From Nitrosospira sp. Nl5 (GTDB taxonomy: Bacteria; Pseudomonadota; Gammaproteobacteria; Burkholderiales; Nitrosomonadaceae), in contig NZ_FMVQ01000018.1 in the NCBI RefSeq assembly GCF_900102495.1, positions 1 through 46,041 on the forward strand: DNA of 46,041 nt. The letters are read 5' to 3'. The translations under genes and the position numbers were made by a program. The notes under the pieces are model-generated. The model did no database searches. It was not told where the DNA came from and saw only the letters and a list, made by a program, of their open reading frames with translations. Of the stretch, positions 1-46,041 are shown in pieces (position 1 is the stretch's first letter; each line of letters begins with the position of its first letter).

Positions 1-189
1 GTCTCGTTTGCTCCGCCATGCCTTAAATTACACATCTGTTCCTTCCTCTCCAGTAGCGGCTCCCATCGTGGCCGCTCAACCACGAGGCTTCTCGGGGCGT
101 TATTTCCCGTGAGCAAAATGCACAGTGTATTTTCAAACCGGATTGATCAGCATGACTGCCGAGGTGGTAGCGGTGAAAGGATGAGGGTT
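1..189. other. left-edge intergenic stretch
   Basis: I see no credible gene here. Open frames crossing it are short, overlap the end of the neighbouring phosphatase gene and resemble nothing I know. It is the downstream region of the minus-strand phosphatase gene. Confidence 0.5.
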
Positions 190-972
190 TTAGCGATGCG
201 CACGTACCCAATCCCGCCATTGTATAAACAGGTCCGGATCAAGCGCGGCAATGGCTGGGCGTTGCCAGAGCGGTTGGGCCCAGAAATCATCCTGCTCGAA
301 ACCGCACATCTTTCCCCCCGCCTCTTCCAGAACGAGACAGCCGGCAGCATAATCCCATAGTTTCTGCCCGCCGTGCAGATAGAGATCAAACCGGCCGGCG
401 GCCGTATAGCACCACTCCAGCGAACAGGCACCGTAATTGCGCTGGTAGGAGAAGGGTCGCGCGGAGCAGATTCCCTCCGCGAGCCTGGGGGTAAGACGCT
501 TCAAATCAACGTTAGCCATCGCGCTGCGCAACGTGGGCACATGCTCCTTGATCGGCAACTTTTCGCCATTAAGGTATGCACCTTTACCCTGTTCGGCATA
601 GAACATTTCATCCGCCACTGGATTATAAACTACACCAAGCACACTTCTGCCCTGGCGCATCAGTGCCACCGAAACCGCAAAATACGGCAAGCCGTTGACG
701 AAATTGGAGGTGCCATCGATTGGGTCCATGCACCACAATCCGGCGTCGCCAGCGCGCCATTGATCGATCTGCTCCTGTTCCGGCATTTCCTCTCCTACTA
801 CCGCGCCGGGATAGATTTTGCGTAATTCCCGCGACAGTGCTTCCTGCGTGACGAGATCGGCTTCGGTAATCACGCTGCCATCAACCTTGCGCTGCCGTGC
901 TACTCGCAGATAGCGGGGCATGACCTCCTGTTGCGCAACTGCCTTGACCGCAGCAATGACTGCATTAAGCAC
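190..972 (-). CDS. inositol monophosphatase family phosphatase
   Basis: A 260-residue Mg2+-dependent phosphatase of the inositol-monophosphatase/CysQ/HisN superfamily, which hydrolyses small phosphate esters in the cytosol. The metal-binding signatures are visible: GEE at residues 60-62, DPIDGT at 83-88 and WDYAAG from residue 206, followed by the EEAGG segment. Length is normal for the family. The start codon lies 3 nt after the stop of the thioredoxin-like gene, so the two are probably co-transcribed. Candidate substrates are myo-inositol phosphate, histidinol phosphate or 3'-phosphoadenosine phosphate. The sequence alone does not decide between them, so I give no symbol. The family assignment is secure; the substrate is not. 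Confidence 0.9.
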   Translation of the reverse strand: MLNAVIAAVKAVAQQEVMPRYLRVARQRKVDGSVITEADLVTQEALSRELRKIYPGAVVGEEMPEQEQIDQWRAGDAGLWCMDPIDGTSNFVNGLPYFAVSVALMRQGRSVLGVVYNPVADEMFYAEQGKGAYLNGEKLPIKEHVPTLRSAMANVDLKRLTPRLAEGICSARPFSYQRNYGACSLEWCYTAAGRFDLYLHGGQKLWDYAAGCLVLEEAGGKMCGFEQDDFWAQPLWQRPAIAALDPDLFIQWRDWVRAHR

Positions 973-975
973 GTA

Positions 976-1533
976 TTATTCCGTCCGCCATTTGATCGAA
1001 CAGCCAATGCTGGGAATTTGCTTATCAGGGCCACGACCGGTTTCTGCTACCTGAAGCATACCTTCGAATAGGTCGCGGTACGCGCCAGGAGGCGCAGCGT
1101 CCTTGCGTGAAGCATCCAGCCGGCCACGGTACTGCAACTCGAGCTTGTCATTAAAGCCGAAGAAATCCGGCGTGCATACCGCACCATATGCCTTCGCGAC
1201 TTCCTGGGTTTCGTCCCATACATAGGGGAAGGAAAAATCGTATTCCTTTGCTACTTGTTCCATGTTGGCGAACGAATCTTCGGGATAATCGGCTGGATCA
1301 TTTGACATGATGGCAATGGCGCCGATACCGTGCTGACGCAACTCCGTCACATCGCGGACGATACGATCCCGTATCGCTTTTACATAAGGACAGTGATTGC
1401 AGATGAACATCACGAGTAGCCCGTTTTTGCCCCTTACTGATGCAAGGCTGTAACGCTTTCCGTCCACTCCCGGCAGATCGAAATCCACCCCCTTCCAGCC
1501 GAAATCACAAACAGGTGTTTCCAGGCTTGCCAT
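976..1533 (-). CDS. thioredoxin-like (redoxin/AhpC-TSA fold) protein
   Basis: A 185-residue cytoplasmic thioredoxin-fold protein with no signal peptide. The redox motif CNHC occupies residues 45-48 and is followed by PYVKAIRDR, a variant typical of a stand-alone subfamily usually annotated as thioredoxin family protein. The segment around residues 75-120 (SNDPADYPEDS, then VWDETQEVAKAYGA) matches peroxiredoxin/TlpA-like folds, and a further Cys lies near the C terminus (PSIGCSIKW). It is the first gene of a two-gene unit with the phosphatase and is divergent from rsmE across 100 bases that must hold both promoters. It is probably a disulfide reductase or peroxide-handling protein. The partner is unknown. 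Confidence 0.85.
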   Translation of the reverse strand: MASLETPVCDFGWKGVDFDLPGVDGKRYSLASVRGKNGLLVMFICNHCPYVKAIRDRIVRDVTELRQHGIGAIAIMSNDPADYPEDSFANMEQVAKEYDFSFPYVWDETQEVAKAYGAVCTPDFFGFNDKLELQYRGRLDASRKDAAPPGAYRDLFEGMLQVAETGRGPDKQIPSIGCSIKWRTE

Positions 1534-1633
1534 GCTTTCCCTCCTGAATGAATGACAAAGTACTTTTTGGGCGTCACCGCAATCGCCATTATATTATCAT
1601 GGAGCCAATAATTAATTCCGCTCACTGGAAACA

Positions 1634-2401
1634 ATGGCGCTTCCCCGCTTTTACTGTCCCGAAAAAATGACCGTTGGCCAGGTTATCGAATTACCCGCCA
1701 ACGTCGCACACCACGCTCTTCGCGCGTTGAGGCTTGAACAAGACGACGAGCTGATTTTGTTCAATGGTGATGGGGGCGAGTTTCGGGCGGCTATTGTACG
1801 TATTGGCAAGCACGGTGCAGCGGTAATGATTGAAAGGTACCTGGACATCGAACGCGAGTCTCCACTGGTCATTACACTGGCCCAGGCAATATGCACCAAC
1901 GAGAAAATGGACTGGATTGTACAAAAGGGGGTGGAAATGGGGATTAGCCGAATCCAGCCCCTTGTCACAAAACTCAGCATGGTGAGACTCTCGGCCGAGC
2001 GAGCGGAAAGACGCATGAAACACTGGCAGCAAATTGTGATTTCTGCCTGCGAGCAGTGCGGAAGAAATCGCATTCCCCGAATACTGCCATTGATTTCATT
2101 GCCCGGGTGGCTCGGCCCGCAAATTGGCACGTGTCAGGATCTGAATAATAGTATTCCACGTAATCCGTGTTTTATACTGTCGCCTACCGCAAAGAAGGGC
2201 TTGCGCGATTTTCCCGGATCCCCCCCTGTTACTGCCCTGACTTTGCTGGTTGGGCCGGAAGGCGGCTTTACGCCGGAGGAAGAGGCCGCCGCCGCAGTGG
2301 CTGGATTTATTCCGCTGTGCCTGGGAAAACGCATCCTCCGCACGGAAAGTGCGGCGTTGGCGGCGGCTTCGGCGATGCAGGCGCTATGGGGAGATTATTG
2401 A
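1634..2401 (+). CDS. rsmE: 16S rRNA m3U1498 methyltransferase RsmE
   Basis: RsmE transfers a methyl group from S-adenosylmethionine to N3 of U1498 in 16S rRNA of the assembled 30S subunit. The 255-residue protein has an N-terminal PUA-like domain (about 1-75) and a C-terminal SPOUT domain. Visible family motifs are KMDWIVQKGVEMG (about 97-109), SACEQCGR (about 136), LLVGPEGGFTPEE (about 207) and LGKRILRTESAA (about 232), the last forming the trefoil-knot cofactor site. A slightly long linker near residues 165-195 is the only oddity. The ATG start fits the family N terminus. It is transcribed away from the thioredoxin-like gene. Confidence 0.95.
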   Translation: MALPRFYCPEKMTVGQVIELPANVAHHALRALRLEQDDELILFNGDGGEFRAAIVRIGKHGAAVMIERYLDIERESPLVITLAQAICTNEKMDWIVQKGVEMGISRIQPLVTKLSMVRLSAERAERRMKHWQQIVISACEQCGRNRIPRILPLISLPGWLGPQIGTCQDLNNSIPRNPCFILSPTAKKGLRDFPGSPPVTALTLLVGPEGGFTPEEEAAAAVAGFIPLCLGKRILRTESAALAAASAMQALWGDY

Positions 2402-2559
2402 TTCAGTGAGGATTGCGTCGCAATCCCGGCTCAACAGTCTTTTTCGCGGCAATCTTAAAGTCCGGCACGCCGCTGGTTTTGCGATTTGGATTTTGGGCTG
2501 TAAACTTACGAATTCTGTTTGCGTGTTTTTTCCACTTCGCATAGTCCGGGCATAAATCG

Positions 2560-3936
2560 ATGAACGATGCGATCTTCAATGTGTCAACCGAAAGCATGAG
2601 GCTCAACACGGACTTCGTGGCTTGGTTCCGTTCAGTGGCGCCTTATATCAATGCCTTCCGCAGCAAAGTCTTTGTCGTCGCTTTCGGTGGCGAGGTGGTG
2701 GCTGACGGAAAGTTTGTCGAGCTTGTTCATGACCTCAACTTGCTGGCAAGCCTGGGTGTCCGGCTGGTCTTGGTGCACGGTGCACGTCCGCAGATTGAAG
2801 CCCGACTGAAAGAGTCCCAGCTGCAAACCACGTACGTGAGAGGAATGCGTGTTACCGATGCCGCTACCCTGCAATGCGTGAAGGAATCGATAGGGCGGGT
2901 GCGTGTTGAAATCGAGGCATTGCTGTCGATGGGACTGCCAAATTCACCCATGGCCAATGCCGCCATTCGCGTTGCCAGTGGAAACTTCGTCACCGCTCGT
3001 CCAGTGGGCGTGATAGAAGGTATCGATCTGATGCACACCGGTGAAGTGCGCAAAGTGGATACAGCAGCTGTCCGCTTCCGCCTGGAACAAGGCGAGGTCG
3101 CGCTACTCTCACCGCTAGGCTATTCACCCACCGGCGAGATCTTTAATCTGACCCTGGAAAACGTTGCGGCTGAAGCTGCAATTGCGCTCAAAGCGGAGAA
3201 ACTTATTTTTTTGATGGATACTGACGGCATAGAGGAAGAGTGCGGTGGTAGTTCCGGGGCATTGCTATTGCGCGAACTGACGGTGGCCGAAGGCAAGGTA
3301 CTGCTTACGAAACTTGCAAATAAGGCTGCCCGGCTCTCCGACGACGCCCAATTATATTTGCCCTTTGCTGTAAAGGCCTGCGAAGGGGGAGTGTCACGCG
3401 TTCACCTCATCAACCGCCATGCAAATGGCGCGGTGTTGCAGGAATTGTTCACGCACAGTGGTATTGGAACCATGATATCGGAAGGACCATTGCAAAACTT
3501 GCGGGATGCGAGGATAGAAGATGTCGGCGCTATCCTGCAGTTGATTGAGCCGCTAGAAATCGATGGGACGTTAGTGCGTCGTAATCGCGAATTGCTGGAG
3601 ATGGAGATCAACCGTTTCGTCGTGGTCGAGCATGACGGCATGATAATTGGTTGTGCCGCACTCTATCCTTTCCCCCATGATAAGGCAGGCGAACTCGCTT
3701 GTCTCACCGTGCACTCGGATTATCGTGGTACGGGATGTGGTGATACATTGCTCAAGAACGTTGAAGCCAAGGCCAGATCTCAAGGAAGCAAAAAATTATT
3801 TGTGCTTACCACTCGAACTGCCCATTGGTTTGTCGAACGTGGTTTTCTCCAAGCCGATGTGGAGGAATTACCAAAAGCCAAGCAGGGACTATACAATTAT
3901 CGGCGCCGCTCCAAGGTATTCGTAAAAAAAATATAA
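2560..3936 (+). CDS. argA: amino-acid N-acetyltransferase (N-acetylglutamate synthase)
   Basis: ArgA makes N-acetylglutamate from acetyl-CoA and glutamate, the first step of arginine biosynthesis. The 458 residues show the classical two-domain layout: an amino-acid-kinase-like domain from about residue 30 to 290 (VVAFGGEVV, then LVHGARPQIE), which normally binds the feedback inhibitor arginine, and a C-terminal GNAT domain (about 315-450) with the acetyl-CoA loop DYRGTGCGD and the segment FVLTTRTAHWFVERGF. Length matches the family. An in-frame ATG 36 bases downstream (2596) could also serve as start. A 158-base gap separates it from rsmE, so it probably has its own promoter. Confidence 0.95.
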   Translation: MNDAIFNVSTESMRLNTDFVAWFRSVAPYINAFRSKVFVVAFGGEVVADGKFVELVHDLNLLASLGVRLVLVHGARPQIEARLKESQLQTTYVRGMRVTDAATLQCVKESIGRVRVEIEALLSMGLPNSPMANAAIRVASGNFVTARPVGVIEGIDLMHTGEVRKVDTAAVRFRLEQGEVALLSPLGYSPTGEIFNLTLENVAAEAAIALKAEKLIFLMDTDGIEEECGGSSGALLLRELTVAEGKVLLTKLANKAARLSDDAQLYLPFAVKACEGGVSRVHLINRHANGAVLQELFTHSGIGTMISEGPLQNLRDARIEDVGAILQLIEPLEIDGTLVRRNRELLEMEINRFVVVEHDGMIIGCAALYPFPHDKAGELACLTVHSDYRGTGCGDTLLKNVEAKARSQGSKKLFVLTTRTAHWFVERGFLQADVEELPKAKQGLYNYRRRSKVFVKKI

Positions 3937-4006
3937 CGTGGTTGCCCCCTCGTCCAACCGCGGATTTAGGATAATGAGGTCACAATTTCGTATTGGAGCC
4001 GATTAA

Positions 4007-4279
4007 ATGGCAAGACTCGTTAAATGTATCAAACTCGGGCGTGAGATGGAAGGGTTGGATTTTCAGCCTTATCCAGGGGAGTTAGGGAAGCGGATCTTTG
4101 ATAATGTGTCGAAAGAGGCGTGGGCCGGGTGGATAAGACACCAGACCATGCTGGTCAATGAGTATCGTCTTAATCTGGCGGATATCAAGGCACGCAAGTA
4201 TCTGGCCGAACAACTTGAAGCGTATTTTTTTGGAGCAGGAGCGGAGCAGCCTGTCGGTTACGTGCCGCCGGCGAAATAA
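4007..4279 (+). CDS. YggX-family oxidative damage protection / Fe(II) trafficking protein
   Basis: A small 90-residue cytosolic protein of the YggX family, linked in enterobacteria to protection of iron-sulfur clusters and Fe(II) trafficking. The hallmark N terminus ([15 protein letters not shown], with the conserved Cys at residue 7) and the core [13 protein letters not shown] and [15 protein letters not shown] are all present. Length is typical. It sits 70 bases after argA on the same strand and about 90 bases before ppk1, so it may be read with argA. In many betaproteobacteria this gene accompanies argA, which supports the call. Confidence 0.93.
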
Positions 4280-4368
4280 ATGGTACGAAAAATGGGAGCG
4301 TCTTTCACGTGATCCACAAAAAACACAATTGTAGTAACCAGACAGATAGAGCATAAACCTGCTTTTCC

Positions 4369-6456
4369 ATGACAAATCTCTCAACCGGCAGTCAGTTCCT
4401 CAACCGTGAACTTGGCCAGATCGAGTTCAATCGACGAGTCCTTGCGCAGGCTGAAAATAAAGACAATCCCCTTCTGGAGCGACTGAAATTTCTTTGTATC
4501 GTCAGTAGTAATCTCGACGAGTTTTTCGAGGTTCGTGTTGCCGGGCTGAAGGAACAAATCAAACTGGATACGCCTGGTTTTGGTCCGGACGGCATGATGC
4601 CGCATCAGGTATTCAGGCTAGTCTCCGATCAGGTTCATAAGCTGGTAGCGCGCCAGTATCAGCTATTGAATCAGGATGTCCTGCCCGGACTTGCAAACGA
4701 GGGTATCCGCTTTCTGCGCCGTAACGCCTGGAGCGATATTCAGCGCGAGTGGATCAAAGCTTTTTTTTTCCGAGAATTGATGCCGGTACTGACCCCGATA
4801 GGTCTCGATATCTCACACCCTTTTCCACGCGTGCTTAATAAAAGCTTGAATTTTGCGGTTGAACTGGAAGGCAAGGATGCTTTTGGGCGCAGCTCCGGAA
4901 CGGCTATCGTGCAGGCGCCGCGTGTGCTGCCGCGCGTGATTCTGCTGCCAAGTGAAGTCAGCAACGGCGGGTATAGCTTTGTGTTTTTGTCATCCATTCT
5001 GCACGCCCATGTGGCCGAATTGTTCTCCGGGATGAATGTGCGGGGATGCTACCAATTCCGCGCCACCCGCAACAGCGACTTGTTCGTGGACGAGGAAGAA
5101 GTCAAAAACCTGCGCATTGCACTGCAAGGTGAACTGCCGCAGCGGCATTTTGGCAACGCGGTACGGTTGGAGGTGGCGGATAATTGTCCACAACATATGT
5201 CGGGTTTTTTGCTGGAGCAACTCGGCCTTTCCCGTGATGATTTTTATCAAGTGGAAGGACCGGTTAATCTGGTGCGGCTGATGCGGGTACCGGATCGTAT
5301 CGAACGTCCCAATCTGAAATATCCGCCATTTATCCCCGGCCTGCCGCTAACGTTGCAAAAGAAGAAAGCGGTCGATATTTTTCAGATGATCCGCAAGAAC
5401 GATATCCTTTTGCATCATCCTTATCAATCTTTCCAGCCGGTGATTCAGTTTATTCAACAGGCAGCGGCTGATCCCGACGTCGTGGCGATTAAACAGACTG
5501 TATACCGCACCGGAACAGATTCATTAGTCATGGCGGCACTTATCGCCGCGGCGGGCAGTGGCAAGGAAGTTACGGTAGTGGTGGAATTGCTGGCGCGTTT
5601 TGATGAGGAAGCCAATATCAGCTGGGCCAGTCGTTTGGAGGAAGTCGGCGCACATGTCGTATATGGGGTGGTGGGCCACAAAACGCATGCGAAGATGGCG
5701 ATGGTGATACGGCGAGAGGAAGGCAAATTGCGGCGTTATGTGCATGTGGGGACCGGCAATTATCACGCCAGTACTGCAAGGCTCTATACCGATTTCGGTT
5801 TATTTACCTGCAATGCCGAGTTCTGCGCAGATGTGAACGAAGTATTCATGCAGCTGACCGGTTTGGGCAAGGCCGGAAAATTAAAACATCTTTGGCAATC
5901 CCCGTTCAGTTTCCATAGTCAGATGCTGCTAGCTATCGATAACGAGATACAGAACGCCAAAGCGGGGAAGTCTACCCGCATTATCGCCAAAATGAATGCG
6001 TTGCTTGAGCCGGAAATCATTAAGGCGCTTTATGCGGCTTCGGGGGCCGGGGTTAAAATTGATCTTATCGTTCGCGGCGTATGCGCCTTGCGTCCCGGCA
6101 TTCCCGGATTATCGGAAAACATCCGGGTACGTTCGATAATTGGACGTTTCCTGGAACATAGCCGGATTTTCTATTTTCGTGGCGGCGGTAGCCATGTCAT
6201 ATATCTTTCCAGTGCTGACTGGATGGACCGCAATTTCTTTCGCCGTATTGAAATATGCTTTCCCGTTCTGGAGGCGAGATTGAAAAAGCGGGTGCTCACC
6301 GAAGGGCTAAACGTTTACCTCAAAGACAACATGCAGGCATGGGAAATGGACGGCGACGGCAATTATCGTCTCAGATCTGCCCGCGGAGGCAAAAAATTCC
6401 GCGCCCAGGAGGCGCTGCTTACGGAATTGGCAGCGGCGAAACAGACTGAGACGTAG
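4369..6456 (+). CDS. ppk1: polyphosphate kinase 1
   Basis: PPK1 reversibly polymerises the terminal phosphate of ATP into inorganic polyphosphate. At 695 residues it is full length. The N-terminal and head domains are recognisable (FLNRELGQIEFNRRVL, then SNLDEFFEVRVAGL). The two phospholipase-D-like catalytic domains carry the expected histidines: H459 in HVGTGNYH, the autophosphorylated residue by homology, and H597 in FLEHSRIFYF. SSADWMDRNFFRRIE near the C terminus is another family signature. It is the last plus-strand gene before a strong bidirectional terminator, and may share transcription with yggX. Confidence 0.97.
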   Translation: MTNLSTGSQFLNRELGQIEFNRRVLAQAENKDNPLLERLKFLCIVSSNLDEFFEVRVAGLKEQIKLDTPGFGPDGMMPHQVFRLVSDQVHKLVARQYQLLNQDVLPGLANEGIRFLRRNAWSDIQREWIKAFFFRELMPVLTPIGLDISHPFPRVLNKSLNFAVELEGKDAFGRSSGTAIVQAPRVLPRVILLPSEVSNGGYSFVFLSSILHAHVAELFSGMNVRGCYQFRATRNSDLFVDEEEVKNLRIALQGELPQRHFGNAVRLEVADNCPQHMSGFLLEQLGLSRDDFYQVEGPVNLVRLMRVPDRIERPNLKYPPFIPGLPLTLQKKKAVDIFQMIRKNDILLHHPYQSFQPVIQFIQQAAADPDVVAIKQTVYRTGTDSLVMAALIAAAGSGKEVTVVVELLARFDEEANISWASRLEEVGAHVVYGVVGHKTHAKMAMVIRREEGKLRRYVHVGTGNYHASTARLYTDFGLFTCNAEFCADVNEVFMQLTGLGKAGKLKHLWQSPFSFHSQMLLAIDNEIQNAKAGKSTRIIAKMNALLEPEIIKALYAASGAGVKIDLIVRGVCALRPGIPGLSENIRVRSIIGRFLEHSRIFYFRGGGSHVIYLSSADWMDRNFFRRIEICFPVLEARLKKRVLTEGLNVYLKDNMQAWEMDGDGNYRLRSARGGKKFRAQEALLTELAAAKQTET

Positions 6457-6736
6457 GGGTGCGGCAAGCAAGAAGATTAAGCCCGAATCGGTTCCGAGTA
6501 ATGCCTCTACGTATCCTCGCTAAAAAAGCAACGCTTTCCAACCGCAATTCTTTTACGGAACTCCAGCCGTATAGGACAAGTAAGCGTTAACTCTAGTCCT
6601 TTGCTTCACGATATTCCTGGTGTGATGGACTGATGAAAAAGCTGGAGCTGGATAGGGTTCTGGACGCGTGCCGATGAAAATGTCCCACCCTGGTAAAGAT
6701 AAGTTTTCTACCGGTCTTCCAACCGGCCCACATTCC

Positions 6737-6778
6737 GGCAAGCAAAAAGGCGGCCAACTAGCCGCCTTTTTGCTTGCC
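6737..6778. terminator. bidirectional Rho-independent terminator between ppk1 and fba
   Basis: A perfect inverted repeat with 18-nt arms (GGCAAGCAAAAAGGCGGC and its reverse complement) around a 6-nt loop, CAACTA. The A5 and T5 tracts lie inside the arms, so a GC-rich hairpin followed by a U-run forms on both strands. It lies between the convergent ppk1 and fba genes, where one shared terminator is expected. The rest of 6457-6850 holds nothing I can assign. A 62-codon minus-strand frame in it looks spurious. Confidence 0.9.
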
Positions 6779-6850
6779 CCAGTCCCTTGTCCTTCGTAGT
6801 CGGAGGAATGGGATAAAGTAACCTGCGCCAGTTAGGGCTTTGTTGTCTTT

Positions 6851-7915
6851 TTATTTGATAATGGCTTTCAATTCGCCTTTGGCATACTTGTTTGCCATGT
6901 TCTCCAGCATAATGGGTTTGATTTTATCGGCTTGACCGGCGCAGCCAAATGCTTCAAAGCGCGCTTTACAAATATCCTTTGCCGCAGCGGTTGCGTCCTT
7001 GAGAAATTTACGCGGGTCGAACTCACTCTTGTTTTTGGCAAGATGGCGGCGGATTGAGCCGGTCATGGCGAGACGAATATCGGTATCGATATTGATTTTG
7101 CGCACGCCATGCTTAATTCCCTCCTGGATTTCCTCAACCGGTACGCCGTAGGTCTCTTTCATTTCTCCGCCATACTCGCGGATGATGTCAAGCCAGTCCT
7201 GTGGTACGGAACTGGAGCCGTGCATTACCAGATGGGTATTAGGTATACGCTGATGGATTTCCTTGACACGTTCGATAGCGAGAATGTCGCCGGTGGGTTT
7301 GCGCGTAAATTTGTATGCGCCATGGGAGGTGCCGATGGCAATAGCCAGCGCATCCACGCCCGTTTGCTTGACAAAATCGGCGGCCTGCTCTGGATCTGTC
7401 AGCAATTGGTCATGGGACAGCTTGCCTTCGGCTCCATGGCCGTCTTCCGCCTCACCCATGCCGGACTCGAGTGAACCCAGGCAGCCCAGCTCGCCCTCGA
7501 CAGAAACACCGACCGCATGTGCCATCTCCACCACCTTGGCGGTGACCTCGACGTTATATTCATAGGACGATGGCGTCTTCGCATCCGCCTCCAGCGAGCC
7601 GTCCATCATGACACTGGAAAAACCGCTACGGATGGCATTGATGCATACCGCAGGAGAGGCGCCATGGTCCTGATGCATGACGATGGGAATATGCGGGTAA
7701 GACTCTACCGCCGCCGCAATCAGGTGGCGCAAGAAAGCTTCGCCGGCATATTTGCGTGCGCCGGCGGAGCCCTGCATGATAACCGGGCTGTTGCATTCAT
7801 CGGCCGCCTGCATGATTGCCTGAATCTGCTCCAGATTGTTGACATTGAAAGCGGGCAGTCCATAGCCGTTTTCCGCCGCATGATCCAAAAGTTGACGCAA
7901 TGATACGAGTGCCAT
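6851..7915 (-). CDS. fba: fructose-1,6-bisphosphate aldolase, class II
   Basis: This Zn2+-dependent enzyme interconverts fructose 1,6-bisphosphate with dihydroxyacetone phosphate and glyceraldehyde 3-phosphate. In Calvin-cycle organisms it also makes sedoheptulose bisphosphate. The 354-residue length and the inserts ([12 protein letters not shown], then AEDGHGAEG) indicate the longer class IIB/CbbA type. Metal and catalytic residues are visible in MHQDHGAS (H81, D83, H84), GTSHGAYK and VMHGSSSVP. It is the last gene of the tkt-gap-pgk-pyk-fba block and precedes the bidirectional terminator. The 70-base gap to pyk is compatible with co-transcription. Confidence 0.96.
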
Positions 7916-7985
7916 TTTGAGCCTCCTCCAAGTTAGAATCTGAATATGGTGAACCGATATCGGGAAACCCGATGTCCGGGATGAC

Positions 7986-9440
7986 TTACGAGCCGGGCTT
8001 TGGTTTATCCTTTCTGTATTCCCCTACCTTGACAATTTTCATCGTATTGGTGCCGCCAGCCTTACCCACCGGTTCCCCGATGGTCATGATAATCAGGTCG
8101 CCGTTGCGCACCGCGCCACGCTTGAGCAATTCGTTTTCCGCGTGATTCAGGATGATCTCCGGATCATTCGGGCCACCACCGAATTTGACCGGATAGACAC
8201 CGCGAAACAAGGTCATTTTACGGCGTGTATCCTCCTGTGGGCTTAAAGCAAATATGGGGACATTGGAGCTTCTGCGCGACATCAGCAAGACGGTGTGGCC
8301 ACTCTGCGTGAGGGCGGCAATGGCGCGAATTTTCAGACCCCCGGCGGTAAACATGGTGGCACGGGCAACTGCTTCCTCAATGGTGTCAGGAAGGCCGCCC
8401 TGAAGCCGGCGAAGCTCGTTGCTGACGAGATATTCTTTTTCTGCCTCAAGGCAGACCCTGGCCATGGCTGCGACCGCTTCGACGGGGTACTGTCCTGTCG
8501 CGGATTCTGCCGACAGCATCACAGCATCGGTGCCATCGAGCACGGCGTTGGCCACGTCGGATACTTCCGCACGGGTTGGAATCGGACTGGTGACCATCGA
8601 TTCCATCATCTGCGTGGCGGTTATCACCAGCTTGTTGTTGGCACGGGCTGTGCGTATCATGCGCTTCTGCAGGGCCGGCACTACCGCGTCGCCTACTTCT
8701 ACCGCAAGATCACCCCGCGCTACCATGATCGCGTCGGACGCTTCCAGGATATCATCCAGTGCCAGGATAGCCTCCGACCGCTCAATTTTTGCCATCAGTA
8801 AACTTTTACCACCGGCTTCGCGCATGACATCACGTGCCCAACGCATGTCATCGCCGGAACGCGGGAAAGATACTGCAAGATAATCTGCCTTAAGCGCCGC
8901 GGCAGTTCTAATATCCTCCACGTCTTTTCCGGTCAACGCAGGAGCGCTAAGTCCTCCCCCCTTGCGGTTGATACCTTTGTTGTTGGACAGTATGCCTCCC
9001 TGCTCAACGACACAATATACTTGGCGTCCCTTGACCCCGGATACACCGAGCACGATACGGCCATCGTCCAGAATCAGCGTCGCGCCGGTTTCGACATCAT
9101 TTGGCAGTTCCTTATAATCTAGTCCTACCCGCTCCTCATTGCCGAGAGCGCATTCCGCGTCAAGTATAAATTTGTCACCGGTTTTGAGCGCAATTTTTCC
9201 TTTTTCAAATTTGCCGATCCGGATTTTCGGTCCCTGTAAATCCGCCAGTACTCCCACTGCATGACCTGCGGCGCGTGCCAGCGAACGCGTCAGATCAGCG
9301 GCTGCGATGTGCTCCTCTCTGGTGCCATGAGAAAAATTAATACGGACGACGTCCACCCCGGCGTTTATCATGCGCTCCAGTACCTTGGGATCACTTGATG
9401 CGGGGCCGAGAGTGGCGACGATTTTTGTTCTTCGAATCAT
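7986..9440 (-). CDS. pyk: pyruvate kinase
   Basis: Converts phosphoenolpyruvate and ADP to pyruvate and ATP. The 484-residue protein starts with the standard [14 protein letters not shown]. It continues with the substrate and metal segments [21 protein letters not shown] (catalytic Lys), [11 protein letters not shown] and the signature [10 protein letters not shown]. The B domain interrupts the barrel at about residues 75-170 and the C-terminal allosteric domain runs from about 350 on. Nothing essential is missing. It lies between pgk and fba on the same strand. In an autotroph the net flux would normally be towards biosynthetic pyruvate. Confidence 0.96.
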
Positions 9441-9549
9441 CCTAAATCCGGCGGTTGGAACATGGTATTAAGTTAAAAAACGAGCGGCCAATCCCGGACT
9501 TGAGATCTTCTAGACAGGCGTGCATTGCATCCGTTAACCGTGCTGAAAT

Positions 9550-10728
9550 TCAGTGCGCTCGCTGTTCAAGTATTTCTACGGCGGGAAGCTTCTTGCCTTC
9601 GAGAAACTCTAGGAAGGCGCCGCCGGCAGTGGATATGTAAGATACCTTATCATAGATATCGTACTTCTGGATCGCAGCGATGGTGTCGCCGCCACCCGCC
9701 AGGGTGAAGGCTTTGGTATCGGCAATGGCTGTCGCGATTGTTTTGGTGCCAGCGCCGAATTGATCGAACTCGAATACGCCAACGGGTCCGTTCCACACGA
9801 CGGTGCCAGCTTTCATGATAATGTCCGCCAACTCTTTTGCGCTCTTCGGACCAATGTCGAAAATCATGTCATCATCGGCAACCGCATCGGCATCTTTCAA
9901 TATCGCCGGTTCGTTCGCATCGAATTTTTTCCCGATTACAACATCCACTGCGATGGGGATGGAAGCATGGCGTTTCGCCATCTTGTCCATCAGCATTTTT
10001 GCGGTAGAAATCAGATCATTTTCGCACAAGGATTTTCCGATATTCTTGCCCGTAGCTTTGAGGAAGGTGTTGGCAATGCCACCGCCAACCACCATCTGGT
10101 CCACTTTTTCGGACAGAGACTCAAGCACGGTAAGTTTCGTCGAAACCTTGGAGCCTCCAACAATGGCGACCATGGGACGCGCCGGATTCAGCAGGGCTTT
10201 GGTCAGCGCGTCCAGCTCTTCCGTCAGCAAGATGCCGGCACAAGCAACAGGAGCGTACTTTGCAATACCGTGAGTTGAGGCCTCAGCGCGGTGCGCCGTG
10301 CCAAATGCATCCATGACAAATACGTCGCACAGCCTTGCGTATTTTCGTGCGGTCTCATCAGCATTTTTCTTTTCACCCTTGTTGATGCGGCAATTTTCCA
10401 GAACGACCAGTTCACCTTCGGCGATCTCGAATTCGTTTTCCACCCAATCCTTGATCAGGCGCACGGGCTTGCCCAAACGTGCGGCGATATCATCGGCAAC
10501 CGGCTTGAGCGAATTCTCCTCCGACCATACACCTTCATCAGGGCGGCCCAGATGTGAGGTCACCATGACTTTGGCTTTTTGTTTCAGGCAATGGCTAATA
10601 GTGGCCATGGAAGCGGTAATACGCGCATCGGAGGTAACTTTGCCGCCCTTAACGGGAACATTGAGATCGGCGCGAATGAAAACGCGCTTGCCTTTAAGAT
10701 CGAGATCGATGACTTTAATGACAGACAC
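9550..10728 (-). CDS. pgk: phosphoglycerate kinase
   Basis: Interconverts 1,3-bisphosphoglycerate and 3-phosphoglycerate with ADP/ATP. In CO2-fixing bacteria it acts in the reductive direction. The 392-residue monomer has the N-terminal signature [15 protein letters not shown] (from residue 15), the substrate-binding SHLGRPDEG, the nucleotide-domain stretch [14 protein letters not shown] and the C-terminal [10 protein letters not shown] followed by [13 protein letters not shown]. It is complete and flanked by gap upstream (134-base gap) and pyk downstream (109-base gap). Confidence 0.97.
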
Positions 10729-10862
10729 TGGAAAGCTCCAAATTTATACGGCATAAGGATGTCGCACGGACTGTTCCTTATGCCTCATCGAAGGAGCGGG
10801 AGATATGAGAAGGGAAGCGACAGATTCTTTTAATCCCGCAGTTCCACACACCACACCGCAAA

Positions 10863-11939
<1,077 letters not shown>

Positions 11940-13955
11940 TCAGATAACGCTATTCACCGCTTTTATTACATTCTCGACGGTGAAGCCAAAATGCTTGAAT
12001 AAATCGCCGGCGGGTGCCGATTCGCCAAATGTATCCATGCCAACCACCGCGCCTTCGAGCCCCACATACTTGCGCCAGTAATCGGTAATGCCGGCTTCCA
12101 CCGCCACCCGCCCTATGCCTTTCGGCAAGACGTTATCCTTATAGGTGGGGTCCTGGCGGTCAAACAGGCTCGTGCAGGGCATCGAGACTACGCGCGCGCG
12201 CACGCCTGTTTCGGCCAGCGCCTTTTGTGCGAGCATCGCCAGCCCGACTTCAGAACCGGTCGCGATAATAATCGCCTGTGGTTTTCCGTCCGCAGCCTCC
12301 GACAGGATATAGCCACCCTTATCGATCTGTTTGATGGTAGCGGCGTCACGTTTCTGAAAGGGCAGATTCTGGCGGCTGAAAATCAGGGTAGAAGGACCAT
12401 CCTTTCGCTCAATTGCGCGTGCCCAGGCGACTGTCGACTCCACCGTATCGCAGGGCCGCCATACATCCATATTGGGAATATAACGTAACGTCGCTGTCTG
12501 TTCTACCGGTTGGTGTGTCGGTCCATCTTCACCCAAGCCAATCGAATCGTGTGTAAACACAAACAGGTTGCGGATTTTCATCAGTGCCGACATGCGCAGG
12601 GCATTGCGAGCATATTCCGAAAACATAAGGAAAGTAGCGCCGTAAGGGATGATGCCGCCGTGCAGCGATAATCCGTTCATTACGGCACTCATGCCAAATT
12701 CACGTACACCGTAATAAATATAATTGCCGCCGGTCCCTCGGCTGACAGTCTTCGACCCCGACCAGAGGGTGAGGTTGGAGCCCGCCAGATCCGCGGAACC
12801 ACCAATCAGTTCGGGCAATGCCGGTGCCAGGCCCTCAATGGCGTTCTGCGAAGCTTTGCGGGTGGCGATAGTTTCCTGCTTGGCGTCAACACGACCAATC
12901 AAGCCATCCACGTGCTCGCGCCAGCCATCCGGTAGCTCGCCCGATGTGCGCCGCGTGAACTCGGCGGCCTCGGCGGGATATTTCTCGACATACTCCGCGA
13001 ACTTACGGTTCCATTCGGTTTCCAGTTTTTCGCCTTTTGAGCGGCCGTCCCACATTGCATAGACATCATTGGGGATTTCGAATGGCAGATGATGCCAGCC
13101 GATATGCGGACGCGCGGCGGCTATCTCCATGTCTCCCAGGGCGGCACCATGGACTTCGTGAGTATCCGCCTTGTTGGGAGAGCCCATGCCGATTACGGTT
13201 TTGCAGCAAATCATTGACGGTTTGCCGCTGGCCTGCTTGGCCGCTTCGATAGCTGCCTCGATAGCTACAGGGTCATGGCCGTTGACGTTGGGGACCACAT
13301 GCCAACCGTAAGCTTCGAAACGCCTGGGTGTATCATCGGTGAACCAGCCTTCCACGTGACCATCGATGGAAATTCCGTTGTCATCATAAAAACAGATCAG
13401 CTTACCCAGCCCCAGCGTGCCCGCCAGTGAGCAGGCTTCGTGTGAAATTCCTTCCATCAAACAGCCATCGCCAAGAAACACATAAGTGTAGTGATTGACA
13501 ATATCAAAGCCGGGACGATTGAAATCCGCGGCAAGTATTTGTTCCGCCAGCGCCATGCCCACGGCGTTGGCAAGGCCTTGTCCCAGAGGGCCGGTGGTGG
13601 TTTCCACTCCCGGTGTATAACCGTACTCAGGGTGGCCGGGCGTCTTGGAATGAAGCTGGCGGAAGCGCTTGATTTCCTCCATCGGCAAGTCATAGCCGGT
13701 AAGGTGCAGCAAGGCATAAATCAGCATCGAGCCATGCCCGTTGGACAGCACGAACCGATCGCGATCAACCCACTTGGGATTGGCAGGATTGTGGCGTAAA
13801 TGATGAATCCATAATACCTCGGCTATCTCCGCCATACCCATGGGCATGCCGGGGTGACCAGAATTGGCTTTTTGAACAGCGTCCATAGCCAGCGCGCGGA
13901 TAGCGCTGGTCAGGTTCTTGAACACCGGCGCGTCAAAATCTCTAAATGTTCCCAT
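11940..13955 (-). CDS. tkt: transketolase
   Basis: A thiamine-diphosphate enzyme that moves two-carbon ketol units between sugar phosphates in the pentose phosphate pathway and Calvin cycle. It is 671 residues from the ATG at 13955. A GTG two codons earlier is also possible, but the Shine-Dalgarno-like GGGAG is better spaced for the ATG. Visible motifs include [14 protein letters not shown] near the N terminus, the ThDP/metal motif [13 protein letters not shown] with DDNGISIDG, and the transketolase signature [17 protein letters not shown]. It heads the carbon-metabolism block. A terminator-like hairpin lies directly upstream of its ribosome-binding site. Confidence 0.96.
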
Positions 13956-13988
13956 GGACACAAGCTCCCTTGTTCAACGAATATATCG

Positions 13989-14025
13989 CAAATAAAAACA
14001 CCGCCCCCTAACCCGGGTAGCGGTG
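13989..14025 (-). terminator. intrinsic terminator hairpin just upstream of tkt
   Basis: On the minus strand a stem of CACCGC and GCGGTG encloses a C/G-rich inner part (ACCCGGGT and GGGGG), followed immediately by TGTTTTTATTTG. This is a typical Rho-independent terminator. It lies about 200 bases after the ntrX-like gene and only about 34 bases before the tkt start. It may end the ntrY-ntrX transcript, or sit in the tkt leader and act by attenuation. The remaining 14026-14223 holds nothing I can name and presumably contains the tkt promoter. Confidence 0.75.
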
Positions 14026-14223
14026 CGGGTCGGCAAAGCCTTATTATCGCTTAAGATACGATGTCAGACAACTATGACAAACCTGAATTGCGCCAGATTA
14101 AATGGAATTGGAGAGAATTCCGAGACGTAACCATCATACATATCGTCCCGATAGCGTATCCCCAACTCGTATGATTCCGATAATTTTTTCGAGGGAGAAT
14201 ATTGAAAAACTTCTTTAGGGGTA

Positions 14224-15474
14224 TCAGTGATTCCGCAGCTTGATGCCCAGCAGCTTGAGTTTGCGGTAAAGATGTGTGCGTTCCAGCCCGGCTCGCTCCG
14301 CCACCCGCGTCATATTGCCACTTTCCTGATCAATGAGCTGTTCAAAATAAGTTTTTTCAAACATGTCACGCGCCTCGCGTAACGGAATATTCAGCGGGAC
14401 GCCCGCAACCGCTTGCGCCGGCGATGAAGAAGCTAATATTTGCTTCACATCCTCGGCTGATATTTCATCGGCCGCGCAGGTCAGCGCCAGGGAGTGAACC
14501 GCGCCAGTGAGCTGCGCAAGGTTTCCGGGCCAGTCCTGGTTTCGCAAGACATTTAGTGCTGCCGTGCTGAATTGCCGCAGAGGTACTTCACCCGATTCGA
14601 TAAAGCGTGAGAGTATCTGGCTGGCGAGTTCAGGGATGTCTTCACGGTGTTCCCTCAATGCGGGAACGTTGATGCAGAGGCCGCTCAAAACTTCATATAG
14701 TCTAGGATCATAGACGCCTTGCGCCGTCAATCCGGCGAGCGGCATTGATGTGGCAACCACGAGTCGCACGCTATATTTTTCCAGTTTGCCCAGCAGCAGC
14801 AATAATCCTTTTTGCGCCAGTCTGTTGAGATCACCGATCTCCTTCAGAAATAACACTCCGCCCTTTGCCCGTTCCAGCAAATCAAACGGGGCATTCGTCA
14901 GAGCGGCGAGGGTATCCGGCTCCACCCAGGGGGTGTTAGGGCGATGTAGAAAGCGTGCGCACAGGTCCACGCCGGTACCTGGTTCGCCGGTGAGGAGGAG
15001 CGGCGTTCTCAGGTTGCTTACCTGTTCCAGCCGTTTTTTCAGATCGACGATCAACGGCCCCCTGCCCAGGCTGGCAAGTGGAAGGATCGCGGGCGGCCTG
15101 ACTTGTCCTCCGCGCAACGCGCGTCCCACCGTACTCAACAGCTTTTGTAGCGGAATAGGTTTTTCCAGGTAACCTGATGCGCCCATACGCGTCGCTTCCA
15201 CCGCGGTATCTATGGTGCCGTGGCCAGACATCATGACTACTGGCATGGTGAGCAGGCCGCCGCTTGCCCACTCTTTCAGGAGCGTAATGCCATCGGTATC
15301 CGGCATCCAGATATCCAGGAGTACAAGATCGGGTCGCGTCTGTTTTCGCCAATTGCGGGCCTGCCCAGCATTTTCCGCAAGTGCCACGTGATAGCCTTCA
15401 TCACGCAAGATTTCGGACAATAGCTCACGGATGCCAATTTCGTCATCAACGACAAGGATTGTATTGTTACTCAT
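14224..15474 (-). CDS. NtrX-like response regulator with degenerate sigma-54 ATPase domain
   Basis: A 416-residue response regulator, partner of the NtrY-like kinase upstream. The receiver domain (about 1-120) is intact, with acidic DDE, phospho-acceptor D54 in LLDIWMP and Lys in YLEKPIP. The central AAA+ domain is degraded. The Walker A position reads GEPGTGVD (about 163-170), with Val where Lys is needed. Walker B reads LFLKEI (about 207-212), with Lys where the first Asp should be. The GAFTGA loop that contacts sigma-54 is absent. The C-terminal Fis-type helix-turn-helix (about 375-414, MTRVAERAGLERTHLYRKL) is intact. It probably works as a phospho-regulated DNA-binding protein rather than a sigma-54 activator. 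I prefer the ATG at 15474 over a TTG two codons upstream. Confidence 0.88.
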   Translation of the reverse strand: MSNNTILVVDDEIGIRELLSEILRDEGYHVALAENAGQARNWRKQTRPDLVLLDIWMPDTDGITLLKEWASGGLLTMPVVMMSGHGTIDTAVEATRMGASGYLEKPIPLQKLLSTVGRALRGGQVRPPAILPLASLGRGPLIVDLKKRLEQVSNLRTPLLLTGEPGTGVDLCARFLHRPNTPWVEPDTLAALTNAPFDLLERAKGGVLFLKEIGDLNRLAQKGLLLLLGKLEKYSVRLVVATSMPLAGLTAQGVYDPRLYEVLSGLCINVPALREHREDIPELASQILSRFIESGEVPLRQFSTAALNVLRNQDWPGNLAQLTGAVHSLALTCAADEISAEDVKQILASSSPAQAVAGVPLNIPLREARDMFEKTYFEQLIDQESGNMTRVAERAGLERTHLYRKLKLLGIKLRNH

Positions 15475-15561
15475 ATTCAAGCGTAAAATCCTTCATGACT
15501 TGGGGAAATGCCTGTCAATGAGCGCCGATAAGAGTGTATCGGAGTGGGCGCTTCCAGGCAG

Positions 15562-15589
15562 CGGAATATAAATTCCGGAATATAAATTC
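15562..15589. repeat. perfect 14-bp tandem repeat between ntrY and ntrX
   Basis: Two directly abutting copies of CGGAATATAAATTC, an AT-rich unit on a GC-rich background, lie in the 127 bases between the ntrY stop and the ntrX start. Placement suggests a regulator binding site or internal promoter, but a chance duplication cannot be excluded. Confidence 0.7.
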
Positions 15590-15601
15590 TTAAAGCGGTC
15601 A

Positions 15602-17773
15602 TCATATGGCTTCGCGATCGATCGCCGTGTTGTCCCTTGCCGCGGTTGGCAGGGTAATTGAAATTCGTGCCCCGTGAGGCCGGATATTTTCTATCTGAAT
15701 CGATCCGTTGTGTTCTTCGACTATTTTTTTGACGATCGGAAGTCCTAACCCTGTCCCCTTGGACTTGGTGGTAACGTAAGGCTCGAACACTCGCGCTCTG
15801 ACCTGTTCAGGAAACCCCCCGCCATTATCACTCACGCTAAACCGTACTCCGCCCGGCGCAGTCTCGGTTCGTACCATGATAGCGGGTTCCGCCACCCCTA
15901 TCAGTGTATCTTGGGCATTTTGCAGGAGATTGTGGATAACCTGGCGTAATCGCGCGGAGTCCCCTTTCACCGCCGGCAAATCTGAAGCCAAGGCCAAATA
16001 AATGTGTGGTTGCGGATAGCCAGGTACTGTTACGCTAGCCGCCTCGTATAACGTGAGTACTTCCCGCACCAGCCCATTGAAATCCAGCGGATGAAATTCC
16101 AGTTCAGGTGCCCGCGCATATTCACTGAACTCGTTGACCATTTTTTTAAGGGCCGCCACCTGATTGACGATAGTCTCGGTGGAGCGCCGCAAGATTTGCG
16201 CATCTTGAACATTCAGTTTCTCAGCGAGCTTGTGCTGCATGCGCTCCGCCGAAAGTTGTATCGGTGTCAGAGGATTCTTGATTTCATGCGCCAGGCGGCG
16301 CGCTACTTCGCCCCACGCAGCAGTGCGCTGTACCTGCAATAAACCGGTAATGTCATCAAACACCACCACACCGCCTCCGCCTGAGACTGGCGGCAGGCGT
16401 GTTCCGCGTAGCAGCAGCACCTGATCGGTACCATCTCTCGAACGTTCTACCTGGCATTGCCATTCGCCCCTCTTTCCCGAATGAAATCCCTCGAGAATTT
16501 CAGTTTTGAAAGAGCTCAATTGCGGTTCGCGAACTGCACATTCTTCAATGGTCAATCCTTCGAGACCCATCAGCGGAACCTGCAGAATTTGTTCTGCGCT
16601 AAGGTTCGCCGTGCGTAAGCATAAATTTTCGTCGAATACCAGGACGCCGGATGAGAGGTTGGCCAATATGTTTTCGAGATATGCTCTGGCACTCTCCACT
16701 TCCTGCTGGTTGCGCTGAGCCGTCACACGGGCTTCCTCAAGTTGCTGGGTCATGAGATTAAAAGATTCGGTCAACACTCCCATCTCGTCCCGGCTTTGCA
16801 CCGGATGGCGTCTGCTAAAATCACCTTGAGCAACGGCGCGGGTGCCTTCCGCCAGCATGCCCAAGGGCGCGCTCAGCCGCTCACTGATAAGGAACGCCGC
16901 AGCCAAAGCGGAGAAAAGGGAGAGCAGCAGCGTGAGTGTAAGCGTCACGCCATAGAGACCTTTCAATCCTTCGCGCGATAGCAGCAATTCCTGATAATCG
17001 CGATAGGCTGCCTGCACTATTTCCGCATCTTCGGTGAGTTGCTTCGGTACCGGCTGCAATAATTGCAAGACAGGAGCATCTCCTTCCTTGCCGAGCACGT
17101 CGATCGACGTTATCACCCTTAAATACAGGCCCCTGCCGGGAATCGATTCAACGGCACTGTAAGCTTTCTCCGTCCTTATCTGGCGCATTACCGCCGGATT
17201 CAATGTTTCTGTGAACAACTCGGTGTCATTGGCGCCGGAAAAAGCGATGACCTGGCCTTCCTGATTAAATAGTGCGGCTTCCTGTATCTGTGATTGGTCC
17301 AGCAATTGGTTTAGCGCCGGCACCGGTGCAGCGGAATGCTCAGATAGCGTCAGTGCGGCGGTCTGGGCTTTGATGCGCAGCTCGTCCAGCAGATTATCGA
17401 GGATGCTGCGTCCCAGGTTTAAGCCCCCCTCAAGCGCCCGGTCTACTTTGACATCAAACCACGACTCAATGCTTTTCCCGAGGAACTGTACCGATACCCC
17501 ATACACTAGCGCACCTGGAAGAATGGCCATCAGCGAGAAGATCAGCAATAGGCGTAACGCCAGTCGGGAGCCGAATACGCCCGCTTTGAGTCTGCGCCTG
17601 AGTCTCCATAGCAAATATCCCACCACTGCCATGAGAAACAGCACCAGACCGATATTGAGCCGGATGAGGAGCCGGTATTTTCGCTCAAAAAGTCCGGTAT
17701 CTGCACCCGCCGTCGCGAGCAGAAATAGCATGACCGCACCTAGGCCGGCGCCAATGATAATGACGTATTTCAC
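15602..17773 (-). CDS. NtrY-like sensor histidine kinase
   Basis: A 723-residue inner-membrane histidine kinase of the NtrY type. I place the start at GTG 17773, which overlaps the stop of the preceding gene by 4 nt (GTGA). The longer ATG-started frame would extend 79 bases into that gene, and homologues begin near this KYVIIIG segment. Layout: three membrane helices within about 1-105, a periplasmic sensor region to about 260, a fourth helix near 270-295, HAMP, PAS (about 350-460), then HisKA with RRLAHEIKNPLTP and an HATPase with NLLQNAQDTL, SDNGGGFPE and GTGLGLPIVKKIVEEH. NtrY/NtrX pairs are linked to nitrogen and redox signalling. The signal here is unknown. Confidence 0.9.
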   Translation of the reverse strand: MKYVIIIGAGLGAVMLFLLATAGADTGLFERKYRLLIRLNIGLVLFLMAVVGYLLWRLRRRLKAGVFGSRLALRLLLIFSLMAILPGALVYGVSVQFLGKSIESWFDVKVDRALEGGLNLGRSILDNLLDELRIKAQTAALTLSEHSAAPVPALNQLLDQSQIQEAALFNQEGQVIAFSGANDTELFTETLNPAVMRQIRTEKAYSAVESIPGRGLYLRVITSIDVLGKEGDAPVLQLLQPVPKQLTEDAEIVQAAYRDYQELLLSREGLKGLYGVTLTLTLLLSLFSALAAAFLISERLSAPLGMLAEGTRAVAQGDFSRRHPVQSRDEMGVLTESFNLMTQQLEEARVTAQRNQQEVESARAYLENILANLSSGVLVFDENLCLRTANLSAEQILQVPLMGLEGLTIEECAVREPQLSSFKTEILEGFHSGKRGEWQCQVERSRDGTDQVLLLRGTRLPPVSGGGGVVVFDDITGLLQVQRTAAWGEVARRLAHEIKNPLTPIQLSAERMQHKLAEKLNVQDAQILRRSTETIVNQVAALKKMVNEFSEYARAPELEFHPLDFNGLVREVLTLYEAASVTVPGYPQPHIYLALASDLPAVKGDSARLRQVIHNLLQNAQDTLIGVAEPAIMVRTETAPGGVRFSVSDNGGGFPEQVRARVFEPYVTTKSKGTGLGLPIVKKIVEEHNGSIQIENIRPHGARISITLPTAARDNTAIDREAI

Positions 17774-18387
17774 GGCTTGGTATTGTCTTGGAGCTTTTGC
17801 AATGGCAACCTTGTGGCCCATTGCAGGATGCCAGAGCTCAGATCCCACTCCCTGGAGCCAAGTGTCTCTACCTGGAATGGTTTAGGTAACGCCGATATAT
17901 CAAGTCGCATACGCATTTCCACGGTGTATTCCGTATCTTGTTTCAGCTCGGAACTTGCGATAATAGGACGATCACGCACTCGGCCCAGGGCCTGTAATGC
18001 CTCATTCAGTGTGGCGAAGTTCTGCGACAATGTCCCACGGCTTAAACGGTATTGGCGGGTAAGCGCGTAATAGCTCAACCCTTCCCTCACCCGGCTGTGC
18101 GCAACCCTCTCGTCGAACCAGTACCAACGCGCGTTCATCAGGTTAAGTTCCGTTACAAAATAAAGTACGATGCCTTTTTCGAGTGCACGCTCCAGCTTGA
18201 AGTTGAGCGCGATGTCGAAATCAGCGTCAAACTGATAGCCCCCATCCACTGCCTCTATTACAACAGACTTAATCTGTATGCCTTCCGCGGTGGCGGTACC
18301 ACCCAGTAGCAGTGCCGCTGTCAGCAGTACTCTCGCAGCCGCGCGTAACCCCCGCGCGAAGGAATCAGGCTTTGTGCAGCAGGGCAT
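17770..18387 (-). CDS. DUF4390 secreted or periplasmic protein
   Basis: A conserved betaproteobacterial protein of unknown function (DUF4390), 205 residues from the ATG at 18387. An N-terminal basic stretch and hydrophobic segment (about residues 13-35, VLLTAALLLGG then ATAEG) look like a signal peptide. The mature part has the family hallmarks ARWYWFDE, LSYYALTRQYRLSRG, LPKPFQVE and SREWDLSSG. It overlaps the rsmB stop by 23 nt and the ntrY start by 4 nt, so it is translationally coupled to both. Constant linkage to ntrY suggests an envelope role in that signalling pathway, but this is inference. An ATG at 18402 is an alternative start. Confidence 0.85.
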   Translation of the reverse strand: MPCCTKPDSFARGLRAAARVLLTAALLLGGTATAEGIQIKSVVIEAVDGGYQFDADFDIALNFKLERALEKGIVLYFVTELNLMNARWYWFDERVAHSRVREGLSYYALTRQYRLSRGTLSQNFATLNEALQALGRVRDRPIIASSELKQDTEYTVEMRMRLDISALPKPFQVETLGSREWDLSSGILQWATRLPLQKLQDNTKP

Positions 18388-19642
18388 AAAAGAAACCGTC
18401 ATGGTGGGAATTCGGTAACAGTTGCCCGTCAATTGTTTCAACCAGGGAAAGAGGCAGCAGACGGGCATCCGGATGATGGCGTAAAAATTCTTCCACCTGT
18501 CGTTTATTTTCCTCGGCGAAAACCGAACAGGTGACGTAAAGCAATTTACCATCTCTGGTCAGCATCTGCCATAGAGCGTCGAGGATTTCCCGCTGCTGTG
18601 CGGCAAATCGGGAAAGGTCGCTTTCGCGCCTTAGCCATTTTATATCGGGATGACGGCACACCACTCCCGATGCAGAGCAGGGTACATCGGCTAAAATGCG
18701 GTCAAATTGCCGGCCGTCCCACCATCCCGCAGGTTGGACCGCATTGCCTTGAACGACGCGATGAGACCTAAGATCCAGCCGCGAGAAGTTTTGTGTTATG
18801 CGTATAATCCGCGTGGTATCGTTGTCGAGCGCAGTCAGTTCCACATCCGCCAGTTCCAGTAGATGCGCGCTTTTACCTCCAGGAGCAGCGCAAGCATCCA
18901 ATACCCGCATGCCATCTTGTGCATCCAACAATGGTGCAGCCAATTGCGCACCTGCATCCTGTACTGATACCAATCCCTCGGCAAATCCAGGTAGTTTTTC
19001 CACCGGCACCGGACACGCCAGTTCGAGCGCATCGTTCCATAATAGCTGGGCATTCATACCGTTTTGATTGAGCCATTTCCGGTATTCACTCACGCAGACT
19101 TTGCGACGATTGACCCTTAGCGTCATAGGCGGGTGTTGATTGCTGGCCTCCAGCACAGCCTGATAGCTTTGCGGATATTGTGTACGGAGTTTGTCTATCC
19201 ACCATTGTGGATGGGAGTAACGTCCCACTTCGCTCTCAGCCGCCCGTTCCAGCAGGGTTGCGCGTTGGCGTATGAAGTTGCGCAAAATCGCATTGACCAG
19301 CCCTTGCGCACCCTTGCTACCCTTCAAACCGAGAGAAGCGGATACGGCATTATCCACAACCGCATGCACCGAAGTTTTGCTGTATCCCAGTTGATACAAG
19401 CCAACCAATAATAAACAACGTAGATTTTGGTCCCATAGCGGCTTATTCAGCAGCAATGCCAGCAACGCGTCGAGTTGGCCATAAAAACGCAGCACACCGT
19501 AGCTTAAATCCTGGATCGCTCCGCGCTGCTGGCCGGAAAGATCGGCATGGGTACGCCAGTAGTCCTGCAACACCGCTGTCAGGCTCGCGCCAGCCAGTAC
19601 TTTACCTACCGTTGCGGCGGCTACACGTTGTGTTTTAATCAT
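18365..19642 (-). CDS. rsmB: 16S rRNA m5C967 methyltransferase RsmB
   Basis: RsmB methylates C967 of 16S rRNA with S-adenosylmethionine. The 425-residue protein has an N-terminal NusB-like RNA-binding domain (about 1-135), a linker, and the class I methyltransferase domain. That domain carries LDACAAPGGKSAHLLEL (about 246), the catalytic motif VPCSASGVVCRHPDIKW (about 318) and the second cysteine motif LLYVTCSVFAEEN (about 367). Its start overlaps the fmt stop by 8 nt, which is the usual fmt-rsmB arrangement. Length and motifs are complete. Confidence 0.96.
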   Translation of the reverse strand: MIKTQRVAAATVGKVLAGASLTAVLQDYWRTHADLSGQQRGAIQDLSYGVLRFYGQLDALLALLLNKPLWDQNLRCLLLVGLYQLGYSKTSVHAVVDNAVSASLGLKGSKGAQGLVNAILRNFIRQRATLLERAAESEVGRYSHPQWWIDKLRTQYPQSYQAVLEASNQHPPMTLRVNRRKVCVSEYRKWLNQNGMNAQLLWNDALELACPVPVEKLPGFAEGLVSVQDAGAQLAAPLLDAQDGMRVLDACAAPGGKSAHLLELADVELTALDNDTTRIIRITQNFSRLDLRSHRVVQGNAVQPAGWWDGRQFDRILADVPCSASGVVCRHPDIKWLRRESDLSRFAAQQREILDALWQMLTRDGKLLYVTCSVFAEENKRQVEEFLRHHPDARLLPLSLVETIDGQLLPNSHHDGFFYALLHKA

Positions 19643-20579
19643 TCCGGTATTTTGGTTGAAAGCAGTCGCCCGGTTGCAATGAATGTCCCGAAAGAAATTG
19701 GGCCGCGGTTAATTTTTTACCACCGGATTTTTGCACGATTTCCAGTACGAGAGAGCCATTTCCGCACCCGACCACAATGCCATCGCGCCTTGTCGCAACA
19801 ATCTCCCCCGGCCTGTCAGCAACATCCGCAGCTACGCTAGCCTGCCATACTTTCATAGAGATTCCGCGTACCCGGGAATGCGCGCCAGGCCGGGGGTTGA
19901 ATGCGCGCACCGCCCGGCTGATGCTCTCTGCGCTGCACCGCCAGTCAATCTCCGCTTCCTCTTTTTCCAGTTTAGGCGCGTACCTCGCGGCAGCTTCATT
20001 TTGGGGAGTTGCGGAAATTTTCCCTTGTTGTATACCTGTTAATGCTTCCACAATGCAAAGCGCTCCCAGCAAGGCGAGTTTGTCATGCAGAGTTTGAGCG
20101 GTATCATCTTGTGCGATTGCAATACTTCGCTGCAACAGGATCGCGCCAGTATCCAGACCTTGGTCCATCTGCATGATCGTGATTCCGGTTTCCCGATCAC
20201 CCGCCAATATTGCCCGCTGGATTGGCGCAGCGCCCCGCCAGCGCGGCAGTAACGAAGCATGAATATTAAGACAACCAAGGCGTGGAATATTCAAAACAGT
20301 CGAGGGTAGGATCAGTCCATACGCCGCGACCACCATGATATCCGCATCAATGGCTTCCAGTTGCGTACGCAACTCGGCTTGCTTGAGGGAATACGGCTGC
20401 GACAAGGAGAATTTTCGTTTTTGCGCAAGCGACTTAACGGCGCTTTCCGCCGTTCTCATGCCGCGTCCGGCAGGACGGTCGGGCTGGGTCAGAACCAATG
20501 CAATCTCATGTCCGGCATCTGCCAGAGCTTCAAGCGCGGGGACGGAAAATGATGGGGTACCTGCAAAAATAATTTTCAT
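19635..20579 (-). CDS. fmt: methionyl-tRNA formyltransferase
   Basis: Formylates initiator Met-tRNA using 10-formyltetrahydrofolate, a cytosolic step before translation initiation. It has 314 residues, the usual length. The N-terminal Rossmann-like domain contains IIFAGTPSFSVP, the formyl-donor motif HASLLPRWRGAAPIQRAI and MDQGLDTGAIL. The C-terminal OB-like domain (about 205-310) has AFNPRPGAHS. It is followed with an 8-nt overlap by rsmB. def, its usual immediate neighbour, is unusually 305 bases away, with a repeat and structured element between them. Confidence 0.96.
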   Translation of the reverse strand: MKIIFAGTPSFSVPALEALADAGHEIALVLTQPDRPAGRGMRTAESAVKSLAQKRKFSLSQPYSLKQAELRTQLEAIDADIMVVAAYGLILPSTVLNIPRLGCLNIHASLLPRWRGAAPIQRAILAGDRETGITIMQMDQGLDTGAILLQRSIAIAQDDTAQTLHDKLALLGALCIVEALTGIQQGKISATPQNEAAARYAPKLEKEEAEIDWRCSAESISRAVRAFNPRPGAHSRVRGISMKVWQASVAADVADRPGEIVATRRDGIVVGCGNGSLVLEIVQKSGGKKLTAAQFLSGHSLQPGDCFQPKYRND

Positions 20580-20610
20580 GTTGAGCGCGGGTTGGTCTGA
20601 ATCCGACAGT

Positions 20611-20646
20611 TGGAAGAGATGGAAAGAGATGGAAAGAGATGGAAGG
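20611..20646. repeat. short purine-rich tandem repeat upstream of fmt
   Basis: Three and a half units of TGGAAAGAGA (the first unit lacks one A) run head to tail about 30 bases upstream of the fmt start. Read with fmt it is a pyrimidine-rich leader. Read with the opposite strand it ends in AGAGATG, the start of a 43-codon small ORF. Such 10-bp units can vary in copy number by slippage. Confidence 0.75.
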
Positions 20647-20770
20647 CGCTGTGTTTATGGCGCAGGACGAGGCGCAACGACGGGATTACGGCCGCGTAGG
20701 GCTGAGCAATGCCTTCCGCGGGAAGGTACGACCGCTAAAAGCGGGGACGGGGGCGTCCATAGAGGCGTAA
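20639..20770 (+). CDS. 43-aa small ORF inside the def-fmt spacer (candidate)
   Basis: An uninterrupted 43-codon frame from ATG 20639 to TAA 20770, opposite in strand to def and fmt. The predicted peptide is basic and polar (MAQDEAQRRDYGRVG in the middle, KVRPLKAGTGAS near the end). It has no membrane segment or motif I recognise. Purine-rich AGAGATGGAAAGAG precedes the ATG and could act as a ribosome-binding site. The same bases form several perfect hairpins, so the frame may be incidental to a structured or repeated DNA element. I cannot assign a function. Confidence 0.3.
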   Translation: MEGAVFMAQDEAQRRDYGRVGLSNAFRGKVRPLKAGTGASIEA

Positions 20771-20812
20771 ACACAGTCCTCTCAGCCCCGCTACCGGTGC
20801 TCCGCTGCGGAG
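20649..20812. other. multi-hairpin structured element in the def-fmt spacer
   Basis: Several perfect inverted repeats are packed together. A long-range helix pairs GGGCTGAG (20699-20706) with CTCAGCCC (20781-20788). Inside it are hairpins CCTTCC-GCG-GGAAGG (20712-20726), CCGC-TAAAA-GCGG (20732-20744) and GGACG-GGGG-CGTCC (20745-20758). A further hairpin, CTCCG-CTG-CGGAG, is at 20800-20812. CTGTGTTTA at 20649-20657 is complementary to TAAACACAG at 20768-20776, which lies inside the long helix, so that pairing would form a pseudoknot or an alternative fold. It may be a structured RNA or a small non-autonomous repeat. Confidence 0.55.
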
Positions 20813-20884
20813 AACCTGCTCGAAAGCGTCTATTCAAAGCGTTGGGAACAATGCAGCTGTATGTCACAAAAGACTATTGTCACA

Positions 20885-21382
20885 TTACCTGCGCATTTGC
20901 TTTTTCAACCTCGTTCGAATACGTGATTGCTTCATCTGCGACCAGTACTCGACAAATACCTTGCCTACCAAATGATCCATTTCGTGCTGAATGCACACTG
21001 CCAGCAAGCCATCGGCATCGAGTACAAAGGGTCTGCCGTCCCGATCCCATGCCTCAACCGTAATTCGCTCGGCGCGTTGCACTTTTCCGAATATTCCCGG
21101 AACAGATAGGCAGCCTTCTTCGCAGTCGGACTCGCCGCTGCGGGCGGTGATTTCCGGATTGATCAACACGTGCAACTGGCTATGGGTATTGGAGATGTCA
21201 ACGACGATTACGCGCTGATGCACATCAACCTGGGTTGCCGCCAAGCCAATTCCGGGTGCGGCGTACATTGTTTCCGCCATATCTTGCACCAGGGCACGAG
21301 TTTCGTCAGTCACCTCCGATACCCGGTCTGCTACCGTATGAAGGCGTTCATCAGGGTATTGTAATATCTTCAGAAGCGCCAT
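20885..21382 (-). CDS. def: peptide deformylase
   Basis: Removes the N-formyl group from nascent peptides using a bound Fe2+ or Zn2+. At 165 residues it is a standard type 1 enzyme with the three motifs in order: GIGLAATQV (about 45), EEGCLSVPG (about 89, metal-binding Cys) and QHEMDHLVG (about 131, the two His ligands and catalytic Glu). It is the first gene of the minus-strand run leading to fmt and rsmB, and is divergent from dprA across 359 bases. Confidence 0.96.
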
Positions 21383-21741
21383 AAAAAGACTTGCACATTT
21401 AACAATCTAAATGCAGAATTTGAATCATATCATCGTGGTTCCTCATTCCCGTTATTCCGTGGTTTCTTTTGTTAGTAGTCGGAATGATTCCCACGCAATC
21501 TTGCTCCCCACACTTTATTATATCCCGATTTTGACAAGCGCCTTGTTTTCCACCTTGCAGGAGATTCCCTAATATGCATTTCAGAATATGCTGATCACCA
21601 GCATCGTGCGTTAAGATGCGTTGAGTAGCTTTATCTCACGTTTTCTCGGAAATCAACTGTTCTTCCGTAATGCAAAATAGACTGTCCCCTTGCGCTACGG
21701 CTGCAATGCCGGAACCGTCCCATTCATAGGTTAACTCGAAA
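21383..21741. promoter_or_regulatory. divergent def/dprA intergenic region
   Basis: No gene is apparent. The region lies between divergent def and dprA and should contain both promoters. I see AT-rich patches (around 21400-21430 and 21520-21540) but no promoter hexamers convincing enough to place individually. Confidence 0.4.
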
Positions 21742-22821
21742 ATGAAGCCAATTCAGGACATCGAATCCTGGCTCGCACTTGGCTTGATTAATGGTCTGGG
21801 TGACGAATCGATACGACGACTGCTGGTTGCTTTCGGCAGTCCTGCTGAAATTCTTTCCGCAAATGCAGCTTCGCTAGAGCGCGTGGTGAGAAAGAAGGTG
21901 GCATACAGTATTCTTAAGGGAGCGGAAAAAAAACGAATTGCCGCCACGCTCGAATGGCTGAAAGACCCGGCAAATTCGATCATCACGCTGGCCGACCCTG
22001 ATTATTCGTCACTGCTGCTCAACATTCCGGATCCCCCTCCGCTTCTCTATCTCAAGGGAAAACGTGCGCTGCTGAGCTCGCCGATGCTTGCCATTGTGGG
22101 TAGCCGCAATGCTACACCTCAAGGTCTTTCCAACGCTGAAGCTTTTGCCGAAGCTGCAAGCAACGCGGGACTTTGCGTTATCAGCGGCTTGGCGCTTGGG
22201 GTGGATACTGCTGCCCATTGCGGGGGCTTGCGCGGTATTGCAGCCAGCATCGCTGTATTGGGAACCGGACTGGATATCGTTTATCCGGCACGTAATCGTG
22301 ATCTTGCTCATGAACTGGCGGAAAAGGGCGCGCTTATTTCCGAGTTTCCATTAGGTACTCCCGCTGTTGGTAGCAACTTTCCACGCCGTAACCGCATTAT
22401 CAGCGGCATGAGCCGGGGCTGCCTGGTGGTGGAAGCCGCATTGCAAAGCGGATCTCTTATTACCGCACGACAGGCGTTGGAGCAGGGGCGGGAGGTATTC
22501 GCCATTCCCGGTTCGATTCACTCCCCGCTATCCAAGGGCTGTCACGCTCTTATTAAACAAGGAGCGAAACTGGTGGAGAGCGTAGAGGATATTCTGGATG
22601 AGTTGGGGTGCCAGCCTGAGCGACGTACCACCGATGCCGAGGAACCGGTGGGGGAAGAGCCGTTGCTGCTGAAGCAGCTAGGTTATGACATCACCAATAT
22701 CGATACATTGTGCATCCGTAGCGGCTTGACGGCAGAAACGGTATCGGCGATGCTACTGACGTTTGAACTGGATGGCGTAGTCGCCAGCCTTCCGGGGGGG
22801 CGCTACCAGCGGGTTCGGTAG
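21742..22821 (+). CDS. dprA: DNA-processing protein DprA (Smf)
   Basis: DprA binds incoming single-stranded DNA and loads RecA during natural transformation, and protects that DNA in the cytosol. The 359-residue protein has an N-terminal helical/SAM-like region (about 1-75), the Rossmann core (about 80-290) and a C-terminal winged-helix domain (about 305-357). Core motifs are LAIVGSRNATPQG, VISGLALGVDTAAH, LGTGLDIVYPARN, FPRRNRIISGMS and IPGSIHSPLSKGCH. All are intact, so the protein should be functional. The smg gene (DUF494) that I recall often following dprA in betaproteobacteria is missing here, and topB follows after 194 bases. Confidence 0.95.
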   Translation: MKPIQDIESWLALGLINGLGDESIRRLLVAFGSPAEILSANAASLERVVRKKVAYSILKGAEKKRIAATLEWLKDPANSIITLADPDYSSLLLNIPDPPPLLYLKGKRALLSSPMLAIVGSRNATPQGLSNAEAFAEAASNAGLCVISGLALGVDTAAHCGGLRGIAASIAVLGTGLDIVYPARNRDLAHELAEKGALISEFPLGTPAVGSNFPRRNRIISGMSRGCLVVEAALQSGSLITARQALEQGREVFAIPGSIHSPLSKGCHALIKQGAKLVESVEDILDELGCQPERRTTDAEEPVGEEPLLLKQLGYDITNIDTLCIRSGLTAETVSAMLLTFELDGVVASLPGGRYQRVR

Positions 22822-23015
22822 TTATCGTCGCAATTGTCTGCGTTCCTTTGCTATCCGTGTTAATTCTGAAAAGGCGCTTGAACCGCGACGATACAGAACA
22901 AGAGCACCGCAATTGGCGGGTTCCAATCATTATGTACTTTGGTTGTAGTAATCGGAGGTACACTCCATCCTTTTCGAGTCGCTACTGATAGTCCTCAGAC
23001 CTTCACAGGAGTTTC

Positions 23016-25544
23016 ATGGGTAAAACTTTAATCATTGCCGAGAAGCCTTCTGTCGCCGCCGATATTGCGCGGGTATTAGGCGGTTTCACCAAGCATCCAG
23101 ATTATTTTGAGAGTGATCAGTATGTATTGTCATCAGCCGTTGGCCATTTGCTGGAGTTGGCGGTACCCGAGCAATATGAAGTCAAACGCGGGAAGTGGAG
23201 TTTTTCCAATCTACCGATAATTCCGCCTTACTTTGATCTCGATCCCATCGAGAAAACCGAGTCCCGTTTGAAACTTTTAACCAAGCTCATCAAACGCAAG
23301 GATGTTGATTCTCTTATTAATGCCTGTGACGCGGGGCGTGAAGGCGAATTGATTTTTCGTTACATTGTACGCCACGTGGGAACCGGAAAACCGGTAAAGC
23401 GGCTTTGGCTGCAATCGATGACGCCCGCCTCCATCCGCGAGGGTTTTACAAAATTGCTTGACGATACCGCTGTGCAACCGCTGGCGGAAGCGGCTGTAAG
23501 CCGTTCGGAAGCCGACTGGCTTGTGGGCATAAACGGCACGCGTGCCATGACCGCGTTCAATTCGCAGGAAGGTGGTTTCCACAAGACTACTGTAGGGCGG
23601 GTGCAAACGCCGACGTTGGCCATCCTGATTGAACGCGAAGATACAATCAGGAAATTTGTCCCTCGTAGCTACTGGGAGGTGCATGGTACGTTTGCTGCCA
23701 AAGCAGGCAACTATAACGGGCGCTGGTTCGACGAAAAATTTTCCAAAGACAAAAAGGATGGTGAACAAAAGGCCGAGCGATTGTGGGATCAGAAAAATGC
23801 CGAGGCTATCCGCGGTAAATGCCAGAATAAATCCGGTATCGTCAGCGAGGAAAGCAAGCCCACCACGGAAATCTGCCCATTGCTGTACGACCTCACCAGC
23901 CTGCAGCGCGATGCCAACGGGCGCTTTGGTTTCTCTGCCAAAACAACGCTTGGCTTGGCCCAGGCGTTGTACGAGAAACATAAGGCGCTGACTTATCCGC
24001 GAACTGACTCACGCGCGCTGCCGGAAGATTATATTGCTACCGTTAAGGATTCCTTGAGCGCATTGGAAAAGACTCGCTATGATCAATTCGCCAAGCAGAT
24101 TCTCAAAGCAGGCTGGGTCAGGCCCAACAAGCGGATATTTAATAATGCGAAGATTTCCGACCATTTTGCCATTATCCCGACTTCGCTTGAACCCAAGGGG
24201 CTGAATGACGCGGAAGCGAAACTTTATGATCTTGTTACCAAGCGTTTTCTAGCGATATTTTATCCCGCCGCCGAATTTCTTGTTACGACTCGAATCACTC
24301 GCGTCGAGAACGAGCCGTTTAAAACCGAGGGTAAAGTCATGGTTAATCCCGGGTGGCAAACGGTTTACGGTAAGGAGGTTCATGTCGAGAGCGCGGATGA
24401 TAACTCTACCCTGGTCGCGGTAAATCCGGGCGAGCTGGTTCTTGCCGAAGAAGTTAAAGTTGTTGCCAACCAGACCCGGCCACCGGCCAGGTTCAATGAA
24501 GCGACATTGCTATCAGCCATGGAAGGCGCGGGTAAGCTGGTGGAAGATGAGGATCTGCGGGAAGCCATGAGCGCGAAGGGACTGGGTACACCCGCTACCC
24601 GGGCCTCGATCATCGAAGGTCTTGTATTCGAAAATTACATGCAGCGAGTGGGGCGGGAATTGCATCCTACTGCAAAAGCATTTTCGCTGATTACATTATT
24701 GCGTGGATTGAAAGTGCCTGAGCTCACCTCACCGGAATTGACTGGTGACTGGGAATTCAAACTGCGCCAGATCGAGCAGGGCAAACTCGAACGTAATAAG
24801 TTCATGGAAGAAATTGCCGGCATGACAAGCCATATCGTAGAGCAGGCGAAAAGCCACCGTGGCGAAACCATAAGCGGCGATTTTTCCACCCTTAAGTCTC
24901 CGTGCCCGAAATGCGGCAGCGTAGTTCAGGAGACTTACAAAAAATTTCAGTGTCAAAAATGCGATTTTGCATTATGGAAGATACTCGCCGGACGGCAATT
25001 TGAAACGGCGGAAATGGAACAATTGATTACCCGCGGCGAGGTTGGTCCGCTACAGGGTTTTCGTAGCAAGATGGGACGACTATTCAACGCCAACATCAAG
25101 CTCACCGACGAATTTGAAATGAAATTCGATTTTGGTGGAGATAGCGAAGAAGGCATAGAAAATATAGACTTCTCCGGACAGGAATCGTTGGGAAAGTGTC
25201 CCCGCTGTGGCAGCAGGGTATTCGATCATGGGATGAGTTACATATGCGAGAAAGCCGTCGGCGCGGCGCGTACCTGCAATTTTAAAATCGGAAAAATAAT
25301 TCTTACGCGTCCTATTGAATGCGAACAAATTGCGAAGCTGTTACACACCGGCAAAACCGATTTGCTGCCAAAATTCATATCCAAGAAGGGAAGGCCGTTT
25401 TCAGCCTATCTGGTGGTAGACGCGGAAGGAAAAGTGGGTTTTGAGTTTGAGCCGAGAGAAATAAAGAAGAAAACGACAGCAGGAACAGCCGGAACCAGGA
25501 TTATGAAACCAAAACCCAAGCCATCGGTCGTCAAGAACTATTAG
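23016..25544 (+). CDS. topB: DNA topoisomerase III
   Basis: A type IA topoisomerase that cuts and passes single strands to decatenate DNA. The 842-residue protein begins with the TOPRIM motif KTLIIAEKPSVA and continues with NACDAGREGELIF and TTVGRVQTPTL. The catalytic tyrosine is Y327 in TYPRTDSRALP. The C-terminal part carries two zinc-finger-like modules, CPKCGS with CQKC (about 630-650) and CPRCGS with a later pair of Cys (about 728-755), then tail repeats around KGRPFSAYL. This long form with C-terminal fingers is common in betaproteobacteria. It has its own upstream gap and is convergent with the ACP gene. Confidence 0.95.
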   Translation: MGKTLIIAEKPSVAADIARVLGGFTKHPDYFESDQYVLSSAVGHLLELAVPEQYEVKRGKWSFSNLPIIPPYFDLDPIEKTESRLKLLTKLIKRKDVDSLINACDAGREGELIFRYIVRHVGTGKPVKRLWLQSMTPASIREGFTKLLDDTAVQPLAEAAVSRSEADWLVGINGTRAMTAFNSQEGGFHKTTVGRVQTPTLAILIEREDTIRKFVPRSYWEVHGTFAAKAGNYNGRWFDEKFSKDKKDGEQKAERLWDQKNAEAIRGKCQNKSGIVSEESKPTTEICPLLYDLTSLQRDANGRFGFSAKTTLGLAQALYEKHKALTYPRTDSRALPEDYIATVKDSLSALEKTRYDQFAKQILKAGWVRPNKRIFNNAKISDHFAIIPTSLEPKGLNDAEAKLYDLVTKRFLAIFYPAAEFLVTTRITRVENEPFKTEGKVMVNPGWQTVYGKEVHVESADDNSTLVAVNPGELVLAEEVKVVANQTRPPARFNEATLLSAMEGAGKLVEDEDLREAMSAKGLGTPATRASIIEGLVFENYMQRVGRELHPTAKAFSLITLLRGLKVPELTSPELTGDWEFKLRQIEQGKLERNKFMEEIAGMTSHIVEQAKSHRGETISGDFSTLKSPCPKCGSVVQETYKKFQCQKCDFALWKILAGRQFETAEMEQLITRGEVGPLQGFRSKMGRLFNANIKLTDEFEMKFDFGGDSEEGIENIDFSGQESLGKCPRCGSRVFDHGMSYICEKAVGAARTCNFKIGKIILTRPIECEQIAKLLHTGKTDLLPKFISKKGRPFSAYLVVDAEGKVGFEFEPREIKKKTTAGTAGTRIMKPKPKPSVVKNY

Positions 25545-25556
25545 CGCCAGCATATA

Positions 25557-25570
25557 ATGGGTAAACCCAT
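25557..25570. repeat. perfect 14-bp palindrome between topB and acp
   Basis: ATGGGTAAACCCAT lies just after the topB stop in the 86-base convergent gap. A second weaker stem (TCGCT with AGCGA around TGTAATTTT) follows at about 25605-25622. Neither has a good U-run, so an intrinsic terminator is possible but not shown. The palindrome could equally be a protein site. Confidence 0.4.
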
Positions 25571-25630
25571 AGTCATCGGGTAGAGGCGGTCCTTACCGTT
25601 CGATTCGCTGTAATTTTAGCGATTGCAATT

Positions 25631-25906
25631 CTATGCCTGTCCCTCATTCTTGGTGAGGGGTGCCGACATCTGATGTTTTTCAATGTAGGAAACGATATCT
25701 CCGACGCAGCGAAATCCTTTGGCTTCTTCCCCCTCAAAATTAATGCCAAAAGCATCTTCCGCATCAAACAAAAGCTGAATCGTATCCATAGAGTCAAGGC
25801 CGAGCTCGTCGAACTTTGACGATGCACTGATTGTGGAAGCATCCAGGTTTTCAACTTTCGTGGCGATAAATTGTATAACTTTTGTTTCGATATCTGCTGT
25901 ATCCAT
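25631..25906 (-). CDS. acyl carrier protein (dedicated paralogue)
   Basis: A 91-residue acyl carrier protein. The phosphopantetheine attachment serine is S39 in DELGLDSMD. The surrounding four-helix pattern and acidic helix II (FDAEDAFGINFEGEEA) are typical. I choose ATG 25906 because a good Shine-Dalgarno sequence (GGAAGGAG) sits just before it. An ATG at 25924 directly abuts the synthase stop but has no such site. It follows the ketoacyl synthase gene with no real gap, so the pair is an operon. It lies outside a fab cluster, which suggests a specialised pathway carrier, probably for the lipid genes to the right. Confidence 0.92.
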   Translation of the reverse strand: MDTADIETKVIQFIATKVENLDASTISASSKFDELGLDSMDTIQLLFDAEDAFGINFEGEEAKGFRCVGDIVSYIEKHQMSAPLTKNEGQA

Positions 25907-25924
25907 ATCATCTCCTTCCTTCAT

Positions 25925-27142
25925 TCAAGGGGTTGTGAAAACGATGCTTGCATTGTTGCCGCCAAATCCAAAAGCGTTACACAGGGCATTCCGTGGCTGC
26001 TTCTGCCGGGCGTGGTTTGGCGTGTAATCGAGATCACACTCCGGATCAGCCTCGTCAAGATTGATAGTGGGATGTATCGTGCCGGTATGCAGTGCCATGA
26101 TGGTGGCGATACTGCCGATTGCAGCCGACGCCCCGACCGTATGTCCGATCATTGACTTGGTGGCGTTGATTGCAATATCCCGAGCCCGGTCTCCAAAAAG
26201 AGCTTTAATAGCGCGAGTTTCCACGATATCACCAAGGGGAGTCGATGTTGCATGCGCATTGATGTGATCGATTGAATCCGGTTCCATCCCGGCATCGCGG
26301 ATGGCTGCATGCATCGCCGCTACCTGCCCATCCATGTCCGGCATGACGATATGTGTGGCGTCACATGTTTGTCCATAGCCAGCGAGCCGGGCATATATTT
26401 TCGCTCCGCGTTGTTTTGCCCCTTCTTCCTTCTCCAGGATAAGCATGCCCGCGCCTTCCGACATTACGAAGCCGTCGCGACCCTTGGCAAAAGGCCGCGA
26501 TGCCCGTGCTGGCTCAGTATTAAAGCTGGTGGTTAAAGCATGCAATGCTTCAAACCCAGTCATGGTCAGCGGCAATACGCATGCTTCCGCACCGCCGGCA
26601 ATCACGGCATCCGCTCTCCCTGCCCGCAAAAGGTCGAGCGCCATGCCGATCGCATTGGCTCCGGAAGAGCATGCGGTGCTGCAGGTCAGGTTCACCCCCT
26701 TCAGTCGATGTTTGATTGCTATCCAGGCCGCTGCGGAATTTGCCATCGTTCGAGGTACGGTGAAGGGAGGGATTGACTGATTCCGGAACTTGCGCGCGGC
26801 CGAGGACTCAAAGGTCGCAAATCCACCCATCCCCGATCCTATACTTACCGCCAAGCATTGCGGTGCGTACGCGTCGAGTCCACCCGCATCTTCAAGAGCG
26901 AGATGGGTAGCCAGCAGCGCTAGTTGTGTAAATCTATCCGTTTGGTCTATATATTTAGCCGACAAAAAGGTATTGGGATCAAATCCGGTAATCTCTCCCG
27001 CTATTTGGGAGCGCTGACTTGATGCATCAAAACATCTGATTTTTTGGATCCCGCTGATACCATTGATAGCCGCTGCCCAGAACTGGTCAGTGCCTGTGCC
27101 AATGGGAGAAACAACCCCCATTCCCGTGACAACTACCCGCAT
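25925..27142 (-). CDS. beta-ketoacyl-ACP synthase II-like (FabF family)
   Basis: A 405-residue condensing enzyme of the KAS II/FabF type, elongating acyl-ACP with malonyl-ACP. The catalytic triad is complete: C158 in CSTACSSGAN, H297 in INAHATSTPLGD and H334 in SMIGHTVGASA. It is encoded directly ahead of its own ACP gene and away from other fatty-acid genes. A pathway-specific synthase in a secondary lipid or polyketide-like system is therefore more likely than the housekeeping FabF. Nothing in the sequence gives its chain-length preference. Confidence 0.92.
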   Translation of the reverse strand: MRVVVTGMGVVSPIGTGTDQFWAAAINGISGIQKIRCFDASSQRSQIAGEITGFDPNTFLSAKYIDQTDRFTQLALLATHLALEDAGGLDAYAPQCLAVSIGSGMGGFATFESSAARKFRNQSIPPFTVPRTMANSAAAWIAIKHRLKGVNLTCSTACSSGANAIGMALDLLRAGRADAVIAGGAEACVLPLTMTGFEALHALTTSFNTEPARASRPFAKGRDGFVMSEGAGMLILEKEEGAKQRGAKIYARLAGYGQTCDATHIVMPDMDGQVAAMHAAIRDAGMEPDSIDHINAHATSTPLGDIVETRAIKALFGDRARDIAINATKSMIGHTVGASAAIGSIATIMALHTGTIHPTINLDEADPECDLDYTPNHARQKQPRNALCNAFGFGGNNASIVFTTP

Positions 27143-27296
27143 ACACAGTTAGGATTCATCATAAAGGATCGGAAGCACACTGGCAGGCATTCGCAATTCT
27201 TCGGAAAACCCGTACTAGGCATGGTCTATTAAGAACGACAAAGAAGTTGTTTGCTTTGTTTTCTCATCCTGTTTTGCCGGCCGTGAAAATCCTGAT

Positions 27297-27551
27297 TCAC
27301 TGGGCATTAAATATGACAGGAAACAGGTACTTCAATACCGCTCCCATGATCCAGATAATGAGTACTAAACTGGAGATCACGGCTACTCCTTCGGCAATCG
27401 CCGATATGAGTGTTGAACTGAGGCTGTCGAATTCCTGTTGCCCAGCCTCGTTACGGCGGCGGAGCCGACGTTGCCTCACCCACATTTGCAGCATGAAGAC
27501 GACCGGGATAAGGGCAAGAGAAATTAATAGGGAATATTCAGGACTGTCCAT
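27297..27551 (-). CDS. small two-helix membrane protein (hypothetical)
   Basis: An 84-residue protein with two predicted membrane helices, about 7-24 (LLISLALIPVVFMLQMW) and about 54-78 (VAVISSLVLIIWIMG). They are separated by a strongly basic loop rich in Arg (RQRRLRRRN). AAAAGG about nine bases before the ATG could be a ribosome-binding site. I do not recognise the family. It lies on the same strand as and 154 bases upstream of the ketoacyl synthase, so it could be co-transcribed with it. The hydrophobic pattern favours a real gene, but this is not proven. Confidence 0.5.
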   Translation of the reverse strand: MDSPEYSLLISLALIPVVFMLQMWVRQRRLRRRNEAGQQEFDSLSSTLISAIAEGVAVISSLVLIIWIMGAVLKYLFPVIFNAQ

Positions 27552-28331
27552 TAATAGTCAACCTTTTCTTTATAAAGTATCGCTAAGGAAATTTTAATTG
27601 CTGTTTTTGCCTTTCTTTTCGCCAGCGCATCTAGTCATGCTCAGCATTACCAGAACTGGATTAATCAGACAGCTGTCCAATTTGTGCCGCAATCCTGCAA
27701 CGAAAGCGCTCATTGCTTTCGACGGATAACTGGTATCTCCCGCTTCTAAAAGAAAACGTAAGTCTTCATTTGAAGAGTTGAGACGAGGAGCGCCAACGGG
27801 TATTGCTCTGTGTACTTTCCGTTCTGGCCAGCTACGCTCCGTTGTTACAATAAATGATATCTCAAATGCCAGAATGGTAAAATTGGCAATTATTTTATAA
27901 ATTATTGACACGAAATGACTACGGCAATGATATCGCTCGAAGCTTGCTTCCGTGTAACAATCGGGTTGCTGAGATACGCCTTATCGAAAACCGGCGATTA
28001 TACTATCACACGTCATCACGGTCATTGAATTTACCCACGTTTGCTAGCACCTGTACTTTGGCAAATGCTATCAGCAGAGCAAAAGGGTCGTCGACACGAA
28101 GTGCTTTATTTGCTTTAGTAATGGCTAAACCGCTGTCCGGGCAATATTAGCGTAATCGATTTCAAGCGATCCAGCTAGACAGGGGATGAGAGCATACCGG
28201 ATAAAACGCAAAGACGGCTAGCCATCACTGGTAATGGAGTCCTGACAGATCCCTTCCGATAGCGGGCCGGTTTTGCCCGGACACTATTTTTTCAAAAATA
28301 AAAATTCCAGCGCGGTTGCTCGCGTTTCCTG
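27552..28331. other. AT-rich divergent spacer left of the lipid operon
   Basis: A stretch of about 780 bases without a convincing gene. Two modest frames exist (105 codons at 27594-27911 minus, 81 codons at 27905-28150 plus). Neither has a recognisable motif, a good ribosome-binding site or neighbours that support it. A 43-codon minus-strand stretch near 28018-28146 reads like a protein fragment but lacks a start, so decayed coding sequence is possible. The right end should hold the promoter of the plus-strand lipid operon. An A/T run at 28288-28312 is the likeliest place. Confidence 0.45.
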
Positions 28332-29486
28332 ATGAATGATAAGTCTGATCAACCAATATCGACGGTAGTCACTCTGCACCCGGTCACGAATTTCCGTGAA
28401 ATGGGCGTCTTTATCGATATCCCGTGGCGGATCTATGCAGATGATCCGATGTGGATACCGCCGCTGCGCCTGGAGCGGCGCCTGCATTTTTCCAGATTTA
28501 ATCCATTCTTCAAGCACGGAGAATGGCAGGCATGGGTTGCTTACCGGAATAAGCAGCCGGTCGGAAGGATCAGTGCTCAAATTGATCAGCTGCACCGGCA
28601 ACGCTACGGTACGGATACCGGCCATTTTGGCTTGCTGGAATGCATAGATGACATTAAGGTACTCGCAACGCTTATCCATGCCGCCGAGGCGTGGCTGGCC
28701 GACCGGCATACCAGGTATGTCAGCGGGCCTTTCAACTTATCCATCAATCAGGAGTGCGGTATCCTGGTGGACGGTTTTGATACGCCGCCGATGGTGATGA
28801 TGCCCCATTCACGTAAATGGTATGGCCGGTTGCTCGAACAGCAAGGCTATCAGCCGCTGAAGGATCTACTTGCCTATTGGGTGGAGGTAGACTTTGAGAC
28901 CCCCCGGGTGATGAGTGTTCTACTCAAGAAATTTGCCGGCCAGGTACGGGTAAGGCGGCTAAGCCGCAACAAATTTGGCGAAGAGATGGAGATTCTGCGT
29001 GACATATTCAATGATGCCTGGTCGGAGAATTGGGGCTTCGTTCCTTTCACCGAGGCCGAGTTTGCCGAGCTTGGTACTAGCCTTCGTCTGCTCGTGCCCG
29101 ATGACTTTATCCAGATTGCCGAGGTTGATGGAATCCCGGCGGCATTTATGGTGGGATTGCCCAATCTCAATGAGATCTTCGCCGAGCTTAACGGCCGGCT
29201 ATTCCCATTTGGCTGGGTTCGCCTGGTGAGGCGCCTTAAGTCCAGGGGAGTTCGTACGGGGCGGATACCGTTGATGGGGGTACGCAAGCAATTCCAGAAT
29301 ACGCCGCTCGGTATAGCGCTGGCTTTCATGGTAATCGATGCCCCCCGGCAATTAGGGCTCTCACGAGGGGTCCGTGCAGTTGAATTGTCATGGATACTTG
29401 ACGATAACAAAGCAATGCGCGGAATTCTTGATAGTATAGGGTGCAGACAATACAAGCGCTATCGGATATATGGAAAAACGCTGTGA
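28332..29486 (+). CDS. GNAT-superfamily N-acyltransferase, bacterial ceramide-synthase-like
   Basis: A 384-residue cytosolic protein of a conserved family with a GNAT fold in its second half. Hallmarks are the N-terminal PWRIYADDPMWIPPLRLERR (31-50), QPVGRISAQID (75-85), GPFNLSINQECGILVDGF (132-149) and PPMVMMPHSRKWYGRLLE (152-169). As I recall, the Caulobacter ceramide synthase bCerS, which N-acylates a sphingoid amine, has this type of sequence. I could not compare them here. The neighbours (ACP, ketoacyl synthase, lipid kinase, CDP-alcohol transferase, LptFG) fit a lipid N- or O-acyltransferase. It is the first gene of the plus-strand run. Alternatively it acts on another amine. Family recognition is firmer than the function. 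Confidence 0.7.
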   Translation: MNDKSDQPISTVVTLHPVTNFREMGVFIDIPWRIYADDPMWIPPLRLERRLHFSRFNPFFKHGEWQAWVAYRNKQPVGRISAQIDQLHRQRYGTDTGHFGLLECIDDIKVLATLIHAAEAWLADRHTRYVSGPFNLSINQECGILVDGFDTPPMVMMPHSRKWYGRLLEQQGYQPLKDLLAYWVEVDFETPRVMSVLLKKFAGQVRVRRLSRNKFGEEMEILRDIFNDAWSENWGFVPFTEAEFAELGTSLRLLVPDDFIQIAEVDGIPAAFMVGLPNLNEIFAELNGRLFPFGWVRLVRRLKSRGVRTGRIPLMGVRKQFQNTPLGIALAFMVIDAPRQLGLSRGVRAVELSWILDDNKAMRGILDSIGCRQYKRYRIYGKTL

Positions 29487-29542
29487 CCTGTCCATTGGCA
29501 GACAGGATAACAACGACGATAAGGACAATGAGCCAAATTTGA

Positions 29543-30385
29543 ATGGATAAGACGAGTCAATTTACCGCCCTGGTGCTGGCGGCGGACCGTACAGCTAATG
29601 ACCCGGTTGCCGTGAAGACCGGTATGGCCTGCAAGGCGATTGCGCCGATCTGTGGAACGCCAATGATTATACGTGTTCTGGATGCGCTGGAAGCCAGCGG
29701 GATGGTTAAGACGATTGTAGTGTGCGGGCCACCCGAGTCCGCGCTTCCCGATTGCCCGGAGCTGGAAAAGCGGATCGAGTGCGGCCGTGTTACGTGGCTG
29801 CCGAATCTCGATTCCCCCAGTCGCAGTGCCAATAGCGGCCTCTCGCGCATTGATAAGAACGCTCCGGTATTACTGACGACGGCGGATCATGCGTTATTGA
29901 CGGCATCGATTGTGCAGTATTTTTTGTGCGAAACGCAAAAGGCAGACAGCGACGCCACAGTGGGGGTAGTTAAATATGAAGATGTCGCAGCGGCATTCCC
30001 CGGCGTAAAACGGACCGTAATACGGCTGCGCGATGGAGGTGTCTGCGGCTGCAATCTTTATGCATTTCTTAATAATCGCGGCCGCGGTCTGGTTTCGTTC
30101 TGGCAGCGCGCGGAAGAGTTGCGCAAACGTCCATGGCTATTGATTGCGCAGATATTTGGCCCGATGGCTGTTCTTTCCTATTTGCTTGGATCGCTGACAC
30201 TCGACCGGGCGCTCAATGCCGTCTCGGCCAAAACTGGTATCAGAGTGCAGCCGGTATTTCTGCCTTATCCCCAGGCAGGCGTTGATGTTGATAAGGTCGA
30301 GGATATGCTGCTGGTGGAATCCGTCCTGGCAGGAGTTGTGCCGCTTGCTCGCGAAGAAACGGATTTGCGCGACTTGCTCTCTTAG
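29543..30385 (+). CDS. MobA-like NTP transferase
   Basis: A 280-residue nucleotidyltransferase with a Rossmann-like GT-A fold. The start LVLAADRTANDPV (10-22) and the later CKAIAPICGTPMIIRVL form the nucleotide-binding signature. It is degenerate relative to the usual LAAGxGxR, since Gly is replaced by Asp-Arg. A metal-binding acidic position is visible in LLTTADHALL (about 108-117). A hydrophobic stretch near 194-215 may touch the membrane. Enzymes of this group activate phosphorylated alcohols as CDP derivatives, as in inositol-phosphate cytidylyltransferases. Here it probably activates the head group used by the CDP-alcohol phosphatidyltransferase downstream. The substrate is unknown. It starts 57 bases after the acyltransferase gene. 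Confidence 0.75.
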   Translation: MDKTSQFTALVLAADRTANDPVAVKTGMACKAIAPICGTPMIIRVLDALEASGMVKTIVVCGPPESALPDCPELEKRIECGRVTWLPNLDSPSRSANSGLSRIDKNAPVLLTTADHALLTASIVQYFLCETQKADSDATVGVVKYEDVAAAFPGVKRTVIRLRDGGVCGCNLYAFLNNRGRGLVSFWQRAEELRKRPWLLIAQIFGPMAVLSYLLGSLTLDRALNAVSAKTGIRVQPVFLPYPQAGVDVDKVEDMLLVESVLAGVVPLAREETDLRDLLS

Positions 30386-30425
30386 CGTAAAGATCGTCCC
30401 ATCATCAAGCCGCCAGGAAGAATCT

Positions 30426-31502
30426 GTGAAAATAATAGAACGATATATCACGCGTGAGTTATTGCTGCCGTTTATGGTGGTAATCGTTATCCTGGCGGCA
30501 TTGTTCTCGAGTTTTAGCAGCGCCCGCTTTCTGGCAGGGGCAGTCACAGAATCGCTTGGCATTGCCGCGATGCTGAAGCTCGTGTTGCTGAAAACTTTGA
30601 TTGCGCTGGAGGTGCTGATGCCGATCGCCCTCTATGTCGCTATCATCATAGGTCTTGGTCGATTGCACAGGGACCAGGAAATTAACGTATTACGTTCTGC
30701 CGGGGTCAGCGAACACCGCATCACCTATGCGGTGCTCATCGTTGCCATCCCCGTGGGCATTATCAGCGGTGTACTTTCTGTCTTCGCACGTCCGTGGGCC
30801 TATGAAGAAAGTTATATTCTGAATGCGCAGGCAGAAGCTGAATTAAATATGAATCGATTCCAGGCGGGGCGTTTCTATGGAAGCGAGGGCAGCGGCAGAG
30901 TGGTCTATATTCAAGACAAGGATAGCGCTGGCAAGCAGATGAAAGATGTGTTTCATTACATCAACAAAGGCGATAGCAGCGAGATCATTATCGCCAAGGA
31001 AGCTCACCAGCGGGAGCCGGTGGCCGCTGAACGCCCGCAAATACATTTACTTGATGGCGTTAGTTACCGGCTCATGCATTCCACAACGGGAGATACCGTT
31101 GTCCGGTTCGAAAAACTGATCTATTTCACCGATAGCGGCAACGCATTGGATTACAAACGCAAGGCGGCTGCTACCATGGACTTGGGAAGATCCGATCACC
31201 CACGTGACATTGCCGAATTCCAATGGCGGGTCTCACGTCCGATTGCTACGATTCTGCTGGCGCTAATCGCCGTGCCATTCAGCCGAGCTTCACCCCGCCA
31301 GGACAAGGGTGAGAAGACTTATTATGCCGCAGCCCTGGTTTTTGCGATCTATTATATCCTGAGCGGATTAGCCCAGACATGGGTGGAGCAAGGTACTGTC
31401 GGCAGAGTTCCTGGTGTCTGGTGGTTATATGTCTTGATGTTCATGGTCGCGATTAGCTTGTTGTCATCCGGTTTCTGGCAGAAACTATCCCGGCGTCCAT
31501 GA
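30426..31502 (+). CDS. lptF: LptF/YjgP-family permease (lipid exporter subunit)
   Basis: A membrane subunit of the LptB2FG type ABC exporter that extracts lipid from the inner membrane outer leaflet. I start it at GTG 30426, giving 358 residues, because GGAAG precedes that codon at good spacing and residue 1 begins the canonical KIIERYITRELL. The longer open frame starting at 30216 adds 70 residues read across the previous gene. Layout: three N-terminal membrane helices (about 13-33, 50-80, 98-120) with the coupling-helix motif INVLRSAGVS, a periplasmic beta-jellyroll (about 125-265), and three C-terminal helices. It overlaps the next gene by 4 nt. Its setting in a lipid cluster hints that the cargo may not be LPS. 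Confidence 0.88.
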   Translation: MKIIERYITRELLLPFMVVIVILAALFSSFSSARFLAGAVTESLGIAAMLKLVLLKTLIALEVLMPIALYVAIIIGLGRLHRDQEINVLRSAGVSEHRITYAVLIVAIPVGIISGVLSVFARPWAYEESYILNAQAEAELNMNRFQAGRFYGSEGSGRVVYIQDKDSAGKQMKDVFHYINKGDSSEIIIAKEAHQREPVAAERPQIHLLDGVSYRLMHSTTGDTVVRFEKLIYFTDSGNALDYKRKAAATMDLGRSDHPRDIAEFQWRVSRPIATILLALIAVPFSRASPRQDKGEKTYYAAALVFAIYYILSGLAQTWVEQGTVGRVPGVWWLYVLMFMVAISLLSSGFWQKLSRRP

Positions 31503-32563
31503 CGATAATTAACCGCTACCTTGCCCTGCAGGTTTTAATGGGGCTGGGCATCGCTACCGCGGTACTCTTGCCGTTATTCAGCTTTCTCGACTTGCTGGAT
31601 CAGCTTGACGATGTGGGAAAAGGGACTTATCGCATTCAGGATGCGTTCTTGCATACCGCACTACTGCTGCCACGCAGGTTTGTCCAACTTGCACCCTTTA
31701 TTGCGCTACTCGGCAATGTAGCGGCACTGGGACGATTGGCTGTTAATTCAGAGCTGACCGCATTACGGGTGGCGGGTGTTTCTCCAATTCGCATTAGCTT
31801 GGCCCCACTTGGGGTGGGACTGATTCTCTTATTGTTCATTGCTGTGCTGGAACAATTTATTGCTCCACAACTTCAGCAGAGAGCCATTTCGTCCCGCGCC
31901 GTCGCGCTTGACAAGAGCGCGACACTTGGCAAGCACCTGGGTATCTGGACCCGGGATGAACGGAATATCATACGTATCGGTGAAATGCTGCATGCAAAAA
32001 AGGCCGCAGATATAGAAGTCATGCATTTTGATGAGAACGGTCTCCTGCTGACCTATACCTATGCTAAATATGCTGATCTCATAGCAGATGATCTATGGAA
32101 ATTAAGTGATGTCATTACCAAGACCTTTACGGAAAAGCGCATCGAGTCCGTAAGTACAAGCTCGATGAATTGGAAATCATTTCTGAATCCAGACGATATT
32201 TCGACACTGACTAAGTCACCGGAGAGCCTTTCGCCCATTGAGTTGTTTTTGCATGTACGTTTCCTTCGCGCCACCGGTCAAGAGGCGGACGCCTATGCGC
32301 TGGCTTTATGGCGAAAGGTGGGGGGGGCGTTGACAACCATCGCGATGTTATTGCTTTCCATACCCTTTGTTTTCGGATCGGTACGGGCAGGACTTGGCAA
32401 TAAACTGGTACTTGCATCAATGCTCGGTATCAGCGTATATCTATTTGACCAGGTTATCGCAAATGCGGGCCTATTGCTGCATTTAAATCCTGCGTTAACC
32501 GCTCTTTTTCCCGGGCTACTGTTGATTGCGCTTGCTAATTTCTGGTTGCGGCGGGTTTTTTAG
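31499..32563 (+). CDS. lptG: LptG/YjgQ-family permease (lipid exporter subunit)
   Basis: The partner permease of LptF, 354 residues, translationally coupled to it through an ATGA overlap. The N terminus INRYLALQVLMGLGIATAVL is typical, followed by LLPRRFVQLAPFIALLGNVA and the coupling motif SELTALRVAGVSPIRI. A periplasmic beta-domain spans about 135-260 and three C-terminal helices follow. No ATPase (LptB) is encoded nearby, so the pair must borrow the cell's LptB if it is active. In betaproteobacteria the housekeeping lptFG pair usually sits beside pepA. It does not here, which suggests a second, specialised pair. Confidence 0.88.
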   Translation: MTIINRYLALQVLMGLGIATAVLLPLFSFLDLLDQLDDVGKGTYRIQDAFLHTALLLPRRFVQLAPFIALLGNVAALGRLAVNSELTALRVAGVSPIRISLAPLGVGLILLLFIAVLEQFIAPQLQQRAISSRAVALDKSATLGKHLGIWTRDERNIIRIGEMLHAKKAADIEVMHFDENGLLLTYTYAKYADLIADDLWKLSDVITKTFTEKRIESVSTSSMNWKSFLNPDDISTLTKSPESLSPIELFLHVRFLRATGQEADAYALALWRKVGGALTTIAMLLLSIPFVFGSVRAGLGNKLVLASMLGISVYLFDQVIANAGLLLHLNPALTALFPGLLLIALANFWLRRVF

Positions 32564-32629
32564 CCGCTTGCTTATTATTTCCCATTAGCGTAGAAGGATT
32601 CGGCGCTCGTTCCGGATAGCGGTATTGCC

Positions 32630-33976
32630 GTGGCAGTGATACGGCATATATTTCGATCTGTATGTCCCCGCATGACAACCAGCCACTACGAACATAGCAG
32701 GCCTTCCAATGATTTCAAATCCGGACACAGACAAACGACGCGGAATATCCAAGTGACAACCTACATTTATATCCTCGGAGATAGCGAGACGAACATCTGG
32801 GGCCTGAGCGGACGTAAGCGACTGCAACGGATGCTAGAGGCAATGGCGCAGACCAGGCTGGTGAATAGTCCCGAGCAGATTCCGGCGCACGCGCCAGCAT
32901 TATTTTTACGGGCTGACTATTTGTTCGATGCAAGGGTACTGGTGGCGCTGGTTAACACGCAAACGAACCTCGGGCTCAGCAGTGACGATGGCCAATTAGT
33001 CGCAATCCGGATTACGGATGGAGATAGAGCCCATGTGCTGGCGAATTTCATGGATGGGGGAAAGGGAGAGGCTTTCTCTGCCCTGCCTCGTTATACGCTA
33101 AAAGACTTGAGTCTGCTGGGCGTTCAACAAAATCTCAAGAAAAGAGATCTGCCCTACATATTGCTTATCAGCAGAGATAGCTGCCGGCGACTGGAGTGGG
33201 AATTATTTGCCCGATCATACAAAGGCGTGACCGATCTCGTGACAAAATGGCTCTGGCCCATACCCGCATTCTGGGCGGTACGCGCTTGTGTAGGCTGTGG
33301 TATACGGCCAAACCAGGTTACGCTGCTCAGCCTTGTGTTTGCGGTGCTGGCTGGGGTAGCCTTCTGGTATGGTCATTACGGGATGGGCCTGGTGGCGGGA
33401 TGGCTAATGACCTTCATGGATACGGTCGACGGAAAGTTGGCCCGAGTAACTGTCACCTCAAGCCGTTTTGGAGATGTGCTCGATCACGGCCTGGATATTA
33501 TTCATCCGCCACTATGGTATATGGCTTGGGGTGTAGGGCTGACAGTACCGGCATTAGTGAATGTATCCGACTTGCCGATGATATTCTGGCTGATACTTAT
33601 CGGCTACGTTGGCGGCAGATTGTGTGAAGGAGTTTTCCAGTTCTGGATCGCATCATTTGACATTTTTATCTGGCGTCCCCTGGATTCATTTAACCGGCTC
33701 GTTACCGCCCGGCGTAATCCTAACCTGATCCTGTTGACATTCGGCTGGCTTATAGCCAGACCGGACATCGGACTCTGGCTGGTAATTGTATGGCATCTGC
33801 TCTCAACCATCTTTCTTGCTATCCGGGTAATGATGGGTTGGCAAGCACGGCGATCCGAGGGGCCCCTACGATCATGGTTTGAGGAGATTGTTCCTGGGCG
33901 GGACGAAGGGAAACTGGCCGTTCGTATTTTTGCACCTTTAGCGATCAGGATAAATGATAGAAAATTCACGGATTGA
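32630..33976 (+). CDS. CDP-alcohol phosphatidyltransferase with extra N-terminal domain
   Basis: An integral membrane enzyme of about 448 residues that moves a phospho-alcohol from a CDP carrier to an acceptor. The CDP-alcohol signature is complete: D264, D267, G268, A271-R272, G281, D285 and D289, in DTVDGKLARV followed by FGDVLDHGLD. The preceding GCGIRPNQVTLLSLV marks the first helix. The N-terminal 200 residues look like a decayed GT-A nucleotidyltransferase domain (YIYILGDSETN, then LFLRADYLFDARVLVALVN). This resembles the fused cytidylyltransferase-phosphatidyltransferase enzymes of inositol-phosphate lipid pathways. The start is uncertain: GTG 32630, ATG 32672 or GTG 32753. It overlaps the kinase gene by 23 nt. 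Confidence 0.85.
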   Translation: MAVIRHIFRSVCPRMTTSHYEHSRPSNDFKSGHRQTTRNIQVTTYIYILGDSETNIWGLSGRKRLQRMLEAMAQTRLVNSPEQIPAHAPALFLRADYLFDARVLVALVNTQTNLGLSSDDGQLVAIRITDGDRAHVLANFMDGGKGEAFSALPRYTLKDLSLLGVQQNLKKRDLPYILLISRDSCRRLEWELFARSYKGVTDLVTKWLWPIPAFWAVRACVGCGIRPNQVTLLSLVFAVLAGVAFWYGHYGMGLVAGWLMTFMDTVDGKLARVTVTSSRFGDVLDHGLDIIHPPLWYMAWGVGLTVPALVNVSDLPMIFWLILIGYVGGRLCEGVFQFWIASFDIFIWRPLDSFNRLVTARRNPNLILLTFGWLIARPDIGLWLVIVWHLLSTIFLAIRVMMGWQARRSEGPLRSWFEEIVPGRDEGKLAVRIFAPLAIRINDRKFTD

Positions 33977-34952
33977 TAGATTGCGGTCTGGGGCGCCCGT
34001 GATCGGATTGCTTTTCAATCCTCTCAGCGGGCGTATTCGCAAGCGCAAGGATGCAATAAGGCGTGTACTTGCCGGGCTGCCGGGCGCAACCTGCAGTGAA
34101 GTAACGAATGCACCGGAGATTAAAGCTTCGGTGGATGCCTTTATACAGGCAGATATTGATTTGCTGGTAATTGTTGGCGGGGATGGTACCGTACAAGGCG
34201 TATTGTGTCACTTGTTTGCAACACAACCTCTCGCCAGGTGGCCTGTGCTAACTGTTGTCCCGGGTGGTACAACCAACATGACGGCGCTTGATCTGGGCAT
34301 CTGCGGTAAACCGGAATTTATCCTGCAGCAATTGAAGGGGTATCTGCTGAAGCAGATACCCCCCGTATTTTTACAGCGCCATGTGCTATGTATTGAACAA
34401 GCCGGGGCGGCAAAGGTTTACGGGATGTTTTTTGGTGTCGGATTTATTGCCCGCGCCGTGATATTTTCTCAGAGCAAGATAAAACAGCTGCGTATTACCG
34501 GAGAAATTTATTCGGGTATTATTACATTTGGCTACCTCGTCGGCTTGATTTTCGGGCGTCGGGACGGCGCATGGGCGCCCGTTCGTATGTCAATTATCGA
34601 GAGGAATACCGGAGTGCGTCATGGGACGTATGCGTTTCTTTTCGCCAGTACCCTGGATCGCCTGCTGTTTGGCATGCGTCCATACTGGGGACAGGAGAAG
34701 GAACCGCTGCATATAACATTCGTCCGGCAGAAACCGAAGCGTCCCTTACGCTCGTTATTGGCACTACTTACAGGCCACGCGGAAACCCTCAAAGAACAGG
34801 ACGGTTATCATAGCTGCAATACCGGAGCGCTGGAGCTGTTGATAGATGACGATTACATCGTCGACGGCGAATCCTACCGGGCGTCAAGCCAGGATGGGCC
34901 ATTGCGTATCACAGCAGCCGGTCCAATTATCTTTCTGGGAGCTGGTAGGTAA
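33954..34952 (+). CDS. diacylglycerol/sphingosine kinase family lipid kinase
   Basis: A 332-residue lipid kinase of the DAGK catalytic family (LCB5-like). Motifs in order: NPLSGRIRKR (22-31), the nucleotide-binding GGDGTVQG (75-82), PGGTTNMTA (103-111), and near the C terminus DDYIVDGESYRA with the conserved Asp-Gly-Glu. It would phosphorylate a membrane lipid hydroxyl, diacylglycerol or ceramide, on the cytoplasmic face. Overlap with the CDP-alcohol transferase gene upstream implies coupled production. The ceramide kinase of the Caulobacter ceramide-phosphoglycerate pathway belongs to this broad family. Which lipid is used here cannot be read from the sequence. Confidence 0.85.
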   Translation: MIENSRIDRLRSGAPVIGLLFNPLSGRIRKRKDAIRRVLAGLPGATCSEVTNAPEIKASVDAFIQADIDLLVIVGGDGTVQGVLCHLFATQPLARWPVLTVVPGGTTNMTALDLGICGKPEFILQQLKGYLLKQIPPVFLQRHVLCIEQAGAAKVYGMFFGVGFIARAVIFSQSKIKQLRITGEIYSGIITFGYLVGLIFGRRDGAWAPVRMSIIERNTGVRHGTYAFLFASTLDRLLFGMRPYWGQEKEPLHITFVRQKPKRPLRSLLALLTGHAETLKEQDGYHSCNTGALELLIDDDYIVDGESYRASSQDGPLRITAAGPIIFLGAGR

Positions 34953-34962
34953 GCACATAGTC

Positions 34963-35946
34963 ATGACAAACCATGCCTCAACATTTGATCAACACATCCC
35001 CAGCGGCTTGGTCGCTGAGATTGCTGCGCTGAGTTCAAGGCCGGTGTCTGAGGATTTTCTGGTTCTGGTTGAAGCATTGAAATTACGCTTCGGCTCATCG
35101 CTGGAGGCCGTTCTTCTTTATGGATCCTGTCTGCGCTCTCACGAGATCGGTGATGGAGTGGTAGATTTTTACGCTATCGTGAACAGCTACAGTAGAGCTT
35201 ACCCGGAGCGCTATCTTGGTTACCTTAATGCGTGGCTGGCGCCAAATGTGTTTTATCTTGAAGTATCCCCGGAGGAAAATAACCAGGAAAAAAAGTTCCG
35301 CGCCAAATACGCCGTAGTCTCAATGGCAGACTTTGCGCAGGGAACCCGGCGCTGGTTCCACCCGTATCTATGGGCACGCTTTGCTCAACCTTCCCGGTTG
35401 CTTTACGCGCGGGACGAGACCGTCCGCAAGTATATTTACAATGCGCTGGCACACGCGGTAGTGACATTTCTCAGGTCCAGCCTTCCCATGCTGAACGCGT
35501 TCGTGGTGGATGCCGAAGCAATCTGGATCAATGGCTTGACGCAGACCTATGCGGCCGAACTGCGGCCCGAACGTGCAACGCGGGCGCAACAGCTTGCTCA
35601 GATCAATCTGGATGATTACACACGGTTGACCGAGCATGCTATGCCTGCCTTGGCAGGAATGCTGGAGATGCTGCCCGACGGACGCTATCGGTGCCTGACC
35701 GACGTGTCGGACCGTCGGCGAGCGAGGCTGCGCTGGCGATTACGGCGCTGGCAGGGAACAGTCCTGTCTGTGCTACGGCTGACAAAAGCGGCATTCACCT
35801 TCAGCGACAGCATCAGTTATGCCGCCTGGAAGATCGAACGCCATACTGGCGTACGCGTTGAGGTGACGCCCATGCTGCGGCGACATCCGGTGCTATGGGG
35901 TTTTAAAGTTTCTTGGCAGCTGTTGCGCCGTGGCGTAATGCGCTGA
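34963..35946 (+). CDS. Tam41-like phosphatidate cytidylyltransferase
   Basis: A 327-residue protein resembling Tam41, the mitochondrial CDP-diacylglycerol synthase that uses CTP and phosphatidic acid. Visible correspondences are LLYGSCLRS (52-60, the nucleotidyltransferase Gly-Ser), VVDFYAIVN (66-74, metal Asp), AKYAVVSMADF (114-124), YLWARFAQPSRLLYARDE (135-152) and a C-terminal RLTKAAFTF, which parallels the TKGIFTAG region of Tam41. No membrane helix is evident, as in Tam41. The ATG at 34963 is favoured because the longer frame runs through the kinase gene. It starts 10 bases after the kinase, whose phosphorylated product it could activate to a CDP-lipid. The family call rests on remembered motif similarity. 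Confidence 0.65.
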   Translation: MTNHASTFDQHIPSGLVAEIAALSSRPVSEDFLVLVEALKLRFGSSLEAVLLYGSCLRSHEIGDGVVDFYAIVNSYSRAYPERYLGYLNAWLAPNVFYLEVSPEENNQEKKFRAKYAVVSMADFAQGTRRWFHPYLWARFAQPSRLLYARDETVRKYIYNALAHAVVTFLRSSLPMLNAFVVDAEAIWINGLTQTYAAELRPERATRAQQLAQINLDDYTRLTEHAMPALAGMLEMLPDGRYRCLTDVSDRRRARLRWRLRRWQGTVLSVLRLTKAAFTFSDSISYAAWKIERHTGVRVEVTPMLRRHPVLWGFKVSWQLLRRGVMR

Positions 35947-36088
35947 TATACCCGCTACCCCAAGCTAATTGGCAACCAGCAATGGCGTATCGTCATATGT
36001 AATATGTTCGGGAATATCTGTGAAATATAGGCCGGAAGATGACAGGGCAAGGGCGTCCGATGCATAAGCTCCGCTTTCTGGCGGAAAA

Positions 36089-38023
36089 TTAAGGATCTTT
36101 ACCCAAGTACCCCTGTGCAATGCGGTAATACACCCGCCGCAGCGGATTGCCATCGCGCGTGGCTACCTGTTCCCGTATCGGGCCGGGTTGCACCAGCATC
36201 CGGTCGATGTCATGAATTCTTCGGGTGCGTGCGACCTCATGCTTCCTCATGCCCACCAGGATGATTGGCCGGGACGTGGGTGGTTCCGATGGATACCAGA
36301 AGTCATACATGGCAGCCGTGTCGCCAAATAAATTGCGCGAGCGTATCTCCATCGGTTCACGGCGGTTGTAAAAGGACAAGGCGGCAGCTACCGACCATTT
36401 ACTCATGCCTACCACAATGGGTTCTTGCCCGGTCCGTTGTCGAACCTCCGCTACCACCTGCTCGATTTCGCTTGTGGCCTCGCGCCAGAAATAGTGTTCC
36501 GACAAAAATTTATATGGGATGCCGGGGATGCCGAGCACTACATAGTGCAGTACGAATGCGTAGAGAAAGATGCAAACTGCAATGGTGGGTTTCCAGGCCG
36601 CTCTCACACGGCGTGCCAGGGTGCCGAAATCACCTGCCTGGCCCATCAGCCACGCCACTGTCGGCAGCAGTGCAAGCCATGCAGGCCCAGTCCAGTGAAA
36701 CCGCTGTGACTCGGAAATACTGAGAACGAAGAACACTGCCAGCGGCACGCCGGCGAACACCCGTACGAATAGGCGCCGCCTGCGCGCATAAGCACTGTCG
36801 TCACGTTCGGCACCCGGCCACATCGCCATGACTGCGGCAAGCAAGCCCACCGGCGTCAACAGGACCATAAGATGAAGAAATAACTGGTGCACCGCGAATT
36901 GATCCTCATCCCCTCCCTTGACCCGGTTTGACTGAAACATAATCGACGCCCAGTTGTTTTCCATATTCCAGATGATAACGGGGGAAAACAACAGCAGGGC
37001 AAGTGTGGCGGCGAGATATGCATGCGGACGGCGCAGCCAGCGGCGGGAGGCGGGGTCCAGGATCACAAACAACAGCGCCGCCGGTCCCAGCAGGCCCAGC
37101 GTATACTTGGAAAGGATGCCCAGGCCGAATGCGATACCCATTCCCGCCCAGGCCGAACGTTGATCAGCGATTAATGCCCGTTCCATGTAATACAGCGTTG
37201 CAGCCCAAGCGGCTACCAGCGGCGCATCCGTGGTCATCACCATGCCGGTGGAAAAATAAAACGGTAGTACGGCCAGCAGCAGCACTGCGCGCATGCCGGT
37301 CGTCTTGTCATACAGGTTGCATGCCAGCGCGTACAGGTAGCCCATCGTTATCAGGCCGCAAATGAAAGCGCCGATGCGAACGCCGAACTCCGTATTGCCG
37401 AAGATCGCGGTGCCCAGCCAGATCAGCCATGCCACCATCGGTGGGTGATCGTAGAAACTCAGTTCCATGTGCTGGGCATAATTCCAGTAGTAGGCCTCAT
37501 CGGGAATCAGCTGCGCCTGGCCGAGGTAAATCAGGCGCAGCAGCACCGCAAATGTCACGATGCCGAGAGAGGCGACCCGCCAGCGCACATCTGCCGACGG
37601 CGGATTCTGCTTGCCAGGGAATACGTAGAAGGCGGAGCCGAGATAGCTGATGGCGACCGTGGCGGCAATAGCGGGAAATATGGCCAAGGAAGGGGACAGA
37701 TGCCAGTCATAAACCAGCAAGGCCAGCACGCCGCCGCGCATGAACAAGGCGAATATGCTCATTGTCAGGAAACGGCCTAGTTGACGCCACCGTAGATAGT
37801 CTACATGGGGGGGCACCCTCGAATTAAGCCAGTAATTCACTGTGGCGCCGGCGCAGAAGCTCATGATGTGCGCCAGCGCGAGTCCCGCGCCACGGCTCAT
37901 GAGCCACTGGAACAGCAGGACGTCGATGACCATGCCACACAGGGCGAGCGCAGCAAACCGGCGGGTGGTGCTGAAGGAAGCCGTGCCGCCGGCCAACGTG
38001 ATCACGCGTTGCAGATAATCCAT
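36089..38023 (-). CDS. GtrA-GT39 fusion glycosyltransferase
   Basis: A 644-residue integral membrane protein that fuses two families. Residues 1-135 form a GtrA-like four-helix domain (CGMVIDVLLFQWLM, then SFCAGATVNYWLNSRV), usually a separate flippase-like helper for polyprenyl-linked sugars. From about 150 on it is a GT39/ArnT-like glycosyltransferase with the catalytic-loop signature IPDEAYYWNYA (D175, E176) and FYDHPPMVAWLIWLG, many membrane helices and a C-terminal periplasmic part. It would move a sugar from a polyprenyl phosphate donor to a lipid or glycan in the periplasm. It converges on the lipid operon with a 142-base gap and could decorate that lipid or LPS. Confidence 0.88.
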   Translation of the reverse strand: MDYLQRVITLAGGTASFSTTRRFAALALCGMVIDVLLFQWLMSRGAGLALAHIMSFCAGATVNYWLNSRVPPHVDYLRWRQLGRFLTMSIFALFMRGGVLALLVYDWHLSPSLAIFPAIAATVAISYLGSAFYVFPGKQNPPSADVRWRVASLGIVTFAVLLRLIYLGQAQLIPDEAYYWNYAQHMELSFYDHPPMVAWLIWLGTAIFGNTEFGVRIGAFICGLITMGYLYALACNLYDKTTGMRAVLLLAVLPFYFSTGMVMTTDAPLVAAWAATLYYMERALIADQRSAWAGMGIAFGLGILSKYTLGLLGPAALLFVILDPASRRWLRRPHAYLAATLALLLFSPVIIWNMENNWASIMFQSNRVKGGDEDQFAVHQLFLHLMVLLTPVGLLAAVMAMWPGAERDDSAYARRRRLFVRVFAGVPLAVFFVLSISESQRFHWTGPAWLALLPTVAWLMGQAGDFGTLARRVRAAWKPTIAVCIFLYAFVLHYVVLGIPGIPYKFLSEHYFWREATSEIEQVVAEVRQRTGQEPIVVGMSKWSVAAALSFYNRREPMEIRSRNLFGDTAAMYDFWYPSEPPTSRPIILVGMRKHEVARTRRIHDIDRMLVQPGPIREQVATRDGNPLRRVYYRIAQGYLGKDP

Positions 38024-38422
38024 TATTAGCGGAACGATAGCTTGGAAACGTCGCGAGAGCAGATAGGCATCTCTATCATCTTGAGAGCCGGCAAGGGGCC
38101 TACATTGTCTGCTTCGTTAAGTTCGGGAATTACAACGCAGAATTGGGTCAAGGATACCTCTAAAAATCAAGCAACAAATCTAGATGACAGCATGATGCAG
38201 GATGAAATGCCGCATGCCTTGTTTCACACTTTAAGCACGAACATTTCGTTCGCCTGTTTCCAGGAAAAAGCTTGCTGGCACAATTCAAATTCTTGACGAA
38301 CAAGGCTGAGCGGCCCCAGGCCGTTGAAGCTTTACCGGGGATTCAATTCGGCGCCCGATAGCTTTCAACGATTACCAGTTACCGGGAAAGTCTTGGAGCC
38401 ATGGATAAGCTTGTGCTGAATG
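38024..38422. other. spacer between gpmA-like and GT39 genes
   Basis: A stretch of about 400 bases holding no gene I can support. An 84-codon plus-strand frame (38042-38296) has no motif and an unlikely composition. The left end should contain the promoter of the minus-strand glycosyltransferase gene. Confidence 0.4.
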
Positions 38423-39133
38423 TTACTGTATGGGCTGATCAGCATAGTAATGCTGAACAGGGCCCAGTTTATCGTTAAGGTCGTATACCAGCGGACGCCC
38501 TGTGGCGATGGACAATTTCATTAGCTGGGAAACGGATAATCCATCCAGCTGCATCATCAATGAACGCAAGACGTGCCGGTGAGATACCACGAGAATCCGT
38601 TTTCCACGCTGGATCTCGGGCACGATTGTTTCCTGCCAATAGGGTAGGACCCGGAAGAAAGTCTGCTGCATGCTCTCCGCAAGCGGCAATTCTTTCTTGT
38701 CGATGTCCGAGTAGCGGAGCTGATTCCCGGGGCAACGTGCATCGCCGGGGCGGAGCGGGGGGGGGAATGTAGTAAACCGTAACTGGGGGCCAAGGACGGG
38801 CCATATGCCAAATTTCCCGATAGCATTAATACGGTGTACTCCCTCCAGCGCCCCGTAATGGCGCTCATTCAAGCGCCAACTCTGCCGTGTGGCCAGTCCG
38901 TTAAGTCCCATCGCCGACAATACAATACGCAGCGTGTCAGTGGCTCGCCTAAGTTCCGAAGTAAAACACATGTCGAACTCGCAACCTGCCTCCTTGAGCA
39001 GGCGGCCAGCCCGCTCCGCCTCCTGTTCACCGCGATGACTCAACGCAACATCGTTCCAGCCGGTAAAATACCCATCCCGGTTCGAAATACTTTCCCCATG
39101 TCGTAACAGAACAAGTTGCGTCATTGTTGGCAT
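38423..39133 (-). CDS. 2,3-bisphosphoglycerate-dependent phosphoglycerate mutase-like protein
   Basis: A 236-residue histidine-phosphatase-superfamily protein closest to GpmA. The core is present: [18 protein letters not shown] (H12 is the phosphohistidine), [21 protein letters not shown] (E90) and a second His, H185. Two regions deviate. The usual lid and substrate segment with paired Arg (WRRSYD or similar) is replaced around residues 108-125 by [14 protein letters not shown], and the normal HGNSLRAL reads HRHVLRSL. The C-terminal TGRPLVYDL and HYYADQ are normal. It may be an active but altered mutase, a phosphatase or a paralogue with another substrate. I withhold the gpmA symbol for that reason. 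Confidence 0.8.
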
Positions 39134-39320
39134 TTCCTAAAAAATCATATAGCTGATGGTTAACCGGCTTCGCACTGCAAACCCGGGCGGCGTGAAATAT
39201 TCATAAATCCAGAAACCGTAAACCCAGGCTCGTCCTCTCTCCGCCATAGCAACCCGCCTTGCCTGAAACATCGCTGTTCTCAATTTTCCTTACCTTCCCC
39301 CGATTACGAAGGCGCGATGC

Positions 39321-39779
39321 TTATGCCCAGCAGGGTAATATGTAATCGATGATTTGCTGGTTAGTTCTTGCATCGGTTTCGGTTGGCCGGTGGAAGTCAG
39401 GCGCCCCCGGCCAACCGAAGTCGATAAACTCCAGACCATTAAAATACTTTGCCTTTGCGTACCGCGGAATAATATGGAAGTGTACGTCCGGGTCAACCAT
39501 CATTAGCATCAGATAATTAAGCTTATCGTAATTAAATGCCTTTGCTAAAGCAGATTCCAGCTGTGCTGTTATTTTGTGAAGCTCGGTAAAGCTCGCTTCA
39601 CTCAGTTTAGAGAATTCTTGAGCTGGCTCACGAGCTGCCAGAACCAGAGAACCAAGCGTTAACTGGACTGGGCGGAGCATGAGAGTCCAGTATTGATATT
39701 GTTGAATTATTGTTTGTGGCGCCCCAAACTTTCGCATTGTTGCGTTAAAGATTGGTGCATCCGGCGGAGAACTGATCAT
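39321..39779 (-). CDS. HIT-family hydrolase or nucleotidyl transferase
   Basis: A 152-residue histidine-triad protein. The triad region reads PDVHFHIIPRY. The central catalytic His and the third His are kept, while the first His of the HxHxH pattern is Asp. As I recall, this variant defines a subfamily found in many proteobacteria. QLTLGSLVLAARE near residue 40 is the matching substrate-side strand. HIT proteins split dinucleoside polyphosphates or nucleoside phosphoramidates, and some transfer nucleotides. An internal ATG at residue 15 is an alternative start. It stands alone between two gaps, on the strand of the glycan genes. Confidence 0.82.
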   Translation of the reverse strand: MISSPPDAPIFNATMRKFGAPQTIIQQYQYWTLMLRPVQLTLGSLVLAAREPAQEFSKLSEASFTELHKITAQLESALAKAFNYDKLNYLMLMMVDPDVHFHIIPRYAKAKYFNGLEFIDFGWPGAPDFHRPTETDARTNQQIIDYILPCWA

Positions 39780-40160
39780 TCAAGAACCATGTATTGTTTC
39801 CCGCAGATGCATTTCGCCCAGGGAATATTCAAATCAAATTTACGAATTATCGTATCCTGCCTCCAGGGTACGATGTGCGCATGATCTCCCGCACAATTCC
39901 TCGCATTATACATTGCAAGGGGCTCGGAAGACACGGCCGATGATATGAGCGGCACGTGTTCAGAGCGCCGAAAGTGCGCGTATCAATTGACATCGTGATA
40001 ACGCCTCATCAAGGGACAGACATTGGACGGGCGGTTATGTCCTGCGTCAAGTGGGCAAGCACAAGCATGGGTTCTGCTCGCAAGTCTGCAACGAAGCAGG
40101 GCTATATTCATCTTTTATTTAACCCCCCATCGAATAAACCTCCCATCGGTGGGAAGATGG
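39780..40160. other. spacer upstream of the HIT gene
   Basis: A stretch of 381 bases without a supportable gene. Plus-strand frames of 78 and 83 codons overlap one another and resemble nothing. A small hairpin, CCCATCGGTGGG, lies at about 40142-40153 close to the end of the next minus-strand gene, but lacks a U-run. Confidence 0.4.
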
Positions 40161-40931
40161 CTATGCAATTTCATCTTGATCTATTTTGCTGAAGAGTGCC
40201 TCAGCCTTTACCAGATCCGCGGCAAAATCAATTTCACACCAGAAATGCCCGGACACAGAATACGCATTCACTAATTGTTTGCCGGCCAGCGCATCCACGA
40301 TGGCGAGATACCACCATTTAAGCTTTTCCTGGTGACGGAGTGCATCCTCGACCGCCGTGCGGAAAAGTTGCGGCCCGCGCTCCCGAAAAAAAATAAGACC
40401 GATGGATTCGCAGTCGATTTGATCGGCGGTTAAGTTCTTACTCACGTGCTTGACCCATCCATTCTCATCCAGCTGAACCTTCATGTCGTCCGCATCGTAG
40501 ATGGGTTTGGAACTCACGGTGAGGGTAATGGGTGCGGCGCCCGAGTTCAACAGTTGTATCAGTAACGCTTTATCAAAAATGGTATCTCCATTCAGGAGCA
40601 GAAAGTCGCGATCCATCGCGGAACGTGCAATCCAGCAACTGGCCAGATTATCCGCAACCTCGAAGAACGGATTAAAGATTGTATTGATCCGTGCCCGATT
40701 CGCATAGCTTTGCAACAGAGACTCGACCAGGCTGGATTTGAAGCCCGTGACCACAGTGATATCATGAATCCCGGCAGCGAGTAATGCCTCAATCTGCCAA
40801 GCAATAATTGGTTTGCCTGCTATCGGTAACAGGCACTTCGGCATGTTTTCAGTTAGCGACAGTAGCCGTCGTCCCTGTCCAGCGCTGAGGATGATCGCTT
40901 TGATAGCGCTTTTTTCTTTGCCACAGGTCAT
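40161..40931 (-). CDS. LicC-like sugar/alcohol-phosphate nucleotidyltransferase
   Basis: A 256-residue GT-A-fold nucleotidyltransferase. The N-terminal signature AIILSAGQGRRLLSLTENMPKCLLPIAGKPII (about 11-42) contains the nucleotide-binding GQGRR and catalytic Lys. LLLNGDTIFD (about 115) supplies the metal Asp, and GHFWCEIDFAADLVKAE near the C terminus the second. The short length and the phrases DNLASCWIA and HFWCEID are reminiscent of phosphocholine cytidylyltransferases (LicC) and related enzymes that activate small alcohol phosphates rather than hexoses. It is separated by 295 bases from the ulosonate-type operon and on the same strand, so it probably serves the same surface polymer. The substrate is not determined. 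Confidence 0.85.
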   Translation of the reverse strand: MTCGKEKSAIKAIILSAGQGRRLLSLTENMPKCLLPIAGKPIIAWQIEALLAAGIHDITVVTGFKSSLVESLLQSYANRARINTIFNPFFEVADNLASCWIARSAMDRDFLLLNGDTIFDKALLIQLLNSGAAPITLTVSSKPIYDADDMKVQLDENGWVKHVSKNLTADQIDCESIGLIFFRERGPQLFRTAVEDALRHQEKLKWWYLAIVDALAGKQLVNAYSVSGHFWCEIDFAADLVKAEALFSKIDQDEIA

Positions 40932-41226
40932 ATCCAGTAGCCTTTTGAATGTTCAAGAATGCACAAACGATGCGTGCTGAGCATTTTACGCGCCATCCAT
41001 CCAAACTTGGGCCCTGCCTGCATTCCTCAACATCTCGTCGTGTCCAAATTAAACTGAATATGATTTAGAAATATATTTTTCAACGCACAAGCCGGCGCCT
41101 GGCTACGCCTTCTATTCCGCCGGTAAATTTCTAATATTTTTTTGCGTGGATAACTGCTTCGTGTATAGAGGGTGCTCACTGAGCTATTGATCTCATGAAG
41201 ATAGCATGGCAGCAGATAGATTCTTC

Positions 41227-41868
41227 TCAGGTGAGTAATGAACTCAGATCAGGTAACGTATTGACCTCTGCCGGGAAGGGGTTGTCATCCCCCGGGCGTA
41301 CCCGCCCCAGAAATGCTATCCCGTTTATCTGCGCACTCTGATAATCAATCAGCGCATCGCCGATCATGAGCACGCGTTCGGGGGAAAGGACGTGGGACGA
41401 CAAAATATCCGCGATGAGCAGTTGTTTTGGCGTGGGGGAACCGCGCACCGCCCTAAAATAGGGCGCCATGCCACGACGCATGACTATCGTATTAAGCTCT
41501 GCTTCCGGCGTACCGGATGCGATAAATAAAGGTATCCTCGCGGCCTCTTTACGAATCAGTTCGGCTGCGCCAGGCACTGCCTCGCTGGCAACGACTGCCT
41601 CGACCACCAGTTCGGAGAAAAGCTGGTCCAATTGCTGCTCTTCATCCGGTGTCAGTGGAGGTTTTTCCAATAAGTGTTGCTGAAAATAATGAAATTTCTG
41701 GTAGCGTGACATGCCGCCATTCAAGCGGTGATATCGCACCACCTCAGCCATGACCGTTTCCCCATGGGCCCGATAGAGATTAGCAAAAGCTTGCGTTTTG
41801 ATATCGCCGGATTCAACCACTACGCCATCGAAATCGAAGATAATGGCTTGCCAATCCGCTGTCGTCAT
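41227..41868 (-). CDS. HAD-superfamily hydrolase (phosphatase)
   Basis: A 213-residue HAD hydrolase. Motif I is AIIFDFDGVVVESGD (nucleophile D11, acid/base D13). Motif II is FIASGTPEAEL with the Ser/Thr position. Motif III Lys and motif IV appear in SPTPKQLLIADIL and VLMIGDALIDYQSA. The alpha-helical cap at about 20-90 resembles phosphoglycolate-phosphatase-like enzymes. It overlaps the epimerase gene by 4 nt (ATGA), so it is coupled to the operon. In a sugar-acid pathway it could remove the phosphate before nucleotide activation, as KdsC or NeuNAc-9-phosphatase do. The substrate is inferred only from context. Confidence 0.88.
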   Translation of the reverse strand: MTTADWQAIIFDFDGVVVESGDIKTQAFANLYRAHGETVMAEVVRYHRLNGGMSRYQKFHYFQQHLLEKPPLTPDEEQQLDQLFSELVVEAVVASEAVPGAAELIRKEAARIPLFIASGTPEAELNTIVMRRGMAPYFRAVRGSPTPKQLLIADILSSHVLSPERVLMIGDALIDYQSAQINGIAFLGRVRPGDDNPFPAEVNTLPDLSSLLT

Positions 41869-42794
41869 GCTTTGTTGTCGGATGCCGATGGCGTGGCCTC
41901 GTCATCTTCGCCGGAGTGATGCATGGTTTTATGAATATCCCTGAGACAATCAAGCAGACCCTGGCCCAGATCGACATGTTCGTTCAGGACCAGTTTGCGG
42001 CCGATTCGGGGCTGAAACGCGTAGGGAGTCACTTCGTAGTGATGCACCGCATTGGCTTCATCAAAATGCAAAGCAACTTCCCAGGGCATGATTTCCGAGA
42101 TCATGGTCATGACTTCTTTGATACGCAATCGTTCCTGTCCCGTCAGAATCAGGTGGCGGTTGGCGAACTCCGGCGCCAGAACCTGTACGCTCATGCGCGC
42201 CGCGTCCTCCACATGGATGTACTCGCGAAGCGCCTCACCGCTGCCGTGATAAGTTATTGAATGTTGTTCCACCGCTTCATGCAGCATCCGGTAGATACCG
42301 TTGCGTGCATCAGCACGCCTGCCGTACAGAGATCCATAGCGTAAAATACTATATTCCAGGCCATAGCGCTCATGATAGGTTTCGATAAAGCGTTCGGCCG
42401 CCTGTTTGCTGGCACGGTAAAAAGATCCGGACTCCGAGTAGACATAAATACTGCTGGCGAAGACGAAACGACGCGCTCCGGCAAGACGGGCGGCTTCCAA
42501 TACGTGCATATTACCCAGGACATTTATCGTGGCAGTAGCCAGGGGTTTGTCGTGCGCTTCATCAATGTCCGCGATGGCGGCAAAATTGTAGACGACGTCG
42601 GCACCCTTGGCTGCTTCCGTCACCTGGGCCAGGTCCATGACGTCACCAATGATCATTTCCTGATCATGGCGTCGATAGGGAGATGGACAGCGATCGAACA
42701 AACGCACCCGGTAGCCGGCGGCGGATAATGCATCGGCTACATGGCTGCCAAGAAAACCACTCGCACCATACACAATAGCGGTTTCATTAGACAT
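41865..42794 (-). CDS. NAD-dependent epimerase/dehydratase (extended SDR)
   Basis: A 309-residue extended short-chain dehydrogenase. The NAD motif is YGASGFLGSHVADAL (about 9-23), with an Asp-Arg end to the second strand that favours NAD. NFAAIADIDEAH and FASSIYVYSES carry the active-site Ser, and the catalytic YRASK follows at about 129. The C-terminal substrate domain includes REYIHVEDAARM. Such enzymes epimerise, dehydrate or decarboxylate nucleotide sugars. It overlaps the dehydrogenase gene by 8 nt and the HAD gene by 4 nt. A sphingolipid reductase such as CerR is also an SDR, but the operon here is a sugar-acid one, so I prefer a sugar substrate. Confidence 0.88.
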   Translation of the reverse strand: MSNETAIVYGASGFLGSHVADALSAAGYRVRLFDRCPSPYRRHDQEMIIGDVMDLAQVTEAAKGADVVYNFAAIADIDEAHDKPLATATINVLGNMHVLEAARLAGARRFVFASSIYVYSESGSFYRASKQAAERFIETYHERYGLEYSILRYGSLYGRRADARNGIYRMLHEAVEQHSITYHGSGEALREYIHVEDAARMSVQVLAPEFANRHLILTGQERLRIKEVMTMISEIMPWEVALHFDEANAVHHYEVTPYAFQPRIGRKLVLNEHVDLGQGLLDCLRDIHKTMHHSGEDDEATPSASDNKA

Positions 42795-43740
42795 TCTTTA
42801 TTAGCCCATCTTTGATGAGGCCCGCATTACCCAGGCCCCGCAGCAGATTCTCCGCAGCTTCAATTTCCATACACTGACGCGACTCTCTGGCGAGAGAGCC
42901 AATATGCGAGGTGAGAATCGCCTGGTCGCATTTGAGCAATGGGCCGTGGTAGGGCTCCTGCTCGAAAACGTCGAGTGCAGCCGCACCCAGCTGTCCGGAA
43001 GTCAAAGCCTCGGCCAGGGCGACTTCATCGATGAGGCCGCCGCGGGCAGTATTTATCACCACGGCGCCGGGCTTCATCCTTGCGAAAGCATCCGCATCCA
43101 GCAAATGATGCGTGCCGGCATCGTATGTCAGGTGGAGACTGATGACATCCGCCTCCGCCAGAAGCTTCTCCAAGGGTACCAGTTTTACTCCTTCCGGTGC
43201 CTGCTCCACATAGGAGTCATGCGCTATAACCTCAGCGTCAAACGCTTGGCACAAACGGGCGACACGTCGTCCTACCCGTCCAAAGCCAACGATACCTATC
43301 ACCTGGGCAGCAAGCAACTGGCCTTGCGTTCGTGGCCATTCCCCTGCGCGGAGCAATCGGTCAGTCCGGCATATCCTTCTCAACGCCGACAATATCAGGC
43401 CCATAGCGAGTTCAGCAACTGCCTGAGCCGGTGCTTCGGGTGTATTCAGAACAGCGATACCATGGCGCTTTGCTGCAGCAAGATCAACGCTGTCCAGACC
43501 GCTTCCGCAACGCGATATCACCTTCAGGCTTTTGGCAGATGCAAAAACGCGTTCTGTAAGGGGTTCTATTCCAGCGATCATCCCGACGGCATCCGCACCG
43601 AGCAATTCGATGGCTTCGTCTTCGGTGAGCTTGCGTCCATGGCTATTACTGGCAATATGCATGCCCTCCTGCAGTAAATGCTGGATATGCGGGTTGCTGT
43701 CCACGTCAAACGACGAGGTGGAAATGACAAGTTTACTCAT
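42787..43740 (-). CDS. D-isomer-specific 2-hydroxyacid dehydrogenase (SerA/phosphoglycerate dehydrogenase-like)
   Basis: A 317-residue NAD-dependent 2-hydroxyacid dehydrogenase. I start it at ATG 43740, which overlaps the aldolase stop as ATGA. The longer frame to 43776 would run into that gene. The Rossmann motif is IGIVGFGRVGRRVA. Catalytic residues are visible as Arg in INTARGGLIDE, Glu in FEQEPYHGP and His in LTSHIGSLA. There is no C-terminal ACT domain, so it is the short form of the phosphoglycerate dehydrogenase family. In this operon it could oxidise or reduce a hydroxy acid that feeds or follows the aldolase. Serine biosynthesis is the alternative. Confidence 0.88.
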   Translation of the reverse strand: MSKLVISTSSFDVDSNPHIQHLLQEGMHIASNSHGRKLTEDEAIELLGADAVGMIAGIEPLTERVFASAKSLKVISRCGSGLDSVDLAAAKRHGIAVLNTPEAPAQAVAELAMGLILSALRRICRTDRLLRAGEWPRTQGQLLAAQVIGIVGFGRVGRRVARLCQAFDAEVIAHDSYVEQAPEGVKLVPLEKLLAEADVISLHLTYDAGTHHLLDADAFARMKPGAVVINTARGGLIDEVALAEALTSGQLGAAALDVFEQEPYHGPLLKCDQAILTSHIGSLARESRQCMEIEAAENLLRGLGNAGLIKDGLIKNV

Positions 43741-44498
43741 AGCGTTGCTCTTATATTCTGCATATGACTGCGGCAAAGCGTATCGAGGATACGAATGTCC
43801 AGACCATAGCCAAGAAAGTTGAAGCCGGCTTCAATGTTTCGCCGCAATGCATCCGGATCCGGCTCGACCACATGAATGCCTCCCGGTTTGCCTAGCCGAC
43901 GTCCCGCCTCGCGTACTTGTTCTATCGCGGATTGGACTTCCGGATAATCAAGTTCACCAGGCCGACCCATGGAGCCGGATAGATCGTAAGGACCGATAAT
44001 ATAGGCGTCAATGCCGGGAACAGAAAGAATGGAATCAATCGCATTGACTGCGTCGATATGCTCAATCATGGCGACGATGATGGCATTGTCTTCCAACCAG
44101 TGCCGGTATTGTTGAAACCGTGCGCCATAACCTTGGGCACGAGCCAGGCCGACTCCGCGCCGGCCTCGAGGCGGATAATAAACAGCTTGTACCGCAGCCT
44201 CCGCGTCAGCAGCGGTTTTAACCATGGGCACCATTACGCCTGCAGCACCGGCGTCCATTACCCGCTTGATCTGGTCTGGATGATTCGAAGTCAGCCGTAC
44301 GATTGCCGGGCACTGTTGCCCATCAAGCACCTGGATCAGCATTTGAACTTCGCTCAACTCCAGGACGCTATGCTCTGTATCCAGTACCAGCCAGTCAAAT
44401 CCGGCGGCAGCCATGATTTCGGCGATGGCTGGATGCCCTAACGTGACCCATGAGCCGATGGTCAGTGCATTTCGCGCCAGTTTTGATTTTAATTGCAT
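43737..44498 (-). CDS. HpcH/HpaI-family class II aldolase
   Basis: A 253-residue divalent-metal aldolase of the HpcH/HpaI (2-dehydro-3-deoxyglucarate / 4-hydroxy-2-oxoheptanedioate aldolase) family, which condenses pyruvate-type enolates with aldehydes to 2-keto-3-deoxy acids or cleaves them. Motifs: GSWVTLGHPAIAEI, WLVLDTEHSVLEL (catalytic His), AAGVMVPMV, ARAQGYGAR, MIEHIDAVNAID (metal Glu) and IGPYDLSGSMG (metal Asp). I prefer ATG 44498, preceded by GGGAAG, over a TTG at 44567 that would overlap the previous gene. It is coupled downstream to the dehydrogenase. A biosynthetic direction is suggested by the CMP-Kdo-synthetase-like gene beside it. Confidence 0.87.
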   Translation of the reverse strand: MQLKSKLARNALTIGSWVTLGHPAIAEIMAAAGFDWLVLDTEHSVLELSEVQMLIQVLDGQQCPAIVRLTSNHPDQIKRVMDAGAAGVMVPMVKTAADAEAAVQAVYYPPRGRRGVGLARAQGYGARFQQYRHWLEDNAIIVAMIEHIDAVNAIDSILSVPGIDAYIIGPYDLSGSMGRPGELDYPEVQSAIEQVREAGRRLGKPGGIHVVEPDPDALRRNIEAGFNFLGYGLDIRILDTLCRSHMQNIRATL

Positions 44499-44563
44499 TG
44501 GTATTTCTTCCCAGGGAAAGCTGTTGGAGGCGGCTGTTGTTATAAAGGGATAGGGGTAGGGAT

Positions 44564-45331
44564 TCAATACGAGGCCAGCAGGGGATCGCTTGCCATCAAT
44601 CCGGCCACACGTTCCAGATCGATCTGGGTATCTACTGCCTGAGTATTAAACTTCGTCCGCACCATCTTCACCCGATAGCCGTGTTCCAGCAATCGTAACA
44701 TGTCGACGGACTCCAGTTGCTCCAGCGGAGTGGGCGGCAGCCTGGCAAAATCGAGCAGTGTTTCCCGGCGGAATGGGATGATGCAGACCTGTTTGTAAGC
44801 GAGCGTATGCATGAAGTTAAGCGGGGCGGATTGAGTAAGGGTCGGAGCGGTCGGTATCGGCTGACGTGACATGTAAAGCGCGTCACCCTGCTGATTCATC
44901 ACCACCTTAATGGTGTTGACGTCATAAAAATCAGCTTTGTTATCGATACTTCGCACCAGATTAACGCAGCCCAGCAGGGGGTCGTGCCGAAACGGCTCCA
45001 CCGCGGCGTCTATCATTTCCGGATGGGTCATTGGCTCATCGCCCTGTACCATAACAATAAGTTCGGCATCAATCTCGGCACCGGCTTCCGCCACACGGTC
45101 ACTGGCCCGTTCATGGGTGTCGGCAGTCATAATCACGGAAGCGCCGAAATCCTGCGCTACCTGCCGGATTTCCTCGTCACAAGTGGCGATATAAGTGGCG
45201 TCAAGGGCATTACTCAGGGCAACACGCTTGTAGACGTGTTCCAGCATGGTTCGGCCTAGAAGCTTTGCAAGCGGTTTGCCGGGGAAACGTGATGAACCCA
45301 TACGTGCCGGTATTACAGCAATTGTTTTCAT
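44564..45331 (-). CDS. CMP-Kdo synthetase-like cytidylyltransferase (KdsB family)
   Basis: A 255-residue cytidylyltransferase of the KdsB/NeuA group that makes CMP-activated 2-keto-3-deoxy sugar acids from CTP. The N-terminal CTP motif is VIPARMGSSRFPGKPL, with VMVQGDEPMTHPEMI for the metal and base. It is divergent from textbook KdsB: SSRFPGKP replaces STRLPGKP, and the sugar-binding stretch reads FMHTLAYKQVCIIPFRRETLLD. The end LEQLESVDMLRLLEHGY is more conserved. Being first in an operon with an aldolase, dehydrogenase, epimerase and HAD phosphatase, it is probably a specialised paralogue for a surface polysaccharide, not the LPS-core enzyme. Confidence 0.87.
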   Translation of the reverse strand: MKTIAVIPARMGSSRFPGKPLAKLLGRTMLEHVYKRVALSNALDATYIATCDEEIRQVAQDFGASVIMTADTHERASDRVAEAGAEIDAELIVMVQGDEPMTHPEMIDAAVEPFRHDPLLGCVNLVRSIDNKADFYDVNTIKVVMNQQGDALYMSRQPIPTAPTLTQSAPLNFMHTLAYKQVCIIPFRRETLLDFARLPPTPLEQLESVDMLRLLEHGYRVKMVRTKFNTQAVDTQIDLERVAGLMASDPLLASY

Positions 45332-45948
45332 TAGTTATTCATACTCACTGGAGAGCTTGTTGTCATAAAAAGGTCCTTCTCCATTTGACCGGCGATTATG
45401 GCCCGATCATGTTAGTGAAAATGGAATTTGTCGCTCTGATCGCTATCCTACCATTCGGGGAAGTATTCCGCGAGAACTTGAGGTAGTCTTACTCGTGGCC
45501 GATCTCTGGATAGGCTCTCGTGAAGCGCCAATTATGGCAGCCGAGCTGTCACAATCGGGGGGTTTATTCAAAGGTCTCTTCGCCGGCGTGGTATCAGCAA
45601 ACAATAGCTGTGCTAGTGTAGGGCGTCGAAATATGGCTACGTAAAACTGCCGGGATTGTTGCCGTGCCTGTCCGTGCCCCTAGTTGTCCCCGCGTCATGA
45701 ATAATTATACGTTCCGGTGTCTCACCTGACTCCCATTCAGTCATTCTTGCGTCTGCGACGTGGTTATTAATTTGCGTTTGTTATGTAACGATACTTCTAA
45801 CGCGCGGCGCTTCTGGCGCGCTACGCTGGTAAACGAATATCCGCGCGTGTACAATTACGCGCTTTTCGCCACTCGAATGTATCTGAATATTCAATGTAAT
45901 GATGGATATGCTGCCTGTCTCTAACATGTCGGGGAGGAAAAAGCGGGG
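45332..45948. other. long AT-rich spacer upstream of two divergent genes
   Basis: Some 617 bases without a convincing gene. An 83-codon minus-strand frame (45781-46032) overlaps the plus-strand start at 45949 and looks spurious. The region separates divergent genes and must contain the promoters for the ulosonate-type operon and for the partial gene on the right. Confidence 0.45.
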
Positions 45949-46041
45949 ATGAAAGCACTTTTTTTTCTGCGTCATTATAACGACATTGACCACATCACCC
46001 CGGTCATCAGCAAGTGGATTGCCTCGGGTCACACCTGCGAC
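45949..46041 (+). CDS. partial plus-strand gene, N-terminal 31 codons
   Basis: An open frame begins at ATG 45949 and runs without a stop to the window edge. GGGGAGG about ten bases upstream is a good ribosome-binding site. The peptide begins MKALFFLRHYNDIDHITPV, a pattern I associate with glycan-assembly transferases that open with a short hydrophobic strand followed by a His/Asp loop. I cannot assign a family from 31 residues. Position next to the sugar-acid operon suggests a surface-polysaccharide role. Confidence 0.6.
   Translation, partial: MKALFFLRHYNDIDHITPVISKWIASGHTCD

Follow-up and report, generated by a model that had tools for sequence, protein, structure and literature searches.

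Genes at the locus

The window, a stretch of 46,041 nucleotides from Nitrosospira sp. Nl5, carries at 28332-35946 the genes cerS, a CC_1153-like nucleotidyltransferase gene, lptF, lptG, cpgA, cpgB and cpgC, which are homologs of the Caulobacter ceramide-phosphoglycerate (CPG/CPG2) genes. These genes and their neighbours are the following.

25631..27142, minus strand: acyl carrier protein and FabF, neighbours outside the core (FabF above cut-off)
28332..29486, plus strand: cerS, ceramide synthase (bCerS/CC_1154 homolog; 45% identity to C. vibrioides, E 4e-100)
29543..30385, plus strand: MobA/CofC-like nucleotidyltransferase, CC_1153 homolog (PF12804 above cut-off; 35% to C. vibrioides, E 2e-37)
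about 30426..31502, plus strand: lptF, exporter permease (TIGR04407 above cut-off)
31499..32563, plus strand: lptG, exporter permease (TIGR04408 above cut-off)
32630..33976, plus strand: cpgA, CDP-alcohol phosphatidyltransferase carrying an additional N-terminal stretch (38% identical to C. vibrioides, E 5e-73)
33954..34952, plus strand: cpgB, ceramide kinase of the DAGK/LCB5 type (29% to C. vibrioides, E 2e-20; GGDG motif)
34963..35946, plus strand: cpgC, a CTP transferase resembling Tam41 and proposed to make CDP-ceramide (36% identical to C. vibrioides, E 1e-33)
36089..38023, minus strand: PMT-type glycosyltransferase with a GtrA domain (PMT_2 and GtrA above cut-off)
38423..39133, minus strand: 2,3-bisphosphoglycerate-dependent phosphoglycerate mutase (TIGR01258, 249.6 bits against a cut-off of 81.7)
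39321..39779, minus strand: HIT-family protein, homologous to the gene that occupies the CC_1157 position in Caulobacter (HIT domain above cut-off)
40161..40931, minus strand: cpgD, CTP:phosphoglycerate cytidylyltransferase (matched by a CpgD profile of three rows at E 6.2e-77)

All nine genes that the initial annotation had named at 25631-35946 were recovered with Pfam and NCBIfam profiles, BLAST and a structure model, which confirms that observation. FabF, LptF and LptG exceeded NCBIfam equivalog cut-offs, and CDP-OH_P_transf, DAGK_cat, NTP_transf_3 and PP-binding exceeded Pfam cut-offs in the locus proteins; the 384-aa acyltransferase and the last protein, CpgC, had no Pfam or NCBIfam match at E 0.01. 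The proposed bCerS-like identity of the acyltransferase holds, the protein being 45% identical to that at the C. vibrioides cerS position. As to the overlaps described for the right-hand half, those of lptF with lptG (4 bp) and of cpgA with cpgB (23 bp) stand; homologs of cpgC align from 34963 instead of the start at 34846 first assigned, so cpgC does not overlap cpgB. The true start of cpgA probably lies further in than 32630. The core block falls inside the span first delimited (25631-35946), but cpgD lies outside it.

Conservation of the block

The gene arrangement is far beyond chance. As had been suggested for a search across related bacteria, the genes are conserved together: the block is kept across 37 family genomes from four genera, with exceptions in G004, G025, G002 and G034. 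In the stretches examined, 37/37 family genomes have cerS (single copy in the genome of the window), the CC_1153-like gene, lptG, cpgB and cpgC, and 36/37 have lptF, G004 carrying lptF at another place. The block genes occupy two sites on the same contig, about 10 kb apart, in G025 and are split over two contigs in G002; cpgC is interrupted by a contig break in G034. The acyl carrier protein and ketoacyl synthase had been put forward as the acyl supply, yet in the stretches examined all 22 assessable genomes of the window's genus have them beside the block and none of the 13 assessable genomes of the other three genera does, and the specialised acyl carrier protein, AcpR, is encoded beside spt on another contig. 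They were ruled out as pathway members because of this genus-only linkage. The PMT glycosyltransferase accompanies cpgD and cpgA in three genomes (loci L287, L288 and L289).

Ceramide module, CpgA and CpgD

The serine palmitoyltransferase that the initial annotation had proposed to look for is present on another contig, in the order aasR-cerR-acpR-spt (L058 8288-12586; contig C34), and scores 594.9 bits to NF047599 against a curated cut-off of 500. SPT, AcpR, AasR and CerR are 51, 38, 41 and 35% identical, respectively, to their C. vibrioides counterparts, and the genome thus holds the ceramide module of the CPG/CPG2 pathway (SPT with AcpR, AasR and CerR) together with cerS.

Both cpgA and cpgD, needed for CPG2, lie in the window. 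CpgA has an intact DxxDGxxAR-x8-GxxxDxxxD, which we take to be the motif by which a CDP-alcohol phosphatidyltransferase is to be judged, and of 11 published active-site residues CpgD retains 9. An inositol lipid was considered, as CpgA resembles phosphatidylinositol-phosphate synthases, but was rejected, the genome being without a PF07994 inositol-phosphate synthase. Both genes occur in 25 of the 37 family genomes and neither in the other 12, a concordance of 37/37. On a tree of four block genes, which is not an independent species tree and does not distinguish gain from loss, this distribution takes six changes, five of them forced by well-supported branches. A paired test gave p 0.0625 from only five supported pairs, the identical states amounting to one vector entered twice. 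The HIT protein is 47% identical to L181:6483-6830. Of 18 genomes examined, 14 have it close to cpgD and 8 have the phosphoglycerate mutase there; both are frequent companions of cpgD, and the mutase is a candidate for 2-phosphoglycerate supply.

LptF-LptG and lipid A genes

The whole genome encodes two PF03739 proteins, so lptF and lptG are its sole pair. LpxC was found in none of the 37 family genomes, and LpxB above cut-off was likewise found in none of them, versus 24 of 24 genomes from other families of the order. Judged from LpxC and LpxB, lipid A is probably not made in the same cell, as it should be were LptFG to export LPS, and the view of the pair as mere housekeeping genes was dropped because LpxC and LpxB are missing. 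Among 14 (of 25) cpgC-bearing genomes outside the family, eight lack LpxC and carry a single LptFG pair, and six have at least two LptFG pairs' worth and LpxC.

One alternative is that LptF and LptG are ordinary LPS exporters that happen to sit in the operon, with a diverged lipid A pathway still making LPS and the sphingolipid taking another route. The equivalog cut-offs of the LPS-machine proteins are indeed passed, but the pair lies inside a sphingolipid operon of a genome without LpxC and LpxB, and outside the family the housekeeping LptFG adjoins pepA, not a lipid operon, in 4 of 4 loci examined. The trees bear on both sides. They place the family LptFG in the beta/gamma lineage, apart from alphaproteobacterial-type cluster pairs, and sisterhood with the housekeeping pairs of the order was not rejected (AU p 0.48 for LptF and 0.38 for LptG; 0.54 and 0.51 with the G173 housekeeping row added), which favours this alternative. 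The first trees, in which the G173 cluster pair L154 was counted as housekeeping, favoured a retained-housekeeping origin; when the true housekeeping pair of G173 (L175) was added, the family LptFG joined the cluster pair, with neither placement rejected. The best trees, which count against ordinary LPS export, join the family LptFG to this G173 sphingolipid-cluster pair (SH-aLRT 99 for LptF and 92 for LptG). They keep it apart from the alphaproteobacterial-type cluster pairs, a grouping that the AU test does not firmly reject (p 0.038 for LptF, 0.105 and 0.088 for LptG). Rows came from 18-19 of the 24 other genomes of the order, with repeated loci removed and about half of the family rows omitted; later trees omitted two long-branched rows, L168 and L154 (as first named), and L154 re-entered as the G173 cluster pair. 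We regard the LPS-exporter alternative as unlikely and propose, from gene content and position, that the block's Lpt exporter probably carries a sphingolipid as cargo.

CpgB and CpgC

The two genes needed for CPG, cpgB and cpgC, are both present. The initial assignment of the last protein as Tam41-like holds, by a match that is weak but consistent: PF09139 (Tam41) matches 23 of 23 family members scanned (best E 2.7e-5), with the window CpgC below the gathering score (14 bits versus 24) and 0 of 6 members of a more distant alignment (A2) matching Pfam Tam41. The AlphaFold model (pLDDT 81.3, pTM 0.82) returned Tam41 at all of ranks 1-5 in Foldseek (E 2e-7 to 5e-7, TM 0.45-0.57, 12-15% identity), and CpgC is accordingly predicted by the model to have a Tam41 fold, with remote homology. 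CpgC thus appears to share the fold and CTP-transferase core of Tam41, the mitochondrial/bacterial CDP-diacylglycerol synthase, but at 12-15% identity and a TM of about 0.5, and its expected substrate is ceramide-1-phosphate.

The resemblance raises the question of an unusual glycerophospholipid, for which the kinase would act on diacylglycerol, the Tam41-like protein would form CDP-diacylglycerol, CpgA would add the head group and the acyltransferase would serve another purpose. CDP-diacylglycerol is the product of Tam41, CpgA scores with phosphatidylinositol-phosphate synthases, though far under their cut-offs, and Caulobacter CpgB phosphorylates diacylglycerol in vitro to an extent comparable to ceramide (PMC10331486). 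Deletion of cpgB in Caulobacter nevertheless left phosphatidate unchanged (PMC10331486). Against the glycerophospholipid also stand the full ceramide module in the same genome, the lack of a myo-inositol-phosphate synthase there, and the neighbourhoods of cpgC outside the family (20 of 25 examined), where cpgB adjoins cpgC in 19/20 and the stretch also contains Spt in 13/20 (one a weak match, 32%); an LptF and LptG pair is found in 16/20. We consider a glycerophospholipid product quite improbable, and ceramide is the substrate assumed in what follows.

Discussion

Each of the lipid gene families is common by itself, which would suit a chance neighbourhood of unrelated lipid genes, but the genes are kept together in 37 family genomes of four genera and re-associated in other groups, and this conservation already refutes chance, whose probability we put as negligible. 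Our data instead point, with good probability, to a CPG/CPG2-type pathway of which the block supplies the head-group and export steps, in a bacterium that lacks lipid A, with LptFG exporting a stand-in for LPS. Ceramide would be made by AasR-CerR-AcpR-Spt, encoded on another contig, and CerS, encoded in the window; CpgB would convert it to ceramide-1-phosphate, and CpgC with CTP would convert this to CDP-ceramide, on which the first phosphoglycerate head group would be built. CpgD would turn 2-phosphoglycerate into CDP-glycerate, CpgA would add a second unit where CpgA and CpgD are both present, and LptF-LptG would carry the product to the outer membrane in place of LPS. The CDP-ceramide step, the cargo of LptFG and the replacement of LPS are what we infer from the sequences. 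The kinase and CpgD activities have been demonstrated in Caulobacter (PMC10331486, PMC12275187), where cpgC is genetically required for CPG (PMC11324152). CDP-ceramide synthesis as the CpgC reaction has already been suggested, and the enzyme joining glycerate to activated ceramide called unknown (PMC11324152); the mechanism of CpgC has been called unidentified (PMC12275187, PMC13228409).

The CC_1153-like gene is present in 37/37 family genomes, including the 12 without cpgA and cpgD, and loss of CC_1153 in Caulobacter abolishes CPG2 but not CPG (PMC11324152). Its retention where cpgA and cpgD are gone, set against that phenotype, is an observation that counts against our preferred explanation.

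The gene set itself is not new. It was first held that no described system has exactly these genes, but the Caulobacter crescentus cluster CC_1152-CC_1168 (cpgA-D, CC_1153, cerS, lptF2/G2 and the spt operon) contains the ceramide (di)phosphoglycerate genes (PMC11324152). Ten proteins match one C. vibrioides locus, and cpgD is the eleventh; shared are cerS, CC_1153, lptG, cpgA-D, spt, acpR, cerR, aasR and the HIT gene at the CC_1157 position. LptF has no BLAST match there, its homology being by family and position only, and the phosphoglycerate mutase and PMT glycosyltransferase beside cpgD have no match in that locus. Caulobacter differs in having both LPS and another LptFG pair (PMC11324152); here LpxB and LpxC are missing and there is one pair. 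Orthologs of the Caulobacter CPG genes are also reported in Nitrosomonas eutropha (PMC11324152, Fig 7/Table S2D; PMC9386255, Fig 9); N. eutropha is stated to lack CC_1158, CC_1166, CC_1167 and CC_1168 (PMC11324152). Likened from the paper text, not gene by gene, N. eutropha spreads the same pathway genes over three regions of its genome, and its numbering of aasR (Neut_0458), acpR (Neut_0460) and spt (Neut_0461) parallels the second contig. Neither a sole LptFG pair nor the loss of lipid A in N. eutropha is remarked on in the consulted passages of PMC11324152 and PMC9386255. The initial interpretation is therefore borne out in part: the making and export of a phosphosphingolipid, running from acylation through phosphorylation, CTP activation and head-group transfer to LptFG export, is well supported. 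Our literature search found no mention of the sole LptFG pair with LpxC/LpxB absence, of the all-or-none occurrence of cpgA/cpgD or of the HIT and mutase genes with cpgD.

A broader reading, to which we give about an even chance on the comparative evidence, is that of a whole family, probably the ammonia-oxidising Nitrosomonadaceae, without lipid A, whose outer leaflet would consist of ceramide-phosphoglycerates and whose sphingolipid-only Lpt bridge would have been recruited separately from the alphaproteobacterial LptF2G2. Its members would be CPG2 makers and CPG-only makers, the latter arising through five or six changes, for which loss of cpgA and cpgD together is the simplest account. Within this pathway, CDP-ceramide synthesis is offered as the proposed CpgC reaction, and the HIT protein and phosphoglycerate mutase are candidate missing parts of the CPG2 pathway. 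Caulobacter mutants that live without LPS are known, and sphingolipid synthesis is then essential to them (PMC10331486); in Nitrosomonas and Nitrosospira, only one lipid A gene each has been noted and genome reduction invoked (PMC3087551). Here, the LPS-free state seems to have been made permanent by evolution in an environmentally important bacterial family. The family provides a natural setting in which to test whether sphingolipids can be moved by the Lpt machine, and its proposed ceramide-phosphoglycerates may be what takes the place of LPS in Nitrosomonas and Nitrosospira.

The gene block and its conservation

All nine genes that an initial annotation had assigned to a dedicated system for making and exporting an unusual phospholipid, possibly a phosphosphingolipid, are present in the window. 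Its outline of function was correct; its statement that the gene set was undescribed did not stand, since the Caulobacter system for ceramide-phosphoglycerate with one (CPG) or two (CPG2) phosphoglycerates was already published (PMC11324152). The relevant features are as follows.

27297-27551, divergent from cerS: small ORF of 84 aa
28332-35946, + strand: core of seven genes, namely cerS, CC_1153-like nucleotidyltransferase, lptF, lptG, cpgA, cpgB and cpgC
36089-40931, convergent to the core: PMT/GtrA glycosyltransferase, phosphoglycerate mutase (38423-39133), HIT protein (39321-39779) and cpgD
Contig C34 of the same genome, locus L058, 8288-12586: spt module, with an MsbA-like ABC transporter next to it

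The gaps between the core genes are, in order, 56, 40, -4, 66, -23 and 10 bp. The small ORF is conserved: 31 of the 37 genomes of the family (Nitrosomonadaceae, four genera, the window's own included) have it in their fetched stretches, and a Pfam scan of it gave no match.

Co-occurrence of the genes across relatives, which the initial annotation had proposed to check, was borne out. A cpgC gene is present in 37/37 family genomes versus 0/24 genomes that each represent another family of the order (Burkholderiales), and the fetched stretches of the family contain cerS, the CC_1153-like gene, lptG and cpgB in all 37 genomes and lptF and cpgC in 36 each; the missing cpgC (G034), split by a contig break, was detected in a separate cpgC search, and the missing lptF (G004) lies on a different contig. 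The block is a real, conserved operon. In G025, roughly 10 kb of a single contig separates the cerS-to-lptG part from the cpgB-cpgC part, and its cpgB shows just 41% identity. At L138 7192-12648 and L137 4874-7847, a third LptF-type gene of G021 adjoins an MsbA-like ABC transporter and cpgA, and the lptF of G004, outside the block, adjoins the same type of transporter. In an even draw of the phylum (398 genomes), cpgC was found in 27 genomes, two of them from the family; among the 20 neighbourhoods fetched of the 25 outside the family, cpgB adjoins cpgC in 19, and the fetched stretch also contains LptF plus LptG in 16, Spt in 13 (one at only 32% identity), cerS in 11 and the CC_1153-like gene in 9.

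Correspondence to the Caulobacter pathway

We compared the proteins of the window and its genome with locus L181 of Caulobacter vibrioides DSM 9893, taken from a scan of named genomes. CerS (45% identity, E 4e-100), CpgA (38%, 5e-73), the CC_1153-like protein (35%, 2e-37), CpgC (36%, 1e-33), CpgB (29%, 2e-20) and LptG (23%, 7e-14) all matched, whereas BLAST gave nothing better than chance for LptF, which is paired by family and position. CpgD is 43% identical to its counterpart, matches a profile of three CpgDs (E 6.2e-77) and keeps 9 of 11 residues named in the text available of PMC12275187 and PMC13228409, the cytosine contacts Thr88 and Thr93 being replaced by Ala and Ser. The serine palmitoyltransferase sought elsewhere in the genome was found in the spt module, whose proteins match at 51% (Spt), 38% (AcpR), 35% (CerR) and 41% (AasR) and whose gene order is that published for Nitrosomonas eutropha (PMC9386255), a species with at least 13 orthologs of the Caulobacter genes in three regions (PMC11324152). 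The sphingolipid gene system itself is therefore already known. The ABC transporter immediately after spt (L058 12669-14414) scores below the MsbA cut-off and is a candidate ceramide-lipid flippase.

The Caulobacter genes required for CPG and for CPG2 were established in PMC11324152, which proposed LptF2/G2 as putative exporters and suggested that CC_1161 (CpgC), given its CDP-diacylglycerol synthase domain, may activate ceramide-1-phosphate. The mechanism of CpgC is termed unidentified in the available text of PMC12275187 and PMC13228409. In our searches, Tam41 was the sole recurrent Pfam match of CpgC members (23/23, best E 2.7e-5; 0/6 among more distant members), with the window protein at 14 bits, under the cut-off of 24; it ranked first in a profile search of solved structures (E 0.1), and it took ranks 1-5 (E 2e-7 to 5e-7, TM 0.45-0.57) in a structure search with the AlphaFold model (pLDDT 81.3, pTM 0.82), other nucleotidyltransferases following from E 1e-4. 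CpgC thus most likely transfers CMP from CTP; linkage and the Caulobacter genetics suggest ceramide-1-phosphate as the probable acceptor.

Probable genes for the second phosphoglycerate

Within the family, cpgA (E below 1e-140) and cpgD (E below 1e-70) occur in the identical 25 of 37 genomes and are both absent from the other 12 (G015, G017-G020, G022, G023, G025, G026, G029, G032 and G035, two of them less than 90% complete). On the tree of the block genes this pattern takes six changes, five of them forced by well-supported branches, and it agrees with a need for both genes in adding the second phosphoglycerate. In six of the 25 genomes the cpgA match crosses stops, which may precede the true start, the open frames there being 407-422 aa. 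All 12 genomes without the pair keep the CC_1153-like gene, at odds with the Caulobacter CC_1153 phenotype, in which CPG2 is lost and CPG kept (PMC11324152). Weak cpgA matches in seven genomes of other families are confined to the CDP-alcohol domain. The sphingolipid cluster of G068 encodes a second CpgA-like protein that is more distant (28%, L120 15596-16675) and possibly another head-group transferase.

CDP-glycerate was demonstrated to be the product of CpgD (PMC12275187). The HIT protein has a 47% homolog in L181 (6483-6830), between cpgA and lptF2 in the place of CC_1157, which was deemed probably unrelated (PMC11324152). The surroundings of cpgD were covered in 18 of the 25 cpgD genomes (about 1.5 kb each side in the remainder); a HIT gene lies near cpgD in 14 of the 18 and a mutase in 8, all of the window's genus, the window mutase being two genes from cpgD. 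Three genomes (G001, G013 and G016) have a separate cpgD-HIT-mutase-PMT-cpgA module; near its block, G001 also has cpgD split into two pieces, and the full-length cpgD match lies in this relocated module (L042 14580-15304; L288 7046-7810). Two loci count against a general link: the 16-kb cluster of G173, a genome of the same class, shows no HIT gene and no mutase, and a mutase is likewise missing from the C. vibrioides locus. Phosphoglycerate mutase interconverts 3-phosphoglycerate and 2-phosphoglycerate. The window enzyme is a candidate supplier of 2-phosphoglycerate for CpgD, and could just as well be the ordinary mutase of the cell's glycolysis; a dedicated phosphoglycerate supplier is speculation in PMC12275187.

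A sole LptFG pair and the lipid A genes

Both LptF_LptG proteins of the genome are encoded in the window; among the 61 genomes of the relatives set, 60 have two such proteins and G021 has three. LpxC was found in 0/37 family genomes, and LpxB scored over the cut-off in 0/37 versus 24/24 others, with a sub-threshold partial match in G030 of the family and four of the 37 (G002, G028, G032 and G035) less than 90% complete. This absence fits the available text of PMC3087551, which gives lpxK as the only lipid A gene of N. europaea and lpxA as that of Nitrosospira multiformis.

The origin of the pair was addressed with trees. The ordinary (housekeeping) LptFG pair lies beside pepA in 4/4 loci examined outside the family (three members of the order and G173). 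G173 has LpxC, this housekeeping pair (L175) and a sphingolipid cluster (L174) with its own lptF-lptG, cpgD, CC_1153-like gene, cerS, aasR, cerR, acpR and spt; its cpgC lies on a different contig (L124), with no cpgB match there. In the best trees, in which several rows are long-branched, the family's pair joins the G173 cluster pair (SH-aLRT 99 for LptF, 92 for LptG); the alternative grouping with the order's housekeeping pairs was not rejected by the AU test (p 0.48 and 0.38), nor with the G173 housekeeping row included (p 0.54 and 0.51).

Outside the family, LpxC was compared with LptFG number in 14 of the 25 cpgC-bearing genomes: LpxC is missing from eight, each with two LptF_LptG proteins, a single pair (L117-L123 and L125), and is present in six, each with four or five, a split of 1 in 3003 assuming independence, which these genomes do not have. 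This distribution, with LpxC kept in two-pair genomes and missing from one-pair genomes, is what separate pairs for LPS and for the sphingolipid would be expected to produce. Zik et al. (2022) reportedly worked on LPS-free Caulobacter. For ammonia oxidisers, we saw no paper connecting sphingolipids and a sole LptFG pair with the loss of lipid A among the matches listed in open-licence PMC, judged by titles and the starts of abstracts. The absence of LpxC and LpxB, together with a sole LptFG pair inside the operon, makes this more than another ortholog set, and the loss of LPS in the presence of a sphingolipid cluster may have occurred more than once.
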